DNA from: Agarophyton chilense
Lineage: Eukaryota; Rhodophyta; Florideophyceae; Gracilariales; Gracilariaceae
DNA length: 64,000 nt
Assembly (NCBI GenBank): GCA_030374765.1
Contig: JARGXX010000079.1
Location: 806,001-870,000, forward strand
Direction of reading: 5' to 3'
Numbering within the stretch: the stretch's first letter is position 1; each line of letters starts with the position of its first letter. Under the pieces are notes generated by a model. That model was not told the origin of the DNA, did no database searches, and saw only the letters and a program-made list of their open reading frames with translations. This document shows, piece by piece, positions 1 through 64,000 of the stretch. The position numbers and the translations under genes are program-made.

Positions 1-1053
1 CTCGATGACGGCCCAATTGTCTGATGTGGCCGTAAGGATTACTGAGCCAAGGATTCTTCGTTGTGGGCTCGCATATTGGCCAGTGCCATACTGCCATCTG
101 GTATGTCCTTCTAAGGAGTAATAAGTCCGGTCCAGCGTGTCATCAGCAGGAACGCCGAGTTATTGCGACAGTAGTCGAAATTCCACTTGGCCGATTGCCT
201 AGTATGGTGCGCCGTCGTCTACAAGAGGACCAAGTTTTTCGGGTACAGAACCAACATTAACAGTGGCTGTAGAGTAGACGAGGGAGGCTGAATTAAATGA
301 CATCGTATTGTTGCCATATCTTGTGGCCTTGGTGTCACCGTCAGCGCCAGAACGACCTTGTGTCGATGATACAGAAGCATCGAAACTTCTTTCATGGGGT
401 GGTAAGGACCCGTCGGGGTTACAGTTTCTCTTCCAGTGACCATACTTGCCGCAATTGTCGCAGGGATACTTCATCGTAGGTGACAGTCCCTTTGAGCGAT
501 TACGGTCATTGATTCTATAGTTGCGAGGCGGAATCCGAGCAGCACTCGCAGACAGAGGTTGAACATTGGACGAAGTAGTCAGTACGGGATTGTGAACATC
601 ATCACACTGGCGCAACACCGACGCTATGTTTTCGTACTAAACGGTATTCAGGAAGTCCGTTGTGGTGGCCTCCTGTGTCAACGTTGTGTCTGTTGATGTA
701 GCCGCCAATACGGAGACACGTTGTCCGTTCTCAACCGCCGAGTTTGCCAGGAGCATGAACGCGGTGAGGGCTTTGGGGAGTTTGGCCGTTTTTGATTGGG
801 CATTGAACTTGGATGCCTGGGCGTCGAATCTTAGTTCGAAATTCCTGACGGATTCATTCGTGGCCCGCTTAACTTGAAGCAGACGAATAAAGTTAGCATA
901 GACTTCACTGACAACCGAGAGAGAATCTCGTTTGTAAATAGCTTTAACTATCGATTCTGCACCAGTATCCGAGGCCAAGTCGGTATCTGGGATTGCAGAG
1001 CACAAGTCTCTCGCCCTGCCGTACAGTTGAGACTTCAACATAATCCCTCGCAA
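1..1053 (-). pseudogene. Copia-type gag and start of protease, broken
   Basis: One minus-strand frame runs from 1053 toward the window start and is cut only by stop codons. The upper part (1053-637) looks like a retrotransposon Gag helical region. After an in-frame TAG at 637-639 the same frame continues to a CCHC zinc knuckle (CDNCGKYGHWKRNC, C-x2-C-x4-H-x4-C), which packages RNA in Gag proteins. It then reaches DDGAPY, an in-frame TAG at 199-201, and AIG, which together look like a Copia aspartic-protease active-site segment with one codon turned into a stop. Pol lies outside the window. The 5' end of this gag is cut by the LTR starting at 1073. The family (Copia rather than Gypsy) rests on the DDGAPY-type protease motif and is less sure than the retroelement call. 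Confidence 0.75.
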
Positions 1054-1072
1054 GGCTACAGAGATCTTATTA

Positions 1073-1986
1073 TGTAGAGCAACGCCCAGTCAGGGGATAC
1101 TTGAAGATGCAACTCATAGAATGAGGATTGAACCCTCCGAGGGTTATGATTATGATCCCCTCTAAGGTGTGCTGAGGTGGCACTGTTTTCTGGTTATATT
1201 TTGCCTATAAGCGAAAATTCGGATGGCCCATGGTTGGATTGGCCCCGTGATACACGTGGCTTAATTTTGGCACCGATTTTCGGATATTTGTAGAACGTTG
1301 GACTTTTGGGCCCTGACAGTTGGATCTCCACGTGTATGGCCCTGAGCAGGTGTGCACTACTGTAGAGTTTAGTTAGTGGGCCCTACTTAGGGAGATGAGA
1401 TCTGACAGTCCGAAGCTCAGAGTAAATGGTAACCAAGGTTGGTCTTCGATACCTCTAGAGGTTCTTCGTCGCCATCGTTTCGGCCTTACAACCCGGAACG
1501 GGCCCTGGTTAGCAACGCCTGCGTAGGGACACGACTCCACTTGGAGAGTGCCCACGTTTGGGTTCCGTGCAACCACCCTCTTGGGACCGCTCAGACGACC
1601 TGCGTGCACGATACCCCGTGGGGGTTCTGCTTACTTGTTGCGTGCTTTTTGTGTTTCCTTTCGAGGACAGGTTTTCGCCCCTGTATTGGGTTTCTTTTGT
1701 TGTTTAGCCCCTTTTCTGGTTCTCGGGTCCGGTGCCTGTTAGTGCCCGACCCTCGCCCCGTTTTTCCTCTTCGCCGGATTTTCCCCCATTCTTTGGGATA
1801 CCCATACCCATTCCCGATCCAACGGTTTCTACCCCTCCCCTCCGTCGGTACTGCCGGAATCCCCCGTGGGAGTTACACCCCACACTACGGGTGGAACGGA
1901 GGGCTCTGTCTCTGAGTCTGCCTCCCCCAGGGAGCAAGGCTTCGAACACCTTGAGAGCACTTCCCGTCGCCGGGTTTTGCTCCACA
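1073..1986 (+). repeat. 5' LTR (914 bp)
   Basis: The sequence begins TGTAGAGCAACG and ends GCTCCACA. It repeats at 6955-7868 with an offset of 5882 bp and one visible mismatch. Several plus- and minus-strand ORFs of 64-158 codons inside it are identical in both LTR copies; they have no family resemblance and are taken as chance ORFs in a GC-rich LTR. Confidence 0.93.
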
Positions 1987-1988
1987 AG

Positions 1989-2006
1989 TGGTCTCCCGAC
2001 TTAGAA
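1989..2006 (+). promoter_or_regulatory. Primer binding site
   Basis: TGGTCTCCCGACTTAGAA starts two bases after the 5' LTR. Nearly the same 18-mer sits beside the LTRs at 26575, 33726 and (reverse strand) 58687, so four Gypsy-type elements here appear to use the same tRNA primer. I could not name the tRNA. Confidence 0.7.
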
Positions 2007-2213
2007 TCCGTTCTCGGACTTTTGGGTTGGTCATCCACGTGTTGGAATATCTCTTGGAAGAGGAAGCACCGTCGTGAAGATTTGTTGTAGTGGTTCCCTT
2101 TGGAAAGGGTGGAATTGATTTTTATTTTTGTTTTGTGTTACGTCATCCGTTCTCCGGGAATCTCGTGATCGAATTTCATTGTTACCCCGAATCGTCGGTG
2201 TCGTGTCTGCAGC

Positions 2214-4244
2214 ATGTCGCCGCCTACCCGTGGTTCCAGGACTGGATCGAACCGTCAAGCAGATTCAGTGCCCCCGGCCCCGCCTAGGTCGAGGAGCTCA
2301 ATTCCCGAAGGTCGGAACGATTCCGGTATCGATCCGGACACTCGGAGAGCACCCTCAGTGGTTTCAGGTCCTCGAGAGGTCGTGGCTGTGGGCCCAGCTC
2401 CAGTGGTGGAGACCCCCTCAGCAGCACCCCGAAGTCGGGCCGACCCTGAACTACAGCGCCTGGAGACTCGAATCGATATCGCCAACGCGGCTCACATCGA
2501 GCTCCTTCAGGAGGTTACTACCCTCCGCCTCAAGGTGGAGGACGCCCAGGTGCGGGGAGTCGCCGATGACCTTCGTACCCTGAGGAGGGATGTGAACTCC
2601 CTTTTGGAAAGCTTTGGTACCCCTGGGGTCTTTATCCAGGAGTACCGGAGCCTCGTGGAGGAACACCGCGTGCAAGCGGAACGCTTCCGAGCTCGGCTGG
2701 ACACCCTCGAGGCCATTATCCGTATGGACGGAGACGCAGAAGCCTCGAAGAATAAACCCGACGTTTCGGAAGACGAAGAACACCGCTCCGCTAAACGGGA
2801 CCGCCGCAAGTCCAAGAAGAGGGTTCACCTCCAAGAGGATTTATCGGATTCCGATCCCAATCGCTCGTCATCGAGTTCCTCCTCCGAATCTTCGGATAGT
2901 GAAGATGGACGCCGGTCATCCCGGGCGACTCGGTCGAAGGCTACTTACACCTCTCAAGGGGCAATCCGTACCCAGAAGAAGGGTAGAAAACACCTTGGAT
3001 TAAGGGAACTGAAGCCGACGAATCCTCTCTATCGGAAGCTGCTATCGTACCGCTATTACCGGTTGGATAACCCTTCGGGAGATCGAACATCCCGCGGAAC
3101 GGGTAAGGTCAAGGACTACATCAAAAGGCTGAGCATCACCCTACAGAAGAGGGAGTTCACAGGAACAGACCCAATTCTGGTGCTCAATTTCCTTGCGAGG
3201 TTCGTCCAGGAGGCTGACATCCTCGGTATGAGTGAAGCGCAAGCGTATCTTGCATTACCCTATTTCTTAAAGGGGATGGCTGAAGACCAGTTCAACTCCG
3301 TCCGTGGATCATCCCGAGCCTCAAAAGGGGGAGTCACGTGCTGGCCCGAAGCGGTGCAGTACCTCTTGAGGTCATACGCTACTGGAAATGCGATTCAGGA
3401 AGCAACCCTTGCATTAAGGGATACGCGGCAGAAGCCGATGGAAACCGAAACGGTGTATTCAACTCGCTTGAATAAAGCGTTTCACCGATGCAGGAATTTA
3501 TTCCCCGCCTACGAGAGATGCTCCATGTTTGTGGATGGTTTGGACCCCTCGATAAGGGCATTGGTTGCCCAACATCGGGAAGAGAAGCGCAAGCTGACCT
3601 ACTTGGAACTGGTTCAGTACGCCCAGGCTGAGGGGGATACTCTCCGTGCCCGGCAGAACCGAAAGAGTCGGCCGACACGTGCACTCCTCGCCGATGGAGG
3701 TAACTCGTCTTTGTCACTCGCAGGAGGCTCTGCCCCTGTGGGGGTCAATGATAACATTCACTTCATGGGAAGTAACCCCGAATCTATGGGTACGTCTGAG
3801 TTGCCGTCGACATCCGCTCCGACTACGAATGAAGACCTTGCGCTCTATACCCACGGACGGAGGGTGCCAGCCGCATCGCTACCTTTTGCGAATACCGCTG
3901 CTCGGGTCTCTCGCCCCGGATGGAGGGATACAGCACCACGTCGCGTGGATTCACGTCCACAACCGAACCCGGCAGAGCTGATTTGCTATTTGTGTTACCT
4001 CCGTGGTCACAAAGCACCAGACTGCACATTTCCCCTGCGGGAGGGTTCACGAATTATCGCTCAGTACGAGGCTCTGACCCCTGATGAGAAAGCTCGAGTC
4101 CTGAGTAGGTCCTATGAAGAACAAAGGATACTCCGAGCTCACCTTGCTGATAGGGATACAGAACTTGTACCCGCGAACGGGGAACACCCGGTCCCCTTCG
4201 AGGCAGCTGCACCGAATTCGGTGGGGTCCACTTCGAAAAACTAA
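2214..4244 (+). CDS. Gag polyprotein of Ty3/Gypsy-type element
   Basis: A 676-residue Gag begins at ATG 2214. The first 220 residues are proline/serine-rich with a helical segment. Residues about 180-260 are acidic, then serine-rich with RRKSKKR-like basic patches. A capsid-like helical region follows at about 290-460. A CCHC knuckle lies at residues 591-604 (CYLCYLRGHKAPDC, nt 3984-4025). The protein would form the virus-like particle and bind element RNA. After the TAA at 4242-4244 the same frame stays open apart from a TAG near 4485 and ends at TAG 4752-4754. The acidic, proline-rich tail therefore looks like a lost, or read-through, extension of Gag. Since the LTRs are almost identical, these stops may have been inherited through trans-mobilisation rather than gained after insertion. 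Confidence 0.85.
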   Translation: MSPPTRGSRTGSNRQADSVPPAPPRSRSSIPEGRNDSGIDPDTRRAPSVVSGPREVVAVGPAPVVETPSAAPRSRADPELQRLETRIDIANAAHIELLQEVTTLRLKVEDAQVRGVADDLRTLRRDVNSLLESFGTPGVFIQEYRSLVEEHRVQAERFRARLDTLEAIIRMDGDAEASKNKPDVSEDEEHRSAKRDRRKSKKRVHLQEDLSDSDPNRSSSSSSSESSDSEDGRRSSRATRSKATYTSQGAIRTQKKGRKHLGLRELKPTNPLYRKLLSYRYYRLDNPSGDRTSRGTGKVKDYIKRLSITLQKREFTGTDPILVLNFLARFVQEADILGMSEAQAYLALPYFLKGMAEDQFNSVRGSSRASKGGVTCWPEAVQYLLRSYATGNAIQEATLALRDTRQKPMETETVYSTRLNKAFHRCRNLFPAYERCSMFVDGLDPSIRALVAQHREEKRKLTYLELVQYAQAEGDTLRARQNRKSRPTRALLADGGNSSLSLAGGSAPVGVNDNIHFMGSNPESMGTSELPSTSAPTTNEDLALYTHGRRVPAASLPFANTAARVSRPGWRDTAPRRVDSRPQPNPAELICYLCYLRGHKAPDCTFPLREGSRIIAQYEALTPDEKARVLSRSYEEQRILRAHLADRDTELVPANGEHPVPFEAAAPNSVGSTSKN

Positions 4245-4754
4245 ACTTCGGATACTCCCGAACCTGGGCCCGCTCCCTCAAGGGCCCAGTCAACGAACTC
4301 TTACAGAGTTACTGCCCCACCGGAGGTAATCAAGCCTCCTGGCTCTCCGCCTAAGGAGGGGGAGGAGGACTTAGTTCCTTCGCAGGACGATGTTTCGGCG
4401 TCAGCCAGTCGCCTTAACAGGGAATCTAGTTCTCACAGTGAGATGGCCAGCCCGACCGAGCCGGCGACAGAGAAGTCACAACCCTAGCGTATGGGTAGCA
4501 ACATCACCGCCGACCCAGCCGAGCACGACGTCAGAAAAGATGACGAAAACCCGCCTAGGGAGAGTCGTGTGGAGAACTCCGCACCCGGAACGCCTATGGA
4601 GCCAACGATCACCCGCGGCCGCGGAAGAGACACTGAGGTGCCGCACACTCAAACCCCGCTTTCTCGGGAACGAGTTGTGTCAGCGGAACCGCACGGGGAA
4701 GATCTCGACGACGAGGCTGACCAAATTTGGCTCTCCGTCATGGGATGGGAATAG

Positions 4755-5303
4755 GAACTCCTATGGAGACACTGGAACCCTCAGGAATGGGAAAGAAATG
4801 AGTGAGACCCGTCGGGGACAGCTCAGGAGAGTGCTAGCGCGTGCCGAAAGCGCCACCTCACATCCGCTTGCGGAGTGGCAACCGGCGCCCGCGCATTTAT
4901 GTGGCACACGTCGAATGGCACCGAGCCAATCAAAAGGCTCTGACGACCAACCGTCGTGCAAACCGCCTCACTGAGCCAATCAAAAGGCTCTGACGACCAA
5001 CTGTCGCGCTAACCGCCTCCGTCGCACGGCGCGTTGCACAAGGGCAACCTTCGTCCCCGTAGCTCGGGTTGACGTTGAAGTCTTACCCCCCTGAGATTGG
5101 AGACACTAAGGCGTCGCGGTTTCTCAACCGTCACGGAATCTAAGAACACTGTTGTTATTGGGAAGATCTCAGCTTTAAGAAAAACCCAAAACTGGGCAGT
5201 TTTGACTCCGTAGACGGAAGTTACAACGTAGCCCACGCGCCACTCGGCGCCGTTTGGACGAAGTGCTGAGACCCGCTCGCAACACGGAAAAGAACCCACC
5301 GGG
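4755..5303. other. Internal non-coding stretch with a 50-bp direct repeat
   Basis: This is where protease, RT and integrase would lie in a complete element; none is visible. A 50-bp unit beginning GAGCCAATCAAAAGGCTCTG occurs twice in tandem (4923-4972 and 4973-5019). Confidence 0.5.
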
Positions 5304-5594
5304 GTGTGTCTAGACCCTACGTTGACACCCTCAAGGGAACTAGAGCGTTCCAAGATGGAAGAGAAGCCCGAACAGGGAAAAGTGTACCCGCAGGGATTCG
5401 TTATCGATCGCATCGTGCGTCACATCTACACCCCCGAGGGAGAAGTTTGCTATCAAGTCCGATGGTACGGATTCTCGCCTGATGAGGATACAGTGGAACC
5501 CATTGAGCACCTTCCGAGGTCTAAGGTTTTATCCTATCACCGACGCGCTCGGGTAACCTTGCCTCCAAGTCTGGATCGTGCCCAAGTCGGGTAA
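5304..5594 (+). CDS. Chromodomain ORF of the LTR element
   Basis: A short ORF; the internal Met at about 5355 is a plausible start. It carries a chromodomain-like segment: FVIDRIVRH, then the strand QVRWYGFSPDEDTVEP and a helix EHLPRSKVLSYH. In chromoviruses this domain is fused to the end of integrase and directs insertion to marked chromatin. Here it survives without an integrase, in the same frame as Gag. Either it is a relic of the deleted pol gene, or it is made as a small separate protein or Gag-chromodomain fusion. Domain call is confident; independent expression is not shown. Confidence 0.75.
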   Translation: MCLDPTLTPSRELERSKMEEKPEQGKVYPQGFVIDRIVRHIYTPEGEVCYQVRWYGFSPDEDTVEPIEHLPRSKVLSYHRRARVTLPPSLDRAQVG

Positions 5595-5975
5595 GCCACC
5601 ACGGGAACTGGTGTGGATGCGACCTCGAAGTGAGGAAGATGTTGGACCTCTGAAGAGGAATTGAGGAGAGTATCCCGAAGAACACGTATTGAGAGGGAAT
5701 GTCTACTGGCCCTCGGCCTAGCGCCGTTAACCGGGGAACACAACACCGGTTATCGGGACAGTTTATAATGAAAAAGGAAAAGAAGACCCACGAAGTGGAG
5801 AAGAAGATTAAAAAGAAGATTGGACCCTAGGAAGGGCAGAAGATGAAGAAGATCCTAAGAAGGAATGAAGAAGATGAAGAAGATCCTAGGAAGGAAGAAG
5901 AAAAGAAGTTATGCAAATATCAGAAGTTTACTATTGTCACCAAGCTATGGACTCTACAATTGCCCGAAGGCGGAA

Positions 5976-6912
5976 CTACGGAAAGCCCGAGGAGGGACCC
6001 GCCCCACCGCTGGGATTCTGACCCTGATGGTACGCCGAGGCGAAAGCCAACATCTGGCTCACATCCGTCATACCCGGGGGAATCGGAATGCGTGCGTTCA
6101 CGAGGCCTTGTCGCACACTATCCGCTTGCGGAGTGGCAACCGGCGCCTGCGCAAGGGTGTTCACACCCCACCCGGGGGGAGCAGATGGACCGCCACCGGA
6201 TGCATTCGCCGCCGCAGCTGATGTCGTTCCCACTGGTTGGAAGGGTGCAGATGGCTCCACAGGGAGTACTCCACTAGGAGCTGGCACTTCGTTATCCAAC
6301 GCTGGATCGTCCAGGTCTACTGGAGGCTCGTACTCGTAATCGTCGGTATAAATGAACCCCGTCGGGTGTCCCACCGGCATCGGTCGAGGCGAGTCAATCA
6401 GCGCCCGTGCTTGCGCCGCGCTGATGCGAACCCCTTCGAAGGGATTGTAATAGACCCAGTTACCGGAGCCCGGATCGTACCGGCCAGGAGACTTGTCTCG
6501 TGCGGATCCTTCCCCTGCGGGCTGATTTGCCACTGGAACTCGATCCCATTGGGTGTTGTCGATCACGTCCAAGATTGGATACAGGTCCTGCACGTTGCTG
6601 GCCGAACCCAACGCTGGGACAAGGTCGATCTGACGCATGATGGCCCGTAGCATCGGAGAAATCTCCACCCTGCTGGGGAGCTTCGTTGTCCGCCGGCGCG
6701 GAGGCCGATGGCCCCGAGAGTGTGTTGATGAAGTATGGGTTCATTCCCTTCAGAGGGCTGGTTGAGACCGCTGTTGCGAGAAGTTGCTTATCGCCGAAAG
6801 TCGGAGGAGTAGAAGAAAGTTGTACCGATGTGCCGGTTTTGTGGCGATCCTCAGAAGTGGTGAAGGACCCCATTGGGAAAGAAGTATGTATAGTGATCGG
6901 AAAGCTAGACAC
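5976..6912 (-). CDS. Antisense ORF pair at the 3' end of the element
   Basis: Two overlapping minus-strand frames (6912-6460 and 6668-5976) run opposite to gag, between the chromodomain and the 3' LTR. The second (230 codons) is proline- and acid-rich with segments such as VQDLYPILDVID and a Y/D/E/P-rich centre. The first has a GTG, not an ATG, at its open start; ATG occurs 14 codons in. The pair may be one protein split by a frameshift near 6668, or two exons. No known domain is recognised. Similar antisense ORFs occur at the same place in the Gypsy elements at 40586-42742 and 59134-59451, which argues against chance. Confidence 0.5.
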
Positions 6913-6941
6913 CCGCGCCTCGGAATGTTCTTCCTCGTCTT

Positions 6942-6954
6942 AAGGAGGGGGAGA
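6942..6954 (+). promoter_or_regulatory. Polypurine tract
   Basis: AAGGAGGGGGAGA lies directly before the TG of the 3' LTR, the normal position of the plus-strand priming site for reverse transcription. Confidence 0.8.
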
Positions 6955-7868
6955 TGTAGAGCAACGCCCAGTCAGGGGATACTTGAAGATGCAACTCATA
7001 GAATGAGGATTGAACCCTCCGAGGGTTATGATTATGATCCCCTCTAAGGTGTGCTGAGGTGGCACTGTTTTCTGGTTATATTTTGCCTATAAGCGAAAAT
7101 TCGGATGGCCCATGGTTGGATTGGCCCCGTGATACACGTGGCTTAATTTTGGCACCGATTTTCGGATATTTGTAGAACGTTGGACTTTTGGGCCCTGACA
7201 GTTGGATCTCCACGTGTATGGCCCTGAGCAGGTGTGCACTACTGTAGAGTTTAGTTAGTGGGCCCTACTTAGGGAGATGAGATCTGACAGTCCGAAGCTC
7301 AGAGTAAATGGTAACCAAGGTTGGTCTTCGATACCTCTAGAGGTTCTTCGTCGCCATCGTTTCGGCCTTACAACCCGGAACGGGCCCTGGTTAGCAACGC
7401 CTGCGTAGGGACACGACTCCACTTGGAGAGTGCCCACGTTTGGGTTCCGTGCAACCACCCTCTTGGGACCGCTCAGACGACCTGCGTGCACGATACCCCG
7501 TGGGGGTTCTGCTTACTTGTTGCGTGCTTTTTGTGTTTCCTTTCGAGGACAGGTTTTCGCCCCTGTATTGGGTTTCTTTTGTTGTTTAGCCCCTTTTCTG
7601 GTTCTCGGGTCCGGTGCCTGTTAGTGCCCGACCCTCGCCCCGTTTTTCCTCTTCGCCGGATTTTCCCCCATTCTTTGGGATACCCATACCCATTCCCGAT
7701 CCAACGGTTTCTACCCCTCCCCTCCGTCGGTACTGCCGGAATCCCCCGTGGGAGTTACACCCCACACTACGGGTGGAACGGAGGGCTCTGTCTCTGAGTC
7801 TGCCTCCCCCAGGGAGCAAGGCTTCGAACACCTTGAGAGCACTTACCGTCGCCGGGTTTTGCTCCACA
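6955..7868 (+). repeat. 3' LTR (914 bp)
   Basis: The copy matches 1073-1986 with one visible difference (A at 7845 for C at 1963). It ends GCTCCACA at 7868 and runs straight into Harbinger-type DNA, not into the Copia gag that flanks the other side. Confidence 0.93.
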
Positions 7869-7906
7869 GATATGGGGGAAGGTGATGCTGGAGAAATGGA
7901 TAATTA

Positions 7907-8257
7907 TTGTCTGATCGGGCTGATGTTTCGGACGGCGAGGACGAAGCAGATGATGAGCCTCCAACTCATCAACCGTCATTGCACCCGACATGCAGCACAC
8001 CGTTCCCTGCTTCCACAATTCCTTTGGTGCATAAGAAGAGCCGCGCTGGCTCTCTCGGTGGTGAAGACTCCATTATGGAGCTTTTTAAATCATCTATGCT
8101 ACAGGAGAGGGAATTCAGGGTGCAGGAAAGAGAAAGAAGGGCACATAAACTAGAAGACGATCGGGCAAGAAGATCAGAAGCAGCACGAATCTGTGCAGAA
8201 ATTAGAGAGGAGGAGCGAAAGGAAAGGGAGAGGGAAAGCACAGAAGCTAAATTATAG
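7907..8257 (+). pseudogene. Charged coiled-coil fragment, possible Harbinger second ORF
   Basis: An open frame without an ATG start (TTG at 7907, stop TAA just upstream) reads an acidic, proline-rich linker and then a long Arg/Glu helix (QEREFRVQERERRAHKLEDD and so on). Such tails occur at the C-terminus of the MYB/SANT-like DNA-binding proteins that accompany PIF/Harbinger transposases. The neighbouring decayed transposase on the other strand supports this reading. The N-terminal MYB part is missing, probably removed at the LTR junction at 7868. Confidence 0.4.
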
Positions 8258-8339
8258 AGGGAAAAAGACCGGAAATCGAGTGAATCATACATGGAGATGA
8301 TGATGATGCTGTTCACCAAAGAGGACGGAAGTAGCTCTA

Positions 8340-9310
8340 GGGTACGGAATGGTTTATTAAGTTTTTAAAAGGGATGGTAACAGTGCCCATAGAAGGAGAG
8401 AGTAAGATTCGATGCTTAAATGAGGCATGAAAGTTGTAAAGATCTGGTTGAATCCTACGAGACGAGTTCGCAGATTGAAAAGTAGGACGACCAGATGTAA
8501 TACCAATCGACTTTTTCCCCTCTCTTCGTACACAAGCCTGTCTTTGAGACGTAGGAAGGAGCCCCAAAAGGCTCTCATTCCTCACTCTGAGCCTTGACGT
8601 GCCGAGGTAGCTTGTTTAACACAATACAAACCTGCCCGCTCAGCAGTAGCAAGACGCGATTGAGCAGAATTCACTAGAAAAGGGTAATCTCCCCTGCTAA
8701 AAGCAGATTCCACCACACAAGTTCTACTAGTTTTTTCATATAGCTCCTTCAACTTAGAATAGATAAATCCCTACTCAGCAATAGCAGAGTCGTGCCTCGA
8801 CCCAGGTGAATTAAATGCACATGCTTTGACTGCACCCGCGGGGGAGAAGACAAATACATTACCAACATAGTGATCATGAGTCCATCCATTATAAAATGTG
8901 TTCTGCATCATGGCGTTGCTTGACTTTTGGAGGTAAAGCTTTAGACCATCAGCTACAGCATAAATATCAGGCAGAATAGATTATTCAGAGCTGATTGCCT
9001 CTATATAGGAGGCTACTTCAGAGTCAGATGGAATTCTAATAGAGGCTTTTGGGTGTTACAAAAGGGCTTTTAGAAGTGGAAGCCTGCCAAATCCTAGAAA
9101 AGAAGAGCAAACTGAAGCTAAGACCCACAAAATAGTACATAGAACCATCGTAGAACCACTAATGCGATACCATGCTATCGAAAGAGCAAGAAATTGAACA
9201 GATTTCATTGACCGGGGCCGTCCTCGACTAAATAGTCTAGTCGGTATAAGCTTTATATTTCTGGCAATTCTGTAGGGGAAAAAGCGATCATAAAGAGGGA
9301 CGAAAATTTC
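8340..9310 (-). pseudogene. DDE superfamily (PIF/Harbinger-type) transposase, decayed
   Basis: Translating the minus strand by eye gives, in order, RGRPRSMKSVQF (about 9230), a helical segment ending FGRLPLLKALL, YNGWTHDHYVGNVFVFSP (about 8890), GSRHDSAIAE, VVESAFSRGDYPFL (about 8720), GMRAFWGSFLRL and LFNLRTRLVGFNQI (to about 8390). This series is the familiar pattern of DDE_Tnp_4 endonucleases: YNGW.HDHYV, SPGS.HDS and NLRTRLVG.NQI are conserved blocks. In-frame stops (for example after KALL, after AISSE, after SAIAE, after ARQGSE) and at least one frame change make it a relic. No terminal inverted repeats were found, so the element limits are unknown. Confidence 0.8.
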
Positions 9311-10396
9311 AAAAAGAGACTAAATTGATCGATGGTCAAAACTGCATAGAGTTTGAAGAGCCTGATCCAAATTGGATCCATACAGAAAACTCAAAGACGC
9401 TGGGCTACATTGAAGTACAACGCGAGATGCGTTGATCTCTCCGCCGACGGGCATCTCTCGAAATAGTGTTGCGAAAAAACACCCGCCTCCTCGTCCTTGA
9501 GGCTTCGATTAGCAAGAAAAAGCGTATTGGAAACATGAAGATGGCTCTGCCAGGAAGATATGGTGTGAACAGATATACGTACTATACAGAAATCCAAATA
9601 TTTTCGGTGCGAACGCACAACTTGTGTAATGTATCTTTGGACTAAAGTGCCAGTAGTTGTGCATACATAAATTGAGGTTTTAGGAGTCTCCCACTATTTA
9701 ATTTTTTGTTTGTCCTTCACATTTTTTTTTCTTCTTCTATAGAGAGCGCCTAATTTTTTTTCACAGTCTTATATGCATTCTAAGTTTTTGACTTGAATGG
9801 TGTAAATGGAATGTTTCTGTCATGTGGAAACTACGTGAGGCAATTGTTATGTTTTTGTTTTCTGAATTAATGATCACCACGCCTCTCACTTCTGACAGAT
9901 GCTGTGCAGGGACGAGACGATTCTCGACAGGAAATATCTTTCAAATTGTCTTGTTAATTGTAGTCGGATTGATCCTGAGTGCGATCTCCGAAGTGGTGTA
10001 TATTAAAGCGCAGTCGCTTCGCCTTGAGGGACGGTGTTGATATCCGTGCGCCTCATGCAAGGCGAAGGCGTACTATGACACACGCAGTATTACGTGTGCC
10101 TCCCATGCACCGTAGTTTGGACTGAAACAAATAAATTGCAACAGCCGACAGCGGTGTTGTCACCCGCCGTGCGGACAAGGCGTGCATCTTGGGGCACCGT
10201 CCCCTCCGTTTCTTACAATGCCGGTGGAGATGCCCTTACCACATCCCTGATACGTAGATCAGGTTCATACGTAAAAAAGATTCTCGTGGCATGGGAAGCA
10301 ATCAAAAAGACTCGCCACCCTTGCATTTACCGAATGTGGAATAGACAGTAACAACCCTATGCTCTTTTAACCATTTCCGAGCCCTGAGCAGATGAT
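9311..10396. other. Intergenic, no gene seen
   Basis: Only short ORFs without recognisable motifs (9391-9618 on the minus strand may be the ruined N-terminus of the transposase). The right part is the 3' flank of the proteasome gene. Confidence 0.5.
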
Positions 10397-11456
<1,060 letters not shown>

Positions 11457-12030
11457 TGTGAAAACAAATGGATCTGATACTCGACGACGCTTTACCACTT
11501 CCCGTGGAACAAACTGAAAAAGTTGGAAAGCGACGGCGATACAAAAATCGATTTGTTCAGCAGGATGTTCGTCGTCGCATTCGCAAAGACAGCTAATCCT
11601 TGAACAAAGAAGGACGTCACACGAGGATATTAGTGAAAACGAAGGTGGAAGGGAGCAGCTCTGCTTCGTTAAAATGTACATCGTGTGGAGGGTCGGAACC
11701 TTTAACAAATGGACACAAGATCGAAAACGATACAGTGTATTTCTTTACAGTGTAAGTCAAGTGTTGACGTGACCCATCAGGACTCGTCATTGTGCCTCCA
11801 AGAAATTTGGAACCTGCGCAAGGCGGAAGTTCGTAATGCCTACTGAGATCACTTGCTAACTTCTTGGTACTTTCGGAGTCGAAGTAATCCTCTGCGAAGA
11901 TAAGGAGCTAGGAACATTATTAGAACGCTGCCTTCCCACAATAAGCTGCAGTGTGATTTTGTGGATCTCGCGAGTTGGAAAGGCCTGATCAACGGAGCAT
12001 TCTGTGGTTGCGAATGGAAACTGTTCAAAC
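11457..12030. promoter_or_regulatory. Shared upstream region of PSMB5 and the YIPF5-like gene
   Basis: About 570 bp separate the two divergent starts (PSMB5 leftward at 11456, YIPF5-like rightward at 12031), so they probably share a bidirectional promoter region. The PSMB5 frame stays open upstream to 11708 without homology. I see no clear TATA box. Confidence 0.4.
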
Positions 12031-12699
12031 ATGAACAATCCTCCAGTTGCTGATTTTTATCAATCGAGCTTTGGACCGCGTCCAGGGGCTTCCAATGGCG
12101 GACTTAATGGCAGCGCCAATGTCAGTACCGACCAGCAACAGTACTACATGCCCCCTCATCAATCAACTACATCGTTTGAAGATGAGCCTCCTCTTTTGGA
12201 GGAGCTGGGAATCAATGTACCAGCGATGATAGCCAAGGCAAAGGCGGTTGCGAATCCGTTCTCTAACATCGATTCTACGTTTGCGGATGAAGCAGATATG
12301 ACAGGCCCGATCTTGCTATGGCTCCTGCTTGGGTGCTTGCTTCTTCTTCAGGGCAAGATTCAGTTCAGCTTCATATACGGCCAAGCCACAGTTGGATGCC
12401 TTGCAGTATACTTTGTATTCAACCTAATGTCTCAGCGAGGCATCGATCTTTATCGCTCCATCAGTGTACTAGGGTATTCAATGTTACCAATGGTGATCCT
12501 TTCTTTCTTTGCTATCTTCCGACCCCTTCGAACTCTTCGCGTCGCGCAGATTGTACTTGGCGGTGGATGCATTTTCTGGTCCACCACCACCGCAACGAAG
12601 ATCTTTGTCGCCGTTCTTGCTATGCATGATCAATTCTGGCTAGTATGGTACCCTCTGGCATTGCTCTACACCTCGTTTGCGTTTATCACAGTGTTTTGA
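12031..12699 (+). CDS. YIPF5: YIPF5/Yip1-family Golgi membrane protein
   Basis: A 222-residue, intronless protein of the Yip1 family, which sits in ER/Golgi membranes, binds Rab GTPases and helps form COPII vesicles. The cytosolic N-terminus is Asn/Pro/Ser-rich and leads to the signature EPPLLEELGIN at about residues 52-62. The membrane part follows: a TM segment after DMTGP (LLWLLLGCLLLL), then GKIQFSFIYGQATVGCLAVY, the RSISVLGYSMLPMVILSFF segment, and two more C-terminal TM segments (five in all). ATG 12031 is the first ATG in the frame; the upstream extension starts with GTG. The last 34 bp overlap the 3' end of rimM on the other strand. Confidence 0.92.
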   Translation: MNNPPVADFYQSSFGPRPGASNGGLNGSANVSTDQQQYYMPPHQSTTSFEDEPPLLEELGINVPAMIAKAKAVANPFSNIDSTFADEADMTGPILLWLLLGCLLLLQGKIQFSFIYGQATVGCLAVYFVFNLMSQRGIDLYRSISVLGYSMLPMVILSFFAIFRPLRTLRVAQIVLGGGCIFWSTTTATKIFVAVLAMHDQFWLVWYPLALLYTSFAFITVF

Positions 12700-13661
12700 C
12701 TGGCTGGCATCAGATATCCTCTAGGCACTCTTTCTTTTTTCTTCCGTTTCACAACCGCAATTTCCAGAAGCCCCTCTGGAGGATCTAACACAATAACAGC
12801 ATTACTGACGTCAACTACTGGCACAATTTGGTCAACAAATGGCACTAAAACCCTATTTGCTTCATCTGGCGGTGGTTCGTGATGGAATCCGTCGTCAATA
12901 TCCTGTTCTGGGAGATCAAATAGAGCGATTTCAATGAGGTCTGATGCCGCTAAGGCTCCGCTCGTGCCACTACCCGACGCCTCACACAGATCTTGGCGTG
13001 TGATGACGCTATCCACGATCCCAATCGGATGTCCGGCTCGTATTGCTACATCATGTTCGATTGCCTCGCTGGTGTACCAAGGGTCATCGTCATCTGCAGC
13101 TAACAGTAGTGACACTCGAGAGCCAACCAGATCAGCGACCATAAATTCTCCTCGTTCCAGAGTAGGCCTGTCAGACTGGCGTACATATAGCCGCGCCCCT
13201 CGGAGTTTACTAATGCTTTCCCTCGTTAGAAATGCGTCAAGTTTGAGGATCCATGCATTCGGCTGTGACGCCTGACGTCCCGCAGTCAGACTTATTGGTC
13301 TAGGGTATCGGCGCCCTGGGAGTAAGATGTATCTTTGTTGTGCATTCTTCTTAACTGAGAGACGAATACGATTAAAATCTCCTTCCGTTCGAGCTTTGAG
13401 TTCCCCTTTCACACCATGTGCTCCAGTAATGGTCGCCACGTGAAGAAACCCGAAGTTTTCAGGAGCCCACTGATATAGCCGAGGGTCAGTTGGTGGAGTC
13501 CGTTCCCGCAACTTACATGTGGTCAACCTTCGTTGAAATCGGCATAAATTTGTTCTTGCGCTCAAACTTGATTTCCTGGTACCCTTCGTACAACGCAAGC
13601 ATCCGCTCGGTCCGAAAGCACAGCTTTGGAAATGAGCCGCGAATGAGAAAGCGGAGGGCAT
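12666..13661 (-). CDS. rimM: RimM-type 16S rRNA processing protein, probably plastid-targeted
   Basis: A 331-residue, apparently intronless protein. After about 65 residues rich in Ser, Arg and aromatic residues (plastid-transit-like) comes the RimM N-domain: FLHVATITGAHGVKGELKARTEGDF, followed by LRGARLYVRQSDRP. A PRC-barrel-like part follows: GEFMVADLVGSRV, GHPIGIVDSV, LIEIALF, and the closing VPFVDQIVPVVD...VLDPPEGLLEI. RimM acts in late maturation of the 30S subunit with ribosomal protein S19; in plants and algae the nuclear copy serves the plastid. An acidic/Gly-Ser insertion of about 30 residues sits in the second domain. ATG 13661 is the first ATG; the frame is open to 13703 with a TTG. 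It is the best sign here that the host has a plastid. Confidence 0.9.
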   Translation of the reverse strand: MPSAFSFAAHFQSCAFGPSGCLRCTKGTRKSSLSARTNLCRFQRRLTTCKLRERTPPTDPRLYQWAPENFGFLHVATITGAHGVKGELKARTEGDFNRIRLSVKKNAQQRYILLPGRRYPRPISLTAGRQASQPNAWILKLDAFLTRESISKLRGARLYVRQSDRPTLERGEFMVADLVGSRVSLLLAADDDDPWYTSEAIEHDVAIRAGHPIGIVDSVITRQDLCEASGSGTSGALAASDLIEIALFDLPEQDIDDGFHHEPPPDEANRVLVPFVDQIVPVVDVSNAVIVLDPPEGLLEIAVVKRKKKERVPRGYLMPASQNTVINANEV

Positions 13662-15149
13662 CGACTCAGCAACCCTGCGAGAGGGTAAGCGCTTTGAAGA
13701 CAACCGTGTAGCACTCGGAGAAAATGAAAATCAGCGTTGAATGCGTACTTAGTGCTATCTACGAAGGTAGTACAAACGGCCGTACCAGTCGGAAGTCAAA
13801 TTTTCTTTAGGAGGCGATACAGTACAGTAGATTGCTAGCCCTTTATACCATTCTGTACTATGCGGCAGGCAAAATTTGGGGCACATGTACAGTACTACGT
13901 TTTACGAAGGTAGTATTATCATTTGGGTTAGAAATTGCTAGCAATCGCTCTCTACTGGCTCTAAAGCTGTGGACTTCCTCTGAAAATGGTTTTTTTGTAA
14001 CGGCAGGCAAGAATTGGACGACGACGAGCTGTATCAGAATACACTCTTCTTCAGTCGGGAACAACATATGATCGTCGGATCGTTCTGGAAGCACTCACGC
14101 ACAAGAACCTTTCCTCCGCTTGGGTTCTCCCGACGTTGAGCATCAAAGCCTTTCCTCCGCCTTGAGTCTCTCAAATCCGTCCGTCCAACTCTGGCCTGCG
14201 TTTCTGGTCTCGCGTTTAAACATAAAAGTTACCTTTCCGAGCAATCGATTGTTAAAAATCTATGTTACGCGATTTCTGACTTGTTCTGTGTCAAATCCAC
14301 AACTGCACAGTACCCGCATGTTGGATAGCTAGAGAATTCTCTCTTTCTTGAAAAACAAAATATTTTTCAAGCAACCTCTCTCGCTAGAAGGTTTATTTGC
14401 CGACTTTGCGGGATGTACTTTTGTTGTCGATCATGCACTAGCTTGCAAGCGTAGCACGAGTGTCCAACAGATGCTCGGAGCTTTCTTTAAGCCTTTAGTT
14501 GCCCAGCGTTTCTAAGGTTAAGAATCTCAACCTTAGAAAAGCTGAGCGAGGAGGAGCTCGCGCTGGAGTGGGAAAGCCCCGGACTCTTTCCACACATAAG
14601 CCACAAGAAGGCCTCTGCACGCAACACATTCTTCGCCATAGAAATGATCAACAAAGTCTTATCCACCGAAGCCTCGTGTCATCCGCAAGAGTAGTTGGAC
14701 GAGCCGGCGTGTAATCTTATCATTACATCCATTCGTGATTCCTGCAGACTACATCCTTCAAATCCCTTACCCGTGGGCTACATCGATGCTTTCACTTGCG
14801 TGGAAAACTCACGGATAAGGGTGACGGGATCACCTTCCGACGACATCAGCGGCCTACCGTTTTAGTGGTGCGCGTGGGAGCGACTTCTCGACATATCACC
14901 CAGATCTCCTACAGCCATCGGCAAGGAAGTGACCGCTTGCACAAAACCGGCTGACATGTTGGTTCCATGGCCTTTAAAAAACAGCCATCCCGAACGAATT
15001 GTCACCTGTGCTTATCTTTCATCCTTAACCTTTCACTTAAAGATTAAGCACCTTATGTAACCACCGATTGTACCGTCTCAAACAAAGCGAGTACCGCAAG
15101 AAATAAAAACGACGGAGCACAGACCAGTTCTTCTCGATCTGATACAGTA
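13662..15149. other. Intergenic, no gene seen
   Basis: Only short ORFs without motifs. I found no tRNA, no clear repeats and no transposon remnant; part of it is the rimM 5' flank. Confidence 0.45.
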
Positions 15150-15752
15150 TCACTGACAAAAACAATAAGTATGGCCGGAGCCTGAATGGCGTTTTGAGCT
15201 ATCCTTGACGAGTTCATGAGGATCTTCTGTCACCTCAATTCCCATATCTTCGAGGCGCATTACATGGGTCATGACTGGCGATGGTCGATGATCCTCCACG
15301 CCTTCCGAGCATTTCAAAATCCTTTTATGCAGTAAGCTCTTACCATCTTCGGTCTCGATTCGCCTAGAATGGCACAGAGCCTCATTGTTTGTCGAATTCT
15401 CACAGACGTCTTTGTTCGTTCGCAGTTCTACTTGAAAGCCCGCAGAAACAGATATAGAAGATTCCACGTTGCGTTGATTATGGTTTTGACATACTGCCGA
15501 AGCCCGCCTTTGGGGAGAGACATTCTGAATAATCAGAATAGGAACGTTGTTGATATGTATTAAATTGTTTCTTCTTCGAGGTCGTCGGGAGTGACACGAT
15601 TGTAAACGATTATTTCGTACCAATTTCGATCTATCAGAAGTCGCAATCTCGAGCTGTCGATCAGCTACTAGAACATCCCCTCGAGATATTCCTGGGTTTC
15701 TTTTGTTCTGTCGTTCTGCCAGTTGGTCAAAGCAGCTGCAAAGAGCACCCAT
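15150..15752 (-). CDS. Hypothetical protein with possible N-myristoylation signal
   Basis: A 200-codon ORF beginning with a real ATG at 15752. The N-terminus MGALCSCF has Gly2 and Cys5/Cys7, the layout of proteins anchored by myristate plus palmitate. The rest is polar, rich in Arg, Asn and Ser, with no domain I recognise. The base composition of the flanks is AT-rich, the ORF less so. It could be a real lineage-specific gene or a chance ORF; the only positive evidence is length and the N-terminal motif. Confidence 0.35.
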   Translation of the reverse strand: MGALCSCFDQLAERQNKRNPGISRGDVLVADRQLEIATSDRSKLVRNNRLQSCHSRRPRRRNNLIHINNVPILIIQNVSPQRRASAVCQNHNQRNVESSISVSAGFQVELRTNKDVCENSTNNEALCHSRRIETEDGKSLLHKRILKCSEGVEDHRPSPVMTHVMRLEDMGIEVTEDPHELVKDSSKRHSGSGHTYCFCQ

Positions 15753-16616
15753 TTTTAATTATCAATTTTACTTACGACGTACGTGATATTGAACATCAAC
15801 TTAGTGTTTGATCTTGCGTTTTCTCCGTTTGGGATTTTTCCGGTATCACCAAGACAGCAACTAACGTCGGTAATTTTCCAGAATAGACTCGAAAATGACA
15901 GGCCTGAGCCTATGCACTGGATCTGTTCAACTCCACGGGGCGAGCTAAACATTCGGTGTAAATATAAGCTTGGAAGTAGGGCGATAAATTTCAAGCTGTC
16001 ACGTCACTTGACATCCTCGAACTTTGGACAAAAAAGAAGAACATTTGTAGAAAACGATCCTATGACGATACCAAGATCAAGATCATGGATGAAAAACATA
16101 TAAAGCCAAGGCTTTACATGATATTGCCACACGAGGCGTCTGTTTCGAGTCCTCAGGTGAAAATTCTACGGACAGTTCCATTAAGAGCAAAAACATATAT
16201 TGCGGTTGGGATAGAGTTTCCGCTTACAAAATGATTGTACTGAAATGTATATATACATCACAACTAATGGAAGGAGAAGGCAAAATTGCTCGTGGTAGAG
16301 TGCTTTCAGTGGAATGAAATACGACGCCCCTAAAAAAATGGTTCAAATATGAAAAATGTGCCCAACATGCTGACAAACAGAGAATATGGACAAGTCGAAG
16401 AGAAAGCTGGCTATTGTCGTCGCTTGTGTAAAGTTTGTACTAAAAAATTTCGAGAGCACCATCACATCCTCCTGCAGTTATATTTGCCATGAGCAGCTGT
16501 GCAAGCACTTTCCCATCTTTTTGATTGACCTCAAGAGGAGGGTCATGGTGCCGTTTCCAAATAATCGTTTCGTTTGGCCATCTCTACCGGGTATTTCTAT
16601 ATATATTGTTTCATTG
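15753..16616. other. Intergenic, AT-rich, no gene seen
   Basis: No motif-bearing ORF, RNA gene or repeat detected up to the target-site duplication of the Copia element. Confidence 0.45.
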
Positions 16617-16621
16617 CACAC
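16617..16621. repeat. Target-site duplication, left copy
   Basis: CACAC flanks the left LTR and recurs at 24157-24161 after the right LTR, which fixes the ends of the Copia element. Confidence 0.8.
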
Positions 16622-17082
16622 TGTTGTGCAAACGTCGATTTGGTGTAAACGGCGTAATCGGCGGCGGTGCGGCGGAATCGATGTAAACAGCGTAAACGGC
16701 GGAGGTGCGGCGGAATCGATGTAAACGGCGTAAACGGCGGCGCGAGAGCAAGACGAACGAGAAGGACGTTGACGGTCAAGAAGAAGTTGTAGTAGAGGAG
16801 GTTGAGGGTTGATATCTTTTAAATGATGATAATATCGGACAAGAGAAGTAGTTCTCTTGTTCCGAGCTCTTTTGTAGTGGCTGGGAGCATGGCGTGGGTC
16901 TCTACCGTGCCAAGTAAGCAGTGTCATTTTAATTCAACTTCTCCTACTAATTCAAAGTAAAGATTCAATTTTGTGTCTATCTATCGTTCGCTACTTAGAA
17001 TTATAGTGCAATCTACGATGCTACCTACAATAGATTGCTTGTTTGTAATTCTTCACTACCCTCTCGCGAGACGTCTTCAACA
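16622..17082 (-). repeat. 3' LTR of Copia element (461 bp)
   Basis: TGTTGTGCAAAC...TCTTCAACA. It is 76 bp longer than its partner because it holds two extra copies of a 38-bp unit (GTAAACGGCGTAA...CGGCGGAATCGAT, about 16651-16730). Confidence 0.9.
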
Positions 17083-17114
17083 TTTGTAATTTTTCTTTTA
17101 AGCGAAACAATCGT

Positions 17115-17756
17115 TCAAGCATATTGACGTATTATCCATTGTTCAATATCGTGATCACACTGGTTGTTTTCGTAAATATTTCTGTATTCTTTGTTAATTG
17201 TTTTCTTTGTAAACATTGCAGCAGGAATGTTCTCAGATTTTACGAATCGAATGTCAGATATTTCATTTCTTTCATAAGCTTCACGGGCTGCCGAGATATC
17301 GATTAATAGTCGTTTTTCAGCTGTAGATGAAGCTTTTGTGATGACATCGAAAAGGCTCTCGGAATCCGTGAACATTCTAATTGGAATTACTTGTTCAAGT
17401 AAAGATTCTAAGTCAAATTTAAGCGTGTACGCAAAATCAAAAGCATCTGCAAAAGCATAAACTTCACCTCCTAATACAGACTTCACAACTCGACGGCTCT
17501 TGTAACTCTTGTAATGAATAATGTTACACTGATTGGAACGATCAGCCAATAGAATGAAGAAACCAAGTTGGGAAGTACTGTCTTTATTATTCGCAAATGA
17601 AGAATCACTGTATGCTCGTATACAGAGAGAGTTTGGATCTATATTTACAAACTCCAAAGTATTTGTTTGTTCTTGAATTTCCTTAATGACCTTATTCATT
17701 CTTCGTCCAATGGATTTCGTAAACATTTTCTTTGTGACTTGAGCAGTTTTGTTCAA
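17115..17756 (-). pseudogene. Copia RNase H domain
   Basis: About 200 codons open. The acidic residues of the RNase H fold are visible in order: IRAYSDSSFAN (Asp), VLGGEVYAFADAFD (Glu), IRMFTDSESLFD (Asp), and a late acidic site in KRLLIDISAAREAYE (Asp). The domain degrades the RNA strand during reverse transcription. This block looks intact, but it cannot be made with the broken RT upstream. Confidence 0.85.
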
Positions 17757-18280
17757 GAAGAAAGATATGTGTGGAATTGTGTTTACAAGTCAGGCAAGTT
17801 AAGCTCTTTTGGATCTGAACTCTGTATAGTCATTGTTGTTTTCCAATGGCATCATTCTATTCTTGAAATCTTTTTGATGAATTTCGTACTGTTTTTGGTT
17901 GGCCGTAACTTGAGTACCACCTAATTTGAAAGATCCAACAACTCTGTCTCGTGATTCGAAACGTTCTAGAGTTTTGTTTGTGAACTTCATAAATCATCTT
18001 CACCAGTAATAATTGAGTCTTCAACATATGATCCAATGATTCCAAAGAGATTACCTTCAGATTTCTTGGAAAACAGGAAATGTCACCTTTCATTGCGGTC
18101 ATTTCCAGTTCTTCTCGTAGATGTGACATAATGGTCAAATTCCAATAATCACAGGCACCTGCTAAACCATACAGTGGTTTGATAAGAAGGAGGAGACAAT
18201 CATTGGATATATCCATTTCCTTGGGAGGTCGTATGTATACCTTTCGAGTAAGGACTTGATTACTCTGAATGAAGGCTTGG

Positions 18281-19128
18281 TGTAGTGCAATGCCCGCGTG
18301 CGGGAAAACACCACGAAGACGCTCGGGATCTTCCTCCACGGAGGTAGCTGAGCGGAAAAGAGCCCTCCCAGAGGTGACACGACTTAGCCGGGTTGTAAGG
18401 CCGGGGTCACCCGTCGCGACTTGCGCAGGGAGGTGAAGAAGGGCTCCTCTTGTGCGTGTGCCTCGGATTGAGGAAAAGGTCCACACGGTGGCCGTGATCC
18501 GACGTGTCGGTACAGCCGCGGATAGCGGGATGCTACCCGTAATCGGAGAACGAGGAAAAGGAAAAAGGGAAAAAGGGAGAAGGAGGGGGACGAGGGGCGA
18601 TGGCACCGAGTCACGCGAGTGGCTCTGTATGATACGGCACAGCCGGAGACAAACCCTTAACAAGGCGAAACACAACAACAGTTGGAAAAACACTCCCAGC
18701 GATGGGTCTCTTTAGGCGGGCAAGGGAAATTGTCAACCCGAGTGCTACGCGCTACTCGTCGTGAGAGGTGATTAGCCCGCGTAGGCGGTAGAGACCAGAG
18801 CCAAACCTAGATCGGCAACCTTGGGGAAGATTGAGATCGGGACCCTTGATGGGGGAGTTTACTGGTGCGGCGGCCACTGCCGTCGCACTAAGTACTGTAG
18901 CTCCCCTAGTGTAATAACTAAATAAATAAATAGATAAATAAATAGATAGGGAGTTCCTATCCACCCACCTACTGTGGTCATAACTACACCTGCCAACCGT
19001 CCCACACGTGTAGACATTCCGGCATTCCGGTGAACGGTCATAGACTGTACTCATATAATGAGCAAGTGCCGGATGTTCCGGAAAAATACAAATTCCAAGA
19101 AAACCCCCTTCAGAAGGCGTGCACTTCA
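18281..19128 (-). mobile_element. Solo LTR nested in the Copia RT
   Basis: An 848-bp block starting TGTAGTGCAATG and ending GTGCACTTCA on the plus strand, flanked by the 5-bp duplication CTTGG (18276-18280 and 19129-19133). It has TG...CA ends and no interior genes, the product of LTR-LTR recombination. Its minus-strand end (GTTTTCCCGCACGCGGGCATTGCACTACA region) resembles the LTR end near 26430-26462, so it belongs to a Gypsy family present elsewhere in the window. Confidence 0.85.
18908..18950. repeat. TAAA/TAGA-type microsatellite
   Basis: A run of AAATAAATAAATAGATAAATAAATAGATAG inside the solo LTR. Confidence 0.75.
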
Positions 19129-19634
19129 CTTGGGTAACATCGTGACTCCATACCTTGTAGTCAAACATTGCAGCGATTGTCATCATAAGCCGAACTGTAC
19201 TCTTGCGAACGGTAGTAACATTATGCACTAAGTAGTTCTGTTCCTTATCGGAAAACCCTTGGGCCACAAGTCTCGCCTTATGAATTTTTTCCTTAGTTCC
19301 TGGATTCTTGATTGCTAATACAAATCTAGATCCTATAATGTTAGCACCTTTTGGAATTTCACTACGTCTGACAACTTTCCAAGTATCTCTAGGTTTTAAA
19401 CCATCAATTTCTTTCTTTTTGGCTTCTGAGAACTTTGGGGAATTACAACGAGGATCACTTGGTTTCAGGGTTTCAGTAATATATATTGATTCTTCATCGT
19501 TGCCCGTGATTTTTTCACTTCCGTCTGAGATCTCTTTTAACACGTTGTTAAGGATATTATCGAAACCATGAGGAATCGGTATTTCAGAATTGACTTCAGA
19601 TTTTTCGGAAATATGAGGTTTGGTTTGAGTAATA

Positions 19635-20561
19635 CTATGTTGTACTTCCTGGCCATTTTTTCTTTTTCACGAAAATTTGTTTGCCTGTACCTCTGATTTC
19701 TTCAAATGGTCCAGTCCATCGAGGTAGCTCTTTTTCCCGATAGATCAAAACTTTTTGTCCTGCTTCGAACGCGTGGTGAAGGACTTCTGGAAGACGTGAT
19801 TGGAGGGCCCGTTTCTGTCTTATTTCATTGGCGATTATTTCCATTTCAGAACGACCAGTCAAGAGAGCTTGCATACGATCCTCTTGATCATGTAGCTTTG
19901 TATGGATGCCAGGAAATCTGGGCAATTTGCCGAAGACTAGGAGCGATGGAACTAGACCTTCCGGGTTCATGGTGTCATTCATAGCTTTCACAGCTGTGGC
20001 GAGAATTAAGTTTTCGTTTAAAATGTTGGCATCGAACTTGATTTTGTAATATATTCGCCTTAAAGGATCATAATATCGTTCGCCAGCACCAATGGATTTA
20101 TGACTTTCCACTCCAGACAGAGTAAAATCGATGCAAAATTCATTCATAGGTTGCTTCCATCGAGAAGACGTGAAAGCTGAGCCTTGATCACAATGGGTAG
20201 AGTCGGGGTACCAAGTGTATACTGTTGCCCAGCATTCCAAGAAGGTGTTCCAAATATCTTCAATGGATTGTCCATCTAAAACGCGGGCGGCTCCAAAATG
20301 GGTATGTATATCAACCACATGCAACACCGGTTTTTTGTCTATGAAAAATAGATCAATAGCGAGATCTTTGTTAAAAACAACTCCTTGAGGAAAGGAAACC
20401 CGAAATCGTTGTGGTTTTGGGGTAAAACGTTGACACGTTTGACGAGCCTTAGATATTTCTTTTAGCAAGTTTCGTGTTTCAGCATTGGCTTCTTCTGGTT
20501 TTGCTCGTTTCAGGAGGTTAAACAGGTTCTGTACGGAGGGGTGATAAAAATGTAGGTGCAA
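19635..20561 (-). pseudogene. Copia integrase
   Basis: 308 open codons. An N-terminal zinc-binding-like region (HFYHPSVQNLFNLL ... TCQRF) is followed by the DD35E core: KDLAIDLFFIDK (Asp), STHCDQGSAFTSS (Asp) and GAGERYYDPLRRIY (Glu). A C-terminal basic/SH3-like part ends GTGKQIFVKKKKW. The enzyme inserts the cDNA into chromosomes. Its catalytic triad seems preserved, unlike the protease and RT of the same copy. Confidence 0.88.
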
Positions 20562-20580
20562 TTTTCTGAGTTCTGCCTTT

Positions 20581-21306
20581 GTGAAATGGGCTGTGTATTC
20601 GTTTTAGTTGATATATAGATGACCAAGTTTTCGAATCACGGTCATTTCCCATCCATTCTTACAAATCCGAAGGTTCTCTACATTGTCAACATAGATTCTT
20701 TCTCTGTCAAGAAAATCTAGTCCCAGCAGTTATGGAACATTGCAGTTGATCACGTCTACGGTGACTTTGAGTACTCTACAGTCCGGGGAACAGATTCGAA
20801 TGGGTATATGGCCAATACTGCAGAAGGTGGAACTGCCAAGTCGAAAACGGATTTTCGAAGGCTTTTTCATAAACTTTAAGCCATAATGCTTTCAATAAGC
20901 CTTGGCTTGTTCCTTGCCAATAACAGAATGTTGTGCTCCGATATATAGACATCCACCATTGAATTCGTGGGTGGTTTCAAAATCGGTATCCACATTTGTA
21001 ACCTTAAAACATTTAAACTTGCGTTGAAATTGTTTTTGGATTTTATGCGCTGAGCCTTTGAGAACTTCTCGAATTTTGTGCAAAAATCCACGCATAGGAG
21101 AGTTCTTCATTACAAATCCAGTCTCGGGGTTGAAGTCTCTGCGTCAATGCTGGTAAAAATGTTTCCAAAGCATCATCGGTTGAGTCTTCTGAACTTGTGC
21201 TTCTGTTGTCTTCTGTTTTTTCTTCCATGTTGAAGAATGTGTCGACATCCTCGGTTTCTGAATCATCTTCAACCTGTTCGCATAACTCGTAAAGTACCCG
21301 TTTCAA
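20581..21306 (-). pseudogene. Copia protease region, catalytic Asp lost
   Basis: The minus strand reads an acidic linker (21306-21110), then FNGGCLYIGAQHSVIG near 20950, which matches the aspartic-protease active-site loop but has Tyr where Asp is needed. Stops follow at about 20890 and in the later segment leading to LLGLDFLDRERIYV. The protease would mature Gag-Pol; this copy cannot. Confidence 0.7.
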
Positions 21307-21377
21307 AGCACGGTTCTGAGCAGAGTATTGCTTGGATTTCTGATCAAGCTGTACTTTTCTTGCAGCGATAGCGGCTT

Positions 21378-22821
21378 AGTCCTTTGGATGCCGACAATAT
21401 CGCAAGATATGTCCCTTTTCACCACAATTGAAGCAAGTTCTCTCATTCATTTTAGGTTTCGTATTGTTCTTGTGGCGGCCATATCTAGCAGGAGGAAGAT
21501 GGCGTTTCGATGAAGACTGATAGAGAACATCTGCGGGTTTTTTAGAGAACTTGAATACATTAATGGACTTTCATGCGTTTGCCTCTTCCTTTTCGCGCTG
21601 AATAGCGCATTCCAGCTGTGTGTAAAATTCTTGGTAGGAAAGGGTTTCTGAGTCCAATCGGCTAATTGGATTACTAGCCCACGAATGTCCGATAACTGTT
21701 CTTATAAGATAAGATACCTTGTTTGCCTCAGTACGACAATGTGGTGGACCTTGAGGAGCTAATTTCGATATCTCTGAATCTAATTTTTCAATGGCCTGGG
21801 CTGCCGTAGATTCCTCTGATTGGAAGATGTCAATTCGTATGTTCATCAAACGAATCTCAATGCGCTTCTGTTTAGAGGTGGAATGAAAATGTGCTTCAAT
21901 GAGGTTTATAGCGTCAAAGAGAGATTGAGCTTTTTGAACGACATGGTCATTAAAGAAACGCTTTGCATTATCCCTTAGAATGTTATGCATAAGCTGAACA
22001 TGTTTGTAATCGGGCACCATGTAATCTTCTAGTGCGATACGATATTCGTTATAAAAATCCATCCAAGATTCTCCAATGGCTCCGGAAAACTTAGAGTTTT
22101 TGTCTTTTAAACGCATTGTCAGGTTGTTTGAGATCTTGAAAAGATCTACGTTATTAGAGTCCACTCTAATTGTTTGCGAAGGCATGTTAGAGTGATTATT
22201 CATAGTTGGAATGGGGGTTTCGACTTCCTGGTGGATTTGAGAGACGGGTATTCGCTCGGAGTATGGAGCGAAGGTTAAAGACGCTTTTGAAGCCTGAATA
22301 GCTTCTTCAGCAACGGCTCGGTCTTCGTTCTTAACGTAGATCGTAAATGCTAGACGGTTCATAGTTCTTCCAGAAGGATGATGGGCCAATTCGACGCCCA
22401 GCTTCTGTAGATGACGAGCAATTGAGCTGAACAAAGCCACATTGGACGAAACTTGGTGATTGAATAATATATCAGGTGAATAGTCTCCTCTAATGAGATT
22501 CACGAGCTGATTCCCAGTGATATCGGGTAGGTCGGCCGAGTAACTCCGAATAGTGTCCAACAGACTCTTCTGAGATGAATGACGGATCACCAGTGAACTT
22601 CCAAACACATTACCTGCACCACCGGACATGTTGCGAACAGTTGGAGACGTCGCAAAATTAACAACCGGAATTGGAGAAGGAATCGAGGATCCTGTGGGTG
22701 GAAACGGAAGCCTACTGTTGGCTGGTGTCTGGAATGGTGTGTTAGAAGAAGACGGTTGATCCCCAGATGTATTCGGTTGGTCCCTTGCGGATTCTTGAGA
22801 TCTAGTAATAAACATGAGCAA
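21378..22821 (-). pseudogene. Copia Gag with zinc knuckle
   Basis: Open from ATG at about 22815 to a stop at 21571; the frame continues to the knuckle CFNCGEKGHILRYC (nt 21394-21435) and a second stop at 21377. The first 400 residues have a Pro/Ser-rich N-terminus and a helical capsid-like region (MDFYNEYRIALEDYMVPDYK, RFFNDHVV, LFDAINLIEAHFHS). It lies 36 bp after the zinc-finger ORF and in the same frame. Confidence 0.8.
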
Positions 22822-22857
22822 AAATATATTTTTTCTTTATAACAAAGCACTGTTTAC

Positions 22858-23421
22858 TCAAATAGGGGTTTTCTTATTCCTAAGAGTAGAACGATGACTG
22901 CGGCTATGAAGATGAACCCTGAGGGCGTGAGCTTCAGTAAATGAAATGTTGCAAACGCGGCAGTGAATATCTTCACGCGTATAGTTGGTCCGGCGAAGCT
23001 TGCGTTGGTGACCTTTTCCTTTCTGATGCGATTCCAGCTGCTGAATACTGCGAACAGAAATATTACAAACAGCACAACGCTTAAACGCACGTTTCCTCGG
23101 AGGGGGGTTTTTCTTACGACGCTCTGCTTGATTAGAGACGCGGAGAATGTGTCGCGATCGCCTCTCAGAGAAAACTTCTTTAGAAGGGAAAAGAGAGATG
23201 GAAGGCGTATGTGTAGTAATAGGAAGGCTTTCGGTGTTGCTGGTTTGTTTCGAACTTCCGTCACTTGAGCTTTCGTTAGCTTCAACCGCTTCGTGTTCGA
23301 TAACACTCGGTACGCGCGCGGAATAGCTATTTCGTTTGCTATTTTTATTTCGGTTGTTATCGCGCACGTGCTCGACTCCAGAATCAGGCGAATATTCGGA
23401 AGATGATTGTGACCTTGGCAC
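22858..23421 (-). CDS. U1-like double zinc-finger ORF upstream of Copia gag
   Basis: 187 codons ending just before gag. The N-terminal 100 residues are Ser/Arg-rich. Two C2H2 fingers of the U1/matrin type follow: CAVCNISVRSIQQLESHQKGKGH and CRVCNISFTEAHALRVHLHSRSH (each C-x2-C-x12-H-x5-H), joined by a basic linker. Such fingers bind dsRNA or RNA. There is no ATG at the open start; the sequence just upstream on the minus strand (a T-run, then TTACACACAG) is a good splice acceptor, so a spliced leader exon may supply the start. A separate zinc-finger ORF before gag is unusual for Copia. Confidence 0.65.
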   Translation of the reverse strand: MPRSQSSSEYSPDSGVEHVRDNNRNKNSKRNSYSARVPSVIEHEAVEANESSSDGSSKQTSNTESLPITTHTPSISLFPSKEVFSERRSRHILRVSNQAERRKKNPPPRKRAFKRCAVCNISVRSIQQLESHQKGKGHQRKLRRTNYTREDIHCRVCNISFTEAHALRVHLHSRSHRSTLRNKKTPI

Positions 23422-23771
23422 TGTGTGTAAGAAAAAAAAATCGGTTAGAATATATTACACACAATACCAAAAAGTAGTTCTAAAAAAACTTATTTATTAC
23501 TGCGACACTCTTGGCTTAATAAACTTTTTTTTTTAATTTATCAACTGTATCACCTCCGACTACTAGCAACGACGGGTGCAGAGTAGTTAGATGTGAGTGA
23601 CAGAACAGTACCACCAAAGGAAAAATCCAGAATATATTCCACGTTTTCACTTCAAAGGCACTTCTCGGGTGTTCAAGCTTGAAAGATCGGGGTTAAAAAA
23701 ATAACGTCTGAAAAAATTCCAGAAAAACAATTCCAAAAAATATCTTCAAAACGCGCACATAAATTTCGGAA

Positions 23772-24156
23772 TGTTGTGCAAACGTCGATTTGGTGTAAAC
23801 GGCGTAAACGGCGGCGCGAGAGCAAGACGAACGAGAAGGACGTTGACGGTCAAGAAGAAGTTGTAGTAGAGGAGGTTGAGGGTTGATATCTTTTAAATGA
23901 TGATAATATCGGACAAGAGAAGTAGTTCTCTTGTTCCGAGCTCTTTTGTAGTGGCTGGGAGCATGGCGTGGGTCTCTACCGTGCCAAGTAAGCAGTGTCA
24001 TTTTAATTCAACTTCTCCTACTAATTCAAAGTAAAGATTCAATTTTGTGTCTATCTATCGTTCGCTACTTAGAATCACAGTGCAACCTACGATGCTACTT
24101 ACAATAGATTGCTTGTTTGTAGTTCTACACTACCCTCTCGCGAGACGTCTTCAACA
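23772..24156 (-). repeat. 5' LTR of Copia element (385 bp)
   Basis: Same TG...CA ends as 16622-17082 but with one copy fewer by two of the 38-bp unit. Followed by CACAC at 24157-24161. Confidence 0.9.
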
Positions 24157-24161
24157 CACAC

Positions 24162-26330
24162 ATATATATCTATCATTGGATCACTATTTTGTTGGGAACC
24201 GTTACCCTACGATAGATATGCCAAACTCTACTCGGTGTTTCTTAAATTGTCTCGTAATCAACACTCCTTCTGGAATTCTTCAATTAAACCTTCAAAAACA
24301 GATATACCGGTTTTGGCAAAAGCTTCATTTTCGTTTTTATCACAGATTATGTCATGACCCATGATGAGAATTTTGGATAGACGGATGATTCTCCCAGGAG
24401 TCTATACGTCCAGAGAGTTAACCATATATTGGGCCGGCTTGGCCTTATATAAGGAGTCTTTTTCCCCAGAAGTAGTTTAAAACGCTGGTTTTAATTCTTT
24501 AGCGCAGCATTCTATTTTCTAAGTAAAAAGGTTTTCTGACCATGTCTTACCTCCTTTAAATTACATTTTTGGCCTGTTTTCTTCAAAAACACCAGCACAG
24601 TAGTTTTATGACTACTCATATACTTATTTAAACATTGTTCAAACATTGTTGACTTAATTGTAACTCTAGAACTCCTTCAAAGCTAGACTACTTATAATAA
24701 TTATTATGTTTCAAAAATGAATTTGCATGTTCCTCAAAAGCAGAGCAAAAATGATGACATATGCTAAAAGAATAGTTCTGAAAAAACCATAGTGAATATA
24801 GCAAGTTGAATATCGTGGATGATATTAGTAGAGCGTTTAGTTTCACATGAGTTTTTTCTTATATTTTGAAAACGTGAATTTAGAAGGCCTTTAACTGCAT
24901 GATATCAAACGAACATCACTGTTGATGACTAAATAGTTCATCAAGTATTATGAATGTTACACAGGTGATCTTTAAAATCGACGAGAGTACTCATACTGTG
25001 AGATGTTTAAATATTCATATCATCGTGTTTTCATTCTGTTTCAACTTATTTTGATTTCTGTGTTTTTTTTCTTCTTTTGCATCGACCTTCCTATGTTGAA
25101 TTTGTGAGAGTATAATGTAATTTTTGCGTTTTTGGCCTGGCTTTTTCAAATAAATTTTATTTCCAGCCACCTGTGGACTACCTACTTGTCGTCTTCTGCA
25201 GAAATTATGTTCATAGTTCCACTAGTCGTCCAGGTGCTACCTTTGAACCAGTTTGGAAGGTTTCAATAGAAAATCTGCGGTATAAGACTCACTTTGATCT
25301 CATATGCACCTTTGTATTGTATAGTGAGCCACACCAATGAAGGAGTTATGACACGTGGTGGAACTAGATGGTTGCCGGCATGTGCCGTGTACTAAAGTTT
25401 TTCTAGTTAGCAACTACCTTAGCTTTTCCCTAATATAGTATTATTTAGATACGAGTTATTAAATAGGGAGACGCACCTCAAGGGCATCTCTTCGTGGCCA
25501 CATGGCAAGGATCACCACCATAGGTCGGATGGTTGGAGATATATATCTTCACCAAGCATGGCTACCCCGGTCTATATTGTAAAGGAAAGCGCCTATTTGG
25601 CTACTTTTACCCCTTTTGATTTCTACAGTCGACCATAAGGCAATCTTAGTATTCTTACTGTTTTTCGGACCGGCGTGCGCTGTGCATCATCCTCTACCAG
25701 CGTGGTCTCAGTAAGGCCGCCGTTCCTGTTGCACCCTTCATTGGCCGGGTCTGGCATGTAGTGAAACGCCCTCGGAGATATTCCGGTGTCGAATACTCAT
25801 ATGTTAACATTGATACTTCCGTAAGAGATGCTCTACTCATGAGAGAAAAGTTGTAGAATTTTGGCACTATGGTAACGTGGTATATTTAGAAGGCAGGGAT
25901 CCCCACTATAACGGGTCCCCATATGAGAAAAACAATAATTAGAAATGTAGTAATATAATAAGTGGCACTAGATTAGTTTTTTTTAATTAATTAGTCTAGT
26001 GGCCACAGTATAACAGTACTTGGGCTGCGGCGATATCACCGTCGCCATCGTTATCCGCATTGCCATTGGTTCAGTTATCGCACCGGCATCTCTTCACAAA
26101 AGATCCTTACTACACTTTGTGTGTTTTCCTATTTCCTTTATTCCTATATTTTACTGTGTGCTATAGGTTTCTTCTTCGCATCAGTAATGGGTTGTTTCTT
26201 GGTTTTTTGATATTTGTACTACTCTGTTGGAGTTTCTCCCTTTATTTATCGCTTTATATCTCCTGTTCCAAGGGTTATCGGCATTGTCATCGTACACTTC
26301 ATACTCGATTCTATCTCCACTTCCGTGGTA
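24162..26330. other. AT-rich intergenic DNA, probably including an undetermined LTR start
   Basis: No motif-bearing ORF. The LTR whose end is seen at 26331-26571 must begin somewhere here, but I could not place its TG start. Confidence 0.4.
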
Positions 26331-26571
26331 TATCCTGAAGTCTCCTTGGAGTTACGCCCACAGCTGAGAGATACGGAAGGCTCTACGCTGAGTTCTCCTA
26401 AGAAGGTAGCAAGGCTTCGCACACCTTGAGTGTCTTCTCCCCTCGCGGGGTATTGCACTACATGCCACACCCCAGGTATCCTCAATCTCCCCCTCCTATG
26501 CGAGCCCATCGCGTGCTCCCTAGCACTGTCAGGTATTGAACGCCCTCGCTACCGTTTTAGATTATACCACA
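26331..26571 (+). repeat. End of a Gypsy-family LTR
   Basis: GGAGTTACGCCC, GGAAGGCTCTACGCTGAG and GCAAGGCTTCGCACACCTTG align by eye with the end of the LTR at 1870-1986. The LTR end is placed at CCACA (26571), three bases before the primer-binding-like TGGTCCCCCGACTTGGAA at 26575-26592. A 110-bp stretch after 26462 has no partner in the other LTRs. Confidence 0.55.
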
Positions 26572-26592
26572 CTTTGGTCCCCCGACTTGGAA

Positions 26593-28533
26593 ATTTATTT
26601 TCACCACGTTTGGAATTGAAAAGGAAGATTTGGAGTTGAATCCGTACCGTTGGGTGAGGAAGTCACTGAAACAGTAACTGTTGACCCTTCCGTTTACCTC
26701 AATGAACTAATCATTGAAAAACGCGCCGAGGCGCATCAGTAGGGCGCCTAATGCACCAGTGGGTGGTCTTTTCTCACGTGGAGGACTTTGACAACCAATT
26801 CTGGACAACCTATAGAAACTTTTTCCGAAGACGAAAACCACTGAGGTCGATACATCAGGTCCAGAGACAAAAGATCCTTCGATAGAAGCCCGAGATATCA
26901 ATTTTGTTGCACAATGGGAAGAAGTCCCTGGCCTCCTACTGGATATGGATGAAATTTCCCGTGAGGTGGTTGAGCGTGCCTATCAGGAAGTGCTGAATCG
27001 TTTGTCGCTATTTATCATCAACTACACCTAGAACCAGGTTAGAGGACAAATCGACCACTTGGTGATGCTACCCTTACAGAATCATGGTGTTTTCCAAACC
27101 TAAGTGAAGGCTAAAGCAAATGTCATCAAGGTGTAGGCCCAAGCCCGTTTTCAAAAACCTCATGGTGATTTCGGTGATCTCCAAACCAACCTTCCAACTT
27201 CCCTAAATATTGAGAAGCTGCATAACAGGATTCGAAGAAGGGCAGAGCCTCCAGCGATTGAAGGCCCCAGGGTATAATTACCTACCTAAACATGTTGGTA
27301 GAGCTGTGCAGGGAATCATTGGAGGAGACCCTGGTGATAAATATGTGTTGTCGATCTCGGAAGAGAAGCGACACCGACGACCATCTGGTAAGAATAAGAA
27401 GAAAACCAAAAGGACAAAGAGAAGGGGGCACCGGTCGGACCCTGAGTCTTCGAGCTTGGAATCCGACTCCGGTTGGTCAACGGATGACAACCGAAAAAGG
27501 TCACAAAAACGCAGGAAGTATTTCCATCGTGAGGAGGGGGAAATTAACCGCAAGGGTATGACCAAAAGGTATGACTCGTCAGAGTCAGATTCCAACTGCG
27601 ATCTCGACCTAGAGATGATCGTTCTTTTTAAAGACCTTTTACAAAGGCGGTTGACTTTCACATCTATAAGTTGGAGGAAAAGAGCTATCAGTATACCAAA
27701 GGGGTTTCTGAGAAGATAACTAAACATCACCGGAAGCCTAGTTTCGAGACAGAAGACACCAGTTTTCCGGGAGACAACCCCATCGCTATCATCGACTTCC
27801 TTAAAGGTTTAAGATAGATTGTGACAAAAATGGGTTTTCAAAAAGGTGTCGCGACGTAGTTATTTCGGTTCTACCTCAAAAATCAGGCCGGCGACATGTT
27901 ACAAAGTCTTACCGGGCAATACCGTGGCAGGGGATGATAAACCGACAGAATATTTGGACTAAATACCCACGGGTGGTGAATTATCTTTTGGAAACCTATG
28001 TGACCGACTAGGTGATTTAGGAGCCCTACTCCAAGGTGCTCACACACCGTCAACGAGCTGTACAAACCGAACTGGGTTAAGCACTCTCGCTTAGGGTGAC
28101 GGCGTCCCGATGCGGTAGCGTTTTTACTACCTCAAGGTTGATGTCAATGCACTCTGATATCATCGACAAACCAATAAGGTCTCAGGTAAGGAAATATCTT
28201 TGCTAATTCCGTAAAGGGGATTACAACGCACTGGCGCGTTAGGCGCAAGGCCTAGGAGATACGATACGAATGAGAAAGAGGAAAGTGGCCCCCACACCGA
28301 AAGGGACAAACGATAAACCGAAACGGTCAGTCTTCGGCATCGAAGAAGCATCCACTACTGAGGACGAATCAGCTGAACACACACCTCACGAGCAGACTGT
28401 TCTTCTGATCAACACCTCTTAGGTTGGAAAACATCCGCCTCCCAGCTCCAACTGATCAAGTTCAGTATCTGGTCGGTCACGCTCGGAACCACCGTCGACT
28501 CCCTCAACGATAGTATCCACCCCCCACCACCTG
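26593..28533 (+). pseudogene. Decayed Ty3/Gypsy gag
   Basis: Plus-strand reading from about 26890 gives WEEVPGLLLDMDEISREVV, many stops, then a basic/serine block (GKNKKKTKRTKRRGHRSDPE, 27390-27560) like the RRKSKKR/SSSSSSES region of the Gag at 2214. A capsid-like stretch (about 27720-28120) resembles the Gag core of elements A and B, such as NPIAIIDFLK and FRFYLKNQAGDML. Stops throughout. It is cut at 28534 by transposon X. Confidence 0.6.
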
Positions 28534-28556
28534 CGTCAGTGTTCTCGGAATGCTAG
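28534..28556 (+). repeat. Terminal inverted repeat, left end of X
   Basis: CGTCAGTGTTCTCGGAATGC..., inverted at 33072-33094. Confidence 0.8.
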
Positions 28557-28749
28557 TTCAGTGGTCAAAAAAGGACGAATTGAAATGACCGAAAAACCCG
28601 TGAATTTATCCAAATTTGGAGGTGTTAATTTCCGAAAATATTTTCATTCGTTCATTAGTGCTAGTTTGTATGGGAAGGAAAACTAGCACATATCTGCAGT
28701 TTTTCTAGTTTTGATGGAGGTAAAACTAGCGTGAATCTTTCTGTCGCCG

Positions 28750-30880
28750 CAGTTTAGGTCCATTTTTTTCGCCCCCTCCACCATCTTCGATCCCCACAAA
28801 CGCTTCTCCGCAACCCTCTTCCAGAAAGACGAAATCCATGTCCTCAAACAACAGCTCGCCCTCGCACACTTCAAGAACACCTTTTTCCACCCCATCTCCC
28901 AAACATCCGCCTCCGGCTCCCCCGCCTTCGCACACCCCATGGCAGCCACCCTCGGTTCAAAGGTCGTCCCCGCACTCAAGACCGCCATCATGCAGTCCAC
29001 AAAAGATAACATCGTCTGGCATCTCCCTCACTCCACCGGTATCGACTCCTTCATCGGCCTCGTCCAAATCTACTCCGACAAGTCCTCTACCTCTCTCAAA
29101 TCTTCTTCCATCACCTCCTACCCCCTCCACATCACCCTTCTCAACTTCTCCGACTTTTTTCGGCGCAAATGCATCTCCGACAATCTCACACTCCTCGGCT
29201 ATCTTCCCACCTCCTTCACCCCAATCACTCCTTCTCCAGATGCAGATATTATCACTCATTCCTCCTCCATCCCCCGCCAAACAAAAATGGAACTCATACA
29301 GCAGACCATCTCCTCCCTCCTTCAACCTCTCTTCTCTTCCGCCCTCCCCGCTTTCCCCTTCCGCGACGCAGACGGCGTTCTTCGTCAATGCCACTTCATC
29401 ATCGCCAGCTACTGCGCAGACATTCCCGAGGCAAAGGATATTCTCGCCATCTCCCACGGCACCCGCCCCCAGCACCCCTGCCACAGATGCTCTGTCCCTC
29501 GCTCACAACTCCACCAACACTCTCACGCCCATCCCCCTCGATCTCTTCCCCTCACCCTTGCAGCCCACAAACACTTCTCCCTCCTCAAGGACTCCGAAGC
29601 AGCTCTCCTCGCCCGCAAGCCAAGAGTCTCGCGCAACTTCAAGGAACAAGCTCTCCAAGCACTCCACTCTCTCTCCCTCGCAAAATACCCCTCCCTCTTC
29701 GAGTCTTACCCCTTTTTCAACATCACCCCCCTCCTCACCACATACAACATCTTCCCCTTCGAACCCCTCCACAATTTCCACCTCGGCGTTTCCAAACTCA
29801 TCAAGCTCGCCGCCATCGAACGTCTCAGATCAGAACACCTCTTCACCACCATCAGCTCCATAAACTCCCGCCGTTCCTTCCACTCCGTCCGCACCTCCAT
29901 CCTCAAGCACTCCAACTTCATCCTCACCGCCATCGAAAATCATTCCCCAGCTACCGGCCTCCACATCGACTTCTCTACTTCCGAAAGCGGGCAGTCCCTC
30001 AACGGCTTCTTCACAACTGACGGCGTCCGCGGCATGCTAGAAGCAAAAGACTACCGCGCCCTCGACATGGTCTTCCCCTTCATCGGCGCCTTCTTCGACC
30101 GCTGCTGTGACGAAGCCAATTCCGCTCTCGTCACAACCGTCTTCTCCAAGTACACAGATCTCCTCCTCACCTGCATGTGCTACAACTCCGTCCCCGAATG
30201 GACCACTTCTCGTCTTGGCAAACTCACCTCCCAAATCCATTCCTTCAAGCACAGAGCTGTCGATGTTCTCGGTCCATACCATACCTCCAACCTTGGCACC
30301 CTCAAATTCCACCTCCTCGATCACATCTTACACGACATTCACGCATTGGGGGTCTCCACTTCAACGATGCAGGTATCTTTGAACAAGCCCATACCTTCTT
30401 CAAAGCAAATTACTCCCGAACCTCCGAGCGCAGACCCACCGCGCACAACGAAACCATCCGTGCCATCGAACGCTCCGATGCCGTCAACAATTGGATTTCT
30501 CTCTCCGCTGATCCTTCCGTCACCTCATCCTCCCATGCCCCTCCTCCTCCCTTCCAAGCCCGCAAACCAGGTTTCGTCCGTGATGGCAAGCACACCTCCT
30601 TTTCCGATCTCATCACCGCTCACAAATTTCTTCGAGCAAACCCCTAATCAACAATCTTTTCCCTTCAGGACCTCTTCTCCCCAGACACTATCGCCATCAT
30701 CTCACAGATTGGAACCCTCGCACTCCCCTCCTTCGTCACACTCACACTCGAAACACTAGCTCTCAACCGGGACTGCCCCACTCTCCGCCAAACCCGTCTC
30801 ACATTCGTCAATTCCGCATACGTCGTCGGCGGCTTCACCCCAACCCTAGACGACTACATCGCCGATCGAAACGGCTCCGA
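28750..30880 (+). pseudogene. Transposase fragment in X
   Basis: Homologous throughout to residues about 185 onward of the Y transposase. It opens abruptly after the subterminal repeats (junction near 28750), so the N-terminal zinc finger is absent. The frame is intact from 28939 to about 30343, with IYSDKSSTSLKSSSITSYPL, LLGYLPTSFTPI, ASYCADIPEAKDILAISHGT and HPCHRCSVPRSQL. One base missing near 30343 shifts the frame, a TAA follows at 30645-30647, and the coding ends at about 30835 where the sequence leaves the transposase. Lesions differ from those in Y. It cannot make an enzyme. Confidence 0.75.
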
Positions 30881-30999
30881 TCCGTGCTTTGCACGGTGTT
30901 GTCTGTGAAAACATGCATTTGTAGCGTTATATTCGTGTTGCACTGCACACATCTACCTTGACCGCACGAATGCACACGTGTCGCTTGCACGAATATTCC

Positions 31000-31290
31000 T
31001 CCGCCTGCGGGGAGTGCTACGGCATGCCATTGGCCAACTTTCCTACACGTGTCGACATCCTCCAATCACGTGCCGTGGCACTCTTGGTTCCGCCGCCCGC
31101 GCGAGTGCCACGGCACGCCATTGGCGAGCGCGAGTACACGTGTCTCCGTCCTTGAATCCTGCGACGTGGGACTCCTGTTCCGCCGCCCAGCCTAGTGCCA
31201 CGGCATGCTTTTGGTCATCTGTTACACGTGTGTCGCCGTTGACTAATCCCGTGCCGTGGCAATCTTCCTCCGCGGCCAAGTGGCCCATTC
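31000..31290. repeat. 91-bp tandem repeat with ACACGTGT boxes
   Basis: About three diverged copies (starts near 31013, 31105, 31196) each carry AGTGCYACGGCAYGC, TACACGTGT and a TTCCGCCGCC-like end. A partial copy precedes them near 30965. The palindromic CACGTG core recurs once per unit, outside any gene. Confidence 0.65.
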
Positions 31291-31337
31291 GTATCACACG
31301 CAGCGACACACATACACACAAACTGTGCTTTAGAACT

Positions 31338-32339
31338 CTGACGGCCGACAGAGGTGCGCTCTGACTTCATCGGGGGTGCCGATGAAGTCCCCGCGCACCT
31401 CTGTCGGCCGACAGAATGCACCGTGTACACCTGGGCGTTCTAAAAATTACAAAATTATATGTATTAGGTCGGCCGACAGAAATGTGCGGGGACTTCATCG
31501 GGACCCCCGATAAAGTCATAGCGCACCTCTTTCGGCCGTCAGAGTGCCCCGTGTACACCTGGGCGTTCCAAAATTATATGTATTATGTCGACCGACACAA
31601 GTGTGCTGCGACTTCATCGGTGGACCGATGAAGTGGCAGAGAACCCCTGTTGGCCGACAAATACGGCATAACATCACGCATGATGCGTTTTTGAGATGTT
31701 TTTCGACTGTCATTCGACCGAGGTGCGCTCCGACTTCATCGGGGGTCCCGATGAAGTCTCTGCGCACCTTTTACGGCCGATAGAATGCACCGTCTACATC
31801 TGGGCGTCCTAAAAATTACAATATTATACGTATTATGTCAGCCGACAGAGGTGCGTGGGGACTTCATCGGGACCCCCGATGCAGTCGGAGCGCACCTCTG
31901 TCGGCCGTCAGAGTGCACCTTGTACACCTGGGCGTTCTAAAATTATATGTGTTATGTCGACCGAAAAATACGCCATAAAATCACGCATGATGCGTTTCTG
32001 AGATATTTATCGACTGACGGCCAACAGAGGTGCGCTCCGACTTCATCGGGGGTCCCGATGAAGTCCCCGCGCACCTCTGTCGGCCGACATAATACATATA
32101 ATTTTGAAAATTTTAGGACGCCCAGGTGTACACGGTGCATTTTGTCAGCCGACAGAGGTGCGCGGGGACTTCATCGGGACCCCCGATGAAGTCGGAGCGC
32201 ACCTATGTCGGCCGACAGTCGACCAACATCTCAGAAACGCATCATGCGTGGTGTTATGCCGTATTTGTCGGCCGACAGGGGTTCCCTGCCACTTCATCGG
32301 TCCCCCGATGAAGTCGCAGCACACCCTTGTCGGCCAACA
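31338..32339. repeat. Array of eight 74-75 bp palindromes
   Basis: Units at about 31338-31414, 31468-31542, 31587-31659, 31713-31782, 31837-31911, 32013-32089, 32144-32218 and 32265-32339. Each has arms CTGTCGGCCGACAGAGGTGCG and GACTTCATCGG around a few central bases, followed by the inverted arms; each could fold into a long hairpin or cruciform. AT-rich spacers (AAATTATATGTATTATGTC) and small palindromes (ACGCATGATGCGT) alternate and are themselves inverted in the last two units. A ninth half-unit begins near 32378. ORFs across this area are by-products of the repeats. Confidence 0.85.
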
Positions 32340-32407
32340 ATTCACCAACATGTTTTTGGGACACCATTCGGGCCATTTGTTGGCCGCCAGGGGTGTGCTG
32401 CGACTCG

Positions 32408-32839
32408 ATGGGGCTGGAGATGGGGAAGCTGTGGAGGGCGAATGAGGAACTGAAGAGGCGTGTGAAGGTGTTGGAAGTGCACATGGAAGGGGTGGGGGAG
32501 ATTTGGGGTGCGCGAAAGGTGTTGAAGGAGGTGGGAGAGGAGAGGGGTAGAGCGAAAGGGTCGCCGATGACGCCAGGGAGACGCGGGGAGCCGGCTGGGA
32601 TGAAGAAGGGGAGAGAGGAATGGAAAGGGGGAGGAGTTGGAGAGAGTCGGCTGAAGAAGAGGAGGGTTGGTAAGGATATGGAGAAGAAGGGTGGGAATGT
32701 GTGTGTGGTGGGGCAGCCGGGTGTGAGGAACTTGAGCAGTGGGGAGGTGGACGAGGTTGAGAATGCGGTGGTGGACTTCTTCAACCTCAAATACCCTCCC
32801 GGTGGAACGCTCGAGCATAGTAAGCAAAAGGGCCAGTAA
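32408..32839 (+). CDS. Small coiled-coil/basic protein of the transposon
   Basis: From ATG 32408: MGLEMGKLWRANEELKRRVK, a helix likely to coil, then a basic Gly/Lys/Arg stretch and the ending VENAVVDFFNLKYPPGG. The last 100 residues are nearly identical in Y (43666-43358, minus), where the helix is missing. Function unknown; a conserved C-terminus in both copies implies the gene belongs to the element. Confidence 0.55.
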   Translation: MGLEMGKLWRANEELKRRVKVLEVHMEGVGEIWGARKVLKEVGEERGRAKGSPMTPGRRGEPAGMKKGREEWKGGGVGESRLKKRRVGKDMEKKGGNVCVVGQPGVRNLSSGEVDEVENAVVDFFNLKYPPGGTLEHSKQKGQ

Positions 32840-33071
32840 GGAGGTAGAAGGTACTGACGACTGCCTTGGTATGGATCTCCACCTAGAGCGGTCAAAAGTG
32901 ACCAGTAAACTGTAAATGCAGATTAAACTGCATTAAGTGGTCAAAACACTAAGATGTATGGAGTTCTTATTTCCGAAAAATTGTTTTTTGAGGTGCCGAA
33001 CTAGCGCAATCTGTAAAATTCTTAGATTTTTTGGCTTTTTATTTACAAAACTAGCTATCTAGCACACTTAT

Positions 33072-33094
33072 CTAGCATTCCGAGAACACAGACG
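33072..33094 (-). repeat. Terminal inverted repeat, right end of X
   Basis: Plus strand CTAGCATTCCGAGAACACAGACG; same as the left end of Y inverted. Confidence 0.8.
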
Positions 33095-33277
33095 TGGTTC
33101 TTGCAGTAATATATGCTAACCAAGTTGGTGGGCGGCCTTCATACAGAACGGCAATGCCATTCCCTGATAAGGTCCAACGAAGACTAACTACAATGGCACA
33201 AAGAGATCCCGAATTAGGGAACTTCCTTTGCTTGTTTTGTTGATCTCCCCACCACTTGACGACGCAGAGCACCAGAG

Positions 33278-33722
33278 TGTGAAGAAGCGATGAGAACGGT
33301 TGAGCCCTGTAAGCCACCGGACCCTGAGGTATCTTACAGGCGACAAGTGGACGGGCCGCTTTCAGGTGAACTCATATAGATTATTAATTTATTTAATTAG
33401 TGCAAGAGATTAGCATTACAGTGCCAGGGAGATCTCCCCGCCTCGCCTGTACAATTTACTTAGCTAGAGTGACGCTTCTCCCTTAGAGTACGGTAGGCAC
33501 CGTGACGATACTAAAAAACCCCCTTTGGTATATTAGTTACACCCTTTGGTCTTCAAGCCATCGTTTCCGTAGTTCCAACCTGTAGGACTACGCAGTAAAC
33601 GCCAGTTCATTGCACCAAGTACTCTGGGAGTGCCGCCGTCAAGGATTCGAACCTTAGGACCCGCTCTACCACGCTACCACCGGTCAAGACCCGTACGATG
33701 ACCCAACAGTCATTGCGTTACA
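33278..33722 (+). repeat. 5' LTR of element A (445 bp)
   Basis: TGTGAAGAAGCG...GCGTTACA. It is the reverse complement, with scattered differences, of LTRs at 58691-59133 and 63455-63899. It contains a tRNA-like stretch (33634-33683, minus strand). Confidence 0.85.
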
Positions 33723-33725
33723 TTT

Positions 33726-33743
33726 TGTTCTCCCGACTTGGAA
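33726..33743 (+). promoter_or_regulatory. Primer binding site of element A
   Basis: TGTTCTCCCGACTTGGAA, same site as at 1989 with small changes. Confidence 0.65.
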
Positions 33744-33799
33744 ACCTTTGGAGTATTTGAACCTACCACTGGAACGAAGAATTATCCGGATTCTAACGT

Positions 33800-36200
33800 T
33801 TGGTTTAATTCCCCAACGGACCAGAAGTACAGAAGAAACGCCCATTATAAATGCAGGAAACACACCCAACCGACCCGACCATAGAACTCTCACGGCAGGA
33901 ACAGCTGCCAGTGCAACGCCGAAGATGTCGCCTGAACCTCAGGGCCATATTGTTAGCGACCGCCGTAGCACGAGAAGCTAGCCGCAAGAAGTACTGACCC
34001 CATTCGATAACCCTAAAAGGATTCGCCAAGAACCCACGGTAGCGGCTCGTTTTCGAGAAAGCCTCACCAGGGCCACCCCTAGGCCAGGAACACCACAAGG
34101 CGAACCCCGTATGACCGAAGGAATTAGAGAGAATACGCCCGTCGGACTTGCCGACGTTCTCTGGCCCCGTCTCCATGAGCTCTGCCCAGTCCATGTGGAT
34201 TCGATTATGAACGTGCGACTCGCTACGGCGATTGCTGACCATAAAGATTACCTCATCACTCAAATCGTCCCTAAGATCATGGTCTGAGCTATTCTTAGAC
34301 TCCCTCATTCAGGCCGTTCAAGGAGCAGTCACCAGCTAGTCATGCAACACGGTTGCTAGGACCACTCCACAAGTCAACCATCCGGCTTTCATATGGAAAA
34401 CCCCTACTGAACCCCCAGGAGTGGCGGCGTTATCCACCCCTCGCCGGTAATTCCATCAGAAAAACCCCATGGTGGGACAATCTAGGGGAAGAAGAGAAGC
34501 TCCGCGTCTAGATGAGAGACAGGTTGCCCATTAGGAGAATCCAAGGGAGAGACAAGCGGGGGCAAAAAGAAACGCTCCGCGTCTAGAAGAGAGACTGCTT
34601 GCCCCACACGACGGATTATATGAGGTACAGCAACCTCAGGGCTCCATCGGATCTGATAGAGAGATCGACCTTTTAGGTTCCTATTCCACTGGAAAGAAAA
34701 GAAGTAACCGCAGAAGAAAGAAGAAAAGAAGTAGCAAAAGAAGAGACGATTCCGACACGAGTGATTCCAAATCGGCCTCGACCGAAACGACCGACTCGGA
34801 AGTAAACGAAGCTGTCGTTCGAGGCCTTAGACCATTAACAACCGCAGAAGAACTTTTCGTCAAGGTTTTAGACTACCGAAAGTACCGGCTGGCTGACAGG
34901 TCCGCCTAATATTCTGGTTCGGTGGCTCGCAGAATCGCCAAATGGGCCAAACGGATGCAACTAACCATTACGGACAAGTTCTCGGTTTCCGATCCCATTG
35001 CTGTCCTTAGGTTTCTCAGTTTGTTCGGTGCGGCCTGCGATCAGAACGGTGTCTACGAGGGGGCCGCTCTGTACCTTTTTTAAGTCTTCCTTACAGGACA
35101 GGTGCGTGACCGAGTGGTTTCGAAGATATCTGGCACAAATGACCTCGTGGATGCTCAAGAACCTGAGCTCCTCAGGTCATACCCTCTGGTTGTTCATTAC
35201 CTCTTGGAAACTTACGCCACGGATGAAGTTATAATGGATGCCCACCAGGAACTAATATCCTTTACACAGAGCTCCAACATGACCTAATCGGCTTTAGCAG
35301 ATGATCTATGGAAGAAGGCTTACCGATGTGGAAACTTGTTCTCTGAGTGACGGCTTAAACGTCACTTCATCACGGGATTTCTACTTGCCATTCGGACACA
35401 TGTGCGCAATTACCACACGGAAAACTCGCAATACTCCTTGCGAAGGCTCGTTACCTACGCCGAGGGTTATGGAAAAACCTACAGGACCTCCATGCGCATC
35501 GCTGATATAGCCAGAGGACACGCAACTCCATTGCGCAAACCCAACCAAGCCCATTTGGTTAGCTCCACAGAGTCGGACATGGATACATCAATTCATTACG
35601 CCGATTCGGGAGATATTTTCGCGGTAGATTTCAGTGCCCCTCCGTCCGGGTCCGCATCATATACCTATCAGGGAACTACAGCGACCACTGAACAACTCAC
35701 ACCCAAGTATTCTCCCTTTCCGCCCCGTAAGGACGTTTTTGTTCGATCACCAAGGGCTTGCTCCCTCTCCCTTTCAGTGACCCAACCTTGTGACTGTACG
35801 AGGTATCTTCCTGAGAACGCACGTGAAAATTTCCTATCTTTAAGGGAAGAGAATTACCGGGTGCGGAGATCCGAAGGAATGTATAACAGGGCACAGCAAA
35901 GAACCACAAGGACCCCTGGAAGCTCACGCCATGCCACGCCTCCGGATACTCCAATCATAGCCCCCCAGGTCCCTGACATTGTAAATTCTATGGACGATCC
36001 CGTAGAAGAACCCTATCCTCAGGGAGAACCGGAACCCCCATCGGAAAACTCCAGGAGGGACGACTCGAGGCAAATCCTGCCTCATTAAGCCCCTGCCTCA
36101 ACCAATTGGACGGTCATGAGCCAAACAGCGCCTCACCTCCCAATACGAACCACCCACAATGGACCACTTAGGATGAATCACTGTTGGAACACAGTAGCGA
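33800..36200 (+). pseudogene. Gag of element A, decayed
   Basis: Fragments parallel the Gag of element B: LTRATPRPGTPQGEPR, DVLWPRLHELCPVHVDSIMN, a Lys/Arg/Ser block near 34690-34800, WAKRMQLTITDKF, and QYSLRRLVTYAEGYGKTYR. At 35752 the zinc-knuckle-like CSLSLSVTQPCDC has lost one Cys that B keeps. Numerous stops. Confidence 0.75.
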
Positions 36201-36272
36201 CCCCGTCTATGTCCTCAGGAAAGAGAACTTTAAAGTTCGAGTAACCATACGGCTTCGTCCAACAACTATCGA

Positions 36273-37049
36273 GTGACCACAGCTGTATTGGACACAGGCG
36301 CTGGTCCCAACTTGGTCCATCCTAAGCTGCTCCCACTGGGTGGGCAAGATTTCGTTCAGGGAAGGAAGACCCCAAGGATTACCGATGCGTCTCGTAGAAC
36401 AATGTACATTAAAGAGATAGTACCACTTTACCTCCAGGCAGGACAATTCAAAGTCGGCACTTGGTTTCTTGTATGTTGTAACTTGGTCGCCGAGGCAATC
36501 CAAGGGACCTCCTTTACCGACCGATACATTAAGCCCATTTATCCAGCCCTTAGGAAAGTCGCATTCTACCGCGCACCTTCCATCTCCATAGCTTGTTCAA
36601 TCCCAGGGCCAGAAGTTAACCGCAAACGAGCGGTTGTCTCCAAAAACACGAAGTCCAATAAGGTTCGCCCGTCAAAGGCCATAACGATACCGCCGATGAC
36701 CCAAATCGCTGTATCGGTCCATTCCCAGTCTTCAGGTCTCGTAACGATTCAGAACCACCCGAAAATGGTTCTGAAGCACCTTACCTTGATTGTCAATGGA
36801 GTAATAGACATCCACTCCAGCAGGTCTATCTTGGTCACTATCAGCAACTTCCGAGATAAACCCGTGAGGTTACCTGAAAGTACAGTGATTGGTATGACTC
36901 TACCCGCGCCCGTGGCCATTATGGAGGCCGAAATGGATAACCTTGCGGTACCAACTCCCGACGAGGACGTCGACTCCGGGGAGGGGACGGTCGCCATCGG
37001 CGAAGAATTCAAATCCTATACGCCTCAGATACTTGATCTCCTCAGGTGA
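36273..37049 (+). pseudogene. Aspartic protease region of element A
   Basis: AVLDTGAGPNLVH is a standard retropepsin active site (DTGA). ILVTISNFRDKPVRLPE and the acidic linker DEDVDSGEGTVAIGEE lead into RT. A TGA at 37047-37049 separates it from RT in the same frame. Confidence 0.85.
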
Positions 37050-37058
37050 TACCAGGCC

Positions 37059-38540
37059 ATGTGGTCAGGTAGATTTGGCACAATCAGAGCCACTGTAACC
37101 TGCATTGACCTTCAGGATATTGCTAGACCACAGTTCCAGCACCCATACCGTACCGGCCTCAAAGGTAGGGAAATCGTCGCCGACCAGATGGACAAGATGC
37201 GCAAAGCTCAATTCATAGAGCCCGCACTTCCAAACCAATCTGAATGGGCAAGTCCCCTTGTCCTTGTGGCGAAGAAAGATGGATCCGTCAGGTTCTGTGT
37301 CGACCACATGAATCTGAATGCAGTAACCAAGAGGGACTCATACCCGATACCCCACTTGGACGACTGTCTGGATTCTTTAGGCGAATCTGTCGTATTTACC
37401 ACACTGGACGCTAATTCGGGATATTGGAAGATTCCTTTGGCCGAAGACGCGAGAGCGCTGACAACCTTTACCATCCATGAAGGTCAGTTCAGATTTACTC
37501 GAATGCCCTTTGGTTTGAAGAATGCACCAGCCTCTTTCCAACAGGTAATGGACATTATACTGTCCAGATTCAAATGTAACATCGCCCTTGTCTATGTGGA
37601 TGACGTTATAATCTTCTCACGGACCGTAAAGGAGCACTTTCGCCACGATAAGAAGGTGCTAACAATCCTACAGAACGCTGGAGTAACACTGAAACTTTGC
37701 AAATGCGCTTTCTTCCAGGCCTCAGTGGACTATCTCGGTCACGTCGACCTCCCAGGAAAGCTAGAGGTAGCTACACGGACAACGAATGCGATTTGCCAGG
37801 CTAAGACTCCTAGGACCCAAACGGAACTACGATCCTTCGTCGGATTGTGCAACGTTTACTGAGGGTTTGTCCAAGGGTTTGCCAAGATCTCGGCTTTTCT
37901 CAACGCGATGCTGAAGAAGGGAACACCTTCGGAGTTTGAAGCCCTTAAAGACGACCAGTACGAAGCATTTCAGACCCTAAAGGACAAATTGCTGAAACCA
38001 CCCATTCTGGCCCTACCAAAGCCCTATAGGCCTTTCGCCCTTGACACAGATGCCTCTGATGTCCAAGGAGGTTGTGCACTGCTACAGGAACAGGAGTCAC
38101 CGAAGGACTATCCACCCATTGGCTACAGGAGGAGAACGCTCACCAGCGCGGAGCGTAACTATGGTACTACCGAAAATGAATGTCTATCAATCGTATGGTC
38201 CGTATTGACACTACGTCCGTACCTCGACGGAACCAGGTTTACCATTAGGACAGACCATCATTCACTCTGCTGGTTACTCAATATGACCGATGCATCGAGT
38301 CACCTCGCTAGGTGGCGCCTCAGGCTGTCAGAATATGACTACGAGATAACTTACAGGCCAGGCATCAAGCACCAGGCAGCAGATGCCCTGTCGCGAATCA
38401 TCACCGACGGAACTGATGATACCCCATTGGACGAGCTAGTTCACACCAGATTTACAGATGATGGACCTCAAGACTACACGGAAACATATGACTTTATGAG
38501 TATTATGCAATCGGAGGATTCTGAGGTAAAGAGGAACTAA
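37059..38540 (+). pseudogene. Reverse transcriptase and RNase H of element A
   Basis: RT blocks in order: WASPLVLVAKKDGSVRFCVD, FTTLDANSGYWKIPLAED, RFTRMPFGLKNAPASFQQVM, the intact active site LVYVDDVIIFS (near 37590), and YLGHVDLPGKLEV. A TGA at 37860-37862 (Tyr-stop-Gly) breaks the connection. RNase H follows: PFALDTDASDVQGGCALLQE, TTENECLSIVWSVLTLRPYL and RTDHHSLCWLLN, with the usual D-E-D residues. Both domains would be active apart from stops. Confidence 0.9.
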
Positions 38541-38599
38541 GTATACCTATTGGACTGGGAGACAGTACCGCCCAATTCGTCACCACCTCAGGTTAATGC

Positions 38600-39917
38600 G
38601 ATAGCCCCGGAGGAAAAAGAACTCCTCCCTATAACTATTGAGTAACTCCTACAGGCGCAGGTCAAAGACGAGTACTGCAAAGAAACAGGCCAATTGGTTG
38701 GAACCCCAGGATGCATGTTCGACTATGACCGATTTGGAGTACTATGTCGCCGCTCAACGCTGGATGGCGCACTCCAACGGGTAATACCAACTTCGCTAAG
38801 GGCATGATTCCTATACCTCGCCCATTTTCCCCGCTTGGCTGGACATCCTGGAGGCTGACGAATGTATTAGACCCTAAAATAGTTCTTCTACTGGCCACTA
38901 ATGGTGCAAGACTTGTGGCAAACCGCACGGAACTGTGCATCGTGCGCACTGATCCGAGGGTCTCGTGCCAAGCATCAAACCAAACTGAAGCTCTTACACG
39001 CCGCAGGTCCAATAGAATTTGTCGCAATGGATATACGTGGGCCTTTGCCGAAGTCGTCCCATGGGAAACGGTTTGTTTTGGTTACAACCGATAGGTTTAC
39101 CAAACTTCCCCGAGCTTTACCCCTAGGAAAGACAACGGCCACGGATGTCGTCACGGCCTTCTTGTCCCACTAGGTATATCCCTATGGCATGCCACTCTAT
39201 CTCCTTACGGATAACCGCAGCCAGGTTGTATCCGAATTCTTCTTGCATTTCTGTGCTACCTTAGGTGTCAAACATGTGACCAACACGGCGTACCACCTGC
39301 AAAACAATGTCCAAGCCGAACGCTTCAACCGCACCCTTCTGGACCGATTGGCTAACTACGTTTCGGGGCACCAATTGGACTGGGACGAATAAGATGAGCC
39401 ACTGATTTATGAATACAACACGCAGGTCCACGCTTTCACGGGGAACACACCTTTTGACTTAACTCTAATGAGAGCGCCACCGCCGATAGCTGTTGATCTT
39501 TTAGAGTCTATCATACTCCAGGACATAGCCGAAGAAATGACTCCTACCCAGGCGAATTGCTACCCGTGCCGACGCATCGACCGCATTATCCAATCCGCCA
39601 GAAATGTACTAACCAAAGCCCAACAGCGCTACAAGTTCAATTTCGACAAGGCCGTTTGGAACACAACGACCTTTGGAAAAGGAGACCTGGTTTACTTGGA
39701 CCGGCCACCGAAGGACAGTGAAGAACTTGAGTACACTACGCGAAAGCTCTTACCCCTCTCTACGAGACCATACAAAGTGCTTAAGTCCAATGAACACACC
39801 ATCACGTTACTCATTGACGGCCTACAAAACACCGTGTCTATTGACGGCGTGACACGAGCTCCCCGTTTCTGCGGACCACGAACGTCCAAGACCCCTGGCC
39901 CAACGAAAGCAGCCTGA
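38600..39917 (+). pseudogene. Integrase of element A
   Basis: The zinc-binding module ends ARNCASCALIRGS. Core residues are IEFVAMDIRGPLP (Asp), YLLTDNRSQVVSEFF (Asp) and NVQAERFNRTLLD (Glu). The C-terminal part has DLVYLDRPPKDSEELEY and RPYKVLKSNEHTITLLIDG. Stops at about 38644, 38805, 38859, 38874, 39173 and 39392 in an otherwise continuous frame. Confidence 0.87.
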
Positions 39918-39989
39918 CCTCACGTAGACACTCAAGTCCCCACACCCCCTAAGGCCGTTCCCGAGGACTCGATTAGCTCCACGGACACG

Positions 39990-40604
39990 ATGGTCAAGGC
40001 CAACGACTCTGACCCATCGCTCCCAACCGACTCCGATGGATTTGCCTCTCTGGACAACACTCTCCTTCCAAAGGGTGAATATCAACCGAAATATGTGATC
40101 GAGCGCATCATCTCTGCCGGTCCGGGAGAAGATGGAGCTATGCGCTATCGCGGCCAGTGGTTCATATACACACGTGAGAAAGATACTTGGCAAGAGCCTC
40201 AAACCATTCCGGCTACTTTTGTCGCCCGTTATTGGCACAGACTCGGCCGCACGGATCGCATTCTTCAGGAGAGGGCAACCATTGGCCCGCATAATATCAA
40301 GAAGCCTCTCAAAAAGCCTCCCGATACGACGATTCGCCGGAGAACGACGGTTAGTCGTAGCTCCCTCATCACGGGACAAGGTCATTCCCTCGGGGACACC
40401 TGTGGAAGTACCGAGACTCTCTCAAGATTGGACGCCGTCCCGGAGCACGCACATTTGAGATACAACAAACACCTTGAGAATGCACAAGCACTACTTTACT
40501 TAACTTATTCGAGTAACTTTCAGAAGCCCAGCAGCCCTTGGTATGACCTAAAGGTTCGCGGAAGCGCTCCGAACACCAACAAGACTCACTGGGGCGGCGC
40601 ATGA
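39990..40604 (+). CDS. Chromodomain protein/segment of element A
   Basis: 204 open codons. EYQPKYVIERIISAGPGE, MRYRGQWFIYTREKDTWQEP and TFVARYWHRLGRTD are a chromodomain with one aromatic (Trp/Tyr) core. It is separated from integrase by a stop at 39917 in the same frame. In chromoviruses this tail targets integration to heterochromatin. The coding end overlaps the end of the antisense ORF by 19 bp. Confidence 0.8.
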   Translation: MVKANDSDPSLPTDSDGFASLDNTLLPKGEYQPKYVIERIISAGPGEDGAMRYRGQWFIYTREKDTWQEPQTIPATFVARYWHRLGRTDRILQERATIGPHNIKKPLKKPPDTTIRRRTTVSRSSLITGQGHSLGDTCGSTETLSRLDAVPEHAHLRYNKHLENAQALLYLTYSSNFQKPSSPWYDLKVRGSAPNTNKTHWGGA

Positions 40605-42742
40605 GTAACTCCGTCGTCTTCATTGAAACCTGCGGGAGCGAAACAGGGACTAGGGTCACCCGAGGAGCCAAGTGGAACACCTGAACTGGCTCCAGCGAGC
40701 CGAGCACGCTTCATCGGCTGAGCTTCTCCCGAGGAACTATTGTCAGCATCTGAAGCCTCCAGGTCACTTAAATTTAGGCCATACCTAACATCCAGGTCGG
40801 CAGTAACCCTCTGGGACACCGCCTGCGCATTCTGCTGCAGAAGATTGACAATGGCAGTCTTCAGTTCCTGACCCTTTTTGACAACCGCGGCGTAGCGAGT
40901 AGAGCGACGCGCTTAGGATCAGGCTTCCCTCAGGATTGTCGCAATGTCCATCGTGGCCGTATTACCAACGGTACGGCAGACATGATGGAGATCTACGGCT
41001 GCAGGCGTGACCGAAGCAGAAAAGTGAACCAACGGAGAAGACGAAGCGATGTCGACGCCCTCGGTGGACGTCTGAGCAAGTGCCTCGCCTACAAGACTTT
41101 CGATTTCGACGGTAGCCTCGCCAGGAGAAAAATTCACTTGGGCGACGGGCGGCTCATACGAGAGCTCTTCCTGAGGTACAGCGCCCGAAGGAGCTTGAGG
41201 AGAGCAAGTGGTCTGCAACACCACAGCGGACTCGTCCGGAGGATGAACGACGTCCACGGGTGGGACGAAGGGATCTTCACCGAAGGATTCTCCGTCGGAC
41301 ATACCATCAGTAACTGACGGCGCGGCTTCCACATTAGGCTCGAAGCACAGAGGATCGAAATCGATGGCCTTTGGATAATATTCAGGTAGATGGCGCCTCG
41401 CAATGTCCGATGGTTGATTCCTCAAAGGCTTGGTGGGATAGGTACAGGCGTTGTCCCAACCCTGCAGATGCAGCGGAATCGGCCTGAATGAATCGGTATC
41501 CCAGTCATACCATAAGAACCCGAGAGTATAGCTCCACTTCATCTGCATGACATGATCCAAAAGGATCTCGGTCTTTTCGAAGTCCAAGTCGGTTTCACGG
41601 ACGATATTCTGGATGCCCAGGTTCCTTAAGAAACGGATCATGATTTCCGGGAGTGGGATTAGGCGACCTCGAGGACCGGGTATGTTTTCATCGTACCAAA
41701 CCCTTCCATCCTCCTAACGGACATTACCACGGATTCCGTACTTTGCGGTATCCAGAAAGGCCATACGGGACACCAAGCCGAACTCAACGAAGAGTATTAG
41801 CCAGGACAGCCACGACCTCAGGTCATTCTCAGCTCCCATGAGTTGGGACGAGTGGTATGTCATCACGGACGGCGTGGGAGCCAGAAGAAGCTGCGAGGCA
41901 CTCCAATACATGGCTAATTGGTTCTCATCCTCATGTAGAATCAAAAGATAAAGCCGAAGACTTTTGCCTACGCTCATTTCTTGGAACTCCACCTGGTGCC
42001 AACAAAAGAAGAACCCCAGGGATTGTTGTAAATGACCATTGGGCTCATGCATCTCGTTCCAATAGACCCTATTGAACATCCATAACAGACAGTCATACGG
42101 CGGCCAAAAGCACATAAGCACCAAGAGCTTGTGACCAGCTAGAGGGAATCGCATATGAGGCAAGATGAAGTCCGTATATAGGTCCGAAAGGAGTTTGATC
42201 ACCCTGAACTGGTAGTCGGCTTCTTCCCCGCAGCGGACGTAGGGCATGTCCGCTTGGACGAGGGTGCGACATCGTGTCGCCGAACGCGCATCCACATGAC
42301 AATGCAAACATCGGTTATACCACGAAACGCTGCGCGCGTTCTTGATGCCCCTCCCGAAATTTGGTATCTTGGCAAACCTACGAGCTTCAAAATACATATG
42401 GCAAAACCTTTGGTATTCTTTCACAGAGGACAGAAGAATGGCATGACGCACTTCCCTCGGGTTCCGTCCGATGGTATGGTCATAACGCTCTCCAGGACGT
42501 TCGTAGGCCACTTTTTATCCCGGGGAGCTTCCTACATAGTTGTTCGAAGCCAGGGTGCCACTGCCCACAGGCTGGTTCACCAGGAAGTGAAAAGGACGAC
42601 CAACGAAAGCGACAAATTCCGGAGGGAGAACGGCGTATCCGACGGGCTTATAAGGCGGTTCCAGCATCGCACGCGACCAATGGAACAGTACCACGATAGT
42701 GAAGAAAAGTGACGGAATCGACCCGGACGGACTGACAAGCAT
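40586..42742 (-). pseudogene. Long antisense ORF of element A
   Basis: One minus-strand frame stays open for about 718 codons apart from stops at 42512, 41714, 40919 and 40913. It has an N-terminal part with LEPPYKPVGYAVLPPEFV and RFCHMYFEARRFAKIPNFG, a central region with HMRFPLAGHKLLVLMCFWPP and WCFNRVYWNEMHEPNGH-like aromatics, then an acidic linker and the end SGEAQPMKRARLAG (possible nuclear localisation signal). No known domain. Keeping frame over 2.1 kb with only base substitutions suggests it was coding. Sense gag-pol ends where it ends, so the two units are tail to tail. Confidence 0.6.
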
Positions 42743-43102
42743 GAACCACGGTAGACGAAGCGCGGAGGGTCGCCAATGGAAGAACCAAGACTAAGGAAGA
42801 AGCCAATGGACGCTCTCGACAACGCGACACGAGGATAACGCCGGAGATGCCCCAATGGCCAGCGCTCACGGCTTGTGAGAGTTGCAGTCCTTAGGGAAAT
42901 TAATCACCCTTCGGCGCCAATGGTCAGCTCACGCTTCTCCGCATCCCCGCAAGTGGTGAAGAAATCATGCACCGTCGCACCCAATGGTACCGGAAGCAAC
43001 GAAGTGCTCGCGTCCCCTGGGTCAATTATGAAACCATCTGGACTTCGCCGTGACGGCCGACTCCTAAGAAGAGAGATATGTCAAGGAACGATGATCACGG
43101 TT

Positions 43103-43125
43103 CGTCTGTGTTCTTGGAATGCTAG
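43103..43125 (+). repeat. Terminal inverted repeat, left end of Y
   Basis: Inverted at 55334-55356; the family motif is shared with X. Confidence 0.8.
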
Positions 43126-43357
43126 ATAAGTGTGCTAGATAGCTAGTTTTGTAAATAAAAAGCCAAAAAATCTAAGATTTTTGCAGATTGCGCTAGTTCG
43201 GCCCCTCAAAAAAAAAAATTTTGGAAATAAGAACTCCATGCATCTTAGTGTTTTGACCACTTAATGCAGTTTAATCTGCATTTGCAGTTTACTGGTCACT
43301 TTTGACCGCTCTAGGTGGAGATCCATACCAAGGCAGTCGTCAGTACCTTCTACCTCC

Positions 43358-43666
43358 TTACTGGCCCTTTGGCTTACTAGGCTCCAGCGTTCCGCCGGGA
43401 GGGTATTTGAGGTTGAAGAAGTCCACCACCGCATTCTCAACCTCGTCCACCTCCCCACTGCTCAAGTTCCTCACACCCGGCTGCCCCACCACACACGCAT
43501 TCCCACCCTTCTTCTCCACATCTTTACCAACCCTCCTCTTCTTCAGCCGACTCTCTCCAACTCCTCCCCTTTTCCATTCTTCTCTCCCCTTCTTCATCCC
43601 AGCCGGCTCCCCGCGTCTCCCTGGCGTCACCGGCGACCCTTTCGCTTTCCCCCTCTCCTCTCTCAC
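43358..43666 (-). pseudogene. Truncated copy of the coiled-coil/basic ORF
   Basis: Residues match the C-terminal 100 of the X ORF (32408-32839) with few changes and end VENAVVDFFNLKYPPGG. The homology stops near 43670, where the sequence changes to unrelated DNA, so the N-terminal helix has been lost in Y. Confidence 0.6.
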
Positions 43667-43780
43667 CTCCTTCAGATACTCTGAAACAACTGTTCAAAGA
43701 GCGGTATCATATCGTTACCTATGTGCAGCGTACAAGGAAGACTAGCAAACAGGAACGCCTTTACTAACATGTTCAGTTAG

Positions 43781-44608
43781 CAAACACTCTTCACATCGAC
43801 CTTAACGTTCACAATCACACTAACTACACTCTTCGGAGTTATAGACCCAGCTCTGCAATATACGCTTCTATTCAGTTTCAACTATCTCCTTCGGTGCATT
43901 CTCATAACGCTATTGAGGTGTCCTATCCAAAGCCTGCTACACATTCTCATAATCGAAGGAGGCGTACAATGTATAAACGCGTTATACGGGTCTCTACAAA
44001 CTACGCTGTTCAATCCAAACCAGCGATATACCTGGAAGAAACGAGCCTTTCTGGAATTCGGGGCTCTACTCCTTACTCTACTCATCCCCCTCAACGCCAT
44101 ACTTTTCCTCGTTCACCGCTTCATTCCAGTCAGCGGTACCCTTTCATCAGACGTGAAGACAAATTGTATCGCCTTCTCCACAGGAGGGGCCGCAGTTGGC
44201 GCTTTGGCATATCTTCTCCAGCTTGTTTCTATATCCTTCTTTCCAGAGTCCTATCTTAACACAAAGTTCACAATGACCCCGGAACCACGGAGAACCTCTT
44301 TTATGAACCTCGTGCTTGGCGCCCTCTCCCACTCTTTTCAACAGGCTTTATTCATATCCAGTCCGGCTGTAACCTTCCGACTACTCGGTATGAGGCTGTC
44401 GGCATGCACTTTCGCTGCACTCTCTTCAACCGCCTTCTCCACCTCTGGCATTGAGGGCCCTGGTGTTTCTATACTGCTTGGTAACACAGTTGATTTCGTA
44501 ATCTTGATATCTTCGATAGTTGTCATTCACTATGAGAAAGTGAAAGCAAGTGCTGCTCTCACGCGTTTCAATCCAGTTGTTCAGGAGTTTCTACTGAAAG
44601 ACGACTGA
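43781..44608 (+). CDS. Multi-pass membrane protein of unknown function
   Basis: Open from 43781 (just after TAG) to 44608. There is no ATG at the beginning; the first part (LFGVIDPALQYTLLFSFNYLL) is already hydrophobic, so an upstream exon may supply the start (TTAGTTAGCA-like acceptor nearby). Five or more hydrophobic segments: IEGGVQCINALYGSLQT region, FGALLLTLLIPLNAILFLV, AAVGALAYLLQLVSISFF, LVLGALSHSFQQALFI and VDFVILISSIVVIHY. Family not recognised. Located between the coiled-coil ORF and the dioxygenase gene, it may be cargo of Y, or a host gene caught inside it. The frame has no internal stop, unlike its neighbours. Confidence 0.5.
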   Translation, partial: QTLFTSTLTFTITLTTLFGVIDPALQYTLLFSFNYLLRCILITLLRCPIQSLLHILIIEGGVQCINALYGSLQTTLFNPNQRYTWKKRAFLEFGALLLTLLIPLNAILFLVHRFIPVSGTLSSDVKTNCIAFSTGGAAVGALAYLLQLVSISFFPESYLNTKFTMTPEPRRTSFMNLVLGALSHSFQQALFISSPAVTFRLLGMRLSACTFAALSSTAFSTSGIEGPGVSILLGNTVDFVILISSIVVIHYEKVKASAALTRFNPVVQEFLLKDD

Positions 44609-44668
44609 TCACTATTACAAGAAAAGGGGACTACTCCACATATTACCTCAAATTGTACTCTTTATTGT

Positions 44669-47600
44669 TCAATAGGTAACAGATACTATGTAGTCGTCGT
44701 CGTCATCCATTATCATACCGCCGTCTTCATAGTCTCCATCTGTGTTAGCCGAGTTGAGACCCATCCCAGGTTCATCATCCTCTTCTTCATACTCCTCTTC
44801 CCCACTTTCAACAACTTCCATTTTATAATCTTCATCCAACTCCTCGTCCTCATCTACCTGGACGTCTTCATCATCACCCTTGTTGGAATCATCCTCTTCG
44901 AACTTAGGCCGAAATGCTGGTGGCCTATGCACTGCGTCCGGTAGCTTGTACCCATCCGGTACCAAGTACATGTGATACCTCATGCAAACTTCCTTAACCA
45001 ATGCATCTTCGAATCCAGCTCCAGCATGAAACACATCTCCTCTTCCAATAAAAATGGAGTACGGCGGAATCCTGAACTTTCTCACTACCATCGTCCGAGA
45101 CAGCCGCTTTAAGATCCTGTCGTCGGGCACGTACATGTTATGTGACCTCTCACAAACCCAAAGCATAAACGAACTCGCTCCCGACTCCATCATGAAGAAC
45201 CCTGGAACCTCTCCGACGTTCCTCTCGGCATCGGTCAGTCCTCGAAAGTCCGTATGTCACACCTGCCTTGGACAGCCCTCCGCCGTACACAGCACTCGCC
45301 CCCATGTTTCAGGGGCATACATCCTCTTCTTCCCCGACCAGTTGTTGCACAACCGAAGAGCGGCCGCAATCTGTCCAAACCTCGCATCCAACAATGCCCT
45401 TTTCCTCACCATTAAAACGTTGTTCTCGTCCCCCTCCACAGAATCCACAATCTCCACCTTCGTCGTAATGTACCGCCCAACTCCTTTCATTCTATCTCCA
45501 GCGTCTCTCCCCTCACCAGCGTTGATTATAGGGTCCCATTTCTTTCTATTTACTTCAATCTTCAAGTCCGGCTGGTTCAAGAAATCCGTCTGGAAGAACT
45601 CTAGCAAAGTCCCAGTCTCATCCCATCGATGTTTACCCCCCTCTTCTTCGCCTCATCCGCCATCCCCTCGTCTGTGGCAAACTCTTCCAGCACACAAAAT
45701 CCTTTCTCCATCAGCTCACTTCTCTTAGTCGCGAAGTACTCGCCGGCCAAGTCATCCCTCTCCATTGCTACCATCCATATCGCCTGCTCTTCATTCACAG
45801 GGTGGTCCTTCGTCGGTAGAATCATCCCAAGAACCGGTTCTTTCGTGGAACCCAGTTTTTTGTGCCTGTTATGAGCAGCACGCGAATAAACCGCATGGTG
45901 CACACTTTTCAAGTCTTCTACCCTCAAGCACTCCGCCCTGTGCTTGTTCCGTAGGTAAATCATCTGCATCCAGAGGTGCTGATGCTTCACTCCATTTTCT
46001 CCCGCCGTCCACTCGCTCGGAAGTGCATTCACCAAGTACACCCACGACATACCCGACCCCCCTGCATACGGTCCCGCCCTCTCCAGCCCCTTCGGAACAC
46101 CCTCCGGATTATTGTCTTCGAAGCCACGCATTTGCACACCTTCCTTCTCTTCGTCCCCTACAAATGCACCCTGCCCCCCGTCATTATCCAGTTAATTCTC
46201 ACTCGATGAGAAAACATTGAGTACATGTTCCTTCAAGAAGCGCTTCAGCTCTTTCCTGCTCATCTTCTTGAACACATCCACCACGTCAGCCGGTATTTGA
46301 GCCGCAGATGTGCCCACCGTCTTTCTCCTCTTCCTCTTCCGCTTTAAAGGCTGTTCATACTCGCTTTCATCATCACTAATGACCACAGCCTTTCTCTTCC
46401 CCTTTCTCTGTCTAGGTTCCATCACCCTCTCACCGGCAGAATCCAGCCCGCGCTCAGTACCTTTTCTAGTTCGTGTGATGCGTCTGGGAACCACGGTTTC
46501 CTGGTGTGGTACAGACTCCCCAGCACTAGACGAAGGAACATTCATAGAAGGTGGCACCTCCACCACATCCTTCTCCGCACTTGGGGACGCCAGATTCACT
46601 TTCAGATCGCCTTCAATCCGCCTTTGTGCGATTTTCATCCTCTTCGACACCAACCCCGGCCACGTCCGCTTCGGACCACTGAGCTCCATCTTCGCCGTTT
46701 GCATGCAAAGGTACTCCCTTAAACACACCTCGTTCTTTCCCATCACAATTGTGCTGTCTAGAACCTTCCCCGCCGTCAGACCCTTCTCCTTTCCCGCCTT
46801 TTCGCATAGTTGGAACATTCCTATGGCGCATTTGAAGAACTGCTTTCGCTTCTCCTGGAAACGTCTCATATTCCCCGTAGAACCCATCCTCACCCTCACA
46901 TGTAGCTGCAAACAACGGATTGCGAAACGGAATATTTCGTCCTCGAGTCCTAACCACAAGTCACTCGACACATGCGCAAGCGTTAGCACTGGACCCTCCT
47001 TGCATACGTTCTCAAAGAACTCCAGGAGACCTTCGCTCCTGACGAATTTCAACCCAAGAGTCGCATAGCAATTCAAGTGGCGCAAGCTGTAGATTCCTAT
47101 AGCTTCGCTCGTCTTCAGCGCCCCAGCTATTCGTGTCGGAGTAAGGTCAGCCAACTTGGTTCTCTTATCGTCAATCAAGTTGCAAATGAAGGACACTGTC
47201 GAATGAACCTTGTCGGCGAGACTCATCTTCAACACATTTGAACTCATTTCATTGAGTACATTACCAAGACCGAGCACTTCGTTCAGCGATAAAGGCTTAC
47301 GGTCCTTGCGTCTCCAAAGAACGACATCAAGAGACCGCACAATTTCCAACCACTTTCTCCCTTCAGAGGGATTATTCTTCAGATCTCGCAGAACCAAGAC
47401 GCGGTGATGACCGTCAATGAGTATGACAGGCACCACTACCCTCCCATTGTGAACAATTTCACTGAAATCTAATTCCATTCCCCCGACGATGGCAACAGCA
47501 ATCGACCCTGCCGACGCAAGCCAGCCAAACTTTTTGCACTTTGCCATCGTCGCCACCTTGTGTTCCGCATTCACACTTCTGACAGTCTTCTCGGGGATTT

Positions 47601-47826
47601 GTATGTCATCTATGTCCACAATCAAGCGGCACTGGTCATAGTGTGAAACAGAGATCTTCTTTTCCACGAGAGTCCTATCCCCTTCCTGCGAAGGGGCGGC
47701 ATCGCCGTCATCGAACAACTCCAACTCGGGACCGGTGTGCGAATCCCTGCGTACATTCACCGCTGACCCCACCTCCACAACATCTTCATCAGAATCATCC
47801 ACTATCGTCACCCTCTTTTTCGGCAT
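44669..47826 (-). pseudogene. Transposon-borne ParB-like / 2OG-Fe(II) dioxygenase-like protein
   Basis: ATG 47826 opens about 1050 codons. The first part (to TAA 46192-46194) has an acidic N-terminus, then VVPVILIDGHHRVLVLRDL, resembling the G-x-H-R nucleotide box of ParB/sulfiredoxin folds, a helical region, and basic NLS-like runs. The same frame continues after the TAA through MSWVYLVNALPSEW and KHQHLWMQMIYLRNKHRAE. A G-run near 45630 shifts the frame; then come a TGA (45257-45259) and immediately HTDF, giving the HxD metal pair. FIGRGDVFHAGAGFED (His near 45027, about 76 residues later) and RYHMYLVPDG supply the distal His and the Arg expected to bind 2-oxoglutarate. An acidic tail ends the protein. 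By family, such enzymes oxidise nucleic-acid bases or proteins. Fold assignments are mine from motifs; the joined reading is an inference. Confidence 0.55.
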
Positions 47827-48126
47827 AATATATATAATTTTGTAATTTTTGGAACGCTCAGGTGTACACGGTGCACTCTGTCGGCCGACAGAAGTGCGTG
47901 GGGACTTCATCGGGACCTCCGATGAAGTCAAAGCGCTCCTCTGACGGCCGACAGAATGCAACCAGGATAGCTGCGAAGTCGTTCCGCAACAACCGTTCTT
48001 CCGTGCGCGCTCCTCAACCGTACTCACAATCTTTCCGTACCCACCCGCACCAACCCGCACCCGCTGCTCTCTTTCACTCAGGCTCTCGTGACGACCGCCC
48101 GTGAGGTTGTTGGAACACGTACATAA
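47827..48126. promoter_or_regulatory. Divergent promoter region with one palindrome unit
   Basis: 300 bp separate the starts of the dioxygenase gene (leftward) and the arginine-rich gene (rightward). The palindrome at about 47876-47955 is one unit of the array in X, with the same AT-rich spacer abutting the dioxygenase ATG. The minus-strand frame stays open through it to 48060, but translated palindrome is unlikely to be coding. Confidence 0.6.
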
Positions 48127-51100
48127 ATGGCTCCAGAACCCACGAGAACTTCTTCATCGCCTGCGGCAGACACCTTCCAAATGGGTAAACTGTTTGGTAC
48201 GGGGGATGAAGCTATCAGGGCGTGTCTGGATTTGCGTGATCGTTACGCATCAACGAGGCGGGAGGAAGATGAGCCGCGAAAAGTGGGGCACACTGCATTC
48301 ATCGATTTCGCAATTGCCAATCGCCACATCCTACCGGAGACCGCGAAGTTTTTTTATACTCTCCTAGGTCCCGACCACACTAATTACACAGAAGATGAGC
48401 TCCGGGTTGTAGGAATGAGGGGCTCGAACTGTCAGAATTGTTCCTAAGCGAGGTTGCTGGATATAAGGGATGGGGACCCAGATAGGCGCGTGAGGGACTT
48501 TTGGAACGCGTACGAGGCGGTGGAGTTCAAGGGCATCCCGAAGAATGTCACTTTGACAGAGTTCTTCAAAGGTCTGGATACAACCCGAAAGAAGGCGAGC
48601 AAAAGCCGGGCTCCATTCGCGACCGACTTCCCGACAATGTTCCAGAGGTTGCTGTTCCTCATTTGTATTCAGTCGGTCTCTATGGAGAAGAGAAGAGTCT
48701 CCCGTAAGCGAAGAAAGCGGGACAGAACCTACGATACGCCATTTTCGAAGGTGGCGATTTATGACAAACCAGTAGCTCAGCGTGTGGGCTTTGGTGTGCA
48801 GCTCGTCAATAACGCGTGGGACAGCTTTGCCCAGTATTTGGGATTCCCTGTCGTGGAATTCATGGTTTTGCCCTTTATCCATCTACGGTATTCTGATATG
48901 CAGAGGGGATGCGGAGGGCGGGAGGTACAAGGGGCGTAGGCTCCAGGGCGCGAGTGGAGAGCAGGGAGGCGTGCGCCTGAGAGGTAGATCAAGGCAAGAT
49001 GGTGGGGAAGGAGAGGGGAGTGGGGGCAAAGGAAAGGCTGTTCGCGCAAAGGAGACGGTGACGGAGGAGAGTGCGGAGCAAATCACGTCGCGTACGCAGC
49101 AAATCTCGTCACCTACGGGAGAGATGGTGCGGAGCGGCGATGGAAAACGGGATGGCGTGCGAAGCAACCGCACGCCTGTACCTAGAAGTGGATTGCGGGG
49201 GAGGGCGAGCAGAGCTCCAGGGAGGACAAGGAGAGGGGATGCATCCGAGCGGACTCTTAGTGCTGTACACACGTATTCAGCTGATGTGGAGCCGGTAAAT
49301 CCATGCTCTGCACCTGAAGGAGGTGAAGAGATTCCGAATGAGAGCATGAAGGGGCGTAAGGGGGGAGAGAGAATGATCGGAGAACGTGGACCCCGCCTCA
49401 GAGGCGTTGAAGAAGCAGGGGCATCGTTTACGGGTATGAGGGAAGAGGACGGTGATGATGAGATACAGAAAGGGAGAATAGAGAGTAGCCGTGGTGGGGA
49501 AGGTAGAATAGGTGGACCCAGTAGTGGTCTAATCGCGGGCGCAAGAGTCGTTCGAGAGAGAACAGAAGGAGAGAGTGTTGGAGTTACCGCGGGGGAACAG
49601 GTGGAAAGATGGGAGGGGGCGAACTTGGATTACGTGGAAGAAAGGAGAGAGCGTGCAAGGGAAAGAATGGGGAGTGTTCGAGTTACAGGAAGAAGAGCGA
49701 TAGACGAAAGGGAAAGCAGAGAAGTGCATGTGAGTGAGGGGGGGAGAAGGGGGTTTGCTGGAGGGAGAACACGTGGTTCAGGGGAGGAAGGCGATGGAAG
49801 AGCAGCAGTTCTTTCTCATCAGGGAGAAGATGTCGAGCGTTTGCCACCGAGAAGAGGGGTGGGTTTGGGAGTTGAAGGGTTTGAGGTGAACGCAAGGCGA
49901 AGGACGCCGGAAGGTATGCGAGTAAGGAGAAACATTGTATTCACAAGGAATAATGATAATGGGGAGAATGCGAATTTAAATGTCGTGGAGAACGCCGTCC
50001 GTATAGTGGAAGATGAAGCAAATGATGATGACATAGGTTTTTTGCCGCGGTCGATGCTAATTGAGAAGATGAATGTGTTGAAGGGACAAATGGGACGTAT
50101 GAAGGAAGACAGCTACAGTGTGATGGTGAGTTTGAAAATGACCCAAACGGAGCTGGATCAGGCGAGGGAGGAAATGAAGCAGCAGTATGTGCTGATTGAG
50201 AGTTTGAGGGAGGCGTTGAAAGGTAGAATCGCTGGGGAAGGGAGGGGGGAGGGAGGCGTGACGCGGCGACGAAAGTATGACATTGGAGTGCAGGAATGCT
50301 TTTATGGATTTGCACGTCGTGTGTATGATAGGATTCTTCATTGTGCAAAACTGGAGGCATCGGAACTTTGCTTGGACACCGAGAATGTGGGTCGAAGCTG
50401 GAAGAATAGAAGTGAGGCGGTTGGGGAGAGTAGGGAGGAAAGTATGTTTGTGGTGGGAGAGAAGGAAATGGTTCCGAGATGTCCAATTGAGGTTGCATAT
50501 GAGATGAGACCGTATACGCCGTCGATAGAGGGCGAGAGCCATTTGTTGTTGAAGCACGTGGTAGAGACTGAGTTAATGGGAGAGAAATGGGAGTCGATAA
50601 GGGAAGCGGGGAGGAGAGAGGAGTGCGTGGAAAGTGTAAGTGCGGATAGGTGCTTGAGACAGAGGATGAAGCAGACATTGAGCGATGTGGTTAGGGTGCG
50701 GAAGCGAGCAGCGCGTAATAAGCTGTTTTCCATGCTTGGAAATGATTTGATCGCGAAACGAGCTAAGGTGACTGAAGGGACGGAGCTTTGGGCGGAGTTG
50801 AAGAAGCAGATTGAGGAGGCGCAGGAGAAGTTGATGGGGTCGGGGGAGGATGGGAGATGTAAGCTGTGTGCGTAGAGAACGAGTGCGATTGAAGATATTA
50901 CTTATTCTGGATCGAAGGTGTCTGAGAACTTGGAGGACTTTGGTGAGGCAGATATGTATTTTCAAAATCAGGTGTCGTTGAAAGTGTTGGAGGAGTTTAT
51001 GGGCTACACGGTAGAGAGTCACAGAAATGGAGAAAGGCAGTATGTGGATGGGACGGTGATGCATCTTGCGCGACTTGATGCATGGATTGGATGTGTGGTG

Positions 51101-51472
51101 ACCACGATGGATAGAGACGTTGGGCGGGGAGGCCAAAGGCAACTTTTGTTCTCGACTCTGTTTGGGAGGTTTCTGCTACTGGCTGTTGAGGACATATTGA
51201 GGGTTGCCTGGAAAATGGTGAAGGATGAGTATGCTGAGGAGTTTGAGAATGATGGATTCTGTGGAGGGAATCGTAGAGATGTGAGTGGGAATAAGGAGAG
51301 AATCGCGACGGTTGGGCTATGGATACCGTCGAGAGAGAAAAACTATCTGGCGATAAGGGAGAAGTTTTTCATGGAGAATCTCACGAGAAGACTTTGGAGC
51401 GGTGTTAGATTGCTATATAGCGTCATGTGGACCAGAAGAACCACGGTTAAAGCGCTTAGCGTTGGGGAGTAG
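48127..51472 (+). pseudogene. Large arginine-rich, coiled-coil transposon protein
   Basis: ATG 48127 begins about 1115 codons with a TAA at 48445-48447, a frameshift in a G-run near 48905 and a TAG at 50873-50875; frames on both sides fit. Order: globular N-domain (GDEAIRACLDLRDRYASTRR; AQRVGFGVQLVNNAWDSF), a long low-complexity Gly/Arg/Glu region, an acidic segment, a coiled coil (MNVLKGQMGRMKEDSYSVMV onward), and a C-terminal globular part (NLEDFGEADMYFQNQVSLKV; LLFSTLFGRFLLLAVEDIL). No domain is recognised. A diverged piece of the N-domain occurs at 61905-62344, so the family exists elsewhere. Its divergent pairing with the dioxygenase gene suggests they work together, for example in DNA binding. 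Confidence 0.5.
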
Positions 51473-51578
51473 GCAAGGAGTGGGAGAGTGATAAGGTACG
51501 GGGGGATAAGGGGGTAAGGAGGTGGAGCAAGATGGGGGTCGGCTGTGGAAGAAAAGCAGCGGTGACTTTTTTATTGGA

Positions 51579-54500
51579 TCATGTGCCTTGGGAGGTATTA
51601 TTATGGGTACCACCCAGTGGTGGTGTTGTGCCACCAGTGGTGGTTTTGGAGAAGTAGGGCTTGGCAGTTGGGTCTCGGTAGAATCTGTTGAGGTAAAATC
51701 GATGGAAGCGCCAGTGCAATCGAGGGATGAAGGGGGGTGCGGGGTAGTTTTGGCGAAGTACATGAACGGGGCCGAGAATGGAAGAGGATGGTACGAGGCC
51801 GAACCAGGGGGAGACGTTCTCGGAGTTGGAAGTGTTTGAGATAGGAAGGGGGTGGGCGGTGTGGTTTTGTTCGTCGTCTGTTGCCCATCGGAGGCAGATG
51901 CAATTGAGAGAGACATCGACTTGATCCTGGGGTGGAACGAGTTCGAGGAACTGAACGAAGGCGAACTCGTTATGAGTGGAAGGGGAAAAAGGGGTGGTGA
52001 AGCGAAGAAGAGAGTTGAGCTTGCAGACCCAGGCGGTGGGAGTGGGGTTGGAGAAGCTGGAACCGGCAACGAGGATGTGGGAGAACTTTGGGATTTTAGA
52101 GGGAGCGAAGGAGGGAGCAGCGAAGATACGTTGAATGAGTGGGAGAGGGGGATCTTTGACGGCGAGCTCGTTTCGATCGGCGATGTAGTCGTCTAGGGTT
52201 GGGGTGAAGCCGCCGACGACGTATGCGGAATTGACGAATGTGAGACGGGTTTGGCGGAGAGTGGGGCAGTCCCGGTTGAGAGCTAGTGTTTCGAGTGTGA
52301 GTGTGACGAAGGAGGGGAGTGCGAGGGTTCCAATCTGTGAGATGATGGCGATAGTGTCTGGGGAGAAGAGGTCCTGAAGGGAAGAGATTGTTGAGTGGGG
52401 GTTTGCTCGAAGGAATTTGTGAGCGGTGATGAGATCGGAAAAGGAGGTGTGCTTGCCATCACGGACGAAACCTGGTTTGCGGGCTTGGAAGGGAGGAGGA
52501 GGGGCATGGGAGGATGAGGTGACGGAAGGATCAGCGGAGAGAGAAATCCATTTGTTGACGGCATCGGAGCGTTCGATGGCACGGATGGTTTCGTTGTGCG
52601 CGGTGGGTCTGCGCTCGGAGGTTCGGGAGTAATGTGCTTTGAAGAGGGTATGGGCTTGTTCGAAGATGCCTGCATCGTTGAAGTGGAGACCCCCAAAGCG
52701 TCGAATGTCGTCTACGATGTGATCGAGGAGGTGGAATTTGAGGGTGCCAAGGTTGGAGGTATTGTATGGACCGAGAACATCGACAGCTCTGTGCTTGAAG
52801 GAATGGATTTGGGAGGCGAGTTTGGCAAGACGAAAAGTGGTCCATTCGGGGACGGAGTTGTAGCACATGGAGGTGAGGAGGAGGTCTGTGTACTTGGAGA
52901 AGACGGTTGTGATGGGAGCGGAATTGGCTTCGTCACAGCAGCGGTCGAAGAAGGCGCCGATGAAGGGGAAGACCATGTCAAGGGCGCGGTAGTCTTTTGC
53001 TTCTAGCATGTCGCGGACGCCGTCAGTTGTGAAGAAGCCGTTGAGGGACTGCCGCTTTAGGAAGTAGAGAAGTCGATGTGGAGGCCGGTAGCTGGGGAAT
53101 GATTTTCGATGGCGGTGAGGATGAAGTTGGAGTGCTTGAGGATGGAGGTGCGGACGGAGTGGAAGGAACGGCGGGAGTTTGTGGAGCTGATGGTGGTGAA
53201 GAGGTGTTCTGATCTGAGACGTTCGATGGCGGCGAGCTTGATGAGTTTGGAAACGCCGAGGTGGAAGTTGTGGAGGGGTTCGAAGGGGAAGATGTTGTAT
53301 GGGGTGAGGAGGGGGGTGATGTTGAAAAGGGGGTAAGACTCGAAGAGGGAGGGGTATTTTGAGAGGGAGAGGGAGTGGAGTGCTTGGAGAGCTTGTTCCT
53401 TGAAGTTGCGCGAGACTCTTGGCTTGCGGGCGAGGAGAGCTGCTTCGGAGTCCTTGAGGAGGGAGAAGTGTTTGTTGCGGGCTGCAAGGGTGAGGGGAAG
53501 AGATCGAGGGGGATGGGCGTGAGAGTGTTGGTGGAGTTGTGAGCGAGGGACAGAGCAACTGTGGCAGGGGTGCTGGGGGCGGGTGCCGTGGGAGATGGCG
53601 AGAATATCCTTTGCCTCGGGAATGTCTGCGCAGTAGCTGGCGATGATGGTGTGGCATTGACGAAGAACGCCGTCTGCGTCGCGGAAGGGGAAACCGGAGA
53701 GGGCGGAAGAGAAGAGAGGTTGAAGGAGGGAGGAGATGGTCTGCTGTATGAGTTCCATTTTTGTTTAGCGGGAGATGGAGGAGGAATGAGTGATAATATC
53801 TGCATCTGGAGAAGGAGTGATTGGGGTGAAGGAGGTGGGAAGATAGCCGAGGAGTGTGAGATTGTCGGAGATGCATTTGCGGCGAAAGGAGTCGGAGAAG
53901 TTGAGAAGGGTGATGTGGAGGGGGTAGGAGGTGATGGAAGAAGATTTGAGAGAGGTAGAGGACTTGTCGGAGTGGATTTGGACGAGGCCGATGAAGAAGT
54001 CGATACCGGTGGAATGAGGGAGATGCCAGATGATGTTATCTTTTGTGGACTGCATGATGGCGGTCTTGAGTGCGGGGACGACTTTTGAGCCGAGGGTGGC
54101 TGCCATGGGGTGTGCGAAGGCGGGGGAGCCGGAGGCGGATGTTTGGGAGATGGGGTGGAAAAAGGTGTTCTTGAAGTGTGCGAGGGCGAGCTGTTGTTTG
54201 AGGACATGGATTGCGTCTTTCTGGAAGAGGGTTGCGGAGAAGCGTTTGTGGGGATCGAAGATGGTGGAGGGGGCGAAACCAATGGACCTGATTCTCTGGT
54301 GGAAGAGGTCTGCCTGGAGCTCGAGGCATTGCTTTGTGGAGGAGACTGAGTTCTGGAATGTTGATTCGGAGAAGTGGGGATCATTAAGGAGAGTGATGAG
54401 TTCGTCAGCCTTTCGTTGTCCAAGCTTGGAGGCGATGGAGGAGATGTAGAGGACCATTTTCTCCAGGTGGTGGTTGTCGAGGGGGGGAGTGGAAGGAGGG

Positions 54501-54841
54501 AGGGGGGAGAGAGCGAGAGAGGAGGGGGAACCGAGTGGGGCAGTGGCGACGTGGATGGCGTCCTGGGTGTGGAGGGAGAGAGAGAGCTGGTCTTGGAGGT
54601 AGGAGTCATGGTGTGCGAGAGGGACGTTGTCGGAAGGGCGATATGAGGGAGGAGGATGAGGGGGGAGTTGTGAGGTGGACTTGTGGCGTTTTGTGCGGGG
54701 GGGGAAGTTGGGTTCATTTCCGCCAGGGGAGAGGAAGCGCTTGTTGGCGGAGAGGCGATGAGGGCACCTTCTCTGGTGCCGCTGGAGGGCGGGGATTTTT
54801 CGGGCGAAGAAGGATCAACCGTTGAAGCAGCAGGAAGGCAT
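51579..54841 (-). pseudogene. Transposase, Plavaka/EnSpm-like (tentative)
   Basis: ATG 54841 opens about 1087 codons. Residues 4-31 form a zinc-finger-like C-C...H...C pattern (MPSCC, then LQRHQRRC), interrupted by TGA at codon 9. Later comes MVLYISSIASKLGQRKADEL, the block IHSDKSSTSLKSSSITSYPL, LLGYLPTSF, ASYCADIPEAKDILAISHGT, HPCHSCSVP and NIFPFEPLHNFHLGVSKL. This run, with S-D and a CxxC after a conserved D-x-P-E, is like the catalytic region of Plavaka/KDZ/CACTA transposases. The C-terminal third matches X up to DDYIADRN. Further lesions: a TAA at 53762-53764 and, near 53055, a TAA plus one missing base relative to X. Confidence 0.65.
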
Positions 54842-55333
54842 GGTGGGTGGAGGAGAGGTGGTGGGAAAGAAGTTGGTAGGGGGCGTAGACCGAGAGAGAG
54901 TATGGCGCACACAGGGCACGTGACAGGGGAGGGCGGTGGAGAATAATGTAGAATGCAAGGCACGTGAGGTCTGCCAGGTCGGGCTGCGATTCTATTGCGA
55001 TTGATATGGATGGTACTAAATGTTCAATTTCTATTTTGAGGTCCATTTTGGGACCGTTTGTTTGTACTAATCTGTCAATCTAGAGCGCACAAAGATTGAA
55101 TCTGCTCCTGCACCACTTCTCTACTTTTACCTTTAAACTGCGGCGACAGAAAGATTCACGCTAGTTTTACCTCCATCAAAACTGGAAAAACTGCAGATAT
55201 GTGCTAGTTTTCCTTCCCATACAAACTAGCACTAATGAACGAATGAAAATATTTTCGGAAATTAACACCTCCAAATTTGTATAAATTCACGGGTTTTTCG
55301 GTCATTTCAATTCGTCCTTTTTTGACCACTGAA
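54842..55333. other. Subterminal region of Y
   Basis: Transposase upstream region, then repeated CTAGTTTT/AAAACTAGC motifs to the right terminal repeat. A purine-poor, open but out-of-frame ORF here is a shadow. Confidence 0.5.
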
Positions 55334-55356
55334 CTAGCATTCTGAGAACACTGACG
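55334..55356 (-). repeat. Terminal inverted repeat, right end of Y
   Basis: Plus strand CTAGCATTCTGAGAACACTGACG; matches the left end of X inverted. Confidence 0.8.
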
Positions 55357-55361
55357 TGGTA

Positions 55362-56305
55362 TTACCTGAGGAGATTAAGTATCTGGGGCCTATAGGATTT
55401 GAATTCTTCGCCGATGGCGACCGTCCCCTCCCCGGAGTCGACGTCCTCGTCGGTAGTTGGCACCGCAAGGATATCCATTTCGGCCTCCATAATGGCCACG
55501 GGCGCGGGTATAGTGATACCAATCACTGTACCTTCAGGTAACCGCACGGGTTTATCTCGGAAGTTTCTGATGGTGACCAAGATAGACCTGCTGGGGTGGA
55601 TGTCTATTACTCCATTGGCAATCAAGGTAAGGTGGTTCAGAACCATTTTCGGGTGGTTCTGAATCGTTACGAGACCTGAGGACTAGAAACGGACCGATAC
55701 AGCGATTTGGGTCATCGGGGAATCGTTATGGCCTTTGAAAGGCGAACCTTATTGGACTTCGTGTTTTCGGAGACAACCGATTGTTTGCGGTTAGCTTCTG
55801 GCCCTAAAGCGGAACCAGTTATGGAGACGGAACGTGCGCGGTAGAACGCGACTTTCCTGAGGCCTGGATAAATGGCCTTAATGGATCGATCGATAAAGGA
55901 GGTCCCTAGGATTGCCTCAGCGCCCGAGTTAGGACAAACAAGCAACCATGTGCGAACTCTGAATTGTCCTACCTGTAGGTAAAGTGGTACTATCCCTTTA
56001 ATGTCGATTGGTCTACGTGACGCATCGGTACTTCTTGCGGGTTTTGTTGTCTGAACGAAATCTTGCGAACCCAGTGCGTGTAGTTTAGGATGTACCAAGT
56101 TCGGACCAGCGCTTGTGTCCAATACAGCTGTGATCACTCGAGAGTTGTTGGAACGAATTTCTAAGTTTACTCGAACTTTATAGTTCTCTTTCCTGAGGAT
56201 ACAGACCGGGTCGTCACTGTCTCCCAATTGGGGGTCATCCTGAGTGGTCCATTGTGGGTGGTTCGTATTGGGAGGTAAGGAGCTCTTTGGCTCATGACCT
56301 CCCAA
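55362..56305 (-). pseudogene. Protease region of element B
   Basis: AVLDTSAGPNLVH: the flap-site DTG of A has become DTS, which should weaken or kill the enzyme. Two open pieces (56305-55712 and 55646-55362) with a stop between; the second ends at the Y junction. Confidence 0.8.
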
Positions 56306-56355
56306 TTGGTTGAGGCAGGGGCTTAAAGAGGGAGGATTTGCCTCGCGTCGTCCCT

Positions 56356-58566
56356 CTAGGAGTTTTCTGATGGGGTTTTCGCTTCTCCCTGAGGATAGGG
56401 TTTTTCCACGGGGTCTTCTGTAGGATCTACAATGGCGTAAATCTGTGGCGCTTTGATCGGAGTATCCGGAGGCGTGGCATACCGTGTCTTTGCAGGGGTC
56501 CCTGTGGTTCGTTGCTCTGCCTTGTTATACATTCCTTCGGATCTCCGCACTCGGTAATGCTCTTCCCACAGGGCTAGGAGGTTTTTGCGTGCGTCCTCTG
56601 GCAGATACTTTGTACAGTCACAAGGTTGGGTCACTGAAAGGCAGAGGAAGCAAGCCTTTGGGGAGGGAACAAAAACCTCCTTACGGGGCGGAAATGGAGA
56701 ATACTTGGGTGTGGGTGGTCCAGTGGTCGCCGTAGCTCCCCAGGAGGTATATAATGGGGGCCCGGATGGAGGAGCACTGAAATTGACCAAGAAAATATCT
56801 CCCGAATCAGCGTAATAGAGTGATGCATCCATGTCCGACTCCGTGGAGCTAACCAAATAGGCTTGGTCGGGTTTACGCATTGGAAATGCGTTTCCTCTGG
56901 TTATGTCAGCGTTGCGCCTGGAGGTCCTGTAGGTTTTGCCATAACTCTCGGCGTAGGTAACGAGCCTTCGGAAGGAGTATTGCGTGTTGTCCGTATGGTA
57001 TTTGCGCACATGTGTCCGAATGGCAGGGAGCAATCCCGTGATGAAGTGACGTTAAAGCCGTCCTTCGGAGAACGCGTTTCCACAGCTTTAAGCCGCCTTC
57101 TGTAGGTCGTCTGCGAAAGCCGATTCGGTCATATTGGAGCTCTGTCCAAAGGAGATGAGTTCTTGGTAGGCATCCATTATGACGTCGTCCGTGGCGTAGG
57201 TTTCCAATAGGTAATGAACAACCGGGGGGTATGACCTGAGGAGCTCACGGTCTTGAGCATCCACGAGGTCAGTTGTACCACATATCTTCGAAACAACTTG
57301 GTCACGCGCCTGTCCTGTAAGGAAGAATTGGAAAAGGTACAGAGCGGCGCCCTCGTGGACACCGTTCTGATCGCAGGCCGTACGGAACAAAATGAGAAAC
57401 CTAAGGACAGCAATGTGATTGGAACCCGAGAACTTGTCCGTAATGGTTAGTTGCATCCGTTTGGCCCATTTCGTGATTCTGGGAGCCACCGAACCAAAAT
57501 ACTTCGCGGACCTGTCGGGCAGCCGGTAATTCTGGTAGTCTAGAACCTAAAGGAAAAATTAGTTGGTTGTTTTCAGTGGTCTGAGGCGTCGAACGGCAGC
57601 CTCATTTACTTCCGAGTCGGTCGTTTCGTTCGAGGCCGATTCGTAATCACTCGTGCCCGAATGGTCTCTTCTTTTGCTACTTCTTTTCTTCTTTTCCCTG
57701 CAGATGCTTCTTTTCTTTCCATCGGAATAGGGATCTAATGGATCGATCTCTTCATCAGATCCGATGGAGCCCTAAGGTCGCTGTACCTCATATAATCTGG
57801 CGGTTATGGAAACCTGTCTCTCATCTAGACGCGAAGCTTGTCTTCTGCTCCTCGCTTTTTTCACCCTTGGATTTTCCGGATGGGCAACCTGTCTCTCACC
57901 TAGACGCAAAGCTTCTCTTCTGCTCCTAGATTGTCCCACCATGGGGTTTTCCTGATGGTATTCCCGGCGAGCGGCGGATAATGCCGCCAATCTTGGGGGT
58001 TCGGTAGGGGGTTGCCATATGGAAGCCGGATGGTTGACTTGTGGAGTGGTCCTAGTGACCGTGTTGCCTGACTGGCTGGTGACTGCTCCTTGAACGGCCT
58101 GAATGAAGAAGTCTAAGAATAGCTCAGACTCCATGACCTTGGGGACGATTCGCGTAACGAGGGAGTCCGTATGGTCAGCGATCGCCGTGGCTAGTCGCAC
58201 GTTTACAATGGAATCCACATGGGCTGAGCAGAGCTCACGGAGACGGGGCCAGAGAAGGTCGGCAAGCCTTGCAAGCATGTTTTCTCTAATTAATTCGGTC
58301 TTACGGGGTTATCCGTGTGGTGTTCCTAGCCCAGAGGTGGCCCTGGTGAGGCGTTCTCGTAAACGCGCTACCACCGTGGGATCTTGCCGAATGCTTTCAG
58401 GGTTCTCCAGTGGGGTCAGTACTTCTTGCGGCTGGCTCCTCGTGGTCTTGTGGTCGCTAGCGGTATCAACCTGAGGGTCAGGCGACATCGCCGGCGTTGT
58501 AGTCGCACATCGTTCTGCCATAGCAGTCCTATGGTCTGGTCGGGTGGGTGTGTTTCCTGCATCCAT
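56356..58566 (-). pseudogene. Gag of element B
   Basis: Open pieces in order: 58566-58309, 58278-57772 (DLLWPRLRELCSAHVDSIVN and an Arg/Ser-rich tail), 57489-57088 (capsid-like: FFLTGQARDQVVSKICGTTD and SYPPVVHYLLETYATDD) and 57033-56356 (QYSFRRLVTYAESYGKTYR; zinc-knuckle-like CFLCLSVTQPCDC at about 56632). Better kept than the Gag of A. Confidence 0.8.
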
Positions 58567-58669
58567 AATAGCGGTGGCTTCTGTACTTGTGGTCCGTTGG
58601 GGAATTAAACAAAATGTTAGAATTCAGATAACTCTTCGTTCCAGTGTTCCGTTCAATTATTTCAAAGGG

Positions 58670-58687
58670 TTCTAAGTCGGGAGACCA
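58670..58687 (-). promoter_or_regulatory. Primer binding site of element B
   Basis: TGGTCTCCCGACTTAGAA on the minus strand, identical to the site at 1989. Confidence 0.7.
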
Positions 58688-58690
58688 AAA

Positions 58691-59133
58691 TGTAACGCAC
58701 TGACTGGTGGGTCAGCGTATGGTTCTCAACCGGGGTAGCGTGATAGAGCGAATCCAAAGGTTCGAATCTTTGACAGTGGCACTCCCAGAGTACTTGGTGC
58801 AATGGGCTGGCATTTACTGCGTATTACTACAGGTTGGAGCTACGGAAACGACGGCTTGAAGACGAAAGGGTGGAACTAATATACCAAAGGTTATTTAGTA
58901 TCCTAACGGTTCCTACCGTACTCTAAAGAAGAAATGTCACTCGAGCCATGTAAATAGTACTGGCGAGGCGCTGGGATCTCTCTGGCACCGTAATGCTAAT
59001 CTATTACACCAATTAAAAAAAAAAGAATAATCAACATGATTCCAGCTGAGGTCGACCCGTCCACGTGTCACCTGCAAGATCCTTCGGGGCCCAGCGGCTT
59101 ACAGGGCTCAACCGTTATCATCGCTCCTTCACA
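58691..59133 (-). repeat. 5' LTR of element B (443 bp)
   Basis: Plus strand TGTAACGCACTG...CGCTCCTTCACA; contains a tRNA-like stretch at 58729-58790 (GGTAGCGTGATAGAGCG, GGTTCGAATC). Confidence 0.85.
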
Positions 59134-59451
59134 GAGTCCACACCTTCTGAGGTTGCAGATCAAGAGTATGAAGAAGCTATAGGTGCTGACGCGGAACTCG
59201 ATTTCGAGGATGAACCCGAACCATCCGGTACAGCGCCTCTGACGGCTGCTTCGCCACCAATGGCTATGGCATCGGGTGTCAACCCGTCGATGGGGTACCA
59301 TCATGGGTTCGCCCAACAACCGAACGATGCGGAGAATCCTTTTTTGGCACCGTTGAGACAATTACTCTTAGTCACGGGCTTCCCCGAAGAACAGCTGCAA
59401 GGAGATCGTGCTGATCTTACCGCCATACTGAATAATCATATTCGCTGGTAA
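59134..59451 (+). pseudogene. Antisense ORF end of a third Gypsy element
   Basis: Plus-strand, about 105 codons, entered from the LTR of B, which truncates its start. Acidic (YEEAIGADAELDFEDEPEP), proline-rich, ending FLAPLRQLLLVTGFPEEQ and HIRW. It lies tail-to-tail with the minus-strand chromodomain ORF, as in the elements at 1073 and 33278. Confidence 0.5.
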
Positions 59452-59602
59452 GTACCTTAACGGACTTTAGATGTCGTCAACACTTTTGAGGCGAGAACAT
59501 AAGCCAAATTCTTCTATTTCCATGACTTCAGGTTCTCCAAAGTACTTTTCCTTCTTTATCTCGAGTCTTCTCGTGTTCTTCTTCTTCTGAGGGGAAAGGT
59601 AA

Positions 59603-60244
59603 TTAGCAGTCCCCCCTCGAAATTGCCTCTAGAAAGCCCATCATCGCGGTGTCAATCTCTGAAGGGAGTGTTAATCGATTGCGACGATGATAACTCACAA
59701 CGTGTGAGCGCGGGGTATGATTTATAGGCTCCTTCGTATCCGCTTCCGGAGGAAAAACGTACCAACGAATACGATACAGTAGGCTGTGGGTGTCTTCGTC
59801 TTCGCCGTGATCGATGATGCGATCAATGACGTATTCCTGGGGATTTCCCAACGTTTCAGAGGATGGCGCGAGGTTTCGGTTCACCGGCTTATACATTCTG
59901 ACAAACAAACACGATGAATCCTGACGGGATATGACACCGTTGTCGTTTCCTTGAACCTTTCGAAAGGGGGCTTGGGAACTCCCTATACCTTCAGGTTGAA
60001 CCTGCGTAGTCTGTTCGGACAGCTGAGGACCTTCTTGCGCCTCTGTAGCGTCGTTCTCGGCTTCTGACTGCACAGTTGTTGGGTCTACGGTTATCCGTTT
60101 TTCTTCACGTTTCTTGTTCTGTCTGTCCTTCTGAGAGTTCTGAGCCAAACTGGTCTTATTCACCGAGGGTTCGGCTGGGGGTGCATCCACCACCAATGGA
60201 GATTTAGCATCATCTTCGCCTTCTTCTCTTTGGTCGGCTGCCAA
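59603..60244 (-). CDS. Chromodomain segment of the third Gypsy element
   Basis: 213 codons with a Pro/Glu/Lys-rich N-part and the chromodomain NPQEYVIDRIIDHGEDED, LLYRIRWYVFPPEADTKEP and PRSHVVSYHRRNRLTLPS. Very like the one at 5304-5594 (IDRI; RWY.F.P..DT.EPI.H.PRS.V.SYHRR). Confidence 0.8.
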   Translation of the reverse strand: MAADQREEGEDDAKSPLVVDAPPAEPSVNKTSLAQNSQKDRQNKKREEKRITVDPTTVQSEAENDATEAQEGPQLSEQTTQVQPEGIGSSQAPFRKVQGNDNGVISRQDSSCLFVRMYKPVNRNLAPSSETLGNPQEYVIDRIIDHGEDEDTHSLLYRIRWYVFPPEADTKEPINHTPRSHVVSYHRRNRLTLPSEIDTAMMGFLEAISRGDC

Positions 60245-60541
60245 GCGCTATCGCTCAGTGAGTGGCGTTCCACTTGACGGTTCAACTTCAACAGGTGATG
60301 GCGTGTGTGCAGCCGCTTCTGGACCGGATCTAATTGGAACAAATTTGAAAATATATTTCCTGTCTTCAGATACTGTGGTCGTACCAGAGTTCTGGCTCTT
60401 GCCACGGGGCTTCTTCAGATTTTTCGGAGAATTGTCTTGGGATGCCACTTTACTCCCGCGCAGCGGGAGATCACCAGCCGTGTCAGCGCCGTATGTTACG
60501 GGTGGCGGATCGTCTGATTCGACGGGTATCTCCCTTTCCTA

Positions 60542-61900
60542 CTAATAAACAGTGCTTTCTTTCTCAGTTTCCTGGGGTTCCGGGTTGTATGGTGCGGTTT
60601 CAACACGATCGCGCGAAAATCGTTCAACTTCCTCTCTTTTCTTAAGGACTACCGTTTCATCGGTGAGCTCCACTACCTTGAAAGGTCCGGATGCTACCTG
60701 TAGCAATTTGAGACGTGGTCCATCCTGCTTTTCATGTCGTTCCACGCGAACAAACGCTTAGCCTTCTACCTTGAGATCTGGAAACTGTCTTTGACGTCGG
60801 GCTTCCGACTTACGTTTGTAACGCGCTTGCGTGTTTGCCAATTCTCGAGCCTTTTGATCTGTTCTTAAGCTCAGGTCGTCTCTTCACCTCAGATGTTTCT
60901 TCGCCGGTGTCGGTTTGTCTTCCTCGACTTCATCCAACCTCATAGGCAGTGACGGTGGGATACGTGCTATCACGAGATGAAAAGGAACCGCCTTTGTAGA
61001 CGTATTCACTTGCGTGTTGTACGCTTAACAGAGTGTGTCTGTGTACGTGTCCCATTTCTTGGGATGATCCACGTTGTAATTCCAAAGAGCGGCTAATAAC
61101 GTACGGTTGTATCGTTCCACCTGAACATTACACCGTGGATGGTAGGTCGTGGTAAACAAGTTCTTGATGCCTATTATTTGGCATACGTTCTGAAAGAACT
61201 TAGCGACAAACTGTTTTCCATTCTCTGATAGTAGCACTTCGGGCGGTCCGTGCACATATACCCAGTCTTTGATGAAATCCTGAGCTACTACCGAGGCGGT
61301 AATTCTCTTCAACGGTACAGTCCGTACAAGTTTTGATAATCGATCCGTAATTACCAGTAGGTAGCGATATCTTTGTATGGAACTAATTAACTCGCCAAGT
61401 ATGTCGATGCTGACGAATTGTAGAGGCGCCTTCGCTGGGATTAGGGTTATCTTTTTCCTCTTCTTATATAGTATCACGCGATTCATTGCACACGTTTGGC
61501 ATAGCTATACGGTAGCATGGCAGTCCATTGCCAACCTTGGCCCATAGAAGTCCCTTCTCAGGGTCATAAACAACCTTGTTCCTTCTAGGTGTCCAGATAG
61601 CTTCGCATAATGGGCAAAGTAGAGTACACGACTCTTCAAAGCGTGCGGAACCACGATCTGATCATGCTCCTCGACATGTCTGAGCAATATACCTCGTGAA
61701 TCCAGCGAAAAGGGCAAATCCTCTCCCCGGTAAAGACGAGAGCGTATCGCTGTACAGAAGTAATCGGTGAGTCGCTCCTCGAGGAGCTCAGTGATAGAGT
61801 TACGCTCGAGTTGATCAGAAGGTTCTGTTCCATGGGTTGCCATAGGAGGGTCCAATTGGCAGTAATTAACTTCATCTTTTTGATCTTTATGTTTTGTTTC
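60542..61900 (-). pseudogene. Integrase of the third Gypsy element
   Basis: Zinc-binding module HYAKLSGHLEGTRLFMTLRR...CQTCAMNR (61640-61490), core FVSIDILGELI (Asp), EVLLSENGKQFVAKFF (Glu where the second catalytic Asp is expected) and NVQVERYNRTLLA (Glu), then the C-terminal SH3-like LLQVASGPFKVVELTDETVV (60700-60640). Stops at 61505 and 61025. The element ends abruptly near 61900, so RT is missing. Confidence 0.82.
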
Positions 61901-61904
61901 AGAG

Positions 61905-62344
61905 AAGATACGGGAGAAGAAGCTGATCGCAGTCATGGAACTCTAGAGAGGCTTCGAAGCTATTCCATGCGTGGCACACCATCTGAACGCCGTACGCCAA
62001 ACGCTGAGCGTGAGTATGGTTGGACATGACGTTCTTATCGAGGATTTTGAAGGCCTTCGCTTTGGATCCCTTTACATTCTGCTTCTTATTCGCCGAGTTC
62101 GACCTTTCCGAAATGATTTTCTTCACCATCGCCATGTACACGAACTGCTGGAAGCGGATGTTATCAAGGGATTTGAGGGAACGTCTTTTGAAACAGCGTA
62201 ATTCATCGAACTTCTTTTTTGAACAGTTCGTTCTCGAAGATGCGAGTGACGAAACAGTTTCCAGGCCCTCTCGCAGGAGTCATGCTTCACTCGAAGAAAT
62301 GGCATAATTTTTGATCCTAGGAAATATCGCATAGGCCCTAACAC
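61905..62344 (-). pseudogene. Diverged fragment of the Y arginine-rich gene family
   Basis: Minus strand from about 62200: FQQFVYMAMVKKIISERSN, then SNHTHAQRLAYGVQMVCHAW, NSFEASLEFHDCDQLLLPYL. This parallels MFQRLLFLICIQSVSMEKRR and AQRVGFGVQLVNNAWDSF...VLPF of the gene at 48127-51472, with the same order and similar spacing. Similarity is by eye. A second member of this family, long decayed, therefore lies outside Y. Confidence 0.5.
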
Positions 62345-63149
62345 GCTTGAAGCATCCTGCTTGTGGCACGCTTCCAGAATTTGGTCGAAATAAACGTGTT
62401 TACGAACATTACTCTACGATAATATATTGTAAACGTAGATCATAATCAGGTATCCATGCCGAGAGATGCCACTTTTTCCATAGTGCTGCTGGGTCGTTTC
62501 ACGAAAGTACTTGGGCAGCCACTTCATCTTCCAATCAATGAAACAACTGCTCTCAATGTCTCCTTCAACCTCTCAGGTTCCGCCTACAGTTGTTGAGGGA
62601 CAAGATCGATCGCGATTTGTTGGTTGCTTGTCTACTCTCCGCCGATAAGCACGATACAGCCTCAACTTCTGACGAATGTATACCAGGACCTTCAAGGCAT
62701 CTGCTTGAGAGCTCGATTGCTGCTGAGCGCCCACCAACTCTTCCAGCTCTTCGACACGGAAACTCGGAAAATAACATGCTTCACAGCATCCGGTTTTTGT
62801 TTTTCTGTCGCCCAGGAATGAAAGCAAGCCGTACTCGATATCGTGTGTGCATGCTTAGTTCTTGATAATGCAGTGCTTGTCATACTGTGACTTCAAAAAA
62901 TTCCTGGCGAGTTTGATATGTAAGAGCAATTGGTCTCGTATGGATTGAAGAACTGCAAAGTCACATGAAATGCACCTAAGAACTTTGCATGGAACGTCTA
63001 TAAGCTTCCCTGTGTCACAAAAACACACGGTGTCAGATTTTTCAATCGAAAAAGTGAGATCCCGACCCCAAAAACAACATACCGGTCACATATCCCACAG
63101 CGGCCAACAACTTTTGGTTTCTTTTGTTCACTTTGCCAAGAATCTCGTA
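62345..63149. other. Decayed DNA, no gene supported
   Basis: Overlapping short ORFs on the minus strand (62883-62565), one helical (VEELEELVGAQQQSSSQADA), no family recognised. Possibly a continuation of the fragment before it. Confidence 0.35.
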
Positions 63150-63454
63150 TCAGCTTGTATGTTGAAGAGAACCACACCTCTGATGACAAAAACTGGCATT
63201 TTCTACATCATTTTTGTTCCCATATCCATCCCAAATCCGCTTTTCCAAATAACCTCGCGTCAGACTTGGCAAGACGACTACATCTCCTTTTCCAAGTGTC
63301 AAATGTTTCGTACCCAATGACAGGACACCAACGTTTTCTCGGGAAAGTATGAATCGGAGAGCATCGTCAACAATTGCCCGGTCGAAGCGTACCGCCGTCC
63401 GCTTCAAGACTTTAATACGACCTTTGGTAATTAAACGACGGTAGTTTAGCCTGC
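63150..63454 (-). pseudogene. Fragment of unknown gene cut by an LTR
   Basis: About 100 codons open with no ATG; the start comes from the LTR at 63455. RLNYRRLITKGRIKVLKRTA, a long helix VRFDRAIVDDALRFILSREN, then HLTLGKGDVVVL. The helix-loop-helix layout with T-x2-x-DVV faintly recalls a histone fold, but identity is not established. Confidence 0.3.
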
Positions 63455-63899
63455 TGTAACGCAATGAATGTTTGGTCAGCGCACGGTCTCGACCGGTGGT
63501 AGTGTGGTAGAGCGGGTCCTAAGGTTTGAATCCTTGACGGCGGAACTCCCAGAGTACTTAGGGCAAGGGGCTGGCGTTTTCTGCGTAGTCTTACAGGGTG
63601 GAGCTACGGAAACGATGGCTTGAAAACCAAAGGGTGAAACTAATATACCAAAGGGGGTTATTTAGTATCCTAACGGTTTCTACCGTACTCTACGGGAAAA
63701 GCGTCACTCGAGCCAAGTAAATAGTACTGGCGAGGCGCTGAGAACTCCCTGGCACTGTACTGCTAATCTATTACACTAATTAAAATAAATGAATAATCTA
63801 CATGAGTCCACCTGAGGTCGACCCGTACACGTGTCACCGGCCAGATCCTTCGGTGCCCAGCAGCTAACAGGGCTCAACCGTTATCATCGCTCTTTCGCA
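63455..63899 (-). repeat. 3' LTR of a Gypsy element running off the window
   Basis: TGTAACGCAATG...CTCTTTCGCA, 445 bp, related to the LTRs at 33278 and 58691. On its left is unrelated sequence; on its right a purine tract on the minus strand. It is therefore the 3' LTR of a minus-oriented element whose body lies beyond 64000. Contains a tRNA-like stretch at 63491-63545. Confidence 0.75.
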
Positions 63900-63915
63900 T
63901 ATCTCCCTCCTTCAG
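63900..63915 (-). promoter_or_regulatory. Polypurine tract
   Basis: Minus strand GAAGGAGGGAGATA next to the LTR start, like AAGGAGGGGGAGA at 6942. Confidence 0.65.
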
Positions 63916-64000
63916 ATTCGGCCATCACGGCGAAGTCCAGATTGCCTCAGGCTTGATCCAGGGGACTCGAGCACTTCGTTGCTCCCGGTATCATTGTGCG

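Follow-up and report, generated by a model that had tools for sequence, protein, structure and literature searches.

A decayed copy of a red-algal Plavaka transposon that may set and alter chemical marks on itself

What is the element that lies between inverted ends at positions 43103-55356 of the window (the whole 64,000-nucleotide stretch of Agarophyton chilense DNA analysed here), and what might its genes do to the DNA that carries them? The initial annotation read it as a 12-kb Plavaka-like transposon whose ParB-like/dioxygenase gene could write or erase a base mark on the element itself. We find that this copy is dead and decayed and bears deletions, and that full members of its transposon family may both place and modify chemical marks on themselves. 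We consider it an evenly balanced proposition that full copies of this Plavaka-type element use a DNA methyltransferase-SET gene and a ParB-dioxygenase gene as a pair to mark and edit element DNA.

The element and its copies

The left inverted end, CGTCTGTGTTCTTGGAATGCTAG, occupies 43103-43125, and its near reverse complement lies at 55334-55356, exactly where the ends had been placed. A genome-wide search with the end pattern, allowing at most one mismatch, returns 154 + 146 matches, that is, 300 recognisable ends, and the reversed control pattern returns 0 + 0. Plavaka elements have termini of the form TGT..ACA (type A) or CATCA..TGATG (type B) and a target duplication of 2 or 3 bp; the termini here, CGTC[T/A]..[T/A]GACG, are near type B, though not identical to it. 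A 2-bp target duplication is present in 9 of 10 other copies sampled and absent from the remaining one; in the reference copy, which we call C10, it is TA. The window copy has no such duplication (TT versus TG), and its left and right flanks resemble different sequences inside the window. The claimed transposase gene is borne out by the Plavaka family PF18759, which matches two of its frames (E 1.5e-12 and 1.5e-6) and the frame of the C10 copy (E 9.5e-23). The element is thus a large Plavaka (EnSpm-type) cut-and-paste transposon, and the alga proposed as its host can be specified as a red alga, with 14 of 15 phycobilisome rows on one contig. The length of 12 kb holds for the window copy; the full element, as in C10, measures 18.8 kb, and three large deletions separate the two. 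The features of the window are as follows.

28534..33094, forward strand: another copy of this transposon, shorter than the main one, with a Plavaka match at 29050-29796 (forward) and a TG target duplication
43103..43125, forward strand: left terminal inverted repeat, CGTCT-type end (end comparison, genome-wide pattern search)
43781..44608, forward strand: 275-aa open frame (stop to stop) with many hydrophobic stretches; the stretch is also present in the C10 copy
44669..47826, reverse strand: remnant of the ParB-like/2OG-dioxygenase-type gene, 5' end deleted and frame broken
46192-47826, reverse strand: ParB-like part of this remnant (DGHHR motif)
44669-46137, reverse strand: oxygenase-type part of this remnant (HTD...H...R motif)
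48127..48903, forward strand: remnant of the DNA methyltransferase-SET gene that keeps ~260 residues from its start; the methyltransferase and SET parts are deleted here
48903..51472, forward strand: what is left of an arginine-rich, coiled-coil-like gene that has lost its 5' end; Pfam coiled-coil families match below cut-off only
51579..54814, reverse strand: Plavaka transposase gene, frame broken, with PF18759 on 53060-53764 and 53768-54814
55334..55356, reverse strand: right terminal inverted repeat, CGTCA-type end (end comparison, genome-wide pattern search)

What had been described as one large divergent arginine-rich gene (48127-51472) proves to be two remnants fused by a deletion, namely the start of the methyltransferase-SET gene and the coiled-coil-like arginine-rich gene. 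The methyltransferase-SET gene was overlooked in the initial annotation because the window copy has lost most of it. The 275-aa frame at 43781..44608 has no Pfam match at E ≤ 0.01, and the corresponding C10 piece has at most sub-cut-off ones. A ketopantoate-reductase-like reading of the left-hand open frame of C10 was dropped, as its two pieces gave no Pfam match.

The ParB-like/oxygenase gene

In the window, the ParB-oxygenase gene is interrupted by in-frame stops and a frameshift. The two halves nevertheless belong to one gene, as had been proposed: 12 of the 30 best-scoring copies carry the ParB-like and H-x-D...H...R parts in a single frame with no in-frame stop, and the C10 protein runs to 1228 aa from its ATG. 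These uninterrupted frames rule out 46192-47826 and 44669-46137 as separate, unrelated genes. The other 18 of the 30 copies contain in-frame stops, and pN/pS across all 30 is 0.72, a value suggestive of mostly neutral decay.

Both motifs noted in the window, DGHHR and HTD...H...R, are present and conserved in relatives. In the ParB-like part, the D, G, H and R of a DGxHR motif are invariant in 4 of 4 rows, and an hhalign comparison pairs this part with the ParB-like part of P0020, a protein in which it is fused to a methyltransferase (probability 90.8, E 1.2e-6). P0020 itself matches ParBc_2 only under the cut-off (E 0.18), and no ParB family profile in Pfam matches any of six members; the ParB assignment, as read from these comparisons, is weak.

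In the oxygenase part, H-x-D is found in 6 of 6 rows, and the distal H and R in all five rows that extend that far; in the L059 protein these residues are H1041, D1043, H1117 and R1133. Judged by motif and conservation, this is a probable dioxygenase-type domain. Its placement with the TET/JBP enzymes is not upheld. No oxygenase family in Pfam matches at E ≤ 1 in six members or at E ≤ 5 in P0022, P0024 and P0025; profile searches of the PDB with the oxygenase part matched no sequence, and phmmer with the whole protein gave four PDB matches, all with E 1.2 or worse. A PHROGs search yielded weak matches only, the best (E 0.02) to a family of unknown function. The Tet_JBP profile, in a search run without a positive control, has 0 matches in the genome, and an AlphaFold2 model from a five-row alignment has a pLDDT of 32.5, too low to use. 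One of the six members shows two unrelated sub-cut-off Pfam matches. Peptidase_C93 was not adopted as a label for part of this half; its matches are below cut-off (E 0.0067 for the window piece, 0.18 for the full protein).

The two halves are separable, since relatives of the oxygenase part occur without the ParB-like part, as P0024 (699 aa) and as frames of 170-417 aa on contig C21. A first-pass homology search with the ParB-oxygenase protein found no match among 8000 candidates scored. Viral contigs gave no match to the oxygenase part and none to the ParB-like part, and a collection of genome contigs gave none to the oxygenase part.

The divergent DNA methyltransferase-SET gene

In other copies, the gene divergent from the ParB-oxygenase gene encodes a 1043-aa protein in which a beta-class N6/N4 DNA methyltransferase is joined to a SET domain. 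The methyltransferase part matches PF01555 over the cut-off (E 3.4e-18), and precomputed domain annotation places PF01555 in 21 of 21 relatives. In beta-class amino DNA methyltransferases, a (D/S)PP(Y/F) motif precedes AdoMet motif I; here, a DPP at 511-513 is invariant in 16 of 16 rows, and a conserved D-x-F-x-G-T stretch of AdoMet type lies C-terminal to it at 704-713. A profile built from 14 relatives matches DpnA (2.9e-15), CcrM, MboIIA and RsrI. Among viral contigs, the methyltransferase-SET alignment finds at least 34 loci, all within query residues 436-773, in the methyltransferase part.

The SET part matches PF00856 barely over the cut-off (E 8.2e-5; 23.4 bits against 22.4). Two relatives score over the cut-off (P0002, 28.5 bits; P0003, 26.7) and one under it (P0001, 20.5). 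The 14-relative profile also matches KMT5A/SETD8 (8e-5), MLL1 and EZH2 over short stretches, none of which passes alone. SET lysine methyltransferases carry an NHS-type motif; it was not found in an alignment read by eye, which has IND-type residues at that site. The predicted SET activity is uncertain.

The gene is linked to the rest of the element. A divergent ParB-oxygenase gene lies within 6 kb of 37 of 44 scored methyltransferase copies, Plavaka lies within 9 kb of 38 of 44, and both accompany 33 of 44. A stop-free frame of 1036-1043 aa is retained in 12 of the 44 rows. The same genome holds a second version of the gene pair, 36% and 42% identical and with long open frames, and P0002 and P0022, whose entries agree in contig count and in the length of the longest contig, probably represent the pair on one metagenome contig. 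The second family may be subtelomeric, with many copies close to contig ends; a telomere motif was not seen in C33:1-1500, and assemblies also break at long identical repeats.

Proposed function and alternatives

The anatomy of the element, its copy number, the linkage and the fact that two diverged families conserve the pair are established. From these genes we infer that the element carries a writer/editor kit, probably for N6-methyladenine and histone methylation. The methyltransferase would mark element DNA with N6-methyladenine or, less likely, with N4-methylcytosine, and the SET domain would add a histone mark to the same copies. The ParB-like protein would bind or spread along element DNA, where the dioxygenase would remove or oxidise the mark, such that some copies stay expressible. 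Such a system would belong to the transposon; in its host, no 5mC methyltransferase was detected. With the partner gene, the earlier idea that a DNA mark is written or edited by the element gains strength, and the base concerned is more likely 6mA or 4mC than 5mC. We did not adopt 5mC as the natural substrate: the C5 methyltransferase family PF00145 has 0 matches in a six-frame, intron-blind search of a genome of unestablished completeness (the search control was recovered in 10 of 14), and CpG C>T changes are only 1.4 times as frequent as non-CpG ones across 30 copies. The same observations make it very unlikely that the oxygenase is a TET-like anti-silencing enzyme that strips host-placed 5mC from the transposon, although fungal Plavaka elements carry TET/JBP genes for which that function is proposed in the portion of the source cited (PMC12730594).

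We regard two other arrangements of the same parts as unlikely. The dioxygenase could be a demethylase of histones or other proteins, forming with the SET domain a writer/eraser pair on lysine while the DNA methyltransferase acts alone; this would suit a SET domain in the partner gene and an oxygenase with no match to TET/JBP profiles. The oxygenase is, however, fused to a ParB-like part, and because P0020 joins the related part to a DNA methyltransferase, the substrate of the oxygenase is more readily sought in DNA. Equally improbable to us is that the module represses, with the element limiting its copy number through 6mA/4mC and histone methylation in the manner of the transposon-silencing 4mC system of bdelloids and the oxygenase only tuning the outcome. 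The fusion of the writer to a SET domain would fit such self-restraint, yet the many near-identical copies with intact frames, among them the 12 of 44 noted above, make strong self-silencing not obvious. That the pair is captured cargo without function for the element would account for the pN/pS of 0.72 and the 18 interrupted copies, but we hold this to be most improbable, given a divergent pair kept with long open frames in two families only 36-42% identical, and probably also on one metagenome contig.

The writer/editor reading has a fullest form, which we put forward tentatively and consider possible rather than likely: a complete, transposon-owned chromatin kit, in which a DNA amino-methyltransferase is fused to a histone-lysine methyltransferase domain and a DNA dioxygenase, guided by ParB, edits the mark that the methyltransferase sets. 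The alga would lack 5mC, and 6mA or 4mC would be the mark of the transposon and not of the host. If this is true, a single selfish element carries the writer, the editor and the histone arm of adenine (or N4-cytosine) methylation, and this would help to account for the entry of non-5mC DNA marks into eukaryotes and for the control that transposons have over their own silencing.

Comparison with known systems

The initial annotation held an element of this kind to be undescribed, which is too strong, as related transposons are in print. TET/JBP genes ride on fungal Plavaka (PlavakaB) and KDZ transposons, and in the passages concerned the fungal TET/JBP Plavaka elements share with ours the transposase, a 2-bp target duplication, similar ends and an H-x-D...H...R oxygenase-type gene aboard (PMC12730594). 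They differ, on the same passages, in their ends (CATCA..TGATG, against CGTCA..TGACG here), whereas the red-algal element adds a ParB-like fusion and a methyltransferase-SET partner, and its oxygenase has no detectable similarity to TET/JBP profiles (PMC12730594). A SET gene is likewise carried by the Phytophthora HarbingerS and MuDR DNA transposons, and the passage that describes them does not mention a DNA methyltransferase fusion (PMC12730594).

A protein with ParB-like and N4/N6 DNA methyltransferase domains is described, in the excerpt cited, from Ectocarpus Sola1-1, with green and red algal counterparts (PMC12477816). Like our element, Sola1-1 is a giant algal DNA transposon that combines ParB-like and amino DNA methyltransferase domains and for which self-modification is proposed (PMC12477816); here, in contrast to that account, two divergent genes join ParB to an oxygenase-type domain and the methyltransferase to SET, and the carrier is Plavaka and not Sola-1. 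The bdelloid N4CMT is, similarly, a eukaryotic amino DNA methyltransferase of bacterial type that is connected with histone methyltransferases and with transposons. As presented in the portion of that work cited, it belongs to the host, contains a chromodomain and marks transposons so that they are silenced (PMC8885841), whereas ours is transposon-borne and SET-fused, and the DPPY motif and closest solved relatives here point to 6mA. The single themes, then, are already published, and what is new is their combination, a ParB-oxygenase and methyltransferase-SET pair on a Plavaka transposon.

Organization of the full-length element

The element at 43103..55356 of the window is a decayed copy of a Plavaka (EnSpm-type) transposon whose full form, on contig C10 of the same genome, runs from 918487 to 937296 (18.8 kb). 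The transposon carries a divergent gene pair conserved across two diverged families: a writer, in which a beta-class N6/N4 DNA methyltransferase is fused to SET, and a ParB-oxygenase, in which a ParB-like part is joined to a dioxygenase-type part. Relative to the C10 copy, the window copy is missing C10:919057-921365, 925518-927072 and 928098-930843.

Gene order in the C10 copy
1, open frames, none matching Pfam over the cut-off
2, minus strand, ParB-oxygenase gene (L059, 1228 aa)
3, divergent to the preceding gene, methyltransferase-SET gene (L061:821-3952, 1043 aa)
4, coiled-coil-like Arg-rich gene in two overlapping frames
5, minus strand, Plavaka transposase (L098, E 9.5e-23)

This order reveals that the single large divergent arginine-rich gene proposed in the initial annotation is a fusion of two remnants. 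The left-hand open frames (C10:919705-921456; L100 and L099), for which Pfam returned nothing over the cut-off, are absent from the window copy, and one of them contains a short internal duplication. A repeat of ~75-100 bases (with CTGTCGGCCGACAGA) sits between the divergent genes and occurs in direct and inverted copies at 47859-47973 and 31339-32405 of the window, with further copies in C10:926350-927154; it could be a binding site of the ParB-like protein.

The inverted ends had been placed at exactly 43103 and 55356, and these coordinates are exact. Allowing at most one mismatch, the end pattern gives 154 + 146 matches genome-wide and the reversed control 0 + 0, and among the first 100 places listed, elements bounded by paired ends reach 18-19 kb, as at C2:40670-59136 and C12:164906-183458. 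Ten pairs, all with exact ends, were sampled from the top of these first 100 places; nine show a 2-bp target duplication and one shows none. The window copy is flanked by TT on one side and TG on the other, and each flank resembles a different sequence within the window, so this copy has probably been rearranged. Another copy, 4.6 kb long (28534-33094), has a TG duplication. Retrotransposon fragments, Gypsy-like by eye, lie at 35813-37054 and 55357-56598 (87% identity over 1244 bases), the latter adjoining the DNA transposon at its right end.

The assembly comprises 79.8 Mb in 135 contigs, with the window on C79. The phycobilisome family PF00502 has 15 matches in the genome, 14 of them on contig C39, and the window contains a RimM gene, which together identify the host as a red alga.

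The ParB-oxygenase gene

A genome search with the ParB-oxygenase protein scored 80 places, second family and split copies included, and the 30 best, the window copy among them, were cut out and aligned. It had been left in doubt whether 46192-47826 and 44669-46137 are separate genes; long uninterrupted frames and the absence of in-frame stops in 12 of the 30 copies (three of these 12 with small gaps and a possible frame shift) establish that they are one. Nine genomic copies of the first family have an uninterrupted frame of at least 1217 aa, whereas in the window copy the 5' end is gone and stops and a frameshift interrupt the frame. The genome also contains a second family (L060, 1297 aa), 42% identical to the first. 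Four public proteins were recovered with the oxygenase region as query, P0022 (51%), P0023 (47%), P0024 (34%) and P0025 (29%), of which P0024, from Gracilaria domingensis, is the sole named relative found.

The ParB-like part has an invariant D-G-x-H-R (4/4); in the oxygenase part, H-x-D is present in all sequences (6/6), as are the distal H and R in those that reach them (5/5). Pfam returned no oxygenase or ParB family for these proteins, PHROGs gave weak matches (best E 0.02, to a family of unknown function), and profile searches of PDB sequences, run to E 10, gave no match; Peptidase_C93 matches part of the oxygenase half below the cut-off. As fold prediction from a five-sequence alignment reached a pLDDT of only 32.5, the putative dioxygenase fold is inferred from the motif. 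The fusion is not universal, since P0024 lacks the ParB part, as do several relatives of the oxygenase part in this genome. Six copies of one such oxygenase-part relative, with short frames (170-417 aa), lie at ~5 kb spacing in C21:640980-668389; on C68, C103, C7 and C77, six matches to relatives of the oxygenase part have a 302-aa frame, each match containing one or two TAG codons, and these are perhaps an old expanded pseudogene family.

The methyltransferase-SET gene and the predicted mark

Pfam identifies N6_N4_Mtase (3.4e-18) and SET (8.2e-5; 23.4 bits, cut-off 22.4) in the divergent partner. Among the 21 public relatives found, precomputed domains include PF01555 in all and PF00856 in 7; on re-scanning, SET scored over the cut-off in P0002 and P0003 and under it in P0001. 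A 14-member profile matches the adenine methyltransferases DpnA (2.9e-15), CcrM, MboIIA and RsrI, as well as the SET enzymes KMT5A (8e-5) and MLL1, the SET matches being short stretches of which none passes alone. Forty-four genomic copies (96-100% identity) were scored of 232 candidates, and 12 have a stop-free frame of 1036-1043 aa. PF01555 has 116 matches genome-wide, made up of the first family, a second family and fragments. Frames of the second family are mostly 1130-1141 aa; its representative L105 (1065 aa from the ATG) is 36% identical to the first, SET part included.

D-P-P is invariant in 16/16 sequences, and the DPPY motif, together with DpnA, CcrM, MboIIA and RsrI as neighbours, suggests N6-adenine as the predicted target; N4-cytosine is an alternative to which a weaker match to the N4 enzyme PvuII (E 0.0034) gives some room. 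Sequence evidence speaks against 5mC as the mark, because a six-frame, intron-blind search for PF00145 found no match in this one genome, whose completeness is not established, and because the CpG excess among 30 gene copies is modest (C>T, 0.0121 at CpG and 0.0086 elsewhere; G>A, 0.0149 and 0.0105). The same PF00145 search matched in 10 of 14 control genomes, prokaryotes as far as named. Since the fungal CcTET acts on 6mA too (PMC12730594), an oxygenase editing 6mA is plausible by analogy.

Linkage of the pair

A divergent ParB-oxygenase gene lies within 6 kb of 37 of the 44 scored methyltransferase copies, a Plavaka transposase on the opposite strand within 9 kb of 38, and both accompany 33. 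These counts, drawn from 44 methyltransferase, 123 Plavaka and 57 of the 80 ParB matches (leaving out the second family and, for split copies, the second fragment), are lower bounds, as only scored candidates enter. By eye, the second families are likewise divergent to each other, for example on C33, C89, C92, C95, C96 and C106.

The second-family pair is near-identical in many copies (C33, C95, C96, C103, C10, C25, C116, C98, C16, C117 and others). Of 26 methyltransferase matches placed in it on the basis of their match range and frame length, 17 are known to lie <20 kb from a contig end. A telomere motif sought in C33:1-1500 was not found; these positions may be subtelomeric or may mark assembly breaks.

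Among public proteins, P0002 (methyltransferase-SET) and P0022 (ParB-oxygenase) are each recorded with 4 contigs, the longest of 20528 bases, and so probably share a contig. In a further protein, P0020, an N6/N4 DNA methyltransferase is fused to a ParB-like part that aligns with the one in the ParB-oxygenase (probability 90.8, E 1.2e-6). As the ParB-like part is joined to either enzyme, domain shuffling ties the oxygenase and the methyltransferase to one predicted system.

Proposed working and comparison with known systems

The observation behind the initial annotation is real, and its interpretation, a ParB-like dioxygenase that could write or erase a base mark on its own element, was partly right and too narrow. 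In the working that we propose, the methyltransferase would mark element DNA, the SET domain would mark histones nearby, and the ParB-like protein would recognise the DNA of the element, its oxygenase editing the mark. The overall outcome could be either anti-silencing or self-limitation; the pN/pS among copies (0.72) mainly records decay after insertion and is not decisive.

In Kojima 2025 (PMC12730594), TET/JBP genes are described on fungal Plavaka elements (type B, with CATCA..TGATG ends and duplications of 2-3 bp), and HarbingerS and MuDR are mentioned as carrying SET genes; there the word 'ParB' is absent and 'alga' occurs once. Within the portion of openly licensed PubMed Central papers covered, neither a ParB-oxygenase nor a methyltransferase-SET fusion was found on a Plavaka element. 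A giant algal transposon carrying ParB and amino-methyltransferase domains is of a kind already described (PMC12477816), and the architecture of P0020 resembles that of the protein of Ectocarpus Sola1-1 as described there.
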